Shown in pieces: positions 1 through 61,183 of a stretch of DNA of 61,183 nt. The first letter of the stretch is position 1. Each line of letters begins with the position of its first letter. The translations under genes and the position numbers were made by a program. The stretch is taken from the NCBI GenBank assembly GCA_017849585.1, contig JAFIGT010000028.1:1-61183 (forward strand), in the 5' to 3' direction. Source of the stretch: Verrucomicrobium sp. Lineage in GTDB: Bacteria > Verrucomicrobiota > Verrucomicrobiia > Methylacidiphilales > UBA1321. The notes below the pieces were generated by a model. That model did not search any database and was not told where the DNA came from. It worked only from the letters and a program-made list of their open reading frames with translations.

Positions 1-102
1 GGACTCAAACGCACCACTGGCTCCACCCTTAACGCCCGCAAGCAATCCAACCTCCTCAGCGAAGCTGCCTTCAAAGTCCTCACCTACGCCCTCAGACGTT
101 AG
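1..102 (+). pseudogene. DDE transposase, C-terminal remnant
   Basis: The window opens inside a reading frame that ends at TAG 100-102 and encodes the last 33 residues of a DDE-type transposase (starts GLKRTTGSTL, ends TYALRR). The same tail, clearly homologous but not identical, ends a second remnant at 19664 (GLKRTTGSTL ... AYAFNR). The rest of this copy lies outside the window, so it may be intact there. It ends 9 bases before a truncated TcmP-type gene, which suggests that this insertion removed the 5' part of that gene. Confidence 0.75.
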
Positions 103-111
103 GGCCACCGT

Positions 112-1056
112 GTGACCGAAAATCTATTCTACAGAGCATTAAATCATCAAATTAGGAATTCGATCTACAGTCCAACTATTGGTGTCAGTACTTTTCTATT
201 TCGCGGAAAATTCAATCAGCATATTGGAGCCGTGCTTGCAGACATCAAACGGAGACACCCTCGTGGCGGCGGGCGATCTATGTTTTTTCTTGATCAATGC
301 GGTTACTCTAAAGTTTCACCTAAAACGATTCATAAGATCCACACAGAACTTTCATCCAAAGCTGAGTTCATCGTGAATTTCGCCATTGGCTGGTTGGCAG
401 ATACCTTAAATGACGCATCGGATTTCAAAAAAATTATCGCCGATTTTGACCTTAGTGAATATGTAAATCTAGTCGAAATATTGGCGATCAAGGCTCGCCT
501 TTCTGATTGGCGGTACCTTATCGAAGCGAAATTTGGAGAGGCCTTTCGCAAGGCGTCAGGGCTCCCTTTCTTTTCGCCATTTTATATTGAGCCCGTCGAT
601 AATCATCGAGGTTATTGGCTCCTTCACTTGGCGCCGGTTGCGCGAGCAAGATTTGCCATGACCCAGATTCACTGGCAAAATGCGAACGGCTCAAAACACT
701 ACGGTCCTAAAGGGCTTGGCATTCTCGGCTATAAGCCGGACGGAGACGACACGCTTTACCTTAACGGAATGTCTTTTGACGTAGATACTCGAACAGAATG
801 TAAGGAGGCTCTTGTCACGGATCTCGCCAAGGTGATACGCAGTCAATTCAAGGACGGAACAACAGTTCAGGAACTAAGTATTCATTGCTGCAACGACACA
901 ATCGCCGATATATCCATGTTGAAGGCCGCTCTTGCCAGCTTGTCTGAGCGAGAGGACATCGTTGTTTTATCAGGAGGGGGGAATGAAAAGAGGTCGCAAT
1001 CAATCAATGATACGGATATTATTCAATCTAACCGTCAATTCAGACTGAGTTTTTGA
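112..1056 (+). pseudogene. TcmP-type protein, N-terminally truncated
   Basis: The open frame runs from a GTG at 112 for 314 codons. The segment GRSMFFLDQCGYSKV (about residues 54-68) matches the FFxDxxG core of three-Cys-motif partner (TcmP) proteins, and the preceding GKFNQHIGAV segment fits what lies before that core in one TcmP subgroup. The usual N-terminal part (a K..IL..YL helix and the DGFAGxGxY loop) is missing. A transposase tail ends immediately upstream, so the GTG is probably not a native start and the gene is likely a 5'-deleted remnant. It belongs to a different subgroup from the intact TcmP at 1917-3095. TcmP proteins have no established biochemical role. Its 3' end converges with the methyltransferase gene, with 6 bases between the two stop codons. 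Confidence 0.6.
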
Positions 1057-1062
1057 TCTGTC

Positions 1063-1875
1063 TTATTGATCGTTATCCAACTCGAATTTGTCTAGGAGTT
1101 TCATAGCCTCAGCGTATGCGTCGCCCTGATCACAAGTCGTCTTTTTGAACCAGATGCTTGTGCCTCTATTTTCCACACAGGAATTATCAATAACGATTTG
1201 TAAGCCTGCATTCCAGGCGGCCTGAATTAATGCGGCCATACCCAAATCGTTGAAGTGACCAAACCGAATGAGACAATGAGCTTCGTCTTTAAGGAGCGTC
1301 GCTGAGGCCACGAGCGCTGGTTGCATTTCCTTGGTCAACGGGTCTGTGTCTTGATCATCTGTGCCTGGAATCAATACATAGTCCAGTAGTACCAAATCGC
1401 ATTCGAACTGGTTTTTTGTTTGAATTATTTCTTCGAATGTTCTGCGGTGAAATTTTATATTTGGAATATTAAGCTGCTTTGCCCATTTTTCTCCCAGGAT
1501 CAGAGGGGCGGTGGCATGATCAATGACATGAAAATACCATTGTGGATATTGGCGCGCCGACCATATACTAGCGAGTCCAACGCCTCCTCCTAAATCAGCT
1601 ACAACTCCAGATTCTTTTTCTAGCAAAGGAATGGACTCGCTGAGTTTTTCGAGCGTACCCAGTACACGCTCGACATCTCCACAAAGAATTTTTTTGGCGA
1701 TACGCTCTGTTACAAAAAGGGCATTGTGAAGGTTCTCTGAGGTACTGCCTTCGTTTTCGATGATCTGATCGAGGTCATAGCCCAGAGATTTTATCTCTTT
1801 CTTATCTTTGGAGTTTAGGTGCGAAGTGCATCGAGTTACGCCCAGAGCATTTAAGAAGCTAGCTGCATTACGCAT
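1063..1875 (-). CDS. class I SAM-dependent methyltransferase
   Basis: A 270-residue protein. The segment VADLGGGVGLASI (about residues 92-104) is a class I methyltransferase motif I (SAM-binding glycine loop), followed by an acidic residue in YFHVIDHATAP and by CDLVLLDYVLIPG as the motif IV region. The N-terminal 80 residues are helical and may be a substrate or dimer domain; no known domain is recognised there. The substrate is unknown. The gene is transcribed away from tcmP (ATG 1875 against ATG 1917), so the two probably share a 41-base divergent promoter region. Position among TcmP and radical SAM genes suggests a modification or defence-related cassette, but that is inference. Low GC and A/T-rich codons match its left-hand neighbours. 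Confidence 0.7.
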   Translation of the reverse strand: MRNAASFLNALGVTRCTSHLNSKDKKEIKSLGYDLDQIIENEGSTSENLHNALFVTERIAKKILCGDVERVLGTLEKLSESIPLLEKESGVVADLGGGVGLASIWSARQYPQWYFHVIDHATAPLILGEKWAKQLNIPNIKFHRRTFEEIIQTKNQFECDLVLLDYVLIPGTDDQDTDPLTKEMQPALVASATLLKDEAHCLIRFGHFNDLGMAALIQAAWNAGLQIVIDNSCVENRGTSIWFKKTTCDQGDAYAEAMKLLDKFELDNDQ

Positions 1876-1916
1876 TGGTGTTGTGTATTTACTAAAATAC
1901 AGATAAAAAGTCCACC

Positions 1917-3095
1917 ATGCCGAAAGAATTTCATGCCGAGGTGAAAATCTGGTCGCAGATCAAACACGAAATTCTGCGCCGGTATCTTCGGCTATTTATA
2001 AGCAAACTCGCTGGTGCCGCCAAACAATACAGCAATTCCCAAGGTGGGAGGATTTACTATGTTGATGGTTTCGCAGGCCAAGGAAAATATGAAGACGGGC
2101 GCGAAGGCTCCGCTTATCTCGCGGCAGATTTGGCTGCCAATGCACCAGGATCTATGGCAGGAGTCCTCCAGTGCATTAATGTGGAGGCTGATCCAGATAC
2201 ATTCGCCAATTTAGAAAAGCATACTTCGCCTTTCGTTACGCTCGGCTGCGTACAGAACATCCACGATGAATTCGAAGTTGCGCTGGATCAAATTATTAAA
2301 ATCATTGGTGGAAACATCGCCTTTTTCTTCATTGATCCATTAGGAGCAAAAGGAACTGGATTGCCACAATTGGAGAAAATTGGAGCAAAGCAGCGAGGGA
2401 AGACCGAGGTACTACTGCGGTTTGATGACATTCGCATAAGTCGTACCATTGGTAATATCGTGGGCTTAGAAGCACGACAGGATGAACGTTCACACAAGGC
2501 GGCACAGACTTTGACGACCTTAGTTAAAGGCATGGCAGATGAGAAAATAATTGCAGCCGCCCTCAAAGATGGAAAAATCGATCGTCAGGAACTACTTAAT
2601 GCCTTTATCCGACTTGTTGTTAAGGAAAAAAAACTTTTCCGTTTCGGTCTTAGTTACCCGATCACCAATCCCCTGACCGAAGGCCATCATTATTTTTTAG
2701 TCCACTTTTGCAATCATGCGGACGGTTACATTCACATGGCTCATTTCATGGCGTGGGCCGAAAGATCGGTAAAGAAGCAGATTCACGACCAAGCCCAATC
2801 ACTGTTTCAAACTGAAGTCCAATCAGAGATTCCCTTTATTGTGGACGCTGTTCAGCAAAATACTGCAAAGCAAAACGTGGATACCATAGTGGAAGCACTA
2901 CCGATGATTTTAAGTTCGCTGAAAGGGAGAGCTGGCCTTCAGCTTCGAAACGTCTATGCGGCGATTGTGGACCGTTTCCAGTGGAAGTATATTCGTCGTG
3001 AGTGGGAGGCTGCCATCAAAGAGGGCATGGCTCGAGGCCAAATTCGGACTGATGGAAAACTTAGTGCAGACTCGGCACCAATCATTCTATCCTAA
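1917..3095 (+). CDS. tcmP: three-Cys-motif partner protein TcmP
   Basis: A 392-residue protein with the full TcmP layout: a helical start with KHEILRRYLRLF (about 16-27), the loop YYVDGFAGQGKYEDG (about 47-61) and the core FFFIDPLGAKGTG (about 135-147). TcmP is a family named for its genomic partnership with proteins carrying a short three-cysteine motif resembling that of radical SAM enzymes. The next gene here, five bases downstream, has such a motif, so this is the expected pair and the two are surely co-transcribed. The DGFAGxGxY loop resembles the glycine loop of nucleotide or SAM-binding Rossmann folds, so a methyltransferase-like fold is possible. The molecular function of the family is not established. 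Confidence 0.8.
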   Translation: MPKEFHAEVKIWSQIKHEILRRYLRLFISKLAGAAKQYSNSQGGRIYYVDGFAGQGKYEDGREGSAYLAADLAANAPGSMAGVLQCINVEADPDTFANLEKHTSPFVTLGCVQNIHDEFEVALDQIIKIIGGNIAFFFIDPLGAKGTGLPQLEKIGAKQRGKTEVLLRFDDIRISRTIGNIVGLEARQDERSHKAAQTLTTLVKGMADEKIIAAALKDGKIDRQELLNAFIRLVVKEKKLFRFGLSYPITNPLTEGHHYFLVHFCNHADGYIHMAHFMAWAERSVKKQIHDQAQSLFQTEVQSEIPFIVDAVQQNTAKQNVDTIVEALPMILSSLKGRAGLQLRNVYAAIVDRFQWKYIRREWEAAIKEGMARGQIRTDGKLSADSAPIILS

Positions 3096-3099
3096 ACCT

Positions 3100-4206
3100 A
3101 TGGTTACTTTACTTCCAAATATAGCTGGGAAGCCGCCGTTGCGGTCGACACGGACCGTACCAACAGATGGTATCCCCGTTGGCACATGGTTTTCGCCGGC
3201 AGTAATTCAGCCTAACAATTTCATTTACAAGAGCTTATCATCATGGTCCTTCAATACAGCAGTGGGTTGCACGCATGCCTGTCGTTTTTGCTATGTCCCG
3301 AGTGTAGCCACCATAAAGCAGACTCCTCACTTAAAAAAGTACGGCGTTAAGGACCCTGACCAAGAGTGGGGTAATTACGTTTTCTTGCGGCCATGGGATG
3401 AATCAAAATTCCTTGCCTCGTTAAAAGCAGCTGAGAATACGCCGCAGTCTAGCCTAAAGCCGGATGGAAATCGGGCAGTAATGTTCTGCACTACAACTGA
3501 CCCATACCAAGTCATTAGGCACCCAGACGCAAATCGACAGAAGGAACTATTTGAATTATCGAGATTTGTGGTACGGCGCGCACTCGAGCTAATTCGTGAC
3601 TGTTCCACCATTAACGTTCGAATTCTGACTCGTAGCCCAATGGCAAAGCTTGATTTTGATCTCTTTCAGTCCTTTGGTAAAAGACTCGTTTTCGGAATGA
3701 GCCTACCCACACTACGCAACGATATTGCTAAAATTTACGAACCACATGCCCCAGCTCCAAGTCAACGCCTTGCTACACTTATCGCCGCTAAAAAAGCGGG
3801 GCTTCACGTGTATGTGGCAATGGCACCTACCTACCCCGAATGCGATGAGGCAGATCTGCGTAACACTTTGAAGGCAGTATCTGACCTAAATCCAATTACC
3901 ATTTTCCATGAGCCGATCAACATCCGCGCCGAAAATGTGGCGCGTATCGAAGCCGAAGCGACGGCCAACGGATTACATCTAAATACTGAGGTTTTTGCTA
4001 CGCGGGAAGCATGGCGCACTTACGCACTGGGATCACTCAAGAGTGTCTGGAAGATCGCTCAGGAGCTCGGTCTGAGAAAACAGCTTCATCTCTGGCCGGA
4101 TAAGGTACTGGGTTCCCGTGATGCTATTCTGTCCGTGAAAAATTCCTACGCTTATGAGCGTTGGCTCAAAGCTCGGTGGACCAGAATTAGCGAGTGGCCA
4201 AAATAA
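3100..4206 (+). CDS. radical SAM protein, TcmP partner
   Basis: ATG 3100 is chosen because it follows the tcmP stop (3093-3095) by four bases; the open frame extends further upstream but would overlap tcmP. The product is 368 residues. The motif GCTHACRFCYVPS supplies cysteines 57, 61 and 64 in the CX3CX2C spacing of radical SAM enzymes, which bind a [4Fe-4S] cluster and cleave S-adenosylmethionine. The general pattern (cluster near the N-terminus, about 300 residues of alternating strands and helices, an HVYVAMAPTYPE segment) is like the spore-photoproduct-lyase/DUF5131 side of the superfamily rather than MoaA. The substrate is unknown. Forms an operon with tcmP and meets the mobilisation operon end to end (stops at 4206 and 4256). 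Confidence 0.75.
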   Translation: MVTLLPNIAGKPPLRSTRTVPTDGIPVGTWFSPAVIQPNNFIYKSLSSWSFNTAVGCTHACRFCYVPSVATIKQTPHLKKYGVKDPDQEWGNYVFLRPWDESKFLASLKAAENTPQSSLKPDGNRAVMFCTTTDPYQVIRHPDANRQKELFELSRFVVRRALELIRDCSTINVRILTRSPMAKLDFDLFQSFGKRLVFGMSLPTLRNDIAKIYEPHAPAPSQRLATLIAAKKAGLHVYVAMAPTYPECDEADLRNTLKAVSDLNPITIFHEPINIRAENVARIEAEATANGLHLNTEVFATREAWRTYALGSLKSVWKIAQELGLRKQLHLWPDKVLGSRDAILSVKNSYAYERWLKARWTRISEWPK

Positions 4207-4255
4207 TTGCCCCACCGTACTGGTAATCATCAACAGAATTTTAGCAAAACCTATC

Positions 4256-5746
4256 TCAGTAGAGGGAATAACTGCATAGTGGGGAGGCGAGTTTCGGCAG
4301 GGTAAACTCAGTGGGTCTCAAATGCACCCGGCGGAATGCTTTTTCGCAATGCTTGATGATGGCATAGTGTTTGGGCAGAGCACGTAGCTGGTGGGCCTTG
4401 ACCCAATGTTCGTCTTCCTCCTTCCAATTCATGGTGCGCTTACCCCCGGAATGGCCATAGGTTCGCTTTTGTACCGTATGCTTGCCAATGGCGTCGGCGA
4501 TCATGTCCGATGCTTGGTTGTCGGCGGCGGTGAAATAGATTTTGTTGCCGAGGTTCAATAAAAAGACTTCGGCTTTCTCCTTGTTGCCCATCGGCGGGAT
4601 GTAGGAGGTGGGGGATTGGGTGGAGTTGATCGTCGTGGCGCGTGCGCCGCGTATCTTATCCACCACATTGTAGTCGGACATGCCGTCTTCACTGACAAGA
4701 ACCGTTTCCTGGGCTTCGTCCAGCACCATGACAATCAGTTTTTTCTTGGCACGCGCTTCATAGCTCAGGTCGTAGCGTCTCAGGGCATGCATGTAGAAAA
4801 TGGTTTTCAAGAGGAGGCTGACATACTTTTTTTCGACCTGATATTTCTGTGGGATTTTGACGCTAATCAATTTCCCTTGGTCGATCTCACTCAATGAGAA
4901 CGTCGGCTTTTCAGCATCAAATACCTGCGCGATGTCCGGTGCGATAAAAGGTTCCAGATAATTGGCAACCGTGGAACAAACGCCGCCGAGTTGTTCGCGT
5001 GGTTGTTTGACGAATTCATAAAAGTATTGAACGAGTGGACGCAATTCAGGTCGGGTTCTGGACTGGTCTTCAATGGCTCCTGCCATCTCTTTGAATTGGG
5101 GTTCGTTGGCAATGATCGCGGCGCATCGGCTTACCGTGACGGGACGCCCGAGTACGGACAATGCCGTGAGGGTGTTTTTAATGATGGTCTGCGCTGCCAC
5201 TTTAAAGAACGCCTGCCCGCCTTTCTGTCCGGCTGCAGTCGCTATATCGACCAGCATTTTGGCGTAAGTTGAATAGGGAATGCTGGTGTCTGCCAGAAAG
5301 TTCATTGTCCGTATCGGCTTCCATTGCTCCGTTGCGTTATCGGGCCTGACCTCCAACTGGGCGAGCTGATCCGGGCACTTTAATGACGCGGCAATGCGCG
5401 TGAGTGGTTCGCTCAAGTCACCCTTGGTATCCAGCACCAAGATGCCGACATCGGGGCGTCTCGCCTTGAGTTGATAGATAATCGGAACAACTCCACAGGC
5501 GGTTTTACCGGAGCCTGTGCGTCCATCAATTTCCCATCCCCGGCAAAACTCTTCCTCTGTCCACTCAACTCCGCCAAAGACAAGCACCACATTGGGTTCT
5601 CGTTGGGGTGGACTTAATAGTTTGATAAGGAGCGTTCCGATGAGGCCACCCAGCAAGGCAATCAGCCAGCGACTGACACCCCACTGGACGGCGCAGAGAG
5701 CGACAAGATAGCCAATGGCTACAAAAGGCAATACTAGACGACGCAT
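4256..5746 (-). CDS. type IV coupling protein, TrwB/TraD family
   Basis: A 496-residue membrane ATPase that would link a relaxase-DNA complex to a type IV secretion channel. Two hydrophobic segments lie at about residues 6-20 and 26-44. Walker A is GRTGSGKT at 75-82, and a Walker B region reads VMVLDEAQE near residue 342. A later NSTQSPTSY segment fits the Gln/Thr-rich sensor region of this family. Length matches TrwB-type proteins (about 500). It is the last gene of a four-gene minus-strand operon and overlaps the preceding gene by 13 bases. A MobF relaxase, its natural partner, lies at 19.8 kb, separated from it by an intron and the nitrate cluster. No mating-pair-formation genes are seen, so the element looks mobilisable rather than self-transmissible, unless those genes are outside the window. 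Confidence 0.85.
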   Translation of the reverse strand: MRRLVLPFVAIGYLVALCAVQWGVSRWLIALLGGLIGTLLIKLLSPPQREPNVVLVFGGVEWTEEEFCRGWEIDGRTGSGKTACGVVPIIYQLKARRPDVGILVLDTKGDLSEPLTRIAASLKCPDQLAQLEVRPDNATEQWKPIRTMNFLADTSIPYSTYAKMLVDIATAAGQKGGQAFFKVAAQTIIKNTLTALSVLGRPVTVSRCAAIIANEPQFKEMAGAIEDQSRTRPELRPLVQYFYEFVKQPREQLGGVCSTVANYLEPFIAPDIAQVFDAEKPTFSLSEIDQGKLISVKIPQKYQVEKKYVSLLLKTIFYMHALRRYDLSYEARAKKKLIVMVLDEAQETVLVSEDGMSDYNVVDKIRGARATTINSTQSPTSYIPPMGNKEKAEVFLLNLGNKIYFTAADNQASDMIADAIGKHTVQKRTYGHSGGKRTMNWKEEDEHWVKAHQLRALPKHYAIIKHCEKAFRRVHLRPTEFTLPKLASPLCSYSLY

Positions 5747-6213
5747 AAAATCAGGATTGAGCCCACGGCCATGCCCGCAATAAAGCAGGCGACAGCCCGT
5801 TGCCAGTTCAGTTCACGCCATTCTCTGTCTAGATCGGCTATGACTTTTTCCATTTTTTGAGAAATCTGAACCATCGGTTTCTCCAACCCTTGGTGCAGCT
5901 TTTGTTTCATGGTCGCTTCGTCCTGCCCCAGTATCTTCGCTATGGCGTCGAGGCCGGGATACAGCTTGTCCATGATGGCGGCATAGGCTTGCATCCTGTC
6001 GAGGCGCGGGTCGAGGACAGACTTAAAATGCAATCCTCCTTCGTTGATGAGTTCGTAATGCTGGCGTACCCGGTTCCAGTGCCAGGCGCAAAAAACAATG
6101 GTTGGGTCGTCCTTGGGTAAATCGAAATTGGTCATCAGCCATTTCAAATCTTCCGGTAAGTTGCCTCCGTGAAATACTTCCTCGGGCGGCCTGAGATCGG
6201 GAGGATTGCTCAT
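5734..6213 (-). CDS. small C-terminally anchored protein of mobilisation operon
   Basis: A 159-residue protein that I do not recognise. It is mostly polar and helical, with a long amphipathic, probably coiled-coil stretch (about residues 95-135), and ends in one hydrophobic segment (AVACFIAGMAVGSILILCVV), which predicts a tail-anchored inner-membrane protein facing the cytoplasm. Its ATG overlaps the end of the ParA-like gene by 4 bases and its end overlaps the coupling-protein start by 13 bases, so the three are translationally coupled. By position it may assist the coupling protein or tether the ParA-like ATPase to the membrane; that is inference only. Confidence 0.6.
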   Translation of the reverse strand: MSNPPDLRPPEEVFHGGNLPEDLKWLMTNFDLPKDDPTIVFCAWHWNRVRQHYELINEGGLHFKSVLDPRLDRMQAYAAIMDKLYPGLDAIAKILGQDEATMKQKLHQGLEKPMVQISQKMEKVIADLDREWRELNWQRAVACFIAGMAVGSILILCVV

Positions 6214-6926
6214 ACGCCCAGTATCTCCTTCACGGTCTCGAACTGAGCATAGGATTTTCTGAGATAGGCATGCACTCGGGAGCGGTTGGATAGCGTTGCC
6301 AGATGGTGATGAATCGCGTCACGAAAGGCGATGTCATGCCGATCCAGCAGGATCACGGTTCGCTCGGCGAGCGTGGGCAGGATGATTTCTTTGGCGGCGG
6401 CTTCCTCCAGCATGCGCTTTTTGATTTTGGAGTTCTCGTAGATTGAGAAATCCTTTCCACGCGCTGAATTTTTGACGATGAGGTAGTCCCCCTCATGGCC
6501 GAACATTTCCAGTGCCTCGGTCATAATCGCCATGCAGCTTTTGTCCGGAGTTATTACGAAGACAAAGGTGAGGGCGAAATCAAGGCTCTGGCGTTCGCCC
6601 ATGAGATCCACCTCCTTGAACCATGTATTGAGATCGTGAATGGATCGGGCGGCGCAATCGACGAGAATCAGCGAGTTATTTTCAATGGCATCGTTAATCG
6701 GGTCGAGATTATCCAAGTCCGAAATATCAATCTGTTCCGTATGATTCGGATAGTACTGATGAAGGCAGGGATTAACCGGGTCGATGTCGAAGGCGCGGCA
6801 GGCAATCTGGGTGTCGATGTAATACTGTAACAGGGTGCGCGCCATGAAGCTCTTGCCCACACCTCCTTTGTCGCCGGTGATGAAGACGATGCGTTTACGT
6901 TTGTTTGCAGGTTCATTGGTAGTCAT
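6210..6926 (-). CDS. ParA/MinD-like P-loop ATPase
   Basis: A 238-residue ATPase of the SIMIBI/ParA type. The deviant Walker A motif KGGVGKS lies at residues 20-26 (VFITGDKGGVGKSFMARTLL), followed by FDIDPVNPC as the switch region and a hydrophobic strand ending in LVDCAAR. Proteins of this type position plasmids or secretion complexes; next to a coupling protein and opposite a MobF relaxase, StbC/VirC1-like proteins are the usual comparison. No ParB gene is seen nearby, which argues against a classical partition pair. The start is preceded by the 134-residue gene with a 5-base gap. The role in segregation or in recruiting the relaxosome cannot be told apart from sequence. Confidence 0.8.
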   Translation of the reverse strand: MTTNEPANKRKRIVFITGDKGGVGKSFMARTLLQYYIDTQIACRAFDIDPVNPCLHQYYPNHTEQIDISDLDNLDPINDAIENNSLILVDCAARSIHDLNTWFKEVDLMGERQSLDFALTFVFVITPDKSCMAIMTEALEMFGHEGDYLIVKNSARGKDFSIYENSKIKKRMLEEAAAKEIILPTLAERTVILLDRHDIAFRDAIHHHLATLSNRSRVHAYLRKSYAQFETVKEILGV

Positions 6927-6931
6927 AGAAT

Positions 6932-7336
6932 TTAGAATTCACCTCTCAGGTCAGTATGCTTCTGGCCTTTCGGGGCGGTGGGGTTGGTTGTTGGTGTTGG
7001 GGTGGATAAGGCGGGTGATGCGACGGGAGGGCGCGGGCTCGATGCTGGCTGCGTGACTGGTGCGGCGCTTTGCGTGATTTCCTGCCTGAGTCGCTGCGAT
7101 TCGGCGCGGTGTTTTCTGCAAAACCGGATAATGGCCGATTCCGAAACCAAAATGGCGTACTGCTGCAATAGCTCGTGGATTTGCGTGGTCGATGCGCCGC
7201 GTGCGCGGAGTTGGAGTACGGCGTTTCGGTGCCGTTCCAGCAGTTCAGAGTGTCTGGGTTCGACCGTAAACCGGATGGCGGCCTCGTCTAACGTAGACGG
7301 TTTGGATTCTTGAAACGGTGGCGCAGATGCGTTCAT
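6932..7336 (-). CDS. small putative DNA-binding protein, first gene of mobilisation operon
   Basis: A 134-residue protein. The middle part (about residues 30-75, with ILVSESAIIRFCRKHRAE) has the helix content and spacing of a helix-turn-helix, preceded by RGASTTQIHELLQQY. The last 50 residues are a low-complexity Pro/Thr/Ala tail. No family is recognised with confidence. It is the promoter-proximal gene of the operon and begins 41 bases from a perfect 15-bp inverted repeat, so an obvious hypothesis is that it is the relaxosome accessory protein or autoregulator that binds this repeat. Codon use is like the rest of the operon. Confidence 0.55.
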   Translation of the reverse strand: MNASAPPFQESKPSTLDEAAIRFTVEPRHSELLERHRNAVLQLRARGASTTQIHELLQQYAILVSESAIIRFCRKHRAESQRLRQEITQSAAPVTQPASSPRPPVASPALSTPTPTTNPTAPKGQKHTDLRGEF

Positions 7337-7376
7337 GCGCCATCTATATAATACACATTTTCAGGAAATGCTAAAA

Positions 7377-7416
7377 CTACTTGGTAGCGAATTTGGCCGT
7401 TTTCGCTACCAAGTAG
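7377..7416. promoter_or_regulatory. perfect 15-bp inverted repeat, operator or oriT candidate
   Basis: CTACTTGGTAGCGAA (7377-7391) and TTCGCTACCAAGTAG (7402-7416) are exact reverse complements separated by 10 bases. The repeat lies 41-80 bases upstream of the first gene of the mobilisation operon. The same right arm recurs at 10152-10166 and, with one change, at 19782-19796, each time just before a relaxase start. That distribution is what is expected of a binding site for a shared regulator or relaxosome protein. Confidence 0.7.
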
Positions 7417-7419
7417 CGG

Positions 7420-7780
7420 CGTTCGACAGCATCCGATAGCGACTGATGATAGACGATACTGCATGGCGTCTGTAGATGCCGTCGTATGTGAGCGTCCGAC
7501 GTCGATAAATAGCGAATGGCGTTGCGCGACAGCGTCTGTTATTGCCTGCCAGCATCCGACATGAACGTCCAATGCTACCTGACGTCCTCTGATGAAGCCT
7601 GACGACGACAGATGACGTAAGCCGTCATCCGGTGACGACCGACAACGATGGACGATACCGTTAGACAGTGACAGGTGGCAGCGTCAGATGGTGCACGATG
7701 ACATCAGGCGACGACAGGTGTTGCTCGACACCGTCTGATGACACCACGCGATGTCAGTACTTGTCACCTCGTGACAGTCC
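7420..7780. repeat. degenerate GACG/GATG-rich non-coding repeat region
   Basis: About 360 bases without a convincing gene are packed with variations on a few short words: CAGCATCCGA, GAGCGTCCGA and CAGCGTCTG on the left, then GACGACAGATGACG, GTGACAGGTGGCAG, GCGTCAGATGGTG and CGACGACAGGTG on the right, in both orientations. The units are not evenly spaced and no unit is exact, so this is not a CRISPR. The location between the mobilisation operon and a former relaxase start suits an origin region (oriT or oriV iterons) or a structured RNA, but neither is proved. Confidence 0.45.
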
Positions 7781-7987
7781 GCGTCCCTTAGGGCTAAGGG
7801 GTGGCGTGTCCTTGCGAATTGTAACCTTGATACATTGTTGAAACATGAAAGGAGTTAACTCACATTCATAGAAATCAACCTGCGATTCCGTTCGCAGTAG
7901 CCTAGGAGCATTGGCTGGATCGGCAACGATCTGGTCAAAAAGCTGCTCTGACAATATACCTTCGTTCTTCGGAATGAGGAAAATTCC
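7754..7987 (-). other. open reading frame remnant ending at intron boundary
   Basis: On the minus strand an open frame reads from the presumed 5' intron boundary (7987) leftwards, through FLIPKNEGILSEQLFDQIV and QVDFYECELTPFMFQ, to a stop at 7754. The sequence looks protein-like for about 65 codons, then degenerates into a Pro/Gly/Arg stretch read from a small inverted repeat. I do not recognise the protein. It may be the distal end of a gene split by the intron. Joining it in frame to sequence beyond the intron adds only a few codons, so the gene, if real, was already broken. Confidence 0.3.
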
Positions 7988-8449
7988 GTGAGGAGTTTTT
8001 CGAGACGGCCAGCGTTAGGCTGTCTGAGGGTTAGGCTCGGATGACAAGTCCAACAGAAGTGAACTGCTTAAAGGCATCGTCACACCCAACGAGCCAAAGA
8101 CGCTGATTAAGGCTCCGACCAAAATGGTATGCAGCCGGTTGTTCTCTCGGACACTGAGAGCACACGGACAAAAAACGGCTGCCGGTGTAAGAGGCAGGGA
8201 CTAAATCATCCATTGATGCAATCAAGGCTAACAAGATAAACCCCGCATTTCGCCTTCTCAGGAAGGCAGGCGTTTCCGTAAGGAACGCTGTTGGGATGTG
8301 GGGCATGGGAAGCTGGAGAAAGCGAATGCCGCTCTGTAATGGAGCGGATAGGGGTTGCAACATCACCTCGCCGCGTCAAGCGGGCAGACTTCCAGCCGGT
8401 CATTAATGATGAGAGAACCTGTAGAACCATCCATAGAAGGAAATAGCAA

Positions 8450-9943
8450 ATGAACGCAGACTTATTAGCGTGTGCCTCCTTCGGCAACACTCCACCCTGG
8501 GATCAGATCGACTGGCCTCAGTGTGAGCGTGAAGTGCGGAGGCTGCAAGCGCGTATCGTCAAGGCAACACGGGAAGGCCGCTGGAACAAAGTGAAAACTT
8601 TGCAATGGCTGCTGACCCACTCGTTTTACGGCAAAGCCTTGGCCGTGCGACGAGTGACGGAAAATCAAGGTAAACGGACTCCCGGCGTGGACGGAGAAAT
8701 CTGGCAAGCACCGGGAACCAAGTATAGAGCCATAGGAACGTTACAACGACGCGGCTACCAGCCACGTCCGTTACGACGAGTCTACATTCCGAAAGCCAAT
8801 GGGAAGTTGAGACCGCTGGGAATTCCGACGATGAAAGACCGTGCCATGCAAGCGTTGTATTTGCTGGCATTGGAACCCATCGCGGAAACGACAGGCGATC
8901 CCAATTCATATGGCTTTCGTCCGGCTCGGTCTACGGCAGATGCCATTGGCCAGTGTTTCCTTATGCTGAGTAAGGCGCAATCTCCTCAGTGGGTCTTGGA
9001 GGGCGACATTCGCGGCTGTTTCGATCATATCAGTCACGAATGGATGCTATGCCATGTGCCCACGGATAAGAAAATACTACGTCAATGGTTGAAAGCCGGG
9101 TATATAGAAAATCGAACCCTCTTCCCCACGGAAGCAGGCACGCCACAGGGAGGAATTATTTCCCCCACGCTGGCTAACCTGACCTTGGACGGACTGGAGA
9201 AATTGCTTCTGGAAAAGTTTCCAAAAAGCAAAACTCCCAGTCGCAAGGTAAACTTGATTCGGTATGCGGACGACTTCATTATCACCGGCGTCTCGAAAGA
9301 GTTGCTGGAAAATGAAGTTCGTCCACTGGTGGAGCAGTTTCTTCACGAGCGAGGCTTGGAGCTTTCGCCCGAGAAGACCTGCATCACTCATATCGACCAA
9401 GGGTTCGACTTTCTCGGTCAACACCTGCGCAAAAGGAACGGCAAGTTGCTGATCCAGCCTTCCAAGAAGAATACGCTTCACTTCTTGGAAAAGGTGCGCG
9501 AGGTCATCTACCGAAACCGCGGACTGAGTCAGGAATACCTGATCCGAACGCTCAACCCGATCATTCGGGGCTGGGCCAACTATCACCGCCACGTGGCGGC
9601 ATCGGACACGTTTAGAAAAGTGGACAACCTCCTGTGGCAAAGTCTCTGGCAATGGGCCAAACGTCGACATTCCGAAAAGCCTCGCCCTTGGGTGCTACGA
9701 AGGTACTGGCACCCATTGGGACGCAAATGGAAATTTGCGGCGCAATTGGAAAGGAAAACGCCGGACGGCAAAGTGGTTTGGTTCAAACTGGTCAATCCAG
9801 CCGCAACCAAAATCTACCGACACCGCAAGATCCAAGGAGCAGCAAATCCCTTCGATCCTCACTGGCGACCTTATTTTGAGGAGCGAGAGTTCTTCAAAAA
9901 ATTCGGCGTCCATCGCCCGGATACCTCAGATGATCCGTCGTGA
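8450..9943 (+). CDS. ltrA: group II intron reverse transcriptase/maturase
   Basis: A 497-residue intron-encoded protein. Reverse-transcriptase motifs are clear: RRVYIPKANGKLRPLGIPT (about 107-125), SYGFRPARS (about 159-167), GDIRGCFDHI (about 184-193), GTPQGGIISPTLAN (about 230-243) and the catalytic RYADDF (about 272-277). A maturase (X) domain follows, with LNPIIRGWANYHRH. The C-terminus (NPFDPHWRPYFEERE, then about 20 residues) stops where many relatives continue into an HNH endonuclease, so this enzyme seems to lack the endonuclease domain. Such introns often insert via single-stranded DNA at replication forks. The ATG follows AGAAGGAAATAGCAA, a good ribosome-binding site. No frameshift is seen, so the protein is probably functional. 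Confidence 0.92.
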   Translation: MNADLLACASFGNTPPWDQIDWPQCEREVRRLQARIVKATREGRWNKVKTLQWLLTHSFYGKALAVRRVTENQGKRTPGVDGEIWQAPGTKYRAIGTLQRRGYQPRPLRRVYIPKANGKLRPLGIPTMKDRAMQALYLLALEPIAETTGDPNSYGFRPARSTADAIGQCFLMLSKAQSPQWVLEGDIRGCFDHISHEWMLCHVPTDKKILRQWLKAGYIENRTLFPTEAGTPQGGIISPTLANLTLDGLEKLLLEKFPKSKTPSRKVNLIRYADDFIITGVSKELLENEVRPLVEQFLHERGLELSPEKTCITHIDQGFDFLGQHLRKRNGKLLIQPSKKNTLHFLEKVREVIYRNRGLSQEYLIRTLNPIIRGWANYHRHVAASDTFRKVDNLLWQSLWQWAKRRHSEKPRPWVLRRYWHPLGRKWKFAAQLERKTPDGKVVWFKLVNPAATKIYRHRKIQGAANPFDPHWRPYFEEREFFKKFGVHRPDTSDDPS

Positions 9944-9979
9944 AAACCGGTTCCGTTAACCCGGAACTTATAATGGCTT

Positions 9980-10052
9980 GAGCCGGATGAAATGGAAACT
10001 TTCACGTCCGGTTCTTAGGGGAGGGACTGGCAGTAATGCCAGTCCCTTACCC
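9980..10052 (+). ncRNA. group II intron domains V and VI
   Basis: Domain V starts GAGCCGGATGAAATGG at 9980 and ends CACGTCCGGTTC at 10014. It is a 35-base hairpin whose outer stem (GAGCCGG with CCGGTTC) matches the canonical catalytic domain. Domain VI follows as a hairpin, GGGACTGGCA with TGCCAGTCCC (about 10023-10046). The branch-point adenosine is expected on its 3' side, near the ACCC tail. Confidence 0.85.
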
Positions 10053-10071
10053 GGCTGCCTTTAATTCACTG

Positions 10072-10269
10072 ACATGAATTGAATTTCTACACATGATTCT
10101 TTCTATGTAGAAACTGCAATTCTCTATTACGAAGTAGCGAAATCACCGAAATTCGCTACCAAGTAGTATGAGACAAATCCTCTGGCATGTTGTTAATTGA
10201 GTCATGGTTCGCTTCGACAAACCCTGCTGCCGCAAGGACGGTGCCCTGAATTATCTTTCAGCCACAATG
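10072..10269 (+). repeat. relaxase-start direct repeat, left copy
   Basis: This segment aligns without gaps to 19702-19899 at a constant offset of 9,630 bases. It carries an inverted repeat, a TATGAGACAAATC block and the first 22 codons of the relaxase. The 3' two thirds are highly similar (roughly 15-20 mismatches in 140 bases by eye); the first 50 bases are more diverged. It is far too long and too diverged to be an insertion target duplication, so it points to recombination between two related mobilisation elements or to an old duplication. Confidence 0.85.
10134..10166. promoter_or_regulatory. inverted repeat upstream of relaxase stub
   Basis: GTAGCGAA (10134-10141) pairs with TTCGCTAC (10152-10159), and the right side continues as TTCGCTACCAAGTAG, identical to the right arm of the palindrome at 7402-7416. 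It ends 37 bases before the relaxase-stub ATG. The probable role is operator or part of oriT. Confidence 0.6.
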
Positions 10270-10281
10270 ATGCCATGCTAG
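10204..10281 (+). pseudogene. MobF relaxase, 25-codon N-terminal stub
   Basis: ATG 10204 opens a frame reading MVRFDKPCCRKDGALNYLS and so on, stopping at TAG 10279-10281. The first 18 residues match the intact relaxase at 19834 except at the N/S and L/F positions, including the tyrosine equivalent to catalytic Tyr17. Beyond codon 22 homology ends abruptly and the nitrate-cluster leader begins. The stub therefore marks the left breakpoint at which a former relaxase gene was interrupted. Confidence 0.85.
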
Positions 10282-10319
10282 TTGCTCTTGTGACGACGCC
10301 TTTACTGGAAGACTCAACT

Positions 10320-10333
10320 TTGACTTGGATCAA
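10320..10333. promoter_or_regulatory. FNR/DNR-type box upstream of DGC gene
   Basis: TTGACTTGGATCAA has two half sites, TTGAC and ATCAA, separated by four bases, close to the TTGATN4ATCAA consensus of FNR/DNR/NNR regulators. It sits 108 bases before the ATG of the DGC-domain gene. A sister site with the same flanking AAGGA lies at 17849-17862. Two such sites flanking one nitrate cluster make chance unlikely. Confidence 0.7.
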
Positions 10334-10441
10334 GGAATTCCTATTTTTTTAACTAAACGATTGATTGGTAGTGAAGAGAGCTTATCTTACCGATGGATGT
10401 CCTGCACCGATGACTTTTCACAATAACAGGGGGAATACTTT

Positions 10442-10840
10442 ATGAGCTCAACCACGTCTCCCCAGATTAAGGAAAACCCGACATTTATTTTTTCTTGTTC
10501 TGGAGGTTCGGATGCAGGTGAGATTGCAGATCGCGCGGTGCGACTTCTGTCTAAGGAAGGTGCTGGAAAAATGTTTTGTTTAGCAGGAATTGGAGGGCGT
10601 GTTGACGCTATTCTAAATCCAACCCGAAAGGCACCTCAAATTCTAGTGATTGATGGCTGCCCTCTTCAATGCGCAAAAAAAACAATGGAGCAAGCGGGAT
10701 TTTCGGATTTCCTGAACATAGAACTTTCTTCTTTTGGTATTAAAAAGGGGAAAACGCTACCTTCGGAAGAAACTATCACAGGCGTTGTTGAAAAAGTAAG
10801 AGTTGCACTGTATCAATCACGCACGAATCAGGGGCGATAA
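10442..10840 (+). CDS. DGC-domain putative zinc-binding protein
   Basis: A 132-residue protein of the DGC family, named for the motif seen here as VIDGCPLQCAKK (about residues 62-73). Conserved cysteines appear in FSCSGGSDAGE (about 15-25), FCLAGIGG (about 40-47) and the DGC motif, so a metal site is likely. The function is not known in the family. It is preceded by AGGGGG nine bases before the ATG and by an FNR-type box, and it converges on mobA (stops at 10840 and 10848), so it seems to be a co-regulated companion of the nitrate cluster. A role in metal or nitrogen-oxide handling is only a suggestion. Confidence 0.75.
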   Translation: MSSTTSPQIKENPTFIFSCSGGSDAGEIADRAVRLLSKEGAGKMFCLAGIGGRVDAILNPTRKAPQILVIDGCPLQCAKKTMEQAGFSDFLNIELSSFGIKKGKTLPSEETITGVVEKVRVALYQSRTNQGR

Positions 10841-10847
10841 ACCAAAG

Positions 10848-11405
10848 CTAAAAGTTTGGCTCATTCCAATTTCTAAATAAACATCGAGCGTCGTCATCAA
10901 TTTGTACCGAAACCATTCGTCCGACCTCTATAGCTTCAACGAGCCACTGTTGAAAGCCGCAGTCTCCACTCGTCACTTTTCTTTCAACTTGCGACAATAC
11001 CTCTCTCGGATAAAAAGCGGCCAATGGCTGGTAGGCTTTATCGCGCGCTACGACACCAACTCCTGGCACACAGTTTTTCCACAGGAAATTCAAGTAATTC
11101 GATCTCATTTCCGGAAGATCGACTGCCAGTAATAGCAGGTGACTCATCTGAGTTTGATGCAGGCAAGAAAGAAGACCTCCCATGGGACCGCAATCAGGAA
11201 ACTCATCAGGAATAATCCGATAGCCGGAATTAGCATAAAGGCCATTGAGCGGACCTGAAATGACTATCTCATTCGCGCCAGCGGCGAGGAGAGTGTCCAC
11301 TTGGTGTTGCCACAGCAATTTCCCGCCGGACATGGGAAGCCCGGCTTTGTCTCGTCCCATGCGCGTCGATTTTCCGCCAGTCAACAACGCTCCGCTAAAT
11401 TGCAT
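10848..11405 (-). CDS. mobA: molybdenum cofactor guanylyltransferase MobA
   Basis: MobA transfers GMP from GTP to molybdopterin, giving the guanine dinucleotide cofactor used by Nas/Nap-type nitrate reductases. The signature ALLTGGKSTRMGRDKA (about residues 5-20), the IPDEFPDCGPMGGL segment and LLLAVDLPEM (metal-binding Asp) are all present. The start is set at ATG 11405 because it begins right after the MOSC gene stop (11414) and gives a normal 185-residue protein; an upstream in-frame ATG would overlap MOSC. It is the last gene of the nitrate operon. Mob here stands for molybdenum and has no link to the mobilisation genes nearby. Confidence 0.9.
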   Translation of the reverse strand: MQFSGALLTGGKSTRMGRDKAGLPMSGGKLLWQHQVDTLLAAGANEIVISGPLNGLYANSGYRIIPDEFPDCGPMGGLLSCLHQTQMSHLLLLAVDLPEMRSNYLNFLWKNCVPGVGVVARDKAYQPLAAFYPREVLSQVERKVTSGDCGFQQWLVEAIEVGRMVSVQIDDDARCLFRNWNEPNF

Positions 11406-11413
11406 GTTTAAAA

Positions 11414-11875
11414 TTATATACCTGAGCGCACAATTCCGTCGCTTAAAATTCGCGCGCGTAAACCGCCGCGTCCTTGGAGCCACTTTTCAGCTCCCGGAGC
11501 TATAGCTTGGTCCATCCAATAGCAGGGTGTACATTCGGAATTCCCCTGAAACTGCACTCCTTGTATTTCAAATATCTGCCCAATGAGATTGTTTAAATCG
11601 GTTCCTGAGGTGATCACGTTACGGCGTGTTACTCCTGCTTCTATACCACTGACGCCTAATTCAAGACAAAGATCTTGAAATACTTCGGTGGAAAAAAAGG
11701 TGATTTGTCCCTTGTAATTTTCCTTGAACTCAAAAAAGCGATCTCCTCGTATTCCTTTTCCTGCGATACACTCAATTTGATCGACTTCCATCAATATATT
11801 TTCACCGGGAGGTTTGTCATGGTGGCCAAAAAAATTATGACCTGATGAGACGTAAAGGTGTCGAACTATAATCAT
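11414..11875 (-). CDS. MOSC-domain protein
   Basis: A 153-residue stand-alone MOSC domain, the beta-barrel sulphur-carrier domain found at the C-terminus of Moco sulphurases and in YiiM/YuaD-type proteins. The segments IECIAGKGIRGDRFFEFK and GVTRRNVITSG fit its conserved glycine-rich strands. A cysteine pair in SECTPCYWMD sits where the family's conserved cysteine is expected. It lies 4 bases after narK and 8 before mobA, so it belongs to Moco maturation or protection for the nitrate reductase. The exact reaction is not known. Confidence 0.8.
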   Translation of the reverse strand: MIIVRHLYVSSGHNFFGHHDKPPGENILMEVDQIECIAGKGIRGDRFFEFKENYKGQITFFSTEVFQDLCLELGVSGIEAGVTRRNVITSGTDLNNLIGQIFEIQGVQFQGNSECTPCYWMDQAIAPGAEKWLQGRGGLRARILSDGIVRSGI

Positions 11876-11879
11876 AACA

Positions 11880-13412
11880 TTAACAATGCGTTATAGAAGT
11901 TTTGCGCCAATAAAACCACCAATTAAGCGCAAAGCACGACAATGCGAATAGAGCCATAATCATATAAGCCCATGCCGGTGTACCCAAATGCTCCAAGCAC
12001 CAGCCTAGCAAAAGCGGTGGGAAAAAACCTCCAAACGCACCAAGACAACTGACAATTCCTATCACCGCTCCGGCGTCCTTGGGATTGACTGTTGGGATGA
12101 TTTTGAAAACGCTGCCGTTCCCTAATCCCGCTGCTGCGCAGATGACCATAATCACAGCAAAGAACATCAGAAAATCAGTTGGACGCAAGAATTGGGACAA
12201 GCTAAAACCTCCCAAAGCCATCACTCCGATGGCAATTGCCGTGATTCGTCCCGCGCCGAGCTTGTCCGCTGCCCATCCGCCAATCGGACGCATGATGGTG
12301 GCGATCAAGGGAGCCCACGGGGCGTAAGCCAACGGACTTGGGGCTCCACCGGGTGCTTTGATAAAGACCTCCTTGATGATCAAGGGCAGCGAGGCCCCCA
12401 TCGCCACGAAACAACCAAAGGTGAGAAAATAGAGATAGGAAAGCACCCACGTATGTTTGTCTCGGCCGACGTTCAACTGCGAGGCAAGCGTCTTGGGCTC
12501 CATCGGAAAATCCTTCGTTCCGAACCAAATTGCGGCTGAGCAAAACAGAATGAGGGGAATCCAGATAAAGGCGGCGTTCTGGAGATAGACCGATTTCGTT
12601 GCGCCGGACTTCAATGTCATCACTAACGGCGGTCCGCTCAGAGCCCCATACACAGCAAACCCGATAACAACCGGGATCGTGAATTGCGCGAGTGTCACTC
12701 CCAGATTTCCCAAACCATTAATTCCAAGCGCAGTACCTTGCATTTTCTTGGGAAACCACAATGTAACAGTAGCCATTGATGTCGCGAAATTTGCTCCCGC
12801 GATACCTGTTGCCGCCGACCAGAAGAGAAGCACCCAATATGAGGTTTTAGGATCTTGCACGGCCATTCCAGTACCCATGCACGGAATAATCATGATCAGC
12901 GTGACAAAGGCGTAACTCCGGCGACTGCCAAATCGCGAGACAATCAGGCCATAGGGAATGCGCAGCACTGATCCCAAAATGACCGGTGTGGCTGTGAGCC
13001 AAAAAAGTTGTCCCTTGGTGAAATGAAACCCACTATCGTTGAGTTTCACTGCGATGGCCGACCACATGAACCAAACCGCAAAAGCCAAGGCGAGCGATAC
13101 AAAGCTGATGATCAAGGTACGCCACGCGAGCGCCGCTTGAGAAAAGGCCTCTTCCTTGACCACTACAACGGGTACTCGCAACGGTTGCGGCAGGAACCGG
13201 AGTAAGCCCACTCCACCTAAAAACAAAATCAACGAAGCGTAGAAGGTTGGCCAGGCAATAGTCGTATCGCCGCCCAAAACCGTATTTAAGCTCGCGGTCA
13301 AAAGCCAGATTTGCAGGCTCACAATACCTATGAGTAAAACAACGATCCCAAGCGTCAAGGTGTTGGTCTTCGTCGGATGCGCTTGATTTTGCGCCAGTCG
13401 AAAATCACTCAT
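11880..13412 (-). CDS. narK: nitrate/nitrite transporter NarK, MFS
   Basis: A 510-residue major-facilitator protein with about twelve hydrophobic segments. The nitrate signature is present as FATSMATVTLWFPKKMQGTA and GINGLGNLGVT, the conserved NNP-family region with a second copy near AAAGLGNGSVFKI. It imports nitrate or exchanges it for nitrite across the inner membrane. The ATG overlaps the Rieske gene stop by 4 bases, showing tight coupling. A cytoplasmic catalytic subunit without signal peptide would need this transporter. Confidence 0.92.
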   Translation of the reverse strand: MSDFRLAQNQAHPTKTNTLTLGIVVLLIGIVSLQIWLLTASLNTVLGGDTTIAWPTFYASLILFLGGVGLLRFLPQPLRVPVVVVKEEAFSQAALAWRTLIISFVSLALAFAVWFMWSAIAVKLNDSGFHFTKGQLFWLTATPVILGSVLRIPYGLIVSRFGSRRSYAFVTLIMIIPCMGTGMAVQDPKTSYWVLLFWSAATGIAGANFATSMATVTLWFPKKMQGTALGINGLGNLGVTLAQFTIPVVIGFAVYGALSGPPLVMTLKSGATKSVYLQNAAFIWIPLILFCSAAIWFGTKDFPMEPKTLASQLNVGRDKHTWVLSYLYFLTFGCFVAMGASLPLIIKEVFIKAPGGAPSPLAYAPWAPLIATIMRPIGGWAADKLGAGRITAIAIGVMALGGFSLSQFLRPTDFLMFFAVIMVICAAAGLGNGSVFKIIPTVNPKDAGAVIGIVSCLGAFGGFFPPLLLGWCLEHLGTPAWAYMIMALFALSCFALNWWFYWRKTSITHC

Positions 13413-13933
13413 GACTTCTCTCCCGCATGAGCCTTCGGCATAGCCGAGACGTAAACTTCGTCTCCGCGCACCTCGACTTTCAATTGTGGCAACGGACGCG
13501 GCGGCGGCCCCTGCAAGACGGCTCCCGTGCGTGCATCAAACCAGCCATTGTGACAAGGGCACTCGATCTTTCCTTCCTTGGGCTGATAAAATACGGCACA
13601 TGATAAATGGGTGCATTTCTGTTCAAAGGCACGCCACTCATCCGTTTCCAAGTGAATGAGAATGTAGGGAAGTTTCGTCTCGGGAAGCGTAAAAGCCCAT
13701 GTCCCACCCAAAGGCACCTCACTGGTCTTGCACACGAGATGCTCACCTTGAACCTCCGCTGCGGGAAATAGTTTGTCCTTTACCGCGAGCCACCCGCTGC
13801 CGGCACAAAGTCCACCCGAAACGAGACAGAGAAATTTTGCGAATTCACGTCGCGACACGTGAATGGCTTCGACGCGTTCTATCGGGAAATCGGTTTCCCA
13901 ATCGGGTTTGGGCGGTAATGTTTGGTTGTCCAT
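13409..13933 (-). CDS. Tat-type Rieske [2Fe-2S] protein
   Basis: A 174-residue protein. A twin-arginine signal, SRREFAKFL (residues 27-35), precedes a hydrophobic stretch ending in GSGWLAV, so export by Tat with an uncleaved or cleaved anchor is likely. The Rieske centre is CTHLSC (cysteine and histidine ligands) and CPCHNGWFD (cysteine and histidine ligands), giving the CxH-x(n)-CxxH pattern of a two-histidine [2Fe-2S] cluster. The domain is short, like cytochrome bc1/b6f or arsenite-oxidase small subunits, not a dioxygenase ferredoxin. In this operon it may pass electrons between the quinone pool and the molybdoenzyme system. A periplasmic Rieske protein beside a cytoplasmic catalytic subunit is odd. 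Confidence 0.85.
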   Translation of the reverse strand: MDNQTLPPKPDWETDFPIERVEAIHVSRREFAKFLCLVSGGLCAGSGWLAVKDKLFPAAEVQGEHLVCKTSEVPLGGTWAFTLPETKLPYILIHLETDEWRAFEQKCTHLSCAVFYQPKEGKIECPCHNGWFDARTGAVLQGPPPRPLPQLKVEVRGDEVYVSAMPKAHAGEKS

Positions 13934-13936
13934 AAT

Positions 13937-14506
13937 TCAATCGACCACCAGTTGGGTGCTCCCTTTGGGCATCATAATGTTTACCTTGGTTTTCACGGCC
14001 TGCTTGCCGAACTGGAATGAATTCACCGGAGTGCTATTGGGTCGCGCCTTTTCAATGTCCTCACGCTTCCCGTACCATAGCGCTCCACTCGGACAAACGG
14101 TCGCGCACATCGGTTTTTTTCCGGCACTGGTGCGGTCGTAGCACATATTGCACTTCATCATGAGCTGCATCGGCTCCACTTTTTTCGGCACGCCAAAGGG
14201 ACAGGCCAGCACACAATTCGAGCACGCCACGCAACGCGCGACGTTGGCGCTATGAACAATCCCGAACTCATCCTTGGTGATGGCGTCCGCGGGGCACGCC
14301 TTCGCACAAACCGGATCTTCGCAGTGCATGCAGATCTGCACCGATGTTTGCGTCGTGGTAAAGCGATCGACGTAATCGACGCTGATCATCGGAGTCTGCC
14401 CGTTCGTTTCGCACTCGGCGCAAGCCATTTCGCACGCATGGCATCCGATGCACCGCTGCGGGTCCATGAAGAATTCCTGATCCGTCTTGAATTGCGTGTT
14501 GTTCAT
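13937..14506 (-). CDS. 4Fe-4S electron-transfer subunit, DmsB/NrfC type
   Basis: A 189-residue iron-sulphur protein with four cysteine clusters: [11 protein letters not shown] (from residue 19), [28 protein letters not shown], and [11 protein letters not shown] with [10 protein letters not shown]. This is the 16-cysteine layout of four-cluster subunits that serve molybdopterin enzymes. There is no signal peptide, so it should sit in the cytoplasm with the catalytic subunit. Its start overlaps the end of the catalytic gene by 4 bases. It is the obvious electron donor to the molybdoenzyme. Confidence 0.9.
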
Positions 14507-16719
14507 GCGCTGGCGTAGGCGTCGATTTGAGAGGCGGGAGGCGCTTGGCGTCCGACTGGTTCCAGTCGAGCGGCGCAGACTTTGAACTCGGGGATTTTGG
14601 AGATAGGATCGAGATGGCCAGAAGTGAGTTGATTGGCCGATTTACGCCCCGGCCAGTGGTAGGGAATGAAAATAGTATCCTCACGAATCGTTTCGACCAG
14701 CTGTGCCGGGAATTCAGCCGCGCCGCGACGCGTGACGACACGAACGAGATCACGATCACGGATATTGTACTTCGCTGCCAGATTGGGATGAATTTCGAGC
14801 AGCGGCTCCGGGTATTGATCCACCAGCTTTCCAATGCGACGTGTTTGTGTGCCACTCAAATATTGCGAAACAACTCGGCCCGTGGTGAGAATGATGGGAT
14901 ATTCAGCATCAGTGATTTCACCCGGTTCGCGATAGGCTACTGGCTGAAAATGAGCTTTTTTATCATCCGTCTTGAACTGCCTATCTTCCCATAAGCGCGG
15001 CGTTCCGGGGTGATCCAGCGAAGGACAAGGCCAGAAGACGCCCATGTTCTTTTCGATCTTCTCGTAAGTGATCCCAAAGTAATCGGCGGTGCCGCCCTTT
15101 GACGCCACGCGCAGCTCGTTGAAAATTGCCTCATTGTCTGGATACGTGAACCGCTTTTCTTCTCCCAGACGCTTGGCCAGTTCGAGAAGAATACTGGTAT
15201 CGGTTTTCGCTTCGCCCGGTGGCGTAATGCATTCGCGAATACGAACAACTCGTCCCTCGGCGGTCGTGACTGTGCCGTCCTCCTCTTCATGCAACGATCC
15301 GGCAAGAACAATATCCGCGTGCCGCGCTGTCTCGTTCAGAAAGAAATCGATGCAGGCGTAAAACTCCAACTTCTCCAGCGCCTCACGCACCATGTTGCTA
15401 TTGGGCAGCGAGACGAGTGGGTTAAAGCAAATGGAGAGCAGCCCCTTGATCTCACCGCGATGAATCGCTTCCAGAATTTCATAGGCGGTCAGTCCCTTGC
15501 GCGGTATTTCGGGCTCGGGAACATCCCAGACCTGGCTGATATACTGGCGATGCTCCATGTTCTCGATATCGCGATTGCCGGGAAGTTGATCGCATTTGTG
15601 TCCGTGCTCGCGTCCGCCCTGACCATTCCCTTGCCCAGTGATCGTGGCATAACCGCAGTACGGTTTGCCGATGCGGCCTGTTGCGAGAACGAGATTGATA
15701 CACGCACTGACGTTTTCAACACCCTTGGATTGATGTTCAATACCGCGCGCATGCAGCAAGAAACTTGTCTTTGCCTTGCCCCACATCTCCGCTGCGAGTC
15801 GAATCTTTTCCTTCTCGATACCTGTTGTGCGCTCTGCCCAGTCGAGATCATAGCCTTTGATCGCTTCGATGGATTTATCAAAGCCGCTCGTGCAGTTATC
15901 GATGAATTCGTGATCAAGCCAATCGTTCTCCACCAATTGATGCAGGATTGCGCCGTACAAAGCGGAATCGCGCCCCGGTCGAATCGGGAGATGCAGGTCC
16001 GCCGTACGAGCAATCGGCGTGAGTCGCGGATCGACAACGATCAACTTCGCTCCATTATCGCGCGCCTGCCAAATCCAATGCGTAAGAGTCGGAAACGTCT
16101 CGCTCACGTTTGTCCCGCAAATGATGATCACCTCGGCGTGAACGAGGTCGGTGAAATTATTGGACGCACGGTCGAGTCCGAAAGCTTTCTTGTTCCCCGC
16201 TCCAGCACTCACCATACAAAGACGTCCGTTGTAATCGAGGTTCTTTGTCTTCAAGGCCACGCGCGCAAATTTCCCGACGAGGTACGATTTTTCATTTGTC
16301 AGCGAAACACCGGAAAGCATGGCGAAACTGTGGGGGCCATACTTCTGCTGGATACGCCGAATTTCTGAGGCAGTTCGATCCATCGCCTTGTCCCAAGCCA
16401 CAGGACGAAAACCCTCACCCTCAACGCGCTCCAGCGGATGGAGCAGGCGGTCCGGGTGATTATTTTGCAGATAACGCTGTACACCCTTGGGGCAGAGCCG
16501 CCCTTGATTGAAGGGGAATTCTTCCCACGGCTCAAAACCAACAATCTGGTTGTTCTTCACCAAAAGCTGAATGCCGCATTGCATGCCGCAGAAGCAGCAA
16601 TGGGTTTTTACCACTTTATCCGGTTCATCACGTCCGGCGTAACCTTCGGGTGACGGATAGTTTTTATGCGGCCCGAATTGTTCGATCAGACGCTCAGGGG
16701 ATACGGGAAGTTTTGCCAT
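14503..16719 (-). CDS. molybdopterin nitrate reductase, Nas/Nap-type catalytic subunit
   Basis: A 738-residue DMSO-reductase-family enzyme. The N-terminal [4Fe-4S] site is formed by Cys41, Cys44, Cys48 and Cys76 ([17 protein letters not shown]). The molybdenum ligand is a cysteine, Cys168 in YNGRLCMVS, as in Nap/Nas enzymes and unlike NarG (Asp) or DmsA (Ser). Later segments [18 protein letters not shown] and [18 protein letters not shown] are typical of cofactor binding in this clade. No Tat signal is present, so it should be cytoplasmic, and there is no NasA-type C-terminal [2Fe-2S] extension. Neighbours (4Fe-4S, Rieske, cytochrome b-like protein, NarK, Moco genes) and the FNR box support nitrate reduction with quinol as donor; an assimilatory role is possible. 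The neighbouring genes do not match the standard Nar, Nap or Nas gene order. Confidence 0.85.
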
Positions 16720-16735
16720 GATTTTCCTTTGTGAA

Positions 16736-17782
16736 TCAACCGAAGTAGGAACCTGACTTTTTGCGCGCGGCCAAATGGGCCTTGGCCAAAGCAGCGCGTT
16801 TCCCTTGCGGGCTTAAATCAAGATGCGATGTCCCGTCCTTGAGATCGTAATTGAATCCAAGCTTCTTGGTGACTTCCTTCAAATCGTTGATGTGCAGTTT
16901 CGATGCGAAGGGCTGTTCGGTATGAGGGCAAATCGCCTGTTCGCCAATTTCCCCTTCCTTGCGGTAGATCGCCACGCCGAGTTGTGCCGGGCGTTGAAAG
17001 AGATGGAAAAACTTGCCGAAGGGCAACCAGATCAAAAAAAGGATCACACTGATTGCATGTGAGATGGCCATGAATTGATGCGCCTTCCCCTGCATGAATT
17101 CGTAATCCCACGTTAGTCCCAAACCCGTGACTGAAATAGCCAGCAGCAGGATCAAAGGGAGCCAGTCACCCTCAAACGTTTGGATCGCAATTTGCCCCGC
17201 GTCTGTCAATCGCCGACGCATCATGAAAGTGACGCCAATGATCACCAGCACGGAGCACCAGTTGAGAATATGGAACATATTAAAGGCGATCCACGTATGC
17301 AGCGGAAACTCCATCGTCTTGAAACCCCAGAAATAGGCTTCGTAAGTATCGATCGTGCCTTGCTTCAACCCGAAATGAATCCAGCCAAACGTCAGAGGAA
17401 TCGTCACCGCAAAGGCTATCATACAACCCACTACGAGCGAAAGATGCGCGATCCAGCGTTTAGTGCCGCGGTGATAGATGAACTTCTGGCAGACGAAATC
17501 GTTGAAGAAATGCTTCGCCAGTTCCCACCCGTAAACGAACATTTTCCTGCTGAAAAACAATTGCCAGCCCCGCACCCAGTAGCGCCATGTGGGCGGGCGC
17601 TGGAGCCAGACCACATACCGATAGGCGATGCCGAAGCAGGCAAAGATCGTTCCAAAAAGATAGGCGATGAGCGCCCCGTCGAAGTTTTGTAAATTCCGCG
17701 ATCCCACAATCACGGATGCAATGAGCCCCAAGGTCACCACAGTTGCAACAAGAACCGCTTTAAGATTCAGTGTCTGGAACAA
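16736..17782 (-). CDS. cytochrome b-like membrane subunit
   Basis: A 348-residue protein with about six hydrophobic segments (roughly residues 10-28, 36-58, 108-132, 160-185, 207-228, 236-258). Histidines inside or near membrane segments ([33 protein letters not shown]) could ligate haem, as in NarI/DsrM-type quinol-oxidising cytochromes. After residue 260 a soluble tail of about 90 residues faces the cytoplasm and ends in a Lys/Ala-rich stretch. It is the first gene of the nitrate operon and starts 67 bases from the FNR-type box, 16 bases before the catalytic gene. A membrane anchor that feeds electrons from quinol to the iron-sulphur subunit is the best guess. The family assignment is approximate. 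Confidence 0.7.
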
Positions 17783-17848
17783 GCCTCACCTCCCATTGAC
17801 GGTATAATGGTCACCAACGACTTATAGGACACAAACTGTATCACGACC

Positions 17849-17862
17849 TTGACCTGGATCAA
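17849..17862. promoter_or_regulatory. FNR/DNR-type box in divergent nitrate-moaA promoter
   Basis: TTGACCTGGATCAA differs from the box at 10320 by a single base and keeps the same downstream AAGGA. It lies 67 bases from the cytochrome b-like gene (minus strand) and 78 bases from the moaA ATG (plus strand), so it could control both directions. Confidence 0.75.
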
Positions 17863-17939
17863 GGATTTAGAATGTTTTCACGTTTTTTAAACCTTTAGCC
17901 TTTGATGAGAACGTAAGATAAGAGTAGTTGTTCTCTATT

Positions 17940-18908
17940 ATGGATGCTTTGGGCCGGATTATTGATTATTTGCGCATCTCCGTTACCGACCGCTGCAACG
18001 AACGCTGCCTCTATTGCATGCCTGAAAGATACAAAGGTTGGGCACAGCGTTCCGATCACATGACAGCAAACGAAATTGTCCAGATCGCCCATAGCGCCAC
18101 GACATTGGGTTTCCGTAAATTCCGACTCACAGGTGGAGAACCACTCCTCCGCCACGATATTGTTGATATTGCCAAAGGCCTCTGGGAATTGCCGGGAGTA
18201 CAGACTCTTGGAATTTCCACCAATGGCACTCGTTTATCCGCATTAGCCGAAGATCTCAAACAAGCGGGAGTGCGCTCTATCAACGTCAGTCTGGATACCC
18301 TCGATGCAACGCGCTATCGCACCATTACAGGCGGCGATCTAAATCAAGCTTTGGAAGGTATCGAAGCGGCACTTTCCGTCGGCTTTGAAGTGATCAAACT
18401 GAATTGCGTGCTCATGCGCGGAGTGAACGAGGAAGACATACTCCCCTTGATCGATTTTGCGGCGAAAGGGGGCATGCCCCTGCGGTTTATCGAGCTGATG
18501 CCTCTGTCACGTACTGACGCCTTGAATGAATCCAATTTTCTCTCAATCGGAGAAATCATGCGACATATTCAGCTGCACGGCAATCTACTCTCTCTTCCTG
18601 GGTATCAACCGGGTCACGGGCCAGCCCGCTATTATGAATTTCAGCCCTCGGGAGCTAAACTTGGCTTTATCGGAGCACTAACCAATCCCCACTTCTGCGA
18701 AAGCTGCAACAAGCTCCGGCTGACAGTTGACGGCAAACTGCGCCCCTGCCTCGGACGCCATGGTGAAATTGATCTTCTTACGCCGCTACGCTTGGGTGCA
18801 ACCGATTCCGAAACACTTCTTCGTACTGCTATTGCCAATAAACCAGAGAACCATGAATTCTCCGATTGTTACACACCTTGGCGTCCGATGACGGCGATCG
18901 GAGGATAA
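17940..18908 (+). CDS. moaA: GTP 3',8-cyclase MoaA
   Basis: A radical SAM enzyme that makes the first molybdenum-cofactor intermediate from GTP. The N-terminal cluster motif is Cys19, Cys23 and Cys26 (DRCNERCLYC). The second cluster is at FCESCNKLRLT and LRPCLG near residues 257-285. The protein ends in Gly-Gly (TAIGG), the conserved tail needed for activity. ATG 17940 is preferred over a TTG four codons upstream. It is divergent from the nitrate operon, with the FNR box between, and is followed directly by moaD. With 322 residues it has normal length. Confidence 0.95.
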   Translation: MDALGRIIDYLRISVTDRCNERCLYCMPERYKGWAQRSDHMTANEIVQIAHSATTLGFRKFRLTGGEPLLRHDIVDIAKGLWELPGVQTLGISTNGTRLSALAEDLKQAGVRSINVSLDTLDATRYRTITGGDLNQALEGIEAALSVGFEVIKLNCVLMRGVNEEDILPLIDFAAKGGMPLRFIELMPLSRTDALNESNFLSIGEIMRHIQLHGNLLSLPGYQPGHGPARYYEFQPSGAKLGFIGALTNPHFCESCNKLRLTVDGKLRPCLGRHGEIDLLTPLRLGATDSETLLRTAIANKPENHEFSDCYTPWRPMTAIGG

Positions 18909-19259
18909 ATGCTCCACCATTCCCATTCAGACCAACCAGAAGGCTCGATCACGACGCTACGAGTCTTGTTTTTCAGTACAGCACGTCAAGCTGTAAAAGC
19001 GTCGGAAACCCAGATTCCCTGCTTCCACTCCTTTGTCCAAAACGAGCTGTGGAGCACGTTATTATCTGTCTATCCGGAGTTGGCCCAACTCCGCCCGCAA
19101 CTTCGACTCGCGCGGAATGGGGAGTTTGTGCGGGATGATGAGATATTTAAACCCGGCGACGAAGTGGCCATTATTCCGCCAGTCTCTGGAGGATGGAAAC
19201 CAGCACGGCCAGTGCCCACTTTATCAGTCGTAGCGGCAGGCAGCGCAAGAAATGGGTGA
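18909..19259 (+). CDS. moaD: molybdopterin synthase small subunit MoaD, C-terminus lost
   Basis: The start ATG follows the moaA stop directly, with GGAGGA before it. The ubiquitin-like MoaD fold is recognisable: LRVLFFSTARQA at the start and FVRDDEIFKPGDEVAIIPPV towards the end. MoaD must end in a free Gly-Gly, which is thiocarboxylated as the sulphur donor. Here SGG (codons ending at 19193) is followed not by a stop but by 22 more codons read out of frame from a transposase remnant. The native stop was evidently replaced by the insertion at about 19191-19193. The encoded protein would lack a usable C-terminus, so this copy is probably inactive unless the tail is removed. No moaE follows. Confidence 0.85.
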   Translation: MLHHSHSDQPEGSITTLRVLFFSTARQAVKASETQIPCFHSFVQNELWSTLLSVYPELAQLRPQLRLARNGEFVRDDEIFKPGDEVAIIPPVSGGWKPARPVPTLSVVAAGSARNG

Positions 19260-19664
19260 AAGTATCGGTGGCGGTGATGGCGTGGGGGGGGGCCGAGTAA
19301 TGACAAGACCCAAGCCTGGAAACTTCTGGAGCGCTCCTTTGCCCAAACCAAGCCGCCTCTGCTTTACGCCGATGCCGGTTACGATGCCGAATGGATTCAC
19401 GGAGTCTGCCGAGAAGACCTTGGCATTGGCAACACCGTCATCAAACCCGCCCGATGCGCCGCCGATGGCACTCGGCGCGGCGAATATAGAGCCCAAATGT
19501 CCGGGCAGTTTCTTAAACGACATCACTACGGGCTTCGCTGGAAAGTCGAAACCTACATCAGTGGACTCAAACGCACCACCGGCTCCACTCTCAACTCTCG
19601 TAACCCTCGGGCACTCCTCAAGGAAGCCGCCTTCAAAGTCCTGGCCTACGCCTTCAATCGTTAG
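19193..19664 (+). pseudogene. DDE transposase remnant, truncated and frameshifted
   Basis: The reading begins METSTASAHFISRSGRQRK at 19193, fused to the end of moaD, and matches the segment just after the first catalytic aspartate of a DDE transposase. It runs into a G-run (19284-19292), where a small deletion shifts the frame; the second part, GPSNDKTQAWKLLERS onward, is open to TAG 19662-19664. The C-terminal segment contains RRGEYRAQM and YGLRWKVETYISGLKRTTG, with the catalytic Glu in WKVET. The N-terminal third and the terminal repeats are not seen. It is the same family as the tail at 1-102. Confidence 0.8.
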
Positions 19665-19701
19665 CTTCCTCATACCTATTCAAAATCGTTTCAACAGAGC
19701 A

Positions 19702-19899
19702 ACATGAATTAAAATCTCCAGATCTATTTCGTTTACGTAGATTATGTGGTTCTATATTACGAAGTAGCGAAATATGGAGAATTCGCTACTAAGTAGTATG
19801 AGACAAATCATCTTGCTTGTTGTTAATTGAGGCATGGTTCGCTTCGATAAACCCTGTTGCCGCAAAGACGGTGCCCTGAGTTATTTTTCCAGTCACATG
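19702..19899 (+). repeat. relaxase-start direct repeat, right copy
   Basis: Gap-free counterpart of 10072-10269 (offset 9,630 bases). Here the repeat runs on into the intact relaxase gene, so this copy keeps the functional start while the left copy is the orphan. Confidence 0.85.
19764..19796. promoter_or_regulatory. inverted repeat upstream of intact relaxase
   Basis: GTAGCGAA (19764-19771) pairs with TTCGCTAC (19782-19789), continuing TTCGCTACTAAGTAG, one base different from the arms at 7402 and 10152. It ends 37 bases before ATG 19834. It is an operator or oriT candidate for the relaxase. Confidence 0.6.
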
Positions 19900-22458
19900 G
19901 CGAAGCGGGATTATCTGACAGAGAGTGGCCAGATAGAGATGGTCTGGTATGGCTATGGGGCGGCCAGGCTGGGGTTGTCTGGTCAAGTTCACGAGGATCA
20001 TTTTGCCCGACTTTGTTCCGGCCATGATCCGTTCACTGATGAGAGTCTCATGTTGCGGGACAAGGGTGAGAACCGTCGTATCTGCTATTTCGGACAAATC
20101 TCCGCACCGAAGGATGTTTCCATTGCCTATCTGTTAGGTGGTGATACCCGCATCGCCGGATGGTGGCAGGAGTCAGTACGGGAAACGCTGGAAGAAATCG
20201 AGGCGATGACCGGAACCCGTGTCCGGTTAGGGGCGGCGATGGAAGATCGGGTTACTGGCAATATGGTGGCGGCGGTTGTCACTCACGATAGCAGTCGCGC
20301 CCTTGATCCACAGTTGCACACGCATGTGTGCATTATTAATGTGACATTTGACTCGGTGGAAAACCGCTGGAAAGCGGTTCAGCCGAACGGCTATTTCAAG
20401 TATCAGAGTTACCTTCGGGAGGTCAGTTATAACAAACTGGCTGAAAAGATGAAGGTGGGTGGCTACCAGATTGAGAAAGCCCGGTTCATTGGATTCAATA
20501 TCAAGGGGTTCCCCGCCGATTTGAGGAAAGATTTCAGCAAGCGCCGGGAAGAGATTGAGCGTGTGGCCAGTATCAGGAATGCCCACAGTCAAGATGAACT
20601 CCAGAGTATCGCCGTTAAAACCCGTGCGGATAAGGTGCATCGAACGCCGGAAGAGCTAAAAGCCTCTTGGCTGAAGGAAGCTGCTGATTATCTCCACAAA
20701 ATCCAGCCAATCATTGCGGCGGCGCAACCGACGGTTGGACGCTCCTTGGCTGTAACGCCGTCTCATACGATGGCATTGGCTCAGGCACATCTGTTTGATC
20801 GGTTGTCGGTGGTGGATGAGCGTATTCTGTTGCGGGAAGCCTTGATTGTAAGCCGGGGCGACTTGACGCTCGCTGAATTAAAACGCGAAATAACGCAACG
20901 AGTGAAGGCGGGCGACTTATTACAACGTGGGAATTTCATTACAACTCCCGAGATGGTGGCGCTGGAAAAGTCGTGTATCGACTGGAGCCGGGAAGGGAAA
21001 GGTTGCTACCGGGAGATGGGAGATTATGCGGCCAGTGCATTCCTGAGCGCGGAGCAGAATCATGCCGCTGAGACCTTGCTTGCGTCGCGTGACCGCCTCG
21101 TTGTGCTGGTTGGTGATGCCGGAGCTGGTAAAACCACTACGCTGTCAGCCATTGTGCGGGGCATCCACAATGCGGGTGGGCTGACATTTTCCTGTGCGCC
21201 GTCATCTGGCGCGACGCTTGAACTGAAAGAGAGGCTTGGTATTCAGTCTGAAACCGTGCAGCAACTGTTGGTCAACGAACGCCTGCAAATGCAGGTGGCG
21301 AATCGAACCATTATTGTCGATGAAGCAGGGCTGCTGTCGATGCACCAGATGGCTGGACTTTGCCGCGTGGGGGAAAGGCACAACTGCCGTCTGCTGCTGG
21401 TCGGTGACGTCAAGCAGCATCACTCGGTGGAAGCGGGGGATGCCCTGCGAGCCCTCCAGAAATATGCTGATGTGGAGACGGTGCGATTGCAGGAAATTCA
21501 TCGGCAAAAAGATGAGGAGTACAAGCAGGTAGTGAAATATCTGGCCGATGGGCTGCCGTACTCGTCTTTTGCAAAACTGGATCAACTCGGGGGAATACAG
21601 CAGGAAAAGGATTGGGATAAACTGCTGAACGAGGCAGCAACGCGCTATGTCGAAAAAATCGCCTCTGGACAATCGTGCCTGGCGGTGTCTCCGGTTTGGT
21701 CAGAGGTTAATGCGTTCACGGCTGTGGTGCGGGAGCGGTTGAAGGAAAGTGGGGCGTTGGGAACTGGGGAAAGGCTGTATAAAGCTGTCCAATCGCTGCA
21801 ATGGACTCCTACCGAAAAATCACAGGTGGAAAATTATCAGGAGGGCGACATGCTGACATTTCACAGGGATAGTGGAGGTCAGAGCAAACATGAAATGGTC
21901 TCGGTTGTCTCCAAAGGCGGGGAAGGTCTTATCTTGGAGCGACAGGACGGTTCACGGTTGGCATTTGATCCACGGGAGCGTAAGGGCTTTGACGTTGGGT
22001 TGCCCCGCATGCTTGCGGTGGCTCCCGGTGAAAAACTTCTGGTGCGGGCCAACTTCGCTGCAAGCCGGTTGAAGACGGGCGATATTGTGACGGTCAAGGA
22101 ATTGAAGGAGGATGGCTCGATTGTGCTGGTGGATGGTCGTGAAATTCCGGCGCACTTTCGTCAATTCACGCATGGATATGCAACGACTTCGCATACCGCT
22201 CAAGGCAAGACCGTCGATCACGGTATTCTCGTTTTGGGAGAGGAGGGATATGCTGCGGCCAATCTCAAACAGGCTTATGTGAGCAATTCCCGGTTCAGCT
22301 ATACCCAGACAGTCTTCATTACCGACAAAAAGCTGGCTTTTGAAGCAATGGCCAAGTTCCAAGAGCGTCCGCTTGCTGTCGAAATAGTCCGTGAATCTGT
22401 TGAGCCAATTACCGAAAAACAAGGCATGAATGTGAAATTGGACGGTTATCGTTACTAG
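19834..22458 (+). CDS. MobF-family relaxase/helicase, TrwC/TraA-like
   Basis: An 874-residue conjugative relaxase that would nick oriT and unwind the transferred strand. The catalytic tyrosine region holds Tyr17 and Tyr27 (Tyr18 and Tyr26 in R388 TrwC). The three-histidine metal site is His151, His162 and His164 (THDSSRALDPQLHTHV), nearly the same spacing and numbering as TrwC. A RecD-like helicase follows: Walker A VGDAGAGKTTT (about 426-436), Walker B-like IIVDEAGLLS, and a C-terminal TTSHTAQGKTVDHGI. It is full length with no frameshift. The coupling protein is 14 kb away on the other strand, separated by the intron and the nitrate cluster. It stops at 22458 and runs straight into a broken rhs segment. 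Confidence 0.93.
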   Translation: MVRFDKPCCRKDGALSYFSSHMAKRDYLTESGQIEMVWYGYGAARLGLSGQVHEDHFARLCSGHDPFTDESLMLRDKGENRRICYFGQISAPKDVSIAYLLGGDTRIAGWWQESVRETLEEIEAMTGTRVRLGAAMEDRVTGNMVAAVVTHDSSRALDPQLHTHVCIINVTFDSVENRWKAVQPNGYFKYQSYLREVSYNKLAEKMKVGGYQIEKARFIGFNIKGFPADLRKDFSKRREEIERVASIRNAHSQDELQSIAVKTRADKVHRTPEELKASWLKEAADYLHKIQPIIAAAQPTVGRSLAVTPSHTMALAQAHLFDRLSVVDERILLREALIVSRGDLTLAELKREITQRVKAGDLLQRGNFITTPEMVALEKSCIDWSREGKGCYREMGDYAASAFLSAEQNHAAETLLASRDRLVVLVGDAGAGKTTTLSAIVRGIHNAGGLTFSCAPSSGATLELKERLGIQSETVQQLLVNERLQMQVANRTIIVDEAGLLSMHQMAGLCRVGERHNCRLLLVGDVKQHHSVEAGDALRALQKYADVETVRLQEIHRQKDEEYKQVVKYLADGLPYSSFAKLDQLGGIQQEKDWDKLLNEAATRYVEKIASGQSCLAVSPVWSEVNAFTAVVRERLKESGALGTGERLYKAVQSLQWTPTEKSQVENYQEGDMLTFHRDSGGQSKHEMVSVVSKGGEGLILERQDGSRLAFDPRERKGFDVGLPRMLAVAPGEKLLVRANFAASRLKTGDIVTVKELKEDGSIVLVDGREIPAHFRQFTHGYATTSHTAQGKTVDHGILVLGEEGYAAANLKQAYVSNSRFSYTQTVFITDKKLAFEAMAKFQERPLAVEIVRESVEPITEKQGMNVKLDGYRY

Positions 22459-22476
22459 TAGTAACCCGGCCAATCG

Positions 22477-22747
22477 GAATGACCGACATGACGGCCTGCA
22501 AGGTCAGATCGGCGCGGGATTCCTTGCGAGTGATGGGGTCAACGTAATCGCCGTAGATGTCCGTTGTGCCAAACGAAGTGGCGATGCTATTGGCTAGACC
22601 AAAAGTGGCGGCGTTGAGCATGGAGCCGGTAAGGCGCTGCTCGCTACGGTCGGTGATGGTGTAGCCGTACTCGTTCTGGACGAAGCTACGGAACGAGGTC
22701 TGGAGGCTCTTGCCGAACCCGCCATCTGGGGCCCGCTCGTTGACGGG
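22477..22747 (-). pseudogene. displaced copy of Rhs core end
   Basis: This 271-base segment aligns without gaps to 25651-25921 inside the large rhs gene. Its translation contains GFGKSLQTSFRSFVQNEYG and MLNAATFGLANSIATSF, then TTDIYGDYVDP, and stays open. It has no start and no Rhs core upstream. Its distal end breaks off close to the relaxase stop codon (22458), so the toxin tip it once carried is gone. Confidence 0.9.
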
Positions 22748-22757
22748 CGTTTCTTTT
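22730..22757 (+). terminator. intrinsic terminator-like hairpin
   Basis: GCCCG CTCGTTGA CGGGC followed by GTTTCTTTTT forms a short GC stem with a T-rich tail on the plus strand. It could stop transcripts coming from the relaxase. It coincides exactly with the edge of the displaced Rhs segment. Confidence 0.5.
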
Positions 22758-22963
22758 TATCGAGATGTCATACTTGATTGCAGAATAGCTCCGTCTTTCT
22801 TGCGGATTTTCATGAATAAATTACCGCCTTTCTGGCCTCCTCCCCAAACAGTAAAACTTAAAATCCCCCACCTCACCTTAGTCTGATTATTCCAAGGCCA
22901 GCCGCATCGAACGCATTCATCTCGCGCAATTCTCAGTGCATCTTCTTTGCTAATTGATCTCAT
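22757..22963 (-). CDS. small protein, probable immunity gene for metallopeptidase tip
   Basis: A 68-residue protein starting MRSISKEDALRIARDEC, with an IRKKDGAIL segment near its end. I do not recognise a family; the first half resembles a PepSY-like helix (KEDALRIARDE). Its ATG overlaps the stop of the zincin-like toxin tip by 4 bases, exactly the arrangement expected of an immunity gene behind a toxin tip. Function is inferred from position only. Confidence 0.55.
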   Translation of the reverse strand: MRSISKEDALRIARDECVRCGWPWNNQTKVRWGILSFTVWGGGQKGGNLFMKIRKKDGAILQSSMTSR

Positions 22964-23640
22964 CGGTTTCCTTCTCCCAATTGGTATCCAATATACCCTG
23001 CGCCAAAAACTCCAGCACCCGCAACGCCACCTTCCAACAATACCCCACCCACGCTTATATTACATCCGTTGACAACTGGATGACGCAATCCTTGAAGCAA
23101 ACTTCGACTGCCATATGTTTCGGCTATTGCTTCTTCCGTGAATCGTAGTAATTGCGAATTATCGTAACCCCACTGACCAATATTCTGCCGGAAAGTCGCT
23201 ACTGATCCGCTACCTCGTGGAGAGAAGAACGAGTGTACTGATTCGTGTCGCAAGGTTGATGCCTGTACGGAGCGGGGTAGACCCGGTTGTAAATACACAC
23301 TCCCATTAGGCTTCGTATAACCTAGTGTAGTACTGCCTGCGATCGCTGGATTAGTCGCAGGGAGCCTTAGTTCCTTGGCCGCGAGATTGAATTCCGCAGA
23401 TGCCATCCTTGTTTCGAGGCGTGAGATGCTGGCAAACGAACGCGAAGCCACGGAAGTTTCAGCACGTGCCAGAGAGGTGAGCGAACTTGCACCTCTGAAC
23501 TCTGGAACAAAGGCGGCGGAGGTCACCAGTCCGATAGCCGCCTGTGTAGGACTGAGTTCTTCTCCAGTGAAAGCGTCGCGTCCTGTGCCAAACTCATACG
23601 CGCTTTTGAGCGCACCAATGCCGGGGATGGCATCAGAAAA
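22960..23640 (-). pseudogene. orphan Rhs toxin tip with pretoxin TG and zincin motif
   Basis: An open frame of 226 codons that begins right after a TAG, without a start codon, so it is a detached C-terminal cassette. It first reads DAIPGIGALKSAYEF and GTGRDAFTGEELSP, the pretoxin-TG type of linker common in Rhs and contact-dependent toxins. The shared joint RLETRMASAE follows, also present in the attached tip of the large rhs gene. Then comes a domain with LRHESVHSFFS, an HExxH zinc-metallopeptidase motif, and a Glu-rich helix (TEEAIAETYG) that could supply the third ligand. The end is hydrophobic and glycine-rich. A GTG at 23526 would allow a shorter product. It is probably silent unless recombined onto the Rhs core. 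Confidence 0.75.
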
Positions 23641-23668
23641 CTATTTTAAATTCTTTCTTCTAAAATTA

Positions 23669-23947
23669 TTAGAAACTTTCTGGAGGAAACTCACTGGTAA
23701 GATATTTTGCATAAGGTTGAAAGCTGAACTGCTTATATTTGGCCTCGTAATTCTCTAGCTGCTTTACAATTTGTTCGAAATAACACTCCTCCCAGTTCAC
23801 CATATAACCGGGAATATTCTCCAAAGTATCGGCGAGGTCATAGGCCTGCGTTGTCTTACCATCTTTTGCCAAATACCGAACATCGGAAAATCCCCTATGC
23901 AGGACAAATAGCAACCTATGGAGCGTATCTGATGGAGGTGTTTTCAT
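23669..23947 (-). CDS. small acidic protein, probable immunity gene
   Basis: A 92-residue protein starting at ATG 23947 (MKTPPSDTLHRLLFVLHRGF), one base after the stop of the preceding toxin-tip fragment. Internal features are NIPGYMVNWEECYFEQIV and a C-terminal FPPESF. No family is recognised. Size, composition and position behind a tip fragment are typical of immunity proteins. Confidence 0.55.
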   Translation of the reverse strand: MKTPPSDTLHRLLFVLHRGFSDVRYLAKDGKTTQAYDLADTLENIPGYMVNWEECYFEQIVKQLENYEAKYKQFSFQPYAKYLTSEFPPESF

Positions 23948-23948
23948 A

Positions 23949-24209
23949 TCAATGAAGATCAACGTCAAGTAAAGGAGTTGTCGATGATTGTCCGGGTAGC
24001 CCTTTGGGTTGTATTTCTATCAGAGGATAATTAGGTCTCAATATTTTACTGAATCTTGGGTCAGCATTTATTATCAGCGTTCGTTTTTCTTGTCGGGCTG
24101 ATTGTGCCCATTTCTCATCGTAGGGGTTTTCTATTTTTGGAGCGAAAAGGAGCGACAACAGTTCCTTGGGGTTTCTGTCGCCATTGTTAGAGCCGTACTC
24201 TCCGGCTCC
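23949..24209 (-). pseudogene. orphan toxin-tip fragment cut by transposase remnant
   Basis: The minus-strand frame ends at 23949 with KGLPGQSSTTPLLDVDLH and reads upstream through NPKELLSLLFAPKIENPYDE until it meets the transposase fragment at about 24210, where the translation turns into the antisense of that gene. Only the last 80 or so residues of a tip remain. The fold is not recognised. Confidence 0.5.
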
Positions 24210-24527
24210 ATGAAACGTCTTACCCCCTATTTGAAAATGCGGGTGCTCGGTGCAATTGAAACCGCTCCCGGCTCCTCGCGTATCGCTCGTATCCGTCATG
24301 TAGCCACTCTCCCGTTTGTGGATGAGTACGGCTACACCCACTTCTTTACCTGGAGGACCATCCAGACGTGGTGGAGTCGCTATCAAAAGAACGGCATTAC
24401 CGAGATGAACAGCAAGCCGCGCTCGGATCGCGGCACGTTCCGTAAAGTATCTCCCGAGGCGGTGCTCGAAGCCGTGCAATCAGTGTTGCCTTCCTTCCAT
24501 CAGAAATCGTTCAAGGTCTCGACTATC
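24210..24527 (+). pseudogene. transposase N-terminal fragment
   Basis: ATG 24210 opens a frame reading MKRLTPYLKMRVLGAIE, FTWRTIQTWWSRYQKNG and KPRSDRGTFRKVSPEAVLEA. This is the helix-turn-helix N-terminus of a DDE integrase-like transposase that I associate with Verrucomicrobiota. After about 106 codons (KSFKVSTIY) the similarity stops and no catalytic domain follows. Terminal repeats are not apparent. It lies between two toxin cassettes and has destroyed the 5' part of one. Confidence 0.7.
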
Positions 24528-24618
24528 TACCTACGATCTTCACGCAACCTCAAAGTTCGAATTGCGCGGCGGCTTCGCAGAATCGTTCCATTGAGCAACC
24601 TTACCTCTGTGACGATAT

Positions 24619-25137
24619 CTAAGGACCGGTTATGCTCTGTCCCTCTTCTGGATCTCGCAATTGCTTTTCTGCGAAAGGGATTGGTCTCGTCAATGCAATT
24701 GTCCGTTCTGGCAAAACTTGTCGTATTTTTTTGGCTCTTATCTCAGATACGCCCATGAAAAGCCCCGCCACCTGTTTCATCCAAGACGTCTCTCCACTCA
24801 AGATGTCGCGCCCGTTTCTCCCTAAACTCTCCGCGAACAAAACAAGGCCCCTCTTTGCATCTGCGGCATAATCCGCTCCGAATTCTATTTGGCGCGGCTT
24901 CACTAATTTTCCTGTTCTTAACAAATAGCCACCAATATCCAACTCCTCCGTATTCAAGTTTCTGAAGTTGATATACTTCATAGAGAAGCCGTCGGGGGCC
25001 ATTTGAGCTAGTAAAGCAAAACCCTTACCATAAAGAGCTATTTCATCGTCCGTGACTTTCTGCAACTGCAAGCCAAATTCTGTGCATAAATGTCCGAACG
25101 AGTCTTTGACGAGGTGCTCGAAGTTCCTGAGTATCAT
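24619..25137 (-). CDS. probable immunity protein for attached Rhs tip
   Basis: A 172-residue protein taken from ATG 25137 (MILRNFEHLVKDSFGHLCTE), 14 bases after the rhs stop at 25151; a longer frame upstream would overlap rhs. No family is recognised. Segments include ALYGKGFALLAQMAPDGFS and ELDIGGYLLRTGKLVKPRQI. It sits immediately behind the toxin tip of the intact rhs gene and is therefore the natural immunity candidate. Confidence 0.6.
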   Translation of the reverse strand: MILRNFEHLVKDSFGHLCTEFGLQLQKVTDDEIALYGKGFALLAQMAPDGFSMKYINFRNLNTEELDIGGYLLRTGKLVKPRQIEFGADYAADAKRGLVLFAESLGRNGRDILSGETSWMKQVAGLFMGVSEIRAKKIRQVLPERTIALTRPIPFAEKQLRDPEEGQSITGP

Positions 25138-25150
25138 TGTTTTTGCCTTA

Positions 25151-28100
25151 TCAATTTTCCAACTGAGACGCCATCCCATTTTTCCGGAGATAGTAATATT
25201 CTTTTCCAAATCCGCTCAATTCGTATTTTTGAGTGGAGCTGTTGAAACGTATCAACGATCCTTCCTTAATCGCTGGTTTCGTGGCGAAGAGTATCTTGTC
25301 GTTCCGTTGCACGGCTGCCTTGAGCCAAGGAAGATTGTACTCTCTCCAAAACTGTGCAGGTGTTTTATAGAGCTTGTCGGGAACATTGAGCACATTGAAG
25401 CCTCCCGGCTTGGCGCCGAAGTTAAGCGATTTTATGTTACCCATCTCAGTGACAATAGCTTGCATATCTCTAGTATAGCTTCCCAAGATCGTCGTGGTTC
25501 TCCCGGCTTCGCCTTCGATGATTGCCCCTGAAGTCGAAATATAATTGAGTCGAGCAACCTCCGCAGAGGCCATCCGCGTCTCCAACCTTGCAAGGGAGGA
25601 CGCGGAGCGGATCGCTAGCTCCGAGGCACCCGACGAAATCCGGCTTGTGGGAATGACGGACATGACGGCCTGTAGGGTCAGGTCAGCACGTGCTTCTTTT
25701 CGTGAGATGGGATCAACGTAATCTCCGTAGATGTCGGTTGTGCCAAACGAGGTGGCAATGCTATTGGCCAGCCCGAAGGTGACGGCATTGAGCATGGAGC
25801 CGGTCACGCGCTGTTCGCTGCGGTCGGTGATGGTGTAGCCGTACTCGTTCTGGACAAAGCTACGGAACGAGGTCTGGAGGCTCTTGCCAAAGCGACCGTC
25901 TGGGTCGTGCTGGTTGACGGGATCGCCGTTGCAGTAGTCGTAGAGGCTCAGGCTGCCTGCATGCCCCATCGGATCGGGGGAGAGGAAGCGGCCACTGGCG
26001 AGGTCGTAATAGCGGTCGCCCATGTGGATGAAGCCCGACCAGTCGCGATAATGCCCGCGCCAAACGGGAATCGGCACGAGACTGTAGGGCAGGTTCGTGC
26101 CGGGCATGGCTCCGTAGCCGCCAAGGAGTGTTGCCCAGCGACTGGTTCCAGACGGGGTGACGCTGGTGGCATTGCCCAGTGAATCCCCAAAGAAGTTGTG
26201 GATTTGGGCATTGGTGCCTCCGGTGGATTCTGAAATAACGGCGTCGATGCCGCCGCAACCGTTCTGGCCACCATAGACGCCATTGGTGTCGGGGCCGCAG
26301 ACTTTCCATGCGCGGGAACCGTTATTGACGCCCAATTCGAGGAACTCGAAGAGTGGATCGTAGAAGTAGGTCAACGAACTGGAGGCTCCGTTATTGACGC
26401 CGTTATTCATCGGCTGCCAAACGGTCTGCAACCGTCGTCCCAACCCGTCATAGACGGTCGTGGAGTCGAAATCGTTTGAGCCGCTATTGCGCTGTGAGAT
26501 TTTGACGAGGCGACCTTGCGCATTCCAAGTGAAGTTCTGCGCGAGGATGCCGGTCAACGTGCGGGTGCTGACTTGACCAACGGAGTCGTAGCCGAAACCG
26601 ATGGTGGCGGAGCCTCCGATCACCGACAAATCCGCCGTGGGCTGCTTGAAGTCGTTTTGCGACGTGACGAAATACGCGGCATAGCTGCTGACGTATTGTT
26701 GCGTACGCACGCCCAAGCCCCCCAAGGGATTGCTATTGGTGGTTTGATCAAAGCCATAGACCGCAGTCTGTTGGCCGTTCGGCAGGTAAGCCAGCGGCGT
26801 GGAATTGCTCAACAGGTAAGGTTCGTGCAGCAAGCGTCCGCGAGCGTCGTAGGTGTAGGTACGGCTTTCGGCATTCACCATCGGGCCGCTGCACGTGTAG
26901 GTATCGAGCCGTGAATCGCTACGATAACTCATGCCTTCCGTCAGCAAAGTCACTCCGTTCTGGGTGACTTTCCGGCCACGGGCTCGGCCTTGGTCATCCC
27001 GCTGGGTGATTGTCGTCGTCAGCCACGGCGCGGTGCGGGTTTGCAGCAGGCCGTTGTCCGCATAAGCGTAGGAGTAGGTCTGCCCGGAATTGGTGACGGC
27101 GGTCAATAACCCCAGCGCGTTGTAGGCGTAATTGTACTGGCTTCCGGCTCCGTTGCCTTGGGCGGTCAATCCGAAGTTCAAGGCACTGCGCCGTCCGGCG
27201 TTATTCCATGACTGCGCCCATTGGCTCAAGGTGGTGCTGTTGGTGGACGTGGTCAGCGAGACGGTTTCCGCATCCAACTGGCCATAAGCGTCGAAGTGGC
27301 GGGAAACCACCGTGCCGGGGCCCGTGGTGGCCAACGCATAGCTTTGGGTGACGGTCTTGAGCATCCCACGACTGTCGTAATCGTAAGCCGTGTTTTGATT
27401 GAGTTCCGGCGAACTGCCGCCGGAAGAACTGGCTGAAACCGGTCGCAACCATGCGTCATAGGAGGTCGTCGTGGTGAAGAGCCGGGGGTCTGCCACTGTC
27501 TGGAGCAACCCCTTGTAGTCGCCGCTGGTGTAATACGCGTAGGTATAGGTGCGCGTGATCGCATTGTTATTGCCGAGGAGTTGCTCCAGCGTTTTGCGTT
27601 CGGCGTTATCGTACACGGTCTTGGAGGTGATTCCTCCCGGCATGGCCTGAGTCACCGTCAACCCGGAACTGATCGTGTAGGTGTTGGTGATAACGGCGGC
27701 ATCGGTGCTGTCTTTGTAGGGCAGTACGGTGACCCCTAACCGATTTAGCGCATCATAGGTGTAAGTCCAAAACGCTCCCTGTTCATCCTGCTGGCCAATC
27801 TTATTGCCTAGGGCGTCATACGCGATGCTGCGGGAGGTGCCGTCCTTGTGGACGATGCGCACGGGGCGTCCCATCGTATCGGAATACTCGGTGGTCGTGA
27901 TCGCATTGGTGCCGGTTCCCACGGTGGTGGTGACGCTGTTATGATCCGGCGCATACCAGTAACCCGTATGGGTGGCGGCAGAGCCGTCCCGGTTGAAGAC
28001 CGAGACGAGCGTAGGCCGTCCCAAGGCATCGCGGTAGGTGGTGGTGCGTTCCCCCGCGGCATTGGTGGTCATGTGCTTGACGCCCGCCGCATCATAGATG

Positions 28101-31100
28101 TTGAAGGAGGTCTGTTGCGCGGTGTTGCCGGACGCGCCCGGGCCTGTCGTGCGTTTGATCCGGTTCAACCCGTCATAGGCGAACGTGAAAACATTGCTGC
28201 CAAGGTCGGTTTTGGAAACCACATTGCCGCGGCGGTCGAACTGCTGGCTTTCCACTCCAAGCTGCGTGTCGTTGCGATCATAGAACCGACGTGTGACCGT
28301 CCGGTTGAAGTCATCGTAGGTCGTCGTCCAATAGCTGTTATTGGTGAGGGTTTCGCGAACCACCCGCCCCGTCAAATCGTAGAGGTAAGATTTCTTCGTG
28401 CCATCCGCAAATGTAACGTCTTTGAGTTTTCCGGTGGACGTGTAATGACGAGTTTCCACGCCGCCATACGGGTTGGTGTGGGTGGCCATCTGTCCGCCCG
28501 CTTCGTAGGTGAACGATTCGGTGGCCAGCACTGGCCCGGTCTTGGAACCGGTATGCACGGCGCGGCTCAACATTTGACCGAGGTCGTCATAGGTCATCGT
28601 CGTGGCGTTGTTTTTGGCATCGTCGATTTCCTTGAGATTGCCGAAGCTGTCATAGACATAGCGGGTAATCGCGTAACCGCTGGAGATGAGCGATGAGCCA
28701 TCTGCGGAAACGCCACTCAGCCACTTGATTTCCTGCGTGAGTCGGCCTGCGCCATCATACCGCTTGGCGAGGTAATCGTTCGGTGAATAGCGCGGCCCCT
28801 GTATCCATTCCGGCTCGCCATTCTGATTGTAGTAGACGTAATTCCAACTGATGAGATTACCCCATTCGTCATAGCGTTCCTCTCCGGCGCGATTGCCGCG
28901 AGCGTCGTAGGCATAGCGGGTCGTGCGGTTGGCGGCGTCGGTTTGCGAGGCCAGTTCGCCTCTCAAATTATAGCTGTAGGTTGTCGTGACGTTCGGATCG
29001 CTGGTGTTGGTGTACTCCGTCTTGGAAGTCAGAAACCCGCTGCTATTCCAGGTGAAGGCGGTGATGGCCTTGTCGTTGGTGCCTGAGGCGGCGGTTTCCC
29101 GCTGAAGCAGACCATAGGCGTTGGACGAAGCACCGGTCACATTGGTGTATTGCCGTACCGTGCTGGAGACCGTGCCGGACGGGGACACTTTCGAGATGGT
29201 CGTCGGCAGGAGCGGATGCGCGGAATCGTCATAACGATAGGCCACGCCATTGCCCAAGGAGTCCGTGACGGTGGCAAGGGCGTTGGCCACCATCTGCACG
29301 CCGGAAACCGGCAAGGTGACGGTCGCCGTGTAGTAGGAAATGGTGGTGGTCGCCGTCTCGCTGGAACTGGCTCCCCCGGTGAGATTACCCGTTTGCGTCA
29401 ACTGGGTGAGATTGCCGGTGGTGTCATACTTGTAGGAGGTGTTCAAGCCGCGCTTGTCGGTAATGCTGGCCAGACTGCGGGGGAATCCACCGGAGGCCGT
29501 CGATGTGTGCCACGTTTGGGAAATGACCTGTCCCAACTGATCCCGAATACCGGTGATCTGACTGCCCGAATAGGTGTAGGTCGTCAGCTTGCCGTTCACA
29601 TCGGTAATGTTGGTGTACCCGGTGATGGTATTGTCTGCCGAGTTGGTCGCGGTCACCGTATAGGAGAACGTCGCATTGGCGATTAGGCTCGAATTGGTTT
29701 CCACCGAAGCCATCTGCACCTTGACACGACGGCTGGCGTAATTGTTGTCCGGTTCGTAGACATTCTGGAGAATGCGCCCATCGGGCTTGGTCTCCTGCGT
29801 GATCAGGTGGGTGGAATAGGTCGTCGTGACGCTGTTGGTCGTGGTGGAAAGATGCTTGTACGTGTAGAGGATGTTGGAAGCATCCGGCAGGGTGACCCGC
29901 GTCAAATCCCCATGCGTATCGTACTGGTAGGTGAGACGGCGACCATCGCCCGTATAGGCTTCGGTAATGCGCCCGTTGGTGTCATAATTGAAACCGAGGA
30001 AGTTCCCGTTACTCGACGCGATCCGGGCTACCTGACCATAGTTCGTTGAAGCGGTATCGGTGCCATAAGCAAAGGCATAGCTGTTGCCGCTGGCATCCCG
30101 CCACGACTGGAGATACGGGCGAATCCGTTCCACGGCTCCGGCGATGGCCGGAGAAAAGGTGGTCATCTTAAAGGTGCGAACGCTGCCATCCGCCCCTGTC
30201 AAGGTGTAGATCGTATCGCCATTGACCGTCGAGAGGTCGATACGGTTGTTGAACACATTGGACGCACTGCCAACGGTTCCATTGGTCACGTTGGCCAAGG
30301 CGGGGTTGTAAGTGGTCGTGGGAATCCAACGGGTATTGGGTGAGGTCTGGTGCTGGTAGGCGATGACAGAACCATCCATCTCGGCGGCATAGATGACGGA
30401 GGAAGTTGTCACGCTGTCGGTGGCCGTGGAAAGCATCAGGTACGGGAAATAACTCATGCGCCAGCCATATCCGAAGGTATTGTCGGCCTGGTTGAGGGAG
30501 CCGTAGGTGCGGCGGATTTCCAGAGGCATCGGTCCCGCCAGCTTGAGATCGAGGGCATCAATGTAAAACTCGCCCGTAATCGCATTCACCGGATCGGCAA
30601 TCGCCTGCGTGATGCCTCCCAAACTATAGCCTTGGGAAGTCACCGAGGTGGGCGACATCTGGGCATAGGATGACACGTTGCCGATGTTTCCCAAGGTATA
30701 CATGCTGCCCAAGGCTGCCGCCGTGGCGGAACCGGTGTTACTGTAGGAAATGGGAGTGGAAACGGAGGTGTAGCCGCTCCACGAAGTGAGGCTGCTAATA
30801 ATATCCGGCGACGTGTAGAGCGAACTGCTCGAAATCCCCGAATTGAAGGAAGCGTAATTGCCCAAAGACAGGCTCGGCGTATAGGACGGCGAGCCCAACG
30901 AGAACTGCGAGCTATTGAATACGCTGAATCCCCCATCGTAAGTGGGTGCCAAGGTGACGTTGTAGACAAAGCTCTGTGGCAGGGCAAACGAAGGGGTGGA
31001 GTATGCGACCGATCCCCCGGAACCGCCGTTGGTGACAGCGACGTTATCGGAGATAAACGCTCCGGTTGTACCGGGAGCCATCAGCATGGCTCCCATTCCA

Positions 31101-34100
31101 TAAAACGGTTTGCCCTGCTGCGCTGAAGCCTTGACCGGCCCCGGTGTGATGATGATGGTCGTCATTGCGGCCAGCTTGTTGGTTGAAGCGAAGGCATCGG
31201 TCACCTCACTCCACAGGCCAGCCTTGGTCGCCCAATACGACAAGGGGTGTGTCGCCGTGCTCGTGGTGCTGCTATTGAGCGGGGCGGTGTAATTGACGTT
31301 GCCTTGGCTCACATAGTTTGCGGCGCTCAGTACAATCGGCCCAACGCCCGGATGGGCTGCCGTTTGAGTGGCTTCCGTCCAACCCTGTGCAATGTCGAGC
31401 AGGCGAACGGTGGAGATGGCTGCCGAACCGGAGAAGAATTGGTTGATCACCTGATGCTCTTCCGCCGAACCGTTGGCCACGCCAAGTTGGGACGCATCAT
31501 AAGCCGCCATTTGTCCGCTGCCGCCCGCTTCCAGGTGCGAGGTAGCATTGCCGACCCAGACGGTGCGTTGGTTGAACATGTCGACCTTGGGATAACGCAT
31601 GTCCAAGTCCTGATACGTCGTCCCGCTAATGGTGGAGGTGACGAGAACGGGCGCGTCATTGCTATCGCGCTGTGGGCTGAACTTGGCCAACCCGTAGGCC
31701 AACTGCGAAACGGAACGCACTTTGGCGAGGTTTTCGAGGGTCTGGTCAAACTGCGAAATCTTGTAAAAGTAGGTCTGCCCCATCAGGTGCAAAATCTGTC
31801 CCGTCGATTGTTCCGGGTCGGCTGCCGCCGTCGAACTCGACGAAAGCGTCCGTTGATAACGCCAGTATTTCTCGGCCTGATATTGCTGCATCCGCTCGCT
31901 CACCCGTCCGTAGTTCGTGCAGAAGGCCGCCATGTCGCCCTTCTGAAGGGAACGGGTATCGGCAATCGTTGTCACCTCGTTTATCCCGAGAAAAACGTCC
32001 CAACCGTTCACGCCTGCGTCCAGCGACTGCGCTTGCTTGTGCCGGGTCATCGTGACGTTGTAGAGAAGCATGTTGTCATTGGTGTTCGGATCGCCCGTGG
32101 TGTAGAGAATGGTATTGATCGACTGACGGTGGCGCAGCCAGTCGCTGGCTGGGGCGGGAGAGGAGACCCCGTCAAAGGTCGATCCGCCCGCGAACGTGTA
32201 CGAGGTGGTGCTGGTATCGAGCGCGTCATACGGTTCGAGGGACAAGACAAGCTTGTATTGCGTGGGAGTGGTGTTCTGGATGACCTGATGGTACAGCAGC
32301 AAGCGGCGACCATGGAGATCGGCCAACCGGAGCGTGCCCACATCCAGCACGGGTTCTCCCGCATCGGCTTGTTTGTTGTGGTTGCGGTCGCTGATGACCT
32401 GAATCGAAACGGTATCGAAGATGTCATGCAGTGTGGAGGCCAGTTGCGGGTTCTGGCTTTCGGTCAGGCTTTGCGCCAGATTGCTGTTGGAGATGCTCGG
32501 GGTCGCCCATGGGCGGGGGAAATCCTCCCAGCGCGTGTAGTAGTTGCGCCGGTCGTAGATCTTCATCCCCATCTGGTCGAGGGAGAGCCCTTTGACTTCG
32601 AGATTTTTCTGCACAAAAAGCTCAAAGAGGGTGCCGAGGTTATCGTTATCCGTGCGGCTGCGAATGTAGGAGTCATTGCGCAACCCCGGATCGTTGAGCA
32701 GATATTTCTGCACAAACTGGCTGCCGGTGCGATAGCCATCCGGCATATATGTCCACAGGTCAAGCCCCTCGGTAACGGAAGTATCCTTGAGCCACGGGAA
32801 GAGATGCACCCACTTGCCCCCGATATAAGCCGTCACCCATGGGTAATTCACCGGAATCAACACCGGGACGTTGTAGCTGCCGTTTTTCCACGATGTCACC
32901 GGACTGGCGGCCCCGCGAATCTGCATCCGCAGGAGCTTGCTTAATTGCTGGTCAAACATCAGCAGTCCGTTGTGCTGCGGGAAGACGTAACCGCACTGGA
33001 TGCCTTTTTGACGCAAAAGATAAATGAGCAATGCACATTGCTCTGCCGGGGAGCCTTGCTTTTCCTGATAGACCGCCAGCGCGTCACGGCTCACCCCGGA
33101 CGGGTTGATGGACGCCTCGCTTAGTTGCCCATTGACGTTATAGCCTATCGCGTCGCAGAGTTCGATTTCATTGAGTACATAGTTGGCCAGCGCCATGGGA
33201 TCGCTCCCCAAGTCGGCGGCCAGCTTGTCCAAAAGGGGATGCCGCTTGAGTTCGGGACTGTTGTTAAGCGTGCTCAGGTCAAGGCCAGTGGAGCCGGGAG
33301 CCGTCAACGTGTCAGTCACTTGCGGGGCATTGTGAATGAGTTCGTCCACACTCTTGCCCTGATAGGCGCTGGGCAAGGCTGTGCCTTGGAACTGGATTTG
33401 GCTGAGGTATGTGGTTGAAACCGTCGAGGCATCGTCAAAATCCAATGTGTAGGAAACATTGTAGGTCGGCAGCCCCGTCCCATCCTCCTGCGCCACTGGG
33501 ACGGTGGTCACCCCATCGCTGGCATAGGTATAGCCCATGAAACTCACCCGGTAGCAAAAGTCCGCATTGCCTGCCTTGTGCGTCACCAAAATCGGGTATT
33601 GCATGACCTGTCCCCACCCATAAAGGGACGCGCCAGAGCCATATACCGCTTCCAAACGGGCGAGGTATTGCACTTGGGTGTCCAGATTGATCGTGCCGCT
33701 CTGGGTGCCGGTTAACGTTTCGTTGATCGTGTAATTCTTGACGTAACCATTGGCCGCAAACGCATCCCACCCGGTTGTGTCTGCCGGTCGGGGAAGACTA
33801 TAGGTCAACGTGCGGATCGGTTGCACATTCGAGGCGGTTCCGTTGAAGGCTGATTTCGCAAACACCTCAATCTTGATGTCTGGATTGGTGGTGGCCGCAG
33901 GGAGTTGTCCGCCTGCGGAAATACCGAAACGGTACGCTTGATTGGTATAGAGAGCCGTTCCTCCGCCCAGACTGCCAAAGGCCACGAGGGGAGGAGCCCC
34001 CCCCGTCGCGCCACTGCCACTATTGGGGATGTCGTTAAACGTGCTATAGGTCGCCCCGCTACTGGTGATGGTGGCAATGTGTTTCCACGGTTCCGCCAAG

Positions 34101-35140
34101 GGCGCTTTCGTCCGCAAAAACCACGGATAACCGGTCGGATAGAGTTGCCCCATCGCCGTGTTGTCCAAGCCGTCAAGCCGGACACCTTTTTCAAAATCCA
34201 CGGCAATGACCGAGGACATCAACATGGCGTCAAGCCCCCATCCCCGGTTGTAGCGATTGGATTGCGTCACGGAAAAGTCGGCTTTGGCCGTGGCTGTGTT
34301 CCCCGATAAATCATAAGCTGTCGCCGATACCTGATAGTCCCCGGCCAAAAGCCCTGAATAACTGTAGTCATAGGGTGGTTGCGTCACGCTGCCGGAAAGC
34401 GTGCCATCCAAGTAATAATCCACCCGCGAAATAGCCGATGTGGAAGGCTGCGTGATCGCCGCCGTCACCCATACGTTGGCCGGTGCCTGATACGGGCCCG
34501 TCGCGCTAATCGCCAATGTGAACGGCTCCTGCGGTGCTGCTTGATTGGGGTTTACGCCCTGTACATAGCACTGGAGAATGGTCAGGCCGCTGCCATTGGG
34601 TGCCAGCGTTGCCGGATCAATCCCAATCTGCCCGAAATTCGTCAGCATCCAGTCATTGGAAATCCCGTTGAGGTTCGCCACGCGCACACGCAAAAACTGC
34701 TTCGGCTGGCTGGCAATGGTCGACACCGTCCGGTAGGTGAGCAAATTGCGCGTGCCGCCCTGACTCGTCGTGCCCTGCAAAACAACATAGCTGCTGCCGG
34801 TATTCCACGTGAACAGGTCGGTGGATTGCTCCACCGAATAACTCAGGTCGGTCAGACTCGTGTCCTGGCTAAACTGGATCGTGTAGTAGCCTCCTTGCAC
34901 ACTCGTCGTTGGCAGTCCGATGGCATTATATGTCTTCGGTTCATAACCAAAGGCATATTCCAGAAGATTGGGAATACCATCGTGATCGGGGTCGGCGGTC
35001 TCCCCGCCAATCGACGGATCGGCGATCTCGCTGGCTGTAAATCTTGAAGCCTTCCATGTGTCATACGGCGCGGCCTGTAATTCGGTAGAAACCCCCGCCA
35101 GCAGGATCAACGCCACGACAAATTTAGAAACCCTCTTCAT
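25151..35140 (-). CDS. giant secreted Rhs/YD-repeat protein with C-terminal toxin tip
   Basis: A 3,329-residue protein. Residues 1-23 form a signal peptide ending at LQAAP. Then comes a Verrucomicrobiota-type segment ADPDHDGIPNLLEYAFGYEP. Around residues 690-790 a degenerate transglutaminase-like region appears (SPAEQCALLIYLLRQKGIQC, then WVTAYIGGKWVHLFPW). From about 1500 to 3050 there are many RHS/YD repeats (YDALGNKIGQQDE, YDLTGRVVRET and similar), closing with the canonical core end RYYDLASGRFLSPDPMGH and DPDGRFGKSLQ. The last 230 residues are variable: a linker shared with displaced copies, the joint RLETRMASAE, and a tip with GGFNVLNVPDKLYKTP, FWREYNLPWL and SGFGKEYYYLRK. The tip resembles known contact-dependent toxin C-termini in layout but I cannot name its activity. 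An immunity candidate follows directly. Confidence 0.93.
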   Translation of the reverse strand: MKRVSKFVVALILLAGVSTELQAAPYDTWKASRFTASEIADPSIGGETADPDHDGIPNLLEYAFGYEPKTYNAIGLPTTSVQGGYYTIQFSQDTSLTDLSYSVEQSTDLFTWNTGSSYVVLQGTTSQGGTRNLLTYRTVSTIASQPKQFLRVRVANLNGISNDWMLTNFGQIGIDPATLAPNGSGLTILQCYVQGVNPNQAAPQEPFTLAISATGPYQAPANVWVTAAITQPSTSAISRVDYYLDGTLSGSVTQPPYDYSYSGLLAGDYQVSATAYDLSGNTATAKADFSVTQSNRYNRGWGLDAMLMSSVIAVDFEKGVRLDGLDNTAMGQLYPTGYPWFLRTKAPLAEPWKHIATITSSGATYSTFNDIPNSGSGATGGAPPLVAFGSLGGGTALYTNQAYRFGISAGGQLPAATTNPDIKIEVFAKSAFNGTASNVQPIRTLTYSLPRPADTTGWDAFAANGYVKNYTINETLTGTQSGTINLDTQVQYLARLEAVYGSGASLYGWGQVMQYPILVTHKAGNADFCYRVSFMGYTYASDGVTTVPVAQEDGTGLPTYNVSYTLDFDDASTVSTTYLSQIQFQGTALPSAYQGKSVDELIHNAPQVTDTLTAPGSTGLDLSTLNNSPELKRHPLLDKLAADLGSDPMALANYVLNEIELCDAIGYNVNGQLSEASINPSGVSRDALAVYQEKQGSPAEQCALLIYLLRQKGIQCGYVFPQHNGLLMFDQQLSKLLRMQIRGAASPVTSWKNGSYNVPVLIPVNYPWVTAYIGGKWVHLFPWLKDTSVTEGLDLWTYMPDGYRTGSQFVQKYLLNDPGLRNDSYIRSRTDNDNLGTLFELFVQKNLEVKGLSLDQMGMKIYDRRNYYTRWEDFPRPWATPSISNSNLAQSLTESQNPQLASTLHDIFDTVSIQVISDRNHNKQADAGEPVLDVGTLRLADLHGRRLLLYHQVIQNTTPTQYKLVLSLEPYDALDTSTTSYTFAGGSTFDGVSSPAPASDWLRHRQSINTILYTTGDPNTNDNMLLYNVTMTRHKQAQSLDAGVNGWDVFLGINEVTTIADTRSLQKGDMAAFCTNYGRVSERMQQYQAEKYWRYQRTLSSSSTAAADPEQSTGQILHLMGQTYFYKISQFDQTLENLAKVRSVSQLAYGLAKFSPQRDSNDAPVLVTSTISGTTYQDLDMRYPKVDMFNQRTVWVGNATSHLEAGGSGQMAAYDASQLGVANGSAEEHQVINQFFSGSAAISTVRLLDIAQGWTEATQTAAHPGVGPIVLSAANYVSQGNVNYTAPLNSSTTSTATHPLSYWATKAGLWSEVTDAFASTNKLAAMTTIIITPGPVKASAQQGKPFYGMGAMLMAPGTTGAFISDNVAVTNGGSGGSVAYSTPSFALPQSFVYNVTLAPTYDGGFSVFNSSQFSLGSPSYTPSLSLGNYASFNSGISSSSLYTSPDIISSLTSWSGYTSVSTPISYSNTGSATAAALGSMYTLGNIGNVSSYAQMSPTSVTSQGYSLGGITQAIADPVNAITGEFYIDALDLKLAGPMPLEIRRTYGSLNQADNTFGYGWRMSYFPYLMLSTATDSVTTSSVIYAAEMDGSVIAYQHQTSPNTRWIPTTTYNPALANVTNGTVGSASNVFNNRIDLSTVNGDTIYTLTGADGSVRTFKMTTFSPAIAGAVERIRPYLQSWRDASGNSYAFAYGTDTASTNYGQVARIASSNGNFLGFNYDTNGRITEAYTGDGRRLTYQYDTHGDLTRVTLPDASNILYTYKHLSTTTNSVTTTYSTHLITQETKPDGRILQNVYEPDNNYASRRVKVQMASVETNSSLIANATFSYTVTATNSADNTITGYTNITDVNGKLTTYTYSGSQITGIRDQLGQVISQTWHTSTASGGFPRSLASITDKRGLNTSYKYDTTGNLTQLTQTGNLTGGASSSETATTTISYYTATVTLPVSGVQMVANALATVTDSLGNGVAYRYDDSAHPLLPTTISKVSPSGTVSSTVRQYTNVTGASSNAYGLLQRETAASGTNDKAITAFTWNSSGFLTSKTEYTNTSDPNVTTTYSYNLRGELASQTDAANRTTRYAYDARGNRAGEERYDEWGNLISWNYVYYNQNGEPEWIQGPRYSPNDYLAKRYDGAGRLTQEIKWLSGVSADGSSLISSGYAITRYVYDSFGNLKEIDDAKNNATTMTYDDLGQMLSRAVHTGSKTGPVLATESFTYEAGGQMATHTNPYGGVETRHYTSTGKLKDVTFADGTKKSYLYDLTGRVVRETLTNNSYWTTTYDDFNRTVTRRFYDRNDTQLGVESQQFDRRGNVVSKTDLGSNVFTFAYDGLNRIKRTTGPGASGNTAQQTSFNIYDAAGVKHMTTNAAGERTTTYRDALGRPTLVSVFNRDGSAATHTGYWYAPDHNSVTTTVGTGTNAITTTEYSDTMGRPVRIVHKDGTSRSIAYDALGNKIGQQDEQGAFWTYTYDALNRLGVTVLPYKDSTDAAVITNTYTISSGLTVTQAMPGGITSKTVYDNAERKTLEQLLGNNNAITRTYTYAYYTSGDYKGLLQTVADPRLFTTTTSYDAWLRPVSASSSGGSSPELNQNTAYDYDSRGMLKTVTQSYALATTGPGTVVSRHFDAYGQLDAETVSLTTSTNSTTLSQWAQSWNNAGRRSALNFGLTAQGNGAGSQYNYAYNALGLLTAVTNSGQTYSYAYADNGLLQTRTAPWLTTTITQRDDQGRARGRKVTQNGVTLLTEGMSYRSDSRLDTYTCSGPMVNAESRTYTYDARGRLLHEPYLLSNSTPLAYLPNGQQTAVYGFDQTTNSNPLGGLGVRTQQYVSSYAAYFVTSQNDFKQPTADLSVIGGSATIGFGYDSVGQVSTRTLTGILAQNFTWNAQGRLVKISQRNSGSNDFDSTTVYDGLGRRLQTVWQPMNNGVNNGASSSLTYFYDPLFEFLELGVNNGSRAWKVCGPDTNGVYGGQNGCGGIDAVISESTGGTNAQIHNFFGDSLGNATSVTPSGTSRWATLLGGYGAMPGTNLPYSLVPIPVWRGHYRDWSGFIHMGDRYYDLASGRFLSPDPMGHAGSLSLYDYCNGDPVNQHDPDGRFGKSLQTSFRSFVQNEYGYTITDRSEQRVTGSMLNAVTFGLANSIATSFGTTDIYGDYVDPISRKEARADLTLQAVMSVIPTSRISSGASELAIRSASSLARLETRMASAEVARLNYISTSGAIIEGEAGRTTTILGSYTRDMQAIVTEMGNIKSLNFGAKPGGFNVLNVPDKLYKTPAQFWREYNLPWLKAAVQRNDKILFATKPAIKEGSLIRFNSSTQKYELSGFGKEYYYLRKNGMASQLEN
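25651..25921 (-). repeat. Rhs core-end segment repeated at 22477-22747
   Basis: The 271-base region encodes the end of the Rhs core and the start of the variable linker. It has a gap-free counterpart 3,174 bases to the left. Such duplicates are the usual substrate for tip exchange by homologous recombination. Confidence 0.9.
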
Positions 35141-35384
35141 ATAGCCATCCCTTTCTCAGTCAGCCTCTACATCAGAGACGATGCGCGGCTTGTACTTCTA
35201 ATTGTAGTACCCCGCATTACTGCGGCGTATTAATCATGTTTCCAGTGAAACACGCAAGATAATAATGAGTCGCAACTCATTTGTTACAAATATGTTGCGA
35301 ATCAGATGAAGGCAAAAAAGATAGCGCAACCCGTAACGCTGTTTTCTCCAACAACGTGAATTGTCTCCACCAACCCTGTTTGCT

Positions 35385-35762
35385 TTATCGAACTGCCGTT
35401 ATCGACAGAACTCGTTGTATGCAGTCCCTGAACTCCTCCAGATCAAATGGTTTGCTAAGGTAATCCACTGCTCCAAGTGAAAGTGACTGTGCTTTGTCGT
35501 TAAGCTCATTGCGCCCGGTGAGCATGATGACAGGTATGTCTCGGGTTGCCTCGTCCTGCTTCAATCGCTTCAACACTTCAAAGCCATTCATTTTGGGCAG
35601 GTCGATGTCAAGCAGGATCAAGCCTATGTCCCGCCCAGATTGGATCAATTCCAGCGCCTCCAGTCCGTCGCCAGCATGCAACGAACTCAACCCCGACAGG
35701 CGTAAAGACAAGTCAACGACCTGCCGCAAGGCCTCGTTATCGTCCACGATCAGAATGTCCAT
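35385..35762 (-). CDS. single-domain response regulator, CheY-like
   Basis: A 125-residue receiver domain without output domain. Key residues are the acidic pair in ILIVDDNEAL (residues 3-12), the phospho-acceptor Asp in LILLDIDLPKMNG, Thr in VIMLTGR and Lys in DYLSKPFD. It could receive phosphate from a hybrid kinase. No kinase adjoins it; the 244 bases between it and rhs hold no gene, only the rhs leader with a GAAAGGGA ribosome-binding site. It is transcribed in the same direction as rhs. Confidence 0.9.
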   Translation of the reverse strand: MDILIVDDNEALRQVVDLSLRLSGLSSLHAGDGLEALELIQSGRDIGLILLDIDLPKMNGFEVLKRLKQDEATRDIPVIMLTGRNELNDKAQSLSLGAVDYLSKPFDLEEFRDCIQRVLSITAVR

Positions 35763-35847
35763 AGTTTCCTTTCCCCCATTCCCTTCAAGCCACTACCTTA
35801 CGTTTGTGAGGTAGTCAATAGTTCCCTGATTCATATCATGCCGCCCC

Positions 35848-36135
35848 TTGAGTGCTGCTTCTGAATTTCTGGCCAAAAGATTGAGGGCTTACCGCCGCAT
35901 TGCCGGGCTTACGCAGGAACAAGCGGCTTTTGCCCTCGGTATTACGTTCAAATACTACCAGCGTTTGGAAGGAAAAAAGGGGATTGCGGGCATTCGCCTG
36001 AGCACCTTGGAGCAAATTTGCTCCGGTTATAAAATTACCTTGCGACAGCTTTTCAGCGTGTCTGTTACGAGGCCTCGGTTGACTCACCGCCCCATTGCTC
36101 CTCCGCATAAAAAAGCCCCTAAAAAACGCAGTTAG
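35848..36135 (+). CDS. XRE-type helix-turn-helix regulator
   Basis: A 95-residue protein using TTG 35848. The helix-turn-helix is LRAYRRIAGLTQEQAAFALG (about residues 12-31), followed by YYQRLEGKKG. A basic, proline-rich tail (PHKKAPKKRS) follows. It may control the neighbouring island genes. It is one of three similar small regulators within 1.6 kb. Confidence 0.75.
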   Translation: MSAASEFLAKRLRAYRRIAGLTQEQAAFALGITFKYYQRLEGKKGIAGIRLSTLEQICSGYKITLRQLFSVSVTRPRLTHRPIAPPHKKAPKKRS

Positions 36136-36262
36136 GTTTTCATGCCTGTCGTTTTTGCCTCTGGATGCCTCTGGAATTCTTTTTGACATAGCCCCTCCCC
36201 TAAATACCGCAAGGCCTACCATATTCCACATGCGGAATGAGTAATCAAGCACACTCCTCCAT

Positions 36263-36472
36263 GTGCCGGGTAGTCTTGATCGCCAATTCAGTCAGTTCCT
36301 TCGCAAGCAGCGCGGGCAAATGACCTACGCCCAGTTTTCCCGTAAAATTGGCATCGCTGCATCCACTCTGTTTCGCCTCGAAAATGAGCAGCAAAGCGTT
36401 ACCCTTGGGCGCTTGGAGCAGGTATCGAAACGGCTCAAGGTCAAGCTGGCGGATATTTTCCAAAGCCAATAA
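36263..36472 (+). CDS. XRE-type helix-turn-helix regulator
   Basis: A 69-residue protein from GTG 36263 that is essentially one helix-turn-helix: FLRKQRGQMTYAQFSRKIGI, then STLFRLENEQQSVTLGRLEQ. It ends LKVKLADIFQSQ, like the end of many phage-type XRE domains. It is convergent with the RHH/MobC-like gene. Confidence 0.75.
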   Translation: MPGSLDRQFSQFLRKQRGQMTYAQFSRKIGIAASTLFRLENEQQSVTLGRLEQVSKRLKVKLADIFQSQ

Positions 36473-36504
36473 AGCAGAGGCCGTTGTTTTACTGGTCGTA
36501 AGGT

Positions 36505-36918
36505 TCATTTTATCGCCTCCCGTGAGGCTCGATACTGCTGGCGTAATCTCCATTCCGCAACGATCAATGGCCGCTTTGCGTCGGTACGACGAATGAGATT
36601 GTCAATTCCGGTCACACAGTCAGAAATAACCGCTTCTGGCGACTTATTCAACTGCCGAGCTAATTCCTCAACCTTTTGATAGAGGTCATTGGAGATTTGG
36701 CATGGCTGAGTATTGCAATCATCCAAAAACGGTGCGATTTGGTGCCGAATCCATGAAGAAAGCGTGGTGGCCTGTGGATGTCCCTCCTGTAAATTTTGGA
36801 GTCGCGCTTGCTCCATTGCTTCCCGCTCAGATGGTAATAGTCGAATCCGTATCTGTCCGGCTTTGCGCCGATTGGCGGGTAATCGTGACTGTTTTTTAAT
36901 CGCGGGGGGAGAGATCAT
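36505..36918 (-). CDS. ribbon-helix-helix/MobC-like protein
   Basis: A 137-residue basic protein. The segment IRIRLLPSEREAMEQARLQN, ending in TLSSWIRHQIAPF, has the strand-helix-helix spacing of RHH DNA-binding proteins such as MobC/NikA relaxosome accessory factors. A second helical part, LYQKVEELARQLNKSPE, looks like a further helix-turn-helix or RHH unit. It may be an oriT or regulatory protein of the island. A relaxase is not adjacent here. Confidence 0.5.
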   Translation of the reverse strand: MISPPAIKKQSRLPANRRKAGQIRIRLLPSEREAMEQARLQNLQEGHPQATTLSSWIRHQIAPFLDDCNTQPCQISNDLYQKVEELARQLNKSPEAVISDCVTGIDNLIRRTDAKRPLIVAEWRLRQQYRASREAIK

Positions 36919-37149
36919 CTGGAATCTCCGAAATACGCATCCCGAAAAAATTCACTATTACTGCCTTTCCAAAAGAAAGATCTTAAGAGAGCCGCGAAAC
37001 CGCCGACCATAGATAGACGGTGCTTTTTACCAGACCTACAAACGAATTCCCCTCTCATATTCAAACGAACTCTCGGTTAGCAACTTCAAAAACGGAGCCT
37101 AACTATTGTTAGGTGCGCTGTCAATCCGCATCTTCGATAATTTGAATAC

Positions 37150-37401
37150 GTGCCCAAGAGCAAATACAGGGACGCCGTCTGCGCTCAGGTCTCCCGCGTA
37201 CTGAGAGAGGAGCGCGAAGCCCGAAATCTTTCTATGACAGTTGTGGCTACCAAGGCAGGCTTATCGCAGCAAATGATAAGTTATGTGGAGCGTGGCATGA
37301 GAAATCCAACTTTGGATACGCTACTGCGAATTACGGAAGCCATTGGTGTCGATCTGGCCGACATTTTCGCTCGCGCTTCCAGTGCAGCGCATCGGAAATA
37401 G
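37150..37401 (+). CDS. XRE-type helix-turn-helix regulator
   Basis: An 83-residue protein from GTG 37150. The domain is LREEREARNLSMTVVATKAG, then LSQQMISYVERGMRNPTLDT, a classic Cro/C1 helix-turn-helix, also like the C (controller) proteins of restriction systems. It lies between the MobC-like gene and the integrase, convergent with the latter, so control of excision is a reasonable guess. Confidence 0.8.
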   Translation: MPKSKYRDAVCAQVSRVLREEREARNLSMTVVATKAGLSQQMISYVERGMRNPTLDTLLRITEAIGVDLADIFARASSAAHRK

Positions 37402-37485
37402 TAATCTTCGAGTAAGACGTTAAGATGACTACGCTGTACAGAAATGGGATTTGTAATTGCATCCTCAAAATCAAAAGTCCAACGG

Positions 37486-38700
37486 TTACTTTTTTATTGA
37501 GGCAATTGACGGAAGCGTATCAACAGCTTTACGTAGCGGCTCAAGTTCCAGATGGGTATAGGCTTTATTCATGTCAGCAGAAGAATGTCCAGTAAGCTTC
37601 ATGCGAATTTCCTGAGCAATACCAGCATTGGCCATCGCTGAGTTGAAGCTATGTCGCAAACTGTGGAAGGTCAGAGCGCGTACAGTTCTTCCCTCTCCAC
37701 CCTTCGTTTTCTCGTGAATGACATCACTAGCAATACCTGCACGCGCCATTATGCGTGAAAAAGCCATAGAAAGGCCGCTACGACCACCCGTACAACGCCC
37801 GGCAAGCATCGGAAATATAAATGCCTTATTATTCCACTGAGAAGATAGCGCCTGTAGTTGCGATTCCAATTCGGAATGTAGCGGAATCACGACTAGCTTG
37901 CCTGTCTTTTTTGCTCGATAAGTAATCATTCGATTACGTAAGTCAACAGCGCCCCACGTAATATTCGCGACATCCTGTAATCGGGCTCCAGTGTAATAGG
38001 CAAACAGAATCGCCCCTTTCCAGTCTACTCCAGCTTCAAATATTAGCTTTCCACTCTTATCTTTCAATATGGACGCATCGAGCAAGGCCTTGACCTGCTG
38101 AATGGTAAATACTTCTCGTGATGTTTCCTCTCCATTCTCACCCTTGGCAGCAGGAGGCAATTCCACAGCCTCAGCCGGGTTATGGGTAATAATGCCCTGC
38201 CGTCGAGCAAGATTGAATGGTATGCGCAACTGCTTCATCAAATAGCGCACTGTATTAGGGTGTTTGCCGCTGGCAATTTGGCTATCTCGAAAGTTTAGAA
38301 CATCTTTCGGAGTAATAGCCGCAATATTTAGCTTTGAGCGCTTACCGAGGCATTCCAGAAAACTGTCTACTGTATGGGTGTATTTAACGTGTGTTCCCTT
38401 GGATTTGGCCACTTCCTTGCCTTTAAGCCAATCTCGTAGCCATGCTTCGATCGTATAAAACTGCACCGTATCCCCTGTGGTACGCTCCAGTATTTCCCCA
38501 ATAAGCTCACGTGCTCTCGTCTCTGTAAGGGTGCTTTTTGCGGCCAATTGCTCGGCCCTTTCTAAAGCCAATGCGATTTCGAGTGCTTTATGGCGGGCTG
38601 TCTGTTTGGTGCTTTTCTTTAAACGACGCCCATCTGCTGATGTATAGCAGGCGATCCAATACGGACTGCGAGAACGAGAGTCCTTAACCAAGCTAGCCAT
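37486..38700 (-). CDS. tyrosine recombinase/integrase
   Basis: A 404-residue phage-type integrase. The N-terminal arm-binding part contains TSADGRRLKKSTKQTARHK, and a core-binding domain covers about residues 85-170. The catalytic domain shows YYTGARLQDVANITW (first Arg), TFHSLRHSFNSAMA (His and Arg of the HxxR box), GHSS (second His) and the nucleophile in KAYTHLEL. All expected active-site residues are present. It begins 108 bases from the tRNA-Gly 3' end and reads away from it, the standard layout for an integrase beside its attachment site. Confidence 0.93.
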   Translation of the reverse strand: MASLVKDSRSRSPYWIACYTSADGRRLKKSTKQTARHKALEIALALERAEQLAAKSTLTETRARELIGEILERTTGDTVQFYTIEAWLRDWLKGKEVAKSKGTHVKYTHTVDSFLECLGKRSKLNIAAITPKDVLNFRDSQIASGKHPNTVRYLMKQLRIPFNLARRQGIITHNPAEAVELPPAAKGENGEETSREVFTIQQVKALLDASILKDKSGKLIFEAGVDWKGAILFAYYTGARLQDVANITWGAVDLRNRMITYRAKKTGKLVVIPLHSELESQLQALSSQWNNKAFIFPMLAGRCTGGRSGLSMAFSRIMARAGIASDVIHEKTKGGEGRTVRALTFHSLRHSFNSAMANAGIAQEIRMKLTGHSSADMNKAYTHLELEPLRKAVDTLPSIASIKK

Positions 38701-38807
38701 AATCAGAACATTAATCAGAACGTATATAATGTCAATTATGTTTTGAGACGAAAATTAATCATTAATTTCAAATAACTTACGTAGTTTATAGGGATCGGGA
38801 TAGATAC

Positions 38808-38834
38808 GAGGGTTCGATTCCCTTCACCCGCTCC
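38808..38834 (+). other. tRNA-Gly 3' end, probable island attachment site
   Basis: GAGGG TTCGATT CCCTT forms a T-arm (38808-38824). CACCCGC (38825-38831) is the 3' acceptor strand that would pair with GCGGGTG, the usual 5' end of tRNA-Gly, followed by T and CC. The 5' half of the tRNA is absent, so this is only the 3' part, as left at one end of an element that integrated into a tRNA gene. The matching copy and the intact tRNA should lie at the other end, outside the window. The identical core may begin a few bases earlier, near 38801. Confidence 0.8.
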
Positions 38835-38877
38835 CTCTTTTTGCAATCTTCGGCCTTCTGCTGCCGATAGATAAGGG

Positions 38878-40311
38878 ATGACTCTTTTGCCCGGCAGCCT
38901 CGTTCTCGTGACGGGGGCCAGTGGTTACGTCGGCTCGCGCCTTGTCCCGCTCCTGCTGCGGCAGGGCTACCGCGTTCGTTGTCTGGTGCGGCACGCGCAG
39001 CGCCTTCGCTGCAAGCCGTGGGCGGCGGATGTGGAAATCGTGGAGGCCGATCTGCTGCTGGCCGATTCTCTGCCGAAGGCGATGGCCGATGTGGCGGCGG
39101 TCTATTACCTTGTTCATAGCTTGGGCAATGGGACAGGATTTGCGGAAGATGACTTGCGGGCGGCGTGCAATTGCGCCGAAGCGGCCAAGGCGGCCGGGGT
39201 GCAGCGACTTCTCTATCTCGGCGGTTTGGGTGATCCCGAATCGCGGTTGTCGCCGCATCTGCGTTCCCGGCAGGAGACGGGGCATGCCCTCGCCTCGGCG
39301 GGCGTGCCGGTGACGGAATTTCGCGCGGCGGTGATTCTTGGTTCGAGCAGTTTGTCCTTCGAGTTGATCCGGGATTTGACCGAGCGGTTGCCGGTGATGA
39401 TCTGTCCTTATTGGATTTACACGCGGATTCAACCCATCGCGATTCGGGATGTGCTGGATTATCTGGTGGCGGCTTTGGCTCAGCCGGACAGCGCGGGGCG
39501 CGTCATTGAAATTGGCGGGCAGGATGTGCTGACCTATGGCGGCTTGATGGAGACGTATGCGGCGGTGCGGGGATTGCGACGGCATTTGATCCCGGTTCCG
39601 GTGCTGACGCCGCGGCTGTCGTCGTATTGGATTTGGTTGGTCACGACCGTCCCGGTGAGCATTGCCCGGCCGTTGATTGAGGGATTGCGCAACGAGGTGG
39701 TGGTGCGGGATGAGCTTTCCAAGCAACTCTTTCCCGAAATTCATCCGCTGGATTGCCGAGCGGCGGTGGAGGAGGCGTTGCGGGAGGGAACGGAAACGCA
39801 ACTGGCCGCTTCTCAGCGGCTCAAGCCGGACGCGACGCCGGTCTTCATCCGTCGCGAAGGGATGTTTCACGAGCGGCGCTGGTGCCAAGTCGCGACCACG
39901 CCGGGCCGGGTCTATGCGGCATTGGGTAAATTGGGTGGCGACAAGGGGTGGCCAGCTTGGAATTGGGCGTGGCAATGGCGTGGGGCGGTGGATCAACTTC
40001 TCGGTGGTGTCGGTATGCGGCGGGGAGCGACGGGAGAGTTGCGCGCGGGAGAGCCGCTCGATTTTTGGCGCATCGACCGGGTGGAACCGGACCGGCTGTT
40101 GCGGTTGCGGGCGGAAATGAAACTACCCGGCCGCGCCTGGCTGCAATTTCAGATTCAGCCCGAAGGCTACCATTGTCGCCTGATCCAGACAGCCCTGTTC
40201 GAACCGCGAGGTTTAGCCGGGATTTTGTACTGGTATGCGCTGTATCCCGTCCACCGTTGGATCTTCCGGGATATGCTAAAGGCGATCGCGCAGGCCGCGT
40301 GCCGGGATTGA
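38878..40311 (+). CDS. SDR/NAD(P)-binding protein with DUF2867 domain
   Basis: A 477-residue two-domain protein. The N-terminal half is an atypical short-chain dehydrogenase/epimerase Rossmann fold (VLVTGASGYVGSRLV at 9-23, then VEADLLLADSL and YYLVHSLG). The C-terminal 150 residues (from about VFIRREGMFHERRW) are a DUF2867/START-like domain, often fused to YbjT-type epimerases. The substrate is unknown. It is the first chromosomal gene after the attachment site, and the codon use is clearly more GC-rich than to its left. Confidence 0.85.
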   Translation: MTLLPGSLVLVTGASGYVGSRLVPLLLRQGYRVRCLVRHAQRLRCKPWAADVEIVEADLLLADSLPKAMADVAAVYYLVHSLGNGTGFAEDDLRAACNCAEAAKAAGVQRLLYLGGLGDPESRLSPHLRSRQETGHALASAGVPVTEFRAAVILGSSSLSFELIRDLTERLPVMICPYWIYTRIQPIAIRDVLDYLVAALAQPDSAGRVIEIGGQDVLTYGGLMETYAAVRGLRRHLIPVPVLTPRLSSYWIWLVTTVPVSIARPLIEGLRNEVVVRDELSKQLFPEIHPLDCRAAVEEALREGTETQLAASQRLKPDATPVFIRREGMFHERRWCQVATTPGRVYAALGKLGGDKGWPAWNWAWQWRGAVDQLLGGVGMRRGATGELRAGEPLDFWRIDRVEPDRLLRLRAEMKLPGRAWLQFQIQPEGYHCRLIQTALFEPRGLAGILYWYALYPVHRWIFRDMLKAIAQAACRD

Positions 40312-40482
40312 ATGACGTGCATGCCAGGGAATGTGCGCCGGGGTGTTTCGCCACCTGATCAGGGCTCATTTACTCCTCTTTGAAATGGACTTATTGATTA
40401 TTTTGGGAATTCATTAGGTTAATAGACTAATTGATTGTCAACCGCTCTGATGATGAGCTAGCTTAATAACTCCTTCAGGGGT

Positions 40483-43400
40483 ATGCCGCCAAAGTCTTCA
40501 CGTAAAAAGCGGAGCAGTCGTGATACGTCACGAGAAGCTTGTATTACTCCAGAGGTTGAGTCCGGCGACGCGGTGAAGTCCGAACGGATCAAATTTTCCG
40601 AATCCGACCGGACGGAAACGCTGCCCAAGATTTTGGAGCTGGTCCATGCCCGGACCGGACACGATTTTTCGCAGTATAAATCCTCGACAATGTTGCGGCG
40701 CATTCAGCGGCGGCAGCATGTGTATCGGCTGGATACGCCGGGGGAATATCTCCAATTACTGGCGCAGCGACCGGAAGAGGTGGAAGCGCTTTTTCAGCAG
40801 TTGCTGGTGAGCGTGACGTGCTTTTTCCGCGATACGGAGGCTTTCGCCTCGATTGAGAACCGCATTATTCCGGAGTTGATGAAAGCGCGTGCGCCGGGCG
40901 AGCCGTTGAGGGTGTGGGTGGCCGGTTGCGCGACGGGGGAGGAAGCGTATTCGCTGGCGATGGTGATTCTGGAGGCTTTTCAGGAAGCGAAGATGCGGCC
41001 GCAGGTGCAGATTTTCGCGACGGATATTGATCGCGAGGCGCTGACCGTGGCGCGGCGGGGACGTTACCCGCAGGATATTTCGGCCTCGGTTTCGAAGGAG
41101 CGGCTGAAGCGTTTTTTCGTGCGCGAGGCGGCTGGTTATCGCGTGAAGGATGAGCTGCGCGGCGCGGTGCGATTCGCGGAGCATGATATTATTCGCGATG
41201 CGCCTTTTGGCGGGATGCATCTGATCAGTTGCCGCAATGTGATGATCTATCTGGAGCGGATCATGCAGGGGCGGGTGTACGAGATTTTCCATTATGCGCT
41301 GAAACCGGAAGGCTACCTGTGGCTGGGGCCGTCGGAATCGATCGAGGGCGTGAATGATCTTTTTGCGGTGACGGACAAGAAGCAGCGCATTTTCCAACGC
41401 CGGCCGCAGAGTCGCTCGGGCCGTTCCGCGCTGGTACAACAAGTCGTGGCGCGTGATTTGGTGGCGCGGGGGCAGGTGGGGCGTGCTCCGGCCGGCAGCG
41501 AGGCGTCGCTGGGGCAGTTGCATGAGCGGTTGGTATTGACGCGGTATAGTCCGCCCAGTGTGATCATCAACGATAATTTCGATATCATCCATACGATGGG
41601 GGATGTGAGCCCGTTCCTGATGATTCCTGCGGGAGACCCGACGCATAACCTGATGAAGGTGGCGCGCAAGGGACTGCGGATGGCATTGCGGGCGGCGTTG
41701 CATCAGGTCTTCAATTTGCAGAAGGAAAGCCGGGTGGAGAATTTGCGGGTGCAGTCGCGCGATTCCGATCTGGTGATCGACCTGACGGTGCGGCCGGTGT
41801 TGGAGCCGCCGTTGGTGCAGTCGCATGCGCTGGTGGTATTCGAACGGCAACGCGCGGTGCCGCCGATCGCGGAGACGCCGGTGGCGGAGAGCCCGCACGG
41901 GGTGGACCCGGTGATTGACCAACTCGAAGAGGAGTTGCAGCAGGCGCGGCGTCAATTGCAGGCGACGATTGAGGCGTATGAGACGTCCAACGAGGAGCTG
42001 CAATCTTCCAACGAGGAATTGCGCTCCATGAACGAGGAGTTGCAATCGGCGACGGAGGAACTGGAAGCGGGCAAGGAAGAGTTCCAGTCCATGAACGAGG
42101 AGCTCTCGGCAGTCAACCAGACGCTGAAGGTCAAGATTGATGAGTTGAGCCACGCCAATAGCGATCTGCGCAATTTTCTTACGGCGACCGACATTGGCAC
42201 CATGTTCCTGGACCGCGGGTTGTGCGTGATCCGGTACACGCCGCGCATCAAGGATGTCTTCAATATCATTTCGTCGGACAAGGGGCGGCCGCTGTCGCAT
42301 CTGACGCATACGCTCGATTATCCGGCGATGGAATCGGAAGTGCAGCGCGTGCTGGAGCATCTGGAGGTGGTGGAACGCGAGGTCGCCTGCTCGAAGGGGC
42401 ATTGGTATCTGGTGCGCATTCTTCCCTATCGCACGGTGGAGGAGCAGATCGGCGGGGTGGTGCTGACGCTTGTGGATATCACGGAGCGCAAGCGGTTGGA
42501 GAATGAGTTGCGGTTCGACGCAGACATCCTGGCGCGTATTGCGGATGCCATTGTGGCGATGGATAATGAGGGGCGTATCTCCTACCTCAACGCCGCCGCT
42601 GCCGCGATGTACCAGATCACGGAAGCCGAGGCGCTGGGAAAACCTTTCACGCAATTTGTCTCGTGCCGCATGGCGGACGGGAGCGGAGCGACGTGTCTCT
42701 GTTCATCAAAAGAGCGCAAGAGCTGCCATGGCGAGCATCTGCATGTGACGCGCGATGGACGATCGATTCCAGTCGAGGTGGCGGTGTCGGATTTGACCAA
42801 TGCCGCCGGAGTGAGCATCGGCAGCCTCTCGGTCATTCGCGATATTTCCGAACGCAAACGCGCCTTGCAGGCCTTGGAGGAGAGCGAGAACCGGCTGCGC
42901 CGCATGACGGATGCCGTTCCCGGAGCGGTGTTCAAGTTGATGCAGTCGGTGGATGGTCGCCGGAATTTCGTCTTCATGAGCCGCGGGTGTCATGATGTGA
43001 TCGGGCTTTCCTCGGAGCAGCTTACGGGAGATATCGAGCTTTTCTACCGACAGATTCTTTCCTCGGATTTGGCGGCCTTGCGCGTGGCGATGGAGGAGTC
43101 GGCGCGAACCCTGCAGCCGTTCGTCTCGGAATTCCGCCTGAAGATGCGCGAGGGGCAGACGCATTGGATTGCGATGCGCGCAGTGCCGCATCCGGCCCCG
43201 CAGGGTGCGGTGATCTGGAACGGGTTCCTGCTGAATACGACCGAGCGGCGCGAACGGGAGGATTTTCTCGCTTCCATTTATACCGGGGTGGAGTCGCTCA
43301 TCGCCGTGATCGATGTGAGTGTGGATGGCGAGATGCGGGTGGCGGATCTCAATCCGGCCTACCAGCGCCTGTTGGATCGGCTGGGATGGCAATTCCGCGG

Positions 43401-44760
43401 GCGCACGTTCCGCGAGTTGGAGGCGACGTTGCCGGAACATTTTTTCAACCCGATGATGGAGCGTTACCAGCAATGTTTGCGCACCGGGGTCTCCATCCAA
43501 TACGAGCGCAAGATCGAGGTGCGCGATAATCCGGAATGGTTTTTGACCCGCCTGTCGCCGCTGCGCGACGCGCAGGGCCGCATCTTCCGCATCGTGTCGA
43601 TGTCGAATGTGATCACTGAGGCCAAGCAGCGGGAAGAGGAGCAGCTGAGGGCGTCGAAACTGGAAGCGCTCGGCGTGCTGGCGGGCGGCATCGCGCATGA
43701 TTTCAATAACATTATCATGGGCATCAGCCTGAATCTGGATTTGCTGCTGCATGAGATGGATCCGGATGATTCGTTGCTGGAGCTGGTGCGGGAGTCGTCC
43801 TACGCCACGAGCCGGGCGGGGGAACTGTCTCGGCGCCTGCTGGTCTTTGCCAAGGGGGGCAAACCGGTCAAGCAGGTGGTGGATCTCAAGCCCGCATTGC
43901 GGTCCGTGGTCGATTTTGCGCTCACCGGGTCGAACCTCAAGGCGGTCTACCAGATCGATCCCGAGATGGAATGTGTGGATGCCGATCTGGGACAGATTTC
44001 GCAGGTGTTTGACAATCTCGTGATCAATGCGCGCGAGGCGTGCCGTGACGGCGGATTGCTCGATGTGTGGGCCGGCTCCGTGGAGGTGGAGGCAGGGCAG
44101 GTGGTGGGACTTCAGCCGGGACGTTACGTGCGGGTGGAAATCCGTGATCATGGCGTGGGAATTCCGCCGGAGATCGTGGACAAGATTTTTGATCCGTATT
44201 TCACGACGAAACCGGGTGGCAACGGCATTGGTCTAGCCACCTGTTATACGACTTTGAAGAATCACGACGGGACCATTCTGGTGGACTCGGTGGTGGGACA
44301 GGGATCGACCTTCTCGATTTATCTGCCGGTGGCTCAGGATGGTCCGGAGCAGAATCCATTGCCCGCGGCGGGAACCTCGGCGGGAGGATCTTCGCGTTTG
44401 TTGCTGATCGATGATGACTCGCTGATTCTTTCCACCATGTCGCGGGCTTTGCGCCTGCATGGGTACGAGGTCACCACGGCCTCGGAAGGGGCGGGTGGGG
44501 CCGCGCTTTATCGGGCGGCACTGGAGAAGGGCGAGTCGTTTGATTACGTGCTGCTCGACGCCAATATTCCCGGCGGGTTGGGCGGCGAGATGGCTTTGCG
44601 CGCGTTGCAGGAGATCGATCCGGAAGTGCGGGTCATTTTGTGCAGCGGTTATTCGGCGAGCAATTTGTTGAGTGATTGGGAAAGTCTTGGCTTCAAGGGG
44701 CGTTTGCAGAAGCCCTTCAGCGTTTACGACGTCAGCCATTTGATCCAGAAAACGGCCTGA
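40483..44760 (+). CDS. CheR-PAS-histidine kinase-receiver hybrid
   Basis: A 1,425-residue signalling protein. Domains in order: a CheR methyltransferase (about 45-320, with [17 protein letters not shown] and [11 protein letters not shown]), a glutamate-rich coiled coil (about 480-565, repeated SNEELQ units), several PAS domains (about 570-690, 690-810, 820-930, 930-1050), a dimerisation/phosphoacceptor domain with the histidine in [12 protein letters not shown] (about 1075), an ATPase domain, and a C-terminal receiver (LLLIDDDS, acceptor Asp in [10 protein letters not shown]). Relatives often begin with a CheB methylesterase; none is present, and the first 40 residues are polar. There is no membrane segment, so it is cytosolic. 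ATG 40483 follows CTTCAGGGG. Confidence 0.9.
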
Positions 44761-44851
44761 TGGGCAACGATGGGACTCTGTGTCCCTGCGAGCGCACAGT
44801 TGACGTCCGGCTCCCGGAGTGAAATGATGGAGTCTTTACTGCAGGCGACGT

Positions 44852-45676
44852 ATGACTCTGGTTCAGCTCTTGATTTGTGGCGGGATTATCCTGGCCGGGT
44901 ACGCCTTGATGCAATGGCCTTCCAGCCTGATGCGCAAGACGGGCGTTCTCTTTTTCTGCGGCGCCAGCGCCTTGGGCGTTTACTATCTTTCCGGTCAGTG
45001 GTGGCTCGGGTTTATCGTGTTGGTGGGCTGGGTGCTTTTCCCGGTTTCCGAGCTCATTTACATTCTGCGGAAATTACGCGTGCCCCGGGACCGGATTCTT
45101 GAGGTGGTGCCGCGCGCGCCGGAGCAGTTCGAGGAGCTGCATGGGCTGACGCACGATATGGCGCAATTGGGTTTCCGGCCGGTGGAGGATTGCGAGTGGT
45201 ACTCGCCGATGCACACGCAGTTTTACCGGTTGTTCGTCCATGAATCCGAGCCCTATCACGCGGGGTTGAGCTATATTTACAATGAGCAGTTCGGGTTTCA
45301 CTTTGTCTCCTTTTCCTCGCAGGACAACTCGGGCCGCGTGTGGTTGACATGGGATTATCCGCTGACCTACGGGTTGAAGATGCCGCCAGATGTGGCGCTT
45401 TTTCGCGCATTGGATTGCGATACGGTGTCGGACTTGTTGGAGCAGCATAAGGAATTCCTCGCGATCAACAACGTGGAGGGCGGGTTGGTGCCCACGCCGG
45501 TGAGCGCGGAAGCGGCCCGAGCCCGGCTGGATCTGGCGCTGCGCAAGCAGTTGGATTATAATTTGCACGAGGGGATTCTCTCGCCGGAGCGGATCTCTCA
45601 GGAGAGCTTTCGCTACTCGTGGCGCGGAACGCTGTATGTGACGAGTCAGGTGCTGCGCGATTTGGTGAGATTGTAA
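44852..45676 (+). CDS. membrane-anchored protein of unknown function
   Basis: A 274-residue protein. Two or three hydrophobic segments fill residues 3-65 (LLICGGIILAGYALMQW, ALGVYYLSGQWWLGF, IVLVGWVLFPVSELIYIL). A cytoplasmic domain of about 200 residues follows with no recognised family; it includes CEWYSPMHTQFYRLF and GRVWLTWDYPLTYG. The gene starts 91 bases after the hybrid kinase and may be read from the same transcript. No function is claimed. Confidence 0.7.
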   Translation: MTLVQLLICGGIILAGYALMQWPSSLMRKTGVLFFCGASALGVYYLSGQWWLGFIVLVGWVLFPVSELIYILRKLRVPRDRILEVVPRAPEQFEELHGLTHDMAQLGFRPVEDCEWYSPMHTQFYRLFVHESEPYHAGLSYIYNEQFGFHFVSFSSQDNSGRVWLTWDYPLTYGLKMPPDVALFRALDCDTVSDLLEQHKEFLAINNVEGGLVPTPVSAEAARARLDLALRKQLDYNLHEGILSPERISQESFRYSWRGTLYVTSQVLRDLVRL

Positions 45677-45778
45677 ATACACTGAGAATACAACGTTTGC
45701 CGAAATCAAATTTTAAGCCTCAAAAACATTGACCCTGCCCCGTGAGGGGACTATTGGTTACTATCCTTCCGTACGCCT

Positions 45779-47161
45779 ATGCCGCTCAAGACCGAATCCG
45801 AACTCTCCGCCGTCCAGCGCGACTCTTTCAACCGCGCCCGTTCCGCTCTCAACGCCCGGAATTACGATTATACCATTTCCCTGATGCAGGGGTTGCTCAA
45901 GACCGAGCCGCTTTTCCTGGAAGGGCGTCGCATGCTGCGCGCGGCCGCCATCCAGAAATACAAGGCGCTGTCGGGCTTTTCCAAGCAGATGACCAGCGTC
46001 AAAGTAGCCGGCATGGTGGTCAAGGCCAGCGCGGGCAAGAAGCAGCCGAACGACGCGCTGATTCTCGCGGAGGAAATTCTCGCGGTGGACCCGTACAACG
46101 GCAAGGGTAACGAGATGATTGCCGAGGCGGCCTTGGCGCTCAATGAACCGGAGCTCGGAGCGATGGCTTACGAGACGGTCAAGGAAGGCAATCCGAAGGA
46201 CAAGGGCAACCTGCTTCATCTGGCCGATCTTTACATGAAGATGGGCGACTTCCCGAAGGCGGAGAAGACGTACGGCCAGGTACTGGAAATCGATCCCCGT
46301 GATGGCGACGCGCTGCACGGCATGAAGAGTGCCAGCGCAGCGCATGCCTCCCGCAGCGGCGGCTGGGATTCGGCGACCGATTATCGCGACATCATCAAGA
46401 ACAAGGATGAAGCCAAGGCGCTGGAACAGGCGAACCGCGTGGTGAAATCCGACGAGGCGATCGACGAGCAGATCGCCCAGCTTTACGCGAAGGTCCAGAG
46501 CGAACCGGCGAATCTGAATCCGCCGAAGCAGATCGCCCAGTTGTGCGAGCAGAAGGAAGATTTCCAGAGCGCGATCCAGTGGTACGAGTACACTTTTGAC
46601 GCGGGCAAGCGGACGGATAATTCGCTCGAGAAGAAGATCGATGATCTGAAGATGACTGTGCTCGACCGTCAGCTGGCTGATGCCCGCAAGGCGGCGGCGG
46701 CTGATCCCGCGCAGGCGGAGCAGTTGAAGGAACTGGAGCATCAGCGCAATCTGGTCTTGCTCGACATGAGCAAGCGCCGCGTCGAGAAGTACCCGAACGA
46801 ATACCAGTTCCATTTCGAGCTCGGCCAGGCCTACTACAATCTGGGCATGTACAAGGAAGCGTCACCCGAGTTGCAGCTCGGCCTGAAGCAGCCGAACGTT
46901 CGCTCCGAGGCGCAGAATCTGATCGGCCTCTGTTACATGCAGCGCCATATGTACGATCTGGCGGAAAAGGCGTTCCGTAGCGCGAAGGAAGAAATGCCGA
47001 TGATGGATAACGGCAAGAAGGAGATTACCTACAATCTCGCGTTGCTGCTGGAGCAGCAGGGCAAGAAGGAAGAGTACATCGCCCAGCTCAAGGAAATCTA
47101 CGAAGTCGACATGGGTTTCCGGGATGTCACGCATCGCGTCGAAGCGTCGTACGGACATTAG
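45779..47161 (+). CDS. tetratricopeptide-repeat protein
   Basis: A 460-residue soluble protein with TPR-like helical pairs through most of its length (RARSALNARNYDYTISLMQG near the start; AEKTYGQVLEIDPRDGDALH; FELGQAYYNLGMYKEASPEL; GLCYMQRHMYDLAEKAFRSA). It contains no signal peptide and no catalytic motif. The probable role is a protein-protein scaffold. Confidence 0.8.
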   Translation: MPLKTESELSAVQRDSFNRARSALNARNYDYTISLMQGLLKTEPLFLEGRRMLRAAAIQKYKALSGFSKQMTSVKVAGMVVKASAGKKQPNDALILAEEILAVDPYNGKGNEMIAEAALALNEPELGAMAYETVKEGNPKDKGNLLHLADLYMKMGDFPKAEKTYGQVLEIDPRDGDALHGMKSASAAHASRSGGWDSATDYRDIIKNKDEAKALEQANRVVKSDEAIDEQIAQLYAKVQSEPANLNPPKQIAQLCEQKEDFQSAIQWYEYTFDAGKRTDNSLEKKIDDLKMTVLDRQLADARKAAAADPAQAEQLKELEHQRNLVLLDMSKRRVEKYPNEYQFHFELGQAYYNLGMYKEASPELQLGLKQPNVRSEAQNLIGLCYMQRHMYDLAEKAFRSAKEEMPMMDNGKKEITYNLALLLEQQGKKEEYIAQLKEIYEVDMGFRDVTHRVEASYGH

Positions 47162-47241
47162 ACCATTGCCAATTTCCAATTGCGCAATGTCAATTGGGAA
47201 GGCGGGGACGTTTACAGATTAAAGTAGGCTCCACGTGCTGT

Positions 47242-47269
47242 TGTAGGGCGGTTCACAGACCGCCCTACA
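47242..47269. repeat. REP-like inverted repeat between convergent genes
   Basis: TGTAGGGCGGT (47242-47252) and ACCGCCCTACA (47259-47269) are perfect complements around TCACAG. A run of eight T follows at 47281. It sits between the TPR gene and the minus-strand gene ending at 47302. It could serve as a terminator for the TPR gene; similar GGGCGGTTC-type palindromes occur as dispersed repeats in many bacteria. Confidence 0.65.
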
Positions 47270-47301
47270 GTTCGGACCCCTTTTTTTTCGCGAGAAACTC
47301 T

Positions 47302-47937
47302 TCAATTCTTGCCGAGGGCCTTCGCGACGACGTCGTAGAGTTCGGTGTAATTTTGAAGCTCGTTCCAGCGTTGCAGGGGTTGGCCATCGGGGCCGAAGAC
47401 CACGCAGCGTAATTTGTTGGAGACCTTGGGCCAGCCGAGGGACTTGCACACCGCGCCGTTGAAATCGGGGATGGCGCAGAGGTCGGGGCGAGGTTCCTTG
47501 TTGTTCCCATTGGCGCGATAGAAGGGAGTGAGGCGTTCGGATTCCTCGTCGAGATCCTCTTGCATGCGCCAGCGCACGATGCCTTCCACCATGCTGCCGA
47601 GGGAGTCGCGCAGGTCGACGACGGCGATGACGCGGAAGTTCGAGAGGCCGCGGAATTTATCGAGCTTGCCGGCGGCGTCGCGGATTTCCTTCTGGCTTTC
47701 TTCGGTGCAGAGGAATACTGCGGTGATGCGACCGGGAGCATTGACGGTGACGCGCTGGCTGTCCGCATCCATCGCCTGGATGGGGGGAGTGGCGGTTGCC
47801 GTCGGAGTGGTGGCAACAGGAGCTGTAGCGGGGGGGGCTTGAGCCATAAGGGGGGAGCTGGCAATCAGACCGCAGCAGGCGGCGAAAACCAGTGGCCGGC
47901 TCCAATTATGTCGCCACTTTTTCAAGCAGATATCCAC
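47302..47937 (-). CDS. small exported protein of unknown function
   Basis: A 211-residue protein. A signal peptide is apparent (basic start, then PLVFAACCGLIASSPLMAQA, cleavage near residue 33). A Pro/Thr/Ala linker follows (to about 55), then a domain of about 150 residues with RITAVFLCTEESQKEIRDA, FRVIAVVDLRDSLGSMV and a C-terminal KLRCVVFGPDGQPLQRWNEL. The alternation of strands and helices suggests a thioredoxin-like fold without a CxxC pair. The start lies 32 bases inside the end of rlmI, so the two are translationally linked. Confidence 0.7.
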   Translation of the reverse strand: MDICLKKWRHNWSRPLVFAACCGLIASSPLMAQAPPATAPVATTPTATATPPIQAMDADSQRVTVNAPGRITAVFLCTEESQKEIRDAAGKLDKFRGLSNFRVIAVVDLRDSLGSMVEGIVRWRMQEDLDEESERLTPFYRANGNNKEPRPDLCAIPDFNGAVCKSLGWPKVSNKLRCVVFGPDGQPLQRWNELQNYTELYDVVAKALGKN

Positions 47938-49093
47938 GCAGATACTCCGTTTCTGGCACTTCCGTCAAGATCGGATGATCCCGCGATTGTGTCATTCGTT
48001 CCACCAGGCGCAGGGAGAGGTTGAGCTCTCCGGCGATGTCGGAGAGCAGTTCCTGCCACTCCGGCTCGCCCACATGATGGGAACAACAGAAACTTGCCAG
48101 CATTCCGCCGGGACGCAAGAGGCGGAGTCCGCGCAAATGCAATTCTTTATATCCACGCAGTGCGGAGTCGACCTGCCCTTTGGTCTTGGTAAAGGAGGGG
48201 GGATCGAGAATGACGAGATCGAATTGTTGCCGTTCGCGTTCGTAGACGGGGAGGAGGTCGAAGACGTTGCCGATGACCCACTCAATGTCGAGACCGTGGC
48301 GCTGCGCGGTATGGCGGCCCCGGACGATGGCTTCGTCGGACTGGTCGAGCGCACGGCAGGAGACGGCCCCGGCGGCGCGGGCGGCGAGGGCGAAGGCTCC
48401 CTGATTGGTGAAGCAGTCGAGCACGCGGCAGCCTTTGGCGTAGCGGGCGACCTTGGCGTAGTTATCGACCTGGTCGAGGTAAAAACCGGTCTTCTGGCCG
48501 AGCCACAGGTCGAGGGAGAAGCGGAGTCCGGCGACTTCCACTTCGGTGGGGGATTTGTATTCGCCGAAGAGAACCTTCTTTTCCTGCGGGAGCCCTTCCA
48601 GCTTGCGCACGGGCGCGTCGTTGCGGGAGATGATGGCGGCGGGCTTGAGTTTGCGGGCGAGGATTTCGACGAGCACCGGTTCGAGCCGCGACATGGCGAG
48701 GGTGAGGGTTTGGATGACGAGCACGTCGGCGTAGCGGTCGACGATGACGCCGGGGAGGTGATCGGATTCCGACCAGATGAGGCGTTGTGCGGAGGCCGGT
48801 TTTCCGGCGGACTTGTCGAGGTTGGCGCGCCACGCGAGGGCGGCGTCGACCTGCGCTTCGAGGAAGCGGGCGTCGAGGTCCTGCGTCTGGTGCGAGTAGC
48901 GGCGGAAGATGATTTGGGATTGGCTGTTGTAGATGCCGCTGCCGAAGAATTTGCCCTTGGTGTTGCGCACCTCGACGGTGTCTCCGTCCTTCGGATCGCC
49001 CACGATGCGGCCGACTTCGCTTTTGAAAACCCACGGGTGTCCGGAGAAGATGCGATGCCGGACGCCGGTGTTGAGGTAGAGAGTCGGTTTCAT
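47906..49093 (-). CDS. rlmI: 23S rRNA m5C methyltransferase, RlmI type
   Basis: A 395-residue enzyme of the RlmI family, which methylates C1962 of 23S rRNA in E. coli. An N-terminal PUA domain (GVRHRIFSGHPWVFKSEVGR) is followed by a middle domain and a SAM-dependent methyltransferase domain: motif I in VLDCFTNQGAFALAA, motif IV in LVILDPPSFTKTKGQ, and the catalytic cysteines near LASFCCSHHV. GQKTGFYLDQVDN is the usual family landmark. Length and order are normal. Confidence 0.9.
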   Translation of the reverse strand: MKPTLYLNTGVRHRIFSGHPWVFKSEVGRIVGDPKDGDTVEVRNTKGKFFGSGIYNSQSQIIFRRYSHQTQDLDARFLEAQVDAALAWRANLDKSAGKPASAQRLIWSESDHLPGVIVDRYADVLVIQTLTLAMSRLEPVLVEILARKLKPAAIISRNDAPVRKLEGLPQEKKVLFGEYKSPTEVEVAGLRFSLDLWLGQKTGFYLDQVDNYAKVARYAKGCRVLDCFTNQGAFALAARAAGAVSCRALDQSDEAIVRGRHTAQRHGLDIEWVIGNVFDLLPVYERERQQFDLVILDPPSFTKTKGQVDSALRGYKELHLRGLRLLRPGGMLASFCCSHHVGEPEWQELLSDIAGELNLSLRLVERMTQSRDHPILTEVPETEYLRGYLLEKVAT

Positions 49094-49379
49094 GTCGGGA
49101 CTGGAAGAGAGAAGAATGTCCGCAGATTGGGCAGATTACCACAGATTTTTACTGCGGCGAGTTGGGAGGCTCTCGCCGAGGCGTTGAAAAAAAAGAGCGT
49201 CGACAAAGCGCTACAAGAATCGACCGTCTCTGTTGGGTGTCGCAGTCGGTGTCGCCGGGAAACTTCAAATTTCAGATTGGAGATTTCACAGGGACGGCGG
49301 TCGGGCATGTCCCCGTTCTAGCAGGAATCGCGCGGGAGCGTTTGCGTTAGGTTTGTTAGGTGAGCTGCGTGTGCGATAT

Positions 49380-49400
49380 TTTTGCCACGAGGCGGCAAAA
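49380..49400. terminator. weak hairpin in the 324-base gap between kamA and rlmI
   Basis: TTTTGCC (49380-49386) and GGCAAAA (49394-49400) form a 7-bp stem 18 bases beyond the kamA stop. On the minus strand it ends in A-rich sequence, so it is a poor intrinsic terminator. The rest of 49094-49417 contains nothing that I can support; short open frames there lack ribosome-binding sites and family features. Confidence 0.3.
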
Positions 49401-49417
49401 GATCGTGACGATGCCGC

Positions 49418-50605
49418 TTAGAAGGTTTCTTCGGCGAGGAGGTCGGGGTGGTCGACGGGGCGGCGGCGGGTGGGGGTGATGTCGGGGTATTCGAAGATCT
49501 CGCCTTTGTAGTTGCGCAGGACGATGCGGTCGCCGGTGCGGGCGAGGACGTAATCGGGGTTGACGGGGATTTTGCCGCCGCCGCCGGGGCCGTCGATGAC
49601 GAATTGCGGGACGGCGTAGCCGGTGGTGTGGCCGCGCAGGGCTTCGATGATTTCGAGCCCTTTGCTTACGGGGGCGCGAAGGTGGCTGGTCCCTTGGATG
49701 AGGTCGGCTTGGTAGAGGTAGTAGGGACGTACGCGGCAGCGGAGCAGTTTTTGGACGAGGAGTTTGTAGGTCTCGGGATCGTCGTTGACGCCGCGCAGGA
49801 GGACGGATTGGTTGCCGAGGGGGATACCCGCGTCAGCGAGTCGGCCGAGGGCGTCGCGGACTTCGCTGGTGAGTTCCTTGGGGTGATTCACGTGGACGCT
49901 CATCCAGAGGGGGTGGACTTCGCGCAGCGTGGCGCAGAGTTCGGGGGTGATGCGCTGCGGCATGAAGATGGGGATGCGGCTGCCGATGCGGAGGAATTCG
50001 ATGTGGGGAATGGCGCGCAGGCGGCGCAGTAAATCACCGAGTCGTTTGTCGGAAAGCAGAAGGGGATCGCCGCCAGAGAGCAGGACGTCGCGGACTGCGG
50101 TATGTTCCTGGAGGTAGGCGATGGCGCGGTCGAAATCGAGTTCGAGTTCCTGTTCGCCGGCGCCGCTGACGACGCGGCTGCGGGTGCAGTAGCGGCAGTA
50201 GGAGGCGCAACGGTCGGTGACGAGGAAGAGGACGCGGTCGGGGTAGCGGTGGACGAGGCCGGGGACGGGCATGTCGTGATCTTCGCCGCAGGGGTCAGCC
50301 ATGTCGCCGGAGACGTAGTTCATTTCGTCGACGCGGGGGATGACCTGGGTGCGGATGGGGCAGCGGGGGTCGTTGCCGTCGACGAGGTTGAAGAAGTAGG
50401 GGGTGATCCCCATGGCGAGCTTGGTGTTGGAGAGGAGCACGCCGGCGTGTTCGCTGCGGGTGAGCGCGATCTTGCCCTCCAGTTGTTTGAGGCTGGTGAT
50501 GCGGTTGCGCATCTGCCAGTTCCAGTCATTCCACTGATGGGCTGGGACATCCGGCCAATATCCTTGGCCGGGGGAGGTGAAGTCGCGGAGGGAGGAGGTG
50601 CTCAC
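49418..50605 (-). CDS. kamA: lysine 2,3-aminomutase, KamA family
   Basis: A 395-residue radical SAM and PLP enzyme that interconverts L-lysine and L-beta-lysine. Cysteines 133, 137 and 140 (DRCASYCRYC) bind the [4Fe-4S] cluster. The PLP lysine is in the GPGGGGKIPV loop near residue 345. VLLSGGDPLLLSD and SVHVNHPKELT are typical of the family. There is no beta-lysine acetyltransferase gene next to it in the window, so the product's fate (osmolyte, or EF-P modification in the short EpmB branch) is not indicated; the length and the full C-terminal part favour the aminomutase branch over EpmB. Confidence 0.88.
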   Translation of the reverse strand: MSTSSLRDFTSPGQGYWPDVPAHQWNDWNWQMRNRITSLKQLEGKIALTRSEHAGVLLSNTKLAMGITPYFFNLVDGNDPRCPIRTQVIPRVDEMNYVSGDMADPCGEDHDMPVPGLVHRYPDRVLFLVTDRCASYCRYCTRSRVVSGAGEQELELDFDRAIAYLQEHTAVRDVLLSGGDPLLLSDKRLGDLLRRLRAIPHIEFLRIGSRIPIFMPQRITPELCATLREVHPLWMSVHVNHPKELTSEVRDALGRLADAGIPLGNQSVLLRGVNDDPETYKLLVQKLLRCRVRPYYLYQADLIQGTSHLRAPVSKGLEIIEALRGHTTGYAVPQFVIDGPGGGGKIPVNPDYVLARTGDRIVLRNYKGEIFEYPDITPTRRRPVDHPDLLAEETF

Positions 50606-50686
50606 GGAGCTGGTTGGGTAGAATTCTTAACAGGCTAAGGCAATTTTTGCCCTTGTCAAACGACCCCTCGGGGAAGGGACGGTGGT

Positions 50687-50707
50687 ATTCCGCAAGGTTT
50701 GCGGAAT
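50687..50707. promoter_or_regulatory. inverted repeat in kamA-MCP intergenic region
   Basis: ATTCCGCAA and TTGCGGAAT are exact complements around GGT, between the divergent kamA and chemoreceptor genes. It may be an operator; nothing identifies the regulator. Confidence 0.4.
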
Positions 50708-50864
50708 CCTCAGTCGGAGAGTTGAGCGAAAAAAGCGCGTCGGATCATTTTGCGGGAAAAGGGTTAAGTTTGACGTTTCAGTGACGATTTTTAATCGAAG
50801 TTAATAATGGATCGTCGTTGGCTCGCTAAAATCTAATCGAAGTATCTGAAAATGGGAGATGGGG

Positions 50865-52931
50865 ATGAAAACATTAACGCTTGGTAAAAAGATTATCTTG
50901 GGATTCGGGTCGTTGCTTTTGATTACACTGATGCTGGGGGGGATGGCCGTTTGGGTCATGAGTTCCTCCTCGGGTTCAGCGAAAATTCTAGCGAATGAAT
51001 ACGCCTCCGAATTGGGCATCCTGAGCGAGATTGGGGAGCACCTTACGGCCGGACAATTGTCCTTCCGTACGTATAGCTTCACTGGCGACAAGGCTGATGC
51101 GGATAGTGCGCGGACGCATTTAAATGCGGCGCAGCAACAGGTTGTGAAGGCGACGGAACTGGCGGCGCGCTCACCGCATCTGCCGAAATTGAAGCAGGAG
51201 GTGGGGCCGTATGCGCAATCATTGGCGGCGTACATCAAGATGCTGGATCGTACGGTGGAAACTCAGGAGGCGATGCGTGCCACGCGCAAGGTGATGGATG
51301 AGAATGCGGCCAGTTTTATCGCGAACATTACGGCGATCGTCGACCAACAGTCGAAGATGTTGCAGGAGGATATCGATAACAAGGCGGCTCCATCGGCCCT
51401 GCAGGAGCGCCGGATCAAGATGGATTTGGGTACGAAGATTCGCAATGAGGGCAACCAGGTGCGCATTGCGGGAATGAAGACGTTGGCGGATCGCGATCCG
51501 GAAGTGATCCAGAAGGCGCTGGCGCATTTTGCCAACATGACAAAGCTTTTCGCGGAGATTACCCCGCTGATCCGCCAACCGGCCAATATTGAGGAGTTGA
51601 AGAAGGCCAAGGAAAGTGCGGACAAGTACGAGGACGCCGTCACCAAGATGGCGAGCTTGCTCCAGACGAATACGAAGTTGCTGGAGGAGCGGCGCGTCCT
51701 GAATAAGGATTTGAGTGATCGGGCGGATGCGATTTATGCCAGTGCGATCAAGCATACGGTGGAGGCGGCTACGGGTTCTGCCACGGCGCTATCGGCGGCG
51801 AATGCGATCATGATCGTGGGCTTGCTTGTGGCCATCGGAATCGGTGTCACTCTGGCTTTGCTGATTACCCGCAGTATCACCCGGTCGATCTGCAACCTGA
51901 TTGATTCGCTCAATGAAGGATCGAATCAAACTACCGCCGCTGCCGGACAGGTTTCCGAGGCGAGTCAGACGCTGGCGGAAGATGCGAGCAAGCAGGCGGC
52001 CTCGTTGCAGGAGACGAGTTCGTCGCTGGTGGAAATGGCGAGCATGACCAAGCGTACGGCGGAAAATGCCCAAAGCGCCAAGGAGCTGGCCCGCGATGCG
52101 CATGATAGTGCGCAGAAGGCGACGGAGGATATCAATAGCATGGCGCTCGCGGTGAAGACGGTGCAGGAATCCTCCTCCCACCTCAGCGCGGCGATGGACA
52201 AGATCGACCTGGCGAGCAAGGAAATCACGCAGGTGATGAAGACCATCGACGAGATCGCGTTCCAGACCAACATCCTGTCGCTCAATGCCGCCGTGGAAGC
52301 AGCCCGGGCGGGAGAGGCCGGCAGTGGGTTTGCCGTCGTCGCCGACGAAGTGCGCTCCCTCGCTCAACGCAGCGCGGAAGCGGCGCGGCAAACGGCGCGC
52401 ATGATCAAGGATTCCAGCGATAGCAGTCATCAGGGAACGGTAGTCACGCAAAAGGTGGCGGCCGATCTGGACAATATGAGCAAGACGGCAAGCAAGGTCA
52501 CTGAGAGCTTGGATCGCATCCTGGGCAAGGTGAAGCAGGTGGACTCCGTCATTGCGGAGATTTCGACCGCTTGCGTGGAGCAGGAGCGGGGTACGGAACA
52601 ACTGAACGCGGCCGTCTCGCAAATGGACAAGGCCACGCAGGGCAACGCCTCCACGGCGGAAGAAACGGCGAGCGCGGCGGAGGAGCTCAACGCCCAGACG
52701 CTCGAGTTGAAGAACAGTGTGCGGGAGTTGCAAGTAATGGTGGGCGCAGCCGAGGAGACCTCCCGCTCCAGCGCCAGCCATGCCCCGTCCCCTGCGTCGC
52801 CAAAGCCTCACCGCTTCCAGTCGACCGCACGCAAGGAAACGAATTGGGGGGATGCCATTAAGCGCAGCGAAAAGCCTGCCGCCGCGAAAGCCGAGGTCAT
52901 CCCGATGGAGAGTGATTTCAAGGATCAGTGA
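50865..52931 (+). CDS. methyl-accepting chemotaxis protein
   Basis: A chemoreceptor of 688 residues when started at ATG 50865 (MKTLTLGKKIILGFG), two codons after another in-frame ATG. TM1 is at about 8-30 and TM2 at about 310-335 (IMIVGLLVAIGIGVTLALLI), bracketing a helical periplasmic sensor of about 280 residues. The cytoplasmic signalling tip is clear: EIAFQTNILSLNAAVEAARAGE, then GFAVVADEVRSLAQRSAEAA. No HAMP domain is obvious. The C-terminal 60 residues are a Ser/Pro-rich linker without a CheR-binding pentapeptide. No other che gene adjoins it except the CheR-kinase hybrid 6 kb upstream. Confidence 0.93.
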   Translation: MKTLTLGKKIILGFGSLLLITLMLGGMAVWVMSSSSGSAKILANEYASELGILSEIGEHLTAGQLSFRTYSFTGDKADADSARTHLNAAQQQVVKATELAARSPHLPKLKQEVGPYAQSLAAYIKMLDRTVETQEAMRATRKVMDENAASFIANITAIVDQQSKMLQEDIDNKAAPSALQERRIKMDLGTKIRNEGNQVRIAGMKTLADRDPEVIQKALAHFANMTKLFAEITPLIRQPANIEELKKAKESADKYEDAVTKMASLLQTNTKLLEERRVLNKDLSDRADAIYASAIKHTVEAATGSATALSAANAIMIVGLLVAIGIGVTLALLITRSITRSICNLIDSLNEGSNQTTAAAGQVSEASQTLAEDASKQAASLQETSSSLVEMASMTKRTAENAQSAKELARDAHDSAQKATEDINSMALAVKTVQESSSHLSAAMDKIDLASKEITQVMKTIDEIAFQTNILSLNAAVEAARAGEAGSGFAVVADEVRSLAQRSAEAARQTARMIKDSSDSSHQGTVVTQKVAADLDNMSKTASKVTESLDRILGKVKQVDSVIAEISTACVEQERGTEQLNAAVSQMDKATQGNASTAEETASAAEELNAQTLELKNSVRELQVMVGAAEETSRSSASHAPSPASPKPHRFQSTARKETNWGDAIKRSEKPAAAKAEVIPMESDFKDQ

Positions 52932-53052
52932 GAACAAATATTGATCGTGGAGGTCTCTCTCGAAAATTTTTTTGATCGCGCGTCTTGCCCGGACTCTAAC
53001 TATGCCACAGCATTCGTGCTTGCGTAAATAGAACTAGAGCGAAGGGTGTGGG

Positions 53053-54084
53053 ATGAATTATTGGAAGAACGGCAAGGCGAGAATGAGGGTAATCATGGCG
53101 TTCGCTTTTTTCGGAGCGAGCGCGTTGTGTGGTTTGAGTCAGGAGTTGACACAACTGACAGAAATGCAACTAGCCAGGGAAGTGCGTACTGCCGCCATTA
53201 ATGGGGATTTCAAAAGACTGAAGGAATGCTCGCAAAGATTGGTTCAGATTGCGCCGCGTTTGTTTGTAGGGCACTTGGCGTTGAGCCTTATCCTGACCCA
53301 CGAGGATGAGTATGAAAGAGCAATGGCAAGCTGTCGGAAGGCGGCAGAGCTTGACCCAACGGAGCCTCAAATCGAAGCCTGCATGGCCCGCGTTTTTTAC
53401 GAATTCGGCTATTTGGATCAAGCCTTGGAGTGCAGTCGGAAAACTTTGGCAATGGATGCACGCAATGATCTGGCGACTGAGGTTGGGGTCATGGTTTTGT
53501 TTAGTCGTAAGCAGTATGAATCTGCCCTGGAGACAAGTGGAGCGGTGCTTCGGTTAATTCCGCTTGCAGAGGTTCGCAGTAAACGGATCCTTATCTTGTT
53601 GAGAATGAAGCGATATGACCAAGCGCTGGAGGAGGCCGATCAAATGATTGCACAACAGCCCGAAAAGGCAGCCAATTATCTATTACGCGCCAAGGTGCAT
53701 GGCTTGCTGGGTAATTTGACGAAATCGCAGGCAGATGCTGCTCGCGCGGCGGAATTGGCGCCGAACCATCTTGAAATTATAGCTAATTCCGCATGGCTTT
53801 ACGCAACGAATCCGGTCCCCGGTTTTTGCGACGGCAAGAAGGCAGTGCAATTGGCGACACGGGCCTGTGAGGTTGTGAAATGGAAAAACCATGAATTAAT
53901 CACCTATCTGGCAGCGGCTGAGGCTGAGGCGGGGCTTTATGAGGAGGCAATAAAGCATCAACAGGAGGTTGTGGATTGGTATATGACCAATTTCCCGCAG
54001 CATTTCCGGTTGCCGGCCGTCAATAAACAACTTTCTTTTTATAGACAGCATAAACCTTATCGCGATCTGGAAGAAGTCGATTAA
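53053..54084 (+). CDS. exported TPR protein
   Basis: A 343-residue protein. Residues 10-32 (MRVIMAFAFFGASALCGLSQ) look like a signal peptide. TPR motifs follow, e.g. DEYERAMASCRKAAELDP, FGYLDQALECSRKTLAMDAR, MKRYDQALEEADQMIAQQP and GLYEEAIKHQQEVVDWYM. There are no enzymatic residues. GAAGGGTGTGGG precedes the ATG. It stands alone, with gaps on both sides. Confidence 0.75.
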   Translation: MNYWKNGKARMRVIMAFAFFGASALCGLSQELTQLTEMQLAREVRTAAINGDFKRLKECSQRLVQIAPRLFVGHLALSLILTHEDEYERAMASCRKAAELDPTEPQIEACMARVFYEFGYLDQALECSRKTLAMDARNDLATEVGVMVLFSRKQYESALETSGAVLRLIPLAEVRSKRILILLRMKRYDQALEEADQMIAQQPEKAANYLLRAKVHGLLGNLTKSQADAARAAELAPNHLEIIANSAWLYATNPVPGFCDGKKAVQLATRACEVVKWKNHELITYLAAAEAEAGLYEEAIKHQQEVVDWYMTNFPQHFRLPAVNKQLSFYRQHKPYRDLEEVD

Positions 54085-54217
54085 GTTACAGTCGCCAGAA
54101 ATGAGGATTTTTCGGGCAAAGAAATCGATGGCAAAAAAAGGTGCAAAAAAAACGTGCAATTTTTCGCGGTGTAAATAAATTGATTCTTCCTGCCACCTCA
54201 TCGTGGCAATTGGTTTT

Positions 54218-54274
54218 GGGTAGATACCGAAGTGGCCAAACGGGGTAGACTGTAAATCTAAAATCCGTTTTTTT
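54218..54274 (+). other. 5' half of tRNA-Tyr(GTA) ending in a T-run
   Basis: GGGTAGA (acceptor), TA (positions 8-9), D-stem CCG, loop AAGTGGCCAAA, CGG, then GG and the anticodon arm TAGA CTGTAAA TCTA with anticodon GTA. Every element up to 54260 aligns with bacterial tRNA-Tyr. No T-arm or matching TCTACCC acceptor follows; instead AAATCCG and seven T. It is therefore a truncated relic. CGG (54241-54243) can also pair with CCG (54265-54267), making a terminator-like hairpin. The rest of the 523-base gap (54085-54607) shows nothing else I can support, apart from a TATAAT near 54593 just before hsdM. Confidence 0.7.
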
Positions 54275-54607
54275 CTTGTTGTTGCCAGCAATTGCAAGTC
54301 TTTGCAAGGCGTTCTTATCGAGAGCAATGCGAAGAAATAAGCCTTTGCGAGACTTGACGCATTTTCGCGTATTTTTGCATAATATTTTCACCAAACCGTG
54401 AAAATGACCGTGAAATACTGGCCCGGAAATTTCTATCTGGCATTCCGGTATGAATGACTGGCGCGACGAAAAATGAACGATTGAGTTTAGACGAGCGCGC
54501 AAATGAATGGCGGCATGTTTAAATCGACAACGAACTCGACGCTTGAACCTTTTTCCGCAGGATAGTCAGTGAATATTCCTTTGGTTTTGAATTTATAATT
54601 TACGAAC

Positions 54608-57121
54608 ATGGCTCTTAAGAAATCAGAACTTTACTCGGCCCTCTGGGCATCTTGCGACGAACTCCGTAGTGGCATGGACGCCTCCCAGTACAAGGACTAC
54701 GTTCTGGTTCTCCTCTTCATAAAGTACGTCAGCGACAAGTATGCGGGACAGACTTACGCGCCCATCACGATTCCCAAGGGAGCGAGTTTTGCGGATATGG
54801 TGGCGCTCAAGGGAAAGCCGGACATTGGTGACCAGATCAATAAGAAGATCCTCGCCCCCCTCATTCGTGATAACGAGCAGCTCTCCCAATCGGACTTTGC
54901 GGACTTCAACGATTCGAACAAGCTGGGTAGCGGCAAGGAGATGGTGGATCGCCTTACCAATCTCATCTCTATTTTTGAAAACCCGGCTCTCGACTTCTCC
55001 AATAACCGGGCAGATGGCGACGACCTGCTCGGGGATGCGTACGAGTACCTCATGCGTAACTTCGCCACCGAGAGTGGCAAGAGTAAGGGGCAGTTTTATA
55101 CTCCAGCGGAAGTGAGTCGTGTAATTGCGCAGGTGCTCGACATCCGTCATGCGAACGTCTCCAACAAAACCACCGTATACGATCCCACCTGCGGTTCCGG
55201 TTCACTCCTGCTGAAGATTGGTGTCGAGGCCAGTCATGATAAAAAGGTGAAAGTGACCCTTTACGGACAGGAAAAGGATTCCTCCACGGCGGGATTGGCT
55301 CGCATGAATATGATCCTGCACGATCACGCCACAGCAGACATCAGGCAGGGCAACACGCTCGCCCATCCCTATTTTCTGAAAGGAGAAGCGCTTCAGACCT
55401 TTGATTATGTCGTAGCCAATCCCCCTTTCAGCGACAAACGCTGGAGCTCTGGCCTTCACCCCAATGAGGGTGGAAAACCAGCCGCTACCGGGGAACAGTC
55501 CTCCACCGACTATGGACGCTTTGCTGGTTACGGCATTCCCCCGGCGAAACAGGGCGACTTCGCGTATCTTCTGCACATTTTGCACTCCATGAAGCCTTCG
55601 GGTAAAGGTGCGTGCATTCTTCCCCATGGCGTCCTGTTTCGTGGCGGGGCGGAAGGAGCCATCCGGCGCAATCTCATCCAGCGCGGTGTCATTCGCGGGA
55701 TCATCGGGCTCCCAGCCAATCTCTTCTATGGCACTGGCATTCCCGCCTGCATTGTCGTGCTCGATAAAGAACACGCTGCGGCTCGCAAGGGCATCTTCAT
55801 GATCGACGCCTCCAAGGGCTTTATCAAAGACGGGAACAAGAATCGCCTTCGCGAACAGGACGTCCACCGTATTGTCGATACCTTCACCCGGCAGGTGGAG
55901 ATTCCGCGCTACTCCCGCATGGTGCCAGTGGCCGCGATCAGCGATTCGAAGAATGATTACAATCTCAATCTCCCCCGCTACATCGACAGCACGGAACCCG
56001 AAGACTTGCAGGACATTGACGCCCATCTGCGTGGAGGCATTCCCGTGCGCGACATCGACGACCTTGATCGCTACTGGCAGATCATTCCGGGTGTCCGGGC
56101 GACTTTGTTCAAGAAAGCAGATCGTCCGGGCTACGGGCAATTGAAGCTTCCCATCGCTGAGGTCAAAGCCGCCATCCTGGAGCATCCCGAATTCACCGCG
56201 TTCAACGACTCCGCGACCAAGCTCTTTACCAAGTGGGCCAAGGCCACCCGTCCACAACTCAAGGATTTCGATAAGAATGGCCATCCCAAGAAACTGATCG
56301 AAGTCATTTCCGAGGATCTGCTCGGCGCATTTGAGAAAGCGCCGCTGCTTGATGCTTACGATATTTACCAGCACCTCATGGATTATTGGTCGGAGACCAT
56401 GCAGGACGATTGTTACCTCATTGCGGGGGATGGTTGGTATGAGGCCGCCCAGCCCAAGCTCATCGTCGAGGACAAGAACAAGAAGACCAAGGTGAAACCC
56501 GATTTCACTCGTGGCAAAAAGAAGTACCAGGCGGAACTGGTTCCTCCTGCCCTCATCATCGCCCGCTGGTTTACCAAGCAACAAGCCGAGATTGAAAAAC
56601 TTGAAACAGAGGTTGCTGCTATCCAGCAACAGATTGAGGAAATGGCCGAGGAACACGGTGGAGACGATGGCCTGCTTTTTGAAGCCCAGAATGAAAAAGG
56701 CAAGCTGACGCGTGCGAGCGTGAAGGCCCGTTTGGCCGCATGCGAAGAAGGCGGCATTGACGTAGCCGAACCCGGAGAAATGGAATTGCTGAAAGCCTAC
56801 CTGACTCTCCTAGATCAAGAGGTTGAAACCTCCGACTATCTTAAAGAAGCGCAGGAGGAACTCACGGAATTTGTGGCCGCGAAATATCCCGAATTGACCG
56901 AGGACGAAATCAAGTCGCTCGTTGTGGATGACAAATGGCTCGCGTCGATGGCGGCCACTGTGCAGGGCGAACTCGAACGTGTTTCCCAAACCCTCACTGG
57001 ACGCATCCGCCAACTAGCAGAACGCTACGCCACGCCACTGCCGCAACTTGAAGACGAAGTCGCCTTACTCTCCAAACGCGTCGAGAAGCATCTCAAAAAG
57101 ATGGGGATGTTATGGAAGTGA
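54608..57121 (+). CDS. hsdM: type I restriction-modification methyltransferase subunit HsdM
   Basis: An 837-residue N6-adenine methyltransferase subunit. The N-terminal HsdM helical domain starts LKKSELYSALWASCDELRSG. SAM-binding motif I is in VYDPTCGSGSLLLKIG (about 196-206), preceded by GKSKGQFYTPAEVSRV, and the catalytic motif is YVVANPPFSDKRW (about 270). It is longer than the common 500-residue form because of a C-terminal 350-residue extension with coiled coils (AEIEKLETEVAAIQQQIEEM). Long HsdM proteins with such tails form a recognised subgroup. Its end overlaps hsdS by 10 bases. Together with HsdS it methylates a split recognition site. Confidence 0.93.
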   Translation: MALKKSELYSALWASCDELRSGMDASQYKDYVLVLLFIKYVSDKYAGQTYAPITIPKGASFADMVALKGKPDIGDQINKKILAPLIRDNEQLSQSDFADFNDSNKLGSGKEMVDRLTNLISIFENPALDFSNNRADGDDLLGDAYEYLMRNFATESGKSKGQFYTPAEVSRVIAQVLDIRHANVSNKTTVYDPTCGSGSLLLKIGVEASHDKKVKVTLYGQEKDSSTAGLARMNMILHDHATADIRQGNTLAHPYFLKGEALQTFDYVVANPPFSDKRWSSGLHPNEGGKPAATGEQSSTDYGRFAGYGIPPAKQGDFAYLLHILHSMKPSGKGACILPHGVLFRGGAEGAIRRNLIQRGVIRGIIGLPANLFYGTGIPACIVVLDKEHAAARKGIFMIDASKGFIKDGNKNRLREQDVHRIVDTFTRQVEIPRYSRMVPVAAISDSKNDYNLNLPRYIDSTEPEDLQDIDAHLRGGIPVRDIDDLDRYWQIIPGVRATLFKKADRPGYGQLKLPIAEVKAAILEHPEFTAFNDSATKLFTKWAKATRPQLKDFDKNGHPKKLIEVISEDLLGAFEKAPLLDAYDIYQHLMDYWSETMQDDCYLIAGDGWYEAAQPKLIVEDKNKKTKVKPDFTRGKKKYQAELVPPALIIARWFTKQQAEIEKLETEVAAIQQQIEEMAEEHGGDDGLLFEAQNEKGKLTRASVKARLAACEEGGIDVAEPGEMELLKAYLTLLDQEVETSDYLKEAQEELTEFVAAKYPELTEDEIKSLVVDDKWLASMAATVQGELERVSQTLTGRIRQLAERYATPLPQLEDEVALLSKRVEKHLKKMGMLWK

Positions 57122-58323
57122 TGCCGGGCTATAAAAAGAGCGAGGTGGGCGTTATTCCGGAGGAGTGGGAACTGCGTGGGCTTTTGACGACTGTCCGAAT
57201 TGCGAATGGCCAAGTTGACCCTAGAAACGAGCCATTTAGGTCAATGACGCTAGTTGCTCCAGACCACATCGAATCGGGAACTGGAAAACTGCTTGAGGAA
57301 CAGACTGCTGTCGACCAACGTGCCATCAGCGGTAAATACCGTTTCGATAGTGGCGACATCGTCTATAGCAAGATTCGTCCCTATCTACGGAAGGCTATAC
57401 TGGCCGATTTCTCTGGGCTGTGCAGTGCGGATATGTATCCACTGAAGCCTGCTGCTGATGTGGCCGGGGGTTTCATACTCCACGTGCTTCTCGCACACCG
57501 ATTTACCAAATATACAGAGTCTGTTTCGGTTCGGAGCGGAATGCCGAAAATAAACCGGACGGAAATGGCAGAGTTTGTTGTCACATTGCCGCCCATGTCC
57601 GAACAGCGGGCCATCGCGGAGGCGTTGAGTGATGTGGATGCGCTCTTGAGTTCATTGGATCGGTTGATTGACAAGAAGCGCGATCTCAAACAGGCCGCCA
57701 TGCAGCAACTCCTCACCGGCCAAACCCGCCTCCCCGGCTTTCACGGTGAGTGGGAGGTGAAGCGACTTGGCGACATCGCTACATGCTTTTCTGGTGGAAC
57801 ACCGCCAACAGAAGTCGTGGCCTACTATAGTGGCGATATTCCGTGGATTACTTCGGGCGACCTAAACAAAGGATATATTACCGAGGTTGAAGGGCGAATT
57901 TCCCAAGCCGGATTGGCAAACTCAGCAGCGCAGATGGTTGAAGCAAATACATTGTTGATTGCACTTTACGGTGCGACATCTGGTGTAACTGCGATTTCTA
58001 AGATACGCGCTGCCATCAATCAGGCAGTGCTCGCAATTATTCCTAGCCACGACAATACGAGCTTTCTCTACTTTCAGCTGCGTTTGCTGAAGGAATGGCT
58101 AATTTCGACCTATACTCAAGGTGGCCAGCCCAATTTAAGTGGCGATATCGTAAAATCGGTTGAACTTCCGCTCCCTCCCCACACAGAACAAGCAGCCATC
58201 GCAGAAGTTCTTATGGATATGGACGCTGAACTGGCAGCACTCGAACAGCGCCGGGATAAGACACGCGCCCTCAAGCAAGGCATGATGCAGGAACTGCTCA
58301 CGGGAAGGATTCGATTGGTATGA
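57112..58323 (+). CDS. hsdS: type I restriction-modification specificity subunit HsdS
   Basis: A 403-residue DNA-recognition subunit. Two target-recognition domains (about 1-150 and 210-350) are each followed by a conserved helical spacer: EQRAIAEALSDVDALLSSLD, and EQAAIAEVLMDMDAELAALE, both ending in a QLLTG/ELLTG motif. This two-fold repeat is diagnostic. The halves recognise different half-sites, so the target is a bipartite sequence that cannot be read from the protein. Overlap with hsdM indicates coupled translation. Confidence 0.92.
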   Translation: MEVMPGYKKSEVGVIPEEWELRGLLTTVRIANGQVDPRNEPFRSMTLVAPDHIESGTGKLLEEQTAVDQRAISGKYRFDSGDIVYSKIRPYLRKAILADFSGLCSADMYPLKPAADVAGGFILHVLLAHRFTKYTESVSVRSGMPKINRTEMAEFVVTLPPMSEQRAIAEALSDVDALLSSLDRLIDKKRDLKQAAMQQLLTGQTRLPGFHGEWEVKRLGDIATCFSGGTPPTEVVAYYSGDIPWITSGDLNKGYITEVEGRISQAGLANSAAQMVEANTLLIALYGATSGVTAISKIRAAINQAVLAIIPSHDNTSFLYFQLRLLKEWLISTYTQGGQPNLSGDIVKSVELPLPPHTEQAAIAEVLMDMDAELAALEQRRDKTRALKQGMMQELLTGRIRLV

Positions 58324-58478
58324 GTGAGAAAGAGAAAAATCCGATGGGTATAGGTTTCACTGGTCAAAGACCCGAAACACACGGCTTGGAGCCGAATTTC
58401 ATCCACCGGACAGCCACAATGTAAGCCACCAGCAGTTCTGCGTCAATAACCTCGGCAAATGCTCACGGGACGATAAGA

Positions 58479-58507
58479 TTGATTTGAATGGGGTGCTCGC
58501 TTATAAT
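58479..58507 (+). promoter_or_regulatory. sigma-70-type promoter for toxin-like pair
   Basis: TTGATT (58479-58484) and TATAAT (58502-58507) are separated by 17 bases. Transcription would start near 58514, with GTGAAAGG as the ribosome-binding site and ATG at 58529. The promoter lies in the 205-base gap after hsdS, so the pair can be expressed independently of hsdMS. Confidence 0.6.
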
Positions 58508-58528
58508 TTAGGGTGAAAGGATCAAACT

Positions 58529-58756
58529 ATGCCGGATCAAGAAAGTGAAATTCAAAGGCTGGAAAGTCAGTTCCCGCCAGTTTCAGGCTCCGCCTTCGTG
58601 GCCGCGCGCAAGCTGGTATTGGAATCCGGGCAAAGCGTCCTGCAATCTGAAAACGGTTTTATTTACCGAGTCTACCCAGACGGACGGAAAGAACTGGTCA
58701 AACGGATTGATCCGCCAATCCAAGTTGTCTTAGGTGAGAAGCTAGCCATCCAGTGA
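58529..58756 (+). CDS. small partner protein, putative antitoxin
   Basis: A 75-residue protein starting MPDQESEIQRLESQF and ending IQVVLGEKLAIQ, with a central strand-rich part (NGFIYRVYPDGRKELVKRI). No family is recognised. It overlaps the next gene by GTGA (58753-58756). A small gene directly before a zeta-like kinase gene and translationally coupled to it suggests an antitoxin or chaperone; it lacks the three-helix look of classical epsilon antitoxin. Confidence 0.6.
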   Translation: MPDQESEIQRLESQFPPVSGSAFVAARKLVLESGQSVLQSENGFIYRVYPDGRKELVKRIDPPIQVVLGEKLAIQ

Positions 58757-59499
58757 GCGCCATGACGCCAAGGATGCGGATGTTTGCCGGGCCAAATGGC
58801 TCGGGCAAGAGCGTCTTGAAGTCGTGTTTGCCCGTGGAATTGTTGGGCATCTATCTGAACCCAGACGAAATCGAGGCGGGTATTCAACGCGACGGTTGGT
58901 TGGATCTTCACGCATTCGGAGTCGAGACGACGGCGGATGAGATAATCGTGTTTTTTTGCGCATCTGAATTTTTGAAGCAAAACGGACTTGGGATAAACGC
59001 CGAACAAGTGCGTTTTGAGGGAGGCAAACTCAGTTTTAAGGGAGTGGCGGTGAACTCCTATCTGGCTTCTGTGGCGGTGGATTTTCTGAGACAAAAACTG
59101 ATAGCGAGCAAGACTTCGTTTACTTTTGAGACGGTGATGTCGCACCGGAGCAAAGTGGAGATACTACAGCAGGCTCAGGAGGCAGGTTACAGGACTTATC
59201 TCTATTACGTGGCCACGGATGATCCGCAAATCAATATCTCGCGCGTTCAAAATCGCGTCAAATTGAATGGTCATGCCGTTCCAGAAGACCGGATTGAATC
59301 ACGCTATTACCGGTCACTGGAACTCTTAATGGATGCAATTCATCACACGAATCGGGCTTACATTTTTGACAACTCAACTGATAATGCGGATCTTACGCAC
59401 ACATGGCTGGCTGAGATTACTGAGGGCCAGACATTGGAGCTGAAAACAGATTTAGTCCCCTCATGGTTCAAACGGGCGGTTTTGGATAAAATCAAATGA
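58753..59499 (+). CDS. zeta-toxin-like P-loop kinase
   Basis: A 248-residue ATPase of the zeta toxin/AAA-33 kind. Walker A is MFAGPNGSGKSVLKS (about 11-25). YLNPDEIEAGIQRDGW is the region that in zeta toxins binds the nucleotide sugar or catalytic Asp, and FTFETVMSHRSKVEIL and YYVATDDPQINISRVQNRV are typical. Zeta toxins phosphorylate UDP-N-acetylglucosamine and block wall synthesis, but many relatives of this size have unknown targets. It starts at GTG 58753 and overlaps hsdR by 4 bases (ATGA), placing it inside the hsd operon. Confidence 0.8.
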   Translation: MSAMTPRMRMFAGPNGSGKSVLKSCLPVELLGIYLNPDEIEAGIQRDGWLDLHAFGVETTADEIIVFFCASEFLKQNGLGINAEQVRFEGGKLSFKGVAVNSYLASVAVDFLRQKLIASKTSFTFETVMSHRSKVEILQQAQEAGYRTYLYYVATDDPQINISRVQNRVKLNGHAVPEDRIESRYYRSLELLMDAIHHTNRAYIFDNSTDNADLTHTWLAEITEGQTLELKTDLVPSWFKRAVLDKIK

Positions 59500-61076
59500 G
59501 CGATATCGGCAAGCCAGAACGTGCCACGCAAAATCGCGTCATCGCCCTCTTCAAGGACGAGTTGCAGTATCGTTATGTGGGCGACTGGAGCGACCGCCCC
59601 ACCAATAGCAATATTGAGGAGGGACTGCTCTCCGCGTATCTCACGGGTCGAGGCTATACGACAGAGCAAATTAGTCGTGCCACTCACTTGCTAAAGATTG
59701 AGGCAACCAATGCCAATCGCAGCCTCTACGATAACAATAAAGCCGTCTACAGCCTGCTCCGTTATGGCGTCCCGGTGAAAATCGAAGCCGGACGCAATAC
59801 GGAGACCGTCAATCTCATCGACTGGTTTCATCCCGAAGCGAACGATTTCGTCATTGCCGAAGAAGTGACCTTGCGTGGCCCATTGGAGCGTCGTCCCGAT
59901 CTGGTGCTCTACGTTAACGGCATCGCCGTTGCAGTTATCGAACTCAAGCGAAGCACGGTCTCCATTGGGGACGGAATTCGCCAGCTTCTCTCCAACCAGC
60001 AGAAATCGTTCAACCAATGGTTCTTTACCACGGTGCAGATCACTTTCGCTGGGAGCGATACGGAAGGGCTTCGTTATGGTGCCATCGGTACAGGCGAAAA
60101 GTATTTTCTCCAATGGAAAGAGGACGTTGAGGACAACTCCCGATTCAAGCTGGATAAGTATCTGCTGAAGATGTGCCGGAAGGATCGCCTCATCGAGCTC
60201 ATACACGACTTCGTGCTCTTTGACGGAGGCGTAAAGAAGCTGCCGCGTGTACACCAGTATTTCGGCATCAAGGCAGCCCAGGCTCATGTGCAGGCGTATA
60301 AAGGCGGCATCATCTGGCACACTCAGGGGAGCGGTAAGAGCATCGTCATGGTGCTGCTGGCAAAGTGGATTTTAGAGAATAAGCCCAACGCTCGTGTCCT
60401 CATCGTGACGGATCGAGATGAGTTGGATAAGCAAATCGAACAGGTCTTTGCGTCCAGCGGCGAAGGCATTTATCGCACCAGCAGCGGACAGGATCTCATG
60501 GCCCAATTGGGACAGACCAAGCCGCGACTACTCTGCTCACTGGTTCACAAGTTCGGCAAGAAGGGCGTGGATGATTTCGATGCTTTCATCAGAGAATTGA
60601 AAGCACGACCGAGTCCCGCTGTGGGAGAGCTATTCATCTTCGTCGATGAATGCCATCGCACCCAGACCGGAAAGTTGCACAAGACCATGAAGGCATTGCT
60701 GCCGGGCGCTGTGTTCATTGGCTTCACGGGAACTCCCCTGCTCAAGGCTGATAAGAAAACGAGTCAGGAAGTCTTTGGCACTTACATCCACACTTACAAA
60801 TTTGGCGAAGCCGTCGAGGACGAGGTTGTGTTGGATCTCGTCTACGAAGCTCGTGACATCGAACAAACGCTGGGCTCTCAAGATAAGATCGACGCTTGGT
60901 TCGATGCCAAGACGAAGGGATTGAACGACTGGCAGAAAGCTGCTCTGCGTGAGCAATGGGGTACAATGCAGAAGGTGCTCAGCTCCCGGTCGCGCATGGA
61001 GCGAGTCGTGGAGGATATTGTTTTCGACTTTGGCGTGAAGCCTCTGATCGGGCCCCCTGAACCTGGTCCAGATTGA
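59496..61076 (+). pseudogene. hsdR: type I restriction subunit HsdR, truncated by insertion
   Basis: The frame encodes 526 residues against about 1,000 in intact HsdR. The nuclease core is present: RRPDLVLYVNGIAVAVIELK (PD-x-ExK). Motor motifs start with HTQGSGKSIVMVLLAKW (Walker A), LIVTDRDELDKQIE, IFVDECHRTQTGKLHK (DExH) and FIGFTGTPLL. The product then reads VVEDIVFDFGVKPL, which is normal, and changes to GPPEPGPD and a stop at the start of an IS3-family element (about 61035). The second motor domain and C-terminal helical domain are cut off, so restriction should be lost unless the gene is repaired, while HsdM and HsdS can still methylate. Confidence 0.88.
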
Positions 61077-61183
61077 GTGAGAGGATTTAACCTGATAAAG
61101 GACAGGATAAAACCAAATCATGAAACAGAAGCGACACAGCACAGAAGAGATCATCCGCATACTGAGAGCGGCCGACAGCGGCA
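61035..61183 (+). mobile_element. IS3-family element, left end
   Basis: Foreign sequence begins between 61035 and 61050 (CCCTGAACCTGGTCCAG is a plausible terminal repeat) and contains the start of an orfA. Only the first 150 bases are in the window, so the exact end and target duplication cannot be fixed. Confidence 0.7.
61120..61183 (+). CDS. IS3-family transposase OrfA, partial
   Basis: ATG 61120, after AAGGACAGG, opens MKQKRHSTEEIIRILRAADS, the standard beginning of IS3-family OrfA with its N-terminal helix-turn-helix. The frame runs off the window. Confidence 0.8.
   Translation, partial: MKQKRHSTEEIIRILRAADSG

Follow-up and report, generated by a model that had tools for sequence, protein, structure and literature searches.

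The window analyzed here, a 61,183-nucleotide contig (C9) in the draft genome of an uncultured Verrucomicrobium sp., contains the greater part of an integrative and conjugative element (ICE). This ICE is probably a hybrid of two related ICEs, with nitrate and molybdenum cofactor (Moco) cargo from one of them left at the seam after a pair of deletions. Read in the orientation of the window, the element comprises type IV secretion system (T4SS) genes (probably those on contig C21), a coupling operon, a predicted oriT with a group II intron, a left operator with a relaxase stub, the nitrate/Moco genes, an insertion sequence (IS) remnant, a right operator with an intact relaxase, an Rhs gene, an integrase, and attR. 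The first ICE would have given the T4SS, coupling protein, oriT, and relaxase stump, and the second its complete relaxase gene together with the Rhs cargo and the integrase, with the nitrate/Moco cargo deriving from one of the two and being caught at the seam. One deletion would have ended inside the first relaxase gene, while the other would have run from the end of moaD into the IS upstream of the second relaxase. Most likely, the two ICEs would first have stood side by side in tandem, as a pair does on contig C4 of the same genome.

The cargo is flanked on both sides by copies of a segment that holds an operator palindrome together with the beginning of a relaxase gene. The preliminary description reported a 198-bp repeat at a constant offset of 9,630 bp, and the alignment bears this out: positions 10072 to 10269 and 19702 to 19899 align without gaps, with 151 of 198 positions identical and 85% identity across the core (10104 to 10259 and 19734 to 19889). 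Since a DNA search across the genome retrieved the second copy with E = 2.9e-46, a chance origin is excluded. The left copy (10072 to 10281, plus strand) consists of operator 1 and a truncated relaxase start, and the operator 1 region of the right copy (19702 to 19833, plus strand) begins at the IS end, as judged by alignment and IS comparison. The operator 1 palindromes themselves (10134 to 10159 on the left; 19764 to 19789 on the right, also recovered by a repeat search) share their arms and differ in the loop. The left relaxase frame (10204 to 10281) reads MVRFDKPCCRKDGALNYLSATMMPC and stops after 25 codons; the 22 codons described previously run to the last codon shared with the right frame. 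Between the two frames, the match is clear over codons 1 to 19, and similarity is lost after codon 22; the three changes within codons 1 to 15 are all synonymous. Measured against C4 over ∼200 bp, the left copy has 21 changes and the right copy 14, and the two are closer to each other than either is to C4. Given a longest exact match of 19 bp, synonymous early codons, retained palindrome arms, and similar rates, the copies look like functional relatives that stem from a pair of related elements and not like the outcome of a recent duplication, in keeping with the earlier view that they differ too much for a target duplication.

The right copy runs into an intact relaxase, as had been proposed. 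This 874-amino-acid relaxase-helicase (19834 to 22458, plus strand) scores 240 bits with PF08751 (TrwC; cutoff, 25) and 187 bits with NF041492 (MobF; cutoff, 100) and matches TrwC/TraI structures; its MOB_F class is established by the TrwC/MobF domain exceeding the curated cutoff. A plasmid search retrieved only distant MobF relaxases, about 30% identical to it. The coupling operon lies on the minus strand and encodes a VirD4/TraG-type coupling protein (T4CP; 4256 to 5746; Pfam T4SS-DNA_transf and TraG-D_C; 73% amino acid identity to the C4 module), a small conserved protein (5734 to 6213; 52% to the C4 module), and a ParA-like ATPase (6210 to 6926; CbiA/ParA, under the Pfam cutoff), the latter two in the same order as in relatives. 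A further small conserved protein without a Pfam match (6932 to 7336, minus strand) adjoins the intergenic region in most relatives and is a possible binder of the palindromes. Upstream of the operon, a repeat search located palindromic operator 2 (GTAGCGAA...TTCGCTAC; 7377 to 7409), which is also found in the C4 module. In 14 sampled loci from this and related genomes, the coupling operon and the relaxase are direct divergent neighbors, and no metabolic cluster separates them; the preliminary description had suggested looking for this arrangement. Contigs C4 and C15 of the same genome both have this uninterrupted layout, and the arrangement in the window is thus derived. A contig scan returned only one named relative, an uncultured Verrucomicrobia metagenome-assembled genome (MAG). 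Matches from tblastn with E above 1e-3 were left out.

A hairpin, CCCTTAGGGCTAAGGG, followed by GGTGGCGTGTCC (7785 to 7811, plus strand) is the predicted oriT of the MOB_F relaxase. A comparable hairpin with a GGTGGCGTGT-like core occurs in the intergenic regions of 13 of the 14 relatives, with differing stem sequences, and in 0 of 3,400 shuffles. This is the single predicted oriT of the window; no second one was found there, and the motif is absent from both repeat copies. The cargo is placed between this oriT and the relaxase gene rather than flanked by two oriTs, so relaxase action predicts no circle joining the two copies.

Profile matches support the earlier account of the segment between the copies as nitrate and Moco genes plus a transposase remnant. 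Downstream of the stub, an FNR/CRP-like box (TTGACTTGGATCAA; 10320 to 10333, plus strand), a pattern match with a putative regulatory function, precedes a gene for a DGC-domain protein (10442 to 10840, plus strand; PF08859). Genes on the minus strand encode a MobA-like Moco guanylyltransferase (10848 to 11483), a MOSC-domain protein (11414 to 11875), a NarK-type nitrate/nitrite transporter (11880 to 13412), a Rieske Fe-S protein (13409 to 13933), a 4Fe-4S electron-transfer subunit (13937 to 14506), a NasC-like nitrate reductase catalytic subunit (14503 to 16719; NCBIfam NasC was the best match at 836 bits, under the cutoff of 1,100), and a cytochrome-like membrane subunit (16736 to 17782) with weak QmoC similarity, which is a conserved neighbor in genomes G002 and G012. 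MoaA (17928 to 18908; TIGR02666, over cutoff) and MoaD (18909 to 19259; ThiS family) follow on the plus strand. The NasC-like subunit is 95% identical at the amino acid level in the congener G002, where the nitrate operon as a whole is 84% identical to that of the window (backbone, 90 to 92%) and lies in a different context; no conjugation genes were found beside it. This operon thus gives no sign of the alternative raised earlier, in which the cluster would be ancestral in the same order.

The IS remnant (19194 to 19701, plus strand; 82% identical to the copy on C3) retains its right end at 19701 and the 3' part of the transposase gene, having lost the first ∼408 bp of the 945-bp IS and undergone an internal deletion. 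At its other border, the IS had been deleted into the end of moaD, with loss of the stop codon: beyond the terminal Gly-Gly of MoaD, the reading frame continues into the remnant and adds an aberrant tail of 21 residues, whereas relatives end in IPPVSGG. Because the right repeat copy begins exactly at the IS end, at least one junction was made by an IS plus deletion.

The mobile unit is not a plasmid but an ICE, whose integration site is the 3' terminus of a tRNA-Gly(TCC) gene; the cluster is a passenger of it, as the preliminary description anticipated. A tyrosine integrase (37486 to 38700, minus strand; Phage_integrase PF00589) lies beside the attachment site, attR (38806 to 38848), which is the 3' end of a tRNA-Gly(TCC) gene and gives a 43-bp match to the tRNA-Gly on C21. 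This end of the element is established by G002, whose collinear DNA starts at exactly 38806, is 90 to 92% identical from there on, and has an intact tRNA-Gly at that point, representing the empty site. C21 carries the sole other near-identical tRNA-Gly(TCC) 3' end in the genome, followed by TrbI-, TrbL-, and VirB4-like genes in the expected orientation. These T4SS genes are mostly 68 to 81% identical to those of the C4 element, comparable to the 72 to 73% of the window relaxase and T4CP. They occupy the interval between the tRNA-Gly and the 5' part of an IS at the end of C21; the 3' part of an IS lies at the start of C9, pointing to a probable C21-C9 join. The IS sequences at these ends have other possible partners on C15 and C16, and upstream of the C21 tRNA the identity to the G002 flank is just 69%. 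With the T4SS so joined, the fused element would keep one of each transfer component, and the hybrid, judged by its gene content, may still transfer with nitrate metabolism as a passenger.

A tandem origin has a model in the same genome, where C4 holds a tandem pair of ICEs belonging to this family, each with an integrase, separated by an 18/18 tRNA-Asn repeat. Neither an integrase nor an att site left over from another ICE was found between the two copies in the window, so we infer the tandem step; as C9 has a single att-like site, which is not internal, the element is not classed as a tandem ICE but as the probable product of one. Recombination without a tandem would be expected to yield the same product. 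Such a route, in which an incoming plasmid or circular-ICE fragment bearing the cluster, IS, and relaxase recombined in by IS homology or illegitimate joining, seems unlikely. The right junction is indeed an IS, and related copies are present on C3, C15, and C16 as well as at the start of the window, but these are only about 80% alike, making them a poor substrate for homologous recombination, and the 5' end of the IS is missing rather than recombinant.

Duplication by a single ICE of its own operator and relaxase start upon cluster insertion, with later divergence of the dead left copy, would account for the equal, gapless offset and for the copies being mutually closer than to C4. It is nonetheless improbable: the copies diverge by 15 to 24%, more than the 8 to 10% between two congeneric species, and palindrome arms, spacing, and early codons are still constrained, with similar rates in both. 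Of the recombination suggested in the preliminary description, the participation of two related elements agrees with our model, but not the route tentatively put forward there, relaxase-mediated site-specific recombination between two oriTs. Such recombination is known among MOB_F relaxases (TrwC), and the element encodes an intact one; however, the only oriT-like motif lies outside both copies, and an IS end marks the beginning of the right copy, making this capture route very improbable. Least probable of all is an assembly chimera. The genome under study, a MAG, is a 43-contig draft with contig ends overlapping at IS copies, but these overlaps are 141 bp, far longer than the 19 bp that the copies share exactly, so misassembly via the repeat is unlikely, and the IS remnant is only about 82% identical to its best other copy. 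We therefore favor, as an inferred event, fusion of two related ICEs.

ICESt1-type tandem accretion and tandem and hybrid ICEs have been described in streptococci (PMC5053989). These systems share with the window element an integrase, attachment at the end of a gene, conjugation genes arranged in modules, and, probably, tandem arrays followed by deletion. In contrast, the window element resides in Verrucomicrobiota, uses a MOB_F relaxase with a VirB-type T4SS, and has its seam between oriT and relaxase, filled by nitrate/Moco genes. R388 TrwC and F TraI likewise combine a TrwC relaxase domain with a helicase, and their hairpin followed by a short core resembles the predicted oriT; the window relaxase differs in its 874-amino-acid length and its divergence from the T4CP operon. 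Sphingopyxis granuli TFA (PMC4741004) has putative ICEs and nitrate genes discussed in connection with horizontal acquisition, but its enzyme is NarGHI and no split conjugation module is described. The literature searched gave no direct precedent for ICEs with nitrate and Moco genes and little on ICEs in Verrucomicrobiota. The element is a clear yet fairly ordinary case of an ICE gaining metabolic cargo. It adds to the record a conjugative family of Verrucomicrobiota for which an oriT is predicted, and it shows how a metabolic block can come to lie within a transfer module while every transfer component is kept. The basis for this is that the uninterrupted layout was recovered, as were the empty site and the junctions.

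A 2.2-kb group II intron, which the preliminary description did not mention, separates the coupling operon from the left copy (about 7812 to 10055, plus strand, the 3' end to within a few bases) and is inserted directly 3' of the predicted oriT core. Its identity follows from the presence of both ribozyme domains (RF02012 at 7879 to 8030; RF00029 at 9978 to 10055) and an intron-encoded reverse transcriptase/maturase (8450 to 9943, plus strand; RVT_N, RVT_1, and GIIM), and its limits were set by comparison with three related introns. No endonuclease domain was found in the encoded protein. Ll.LtrB of pRS01 (PMC4256276) is likewise tied to a relaxase/oriT region; it lies inside the relaxase gene, whereas the window intron adjoins the predicted oriT core on its 3' side and encodes a protein in which no such domain as an endonuclease was detected. 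No direct precedent for group II introns at oriT was found in the literature searched. Across 384 genomes of the class, the oriT core joined to an intron 5' end was real only at two known cases, and ten other loci were intron-free. We tentatively suggest that this intron lineage targets the oriT hairpin of the ICE family, inserting just 3' of the GGTGGCGTGTC core and riding on conjugation. This placement can be tested, and it could connect retrohoming with conjugation. In three elements, that of the window included, members of the lineage lie immediately 3' of the oriT hairpin; in another of them, from genome G036, a Moco operon is again directly downstream.

The preliminary description placed a 198-bp segment, comprising a relaxase start and its operator, at 10072-10269 and again at 19702-19899, in register and without gaps. 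This repeat is real: 151 of the 198 positions are shared in a pairwise alignment with zero gaps (85% over the best 156 bp), and a DNA search of the whole genome retrieved the second copy with E = 2.9e-46, together with a third, weaker copy on contig C4 of the same genome. The right copy runs into an intact relaxase of 874 aa (19834-22458, +), as had been claimed, and the left frame ends after 25 codons. Between the copies lie the expected nitrate and Moco genes followed by an IS remnant, and a group II intron, absent from the preliminary description, sits between the coupling operon (4256-7336, -) and the left copy. Just past the relaxase, a 285-bp stretch (22463-22747) is 85% identical to 25637-25921, part of the 3' end of an Rhs gene (3,329 aa), and resembles a displaced Rhs tip.

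The third copy belongs to a C4 module that is uninterrupted, with the relaxase, a short intergenic region containing two palindromes, and four genes of which the coupling protein is last. A check of relatives for a coupling operon directly divergent from the relaxase found this order at 14 loci in the window genome and related genomes, from which intergenic DNA was taken for comparison. For the relaxases of loci L078 and L083, a coupling operon was not found within the stretch examined. Because a metabolic cluster splits the two halves at none of the 14 loci, the window arrangement is the derived state.

The left and right copies differ by 15-24%, more than the 8-10% separating the backbones of the window species and its congener G002. 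The palindrome arms are the same in both copies and the loop is not; all three changes within codons 1-15 are synonymous, and non-synonymous changes begin at codon 16, close to the junction. Compared with C4, there are 21 changes in the left copy and 14 in the right, no clear excess in a small sample of about 200 bp. A duplicate of one element decaying after insertion fits poorly with such constraint on arms and early codons and with the lack of a left-right excess. Instead, the pattern fits two elements that each retained a working copy, in line with the earlier suggestion that the copies come from two related elements and are not a target duplication.

The intergenic regions of the window and 13 of the 14 relatives contain a hairpin and, after it, a core resembling GGTGGCGTGT; the stems differ in sequence yet still pair, and the combination arose in 0 of 3400 shuffles. 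With the oriT regions of R388 and F as a model, hairpin and core are a predicted oriT. The window has a single copy, at 7785-7811, which lies outside the repeated segment, so the proposed relaxase-mediated recombination at oriT lacks a second site. C4 (49471-186355; loci L140-L147) holds two ICEs of the window's family head to tail at tRNA-Asn, each with an integrase and separated by an 18-bp repeat of the tRNA-Asn end. ICEs are known to undergo tandem accretion and later deletion (PMC5053989). The most economical origin of the window arrangement would be a similar tandem array at tRNA-Gly followed by two deletions, one inside the first relaxase and the other from moaD to the IS preceding the second relaxase, which together would yield exactly the window. 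No surviving internal att site or integrase was found in the window as proof of such an array. The preliminary description is thus supported in its general idea, two related elements and a trapped passenger, but not in its oriT mechanism. Also present in the second C4 ICE are an AcrB-family efflux gene and the type I-C-like CRISPR genes for Cas7 and Csd1.

Homology to G002 begins exactly at window position 38806 and continues rightward at 90-92%, and the intact tRNA-Gly(TCC) of G002 terminates at the matching position. The window has only the 3' end of this tRNA (attR, 38806-38848), adjoining a tyrosine integrase. The genome contains one other near-identical tRNA-Gly(TCC) end, on contig C21, after which T4SS genes follow in the orientation predicted from the window module; most are 68-81% identical to the C4 element, comparable to the relaxase and coupling protein of the window. 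At its end C21 has the 5' portion of an IS, and the 3' portion of one opens the window. We therefore assign C21 (from about 17.0 kb onward) and the window (as far as 38.8 kb) to a single ICE of roughly 65 kb; the C21-window join we infer, because the IS at those ends could also pair elsewhere. Type I restriction genes (HsdM, HsdS, and HsdR) occupy the right end of the window (54608-61183), with HsdR read for 526 aa up to the contig end.

The right copy begins at the right end of the IS: a copy of this IS on contig C3 also terminates in CAACAGAGCAA, but the DNA beyond is unrelated. The remnant, from which the first 408 bp are missing, joins moaD directly past the Gly-Gly codons, and MoaD (18909-19259) continues into it with a 21-residue tail, whereas the MoaD proteins of relatives stop at Gly-Gly. 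A free C-terminal Gly-Gly is normally required by MoaD, so the window protein, unless it is processed, probably lacks activity. On the left, the junction falls somewhere from about 10270 to an FNR-like box at 10320. FNR/CRP-like boxes (TTGACNTGGATCAA) at 10320 and 17849 fall in promoter regions at both ends of the nitrate cluster.

G002 has the five-gene operon running from NarK to a cytochrome-like gene at 84% identity, lower than the backbone. The G002 copy adjoins a transporter-like gene near the end of that genome's contig C3, and the 19 kb examined around it gave no match to the window conjugation genes. The G002 Moco genes are on a different contig, in an arrangement common to C20 of the window genome. 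Given this lower identity and the location of the G002 genes elsewhere, on separate contigs, the window cluster is an assembled block, probably acquired horizontally. In the window genome, C20 carries MoaA, MOSC, and MobA with a NasA-like gene at 68-72 kb, and C24 carries NarK with a DGC gene at 8.7-10.3 kb.

The group II intron starts directly after hairpin-GGTGGCGTGTC(C/A) in three elements: the window (intron and predicted oriT, 7785-10055), C4 near 149 kb (L158), and G036, a genome from another family (G036:C228, L156). A fourth related intron, in G003, is located elsewhere, so the association holds for three of four introns, a small sample, and scanning for the pattern across the class returned no further oriT-adjacent introns. 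No endonuclease domain was detected in the window intron protein. These positions suggest that the predicted oriT may be an insertion target of related group II introns. In G036 (L159, 9845-18937), a Moco operon (MobA, MOSC, MoaC, MoaD, and MoaA) comes after a homologue of the 134-aa gene of the coupling operon (window 6932-7336, -), the oriT motif, and the intron, giving a second instance in which Moco genes neighbour an oriT of this type. Because this operon resembles that of G012, a genome of the same family as G036, it is probably an independent neighbour of the intron and oriT.
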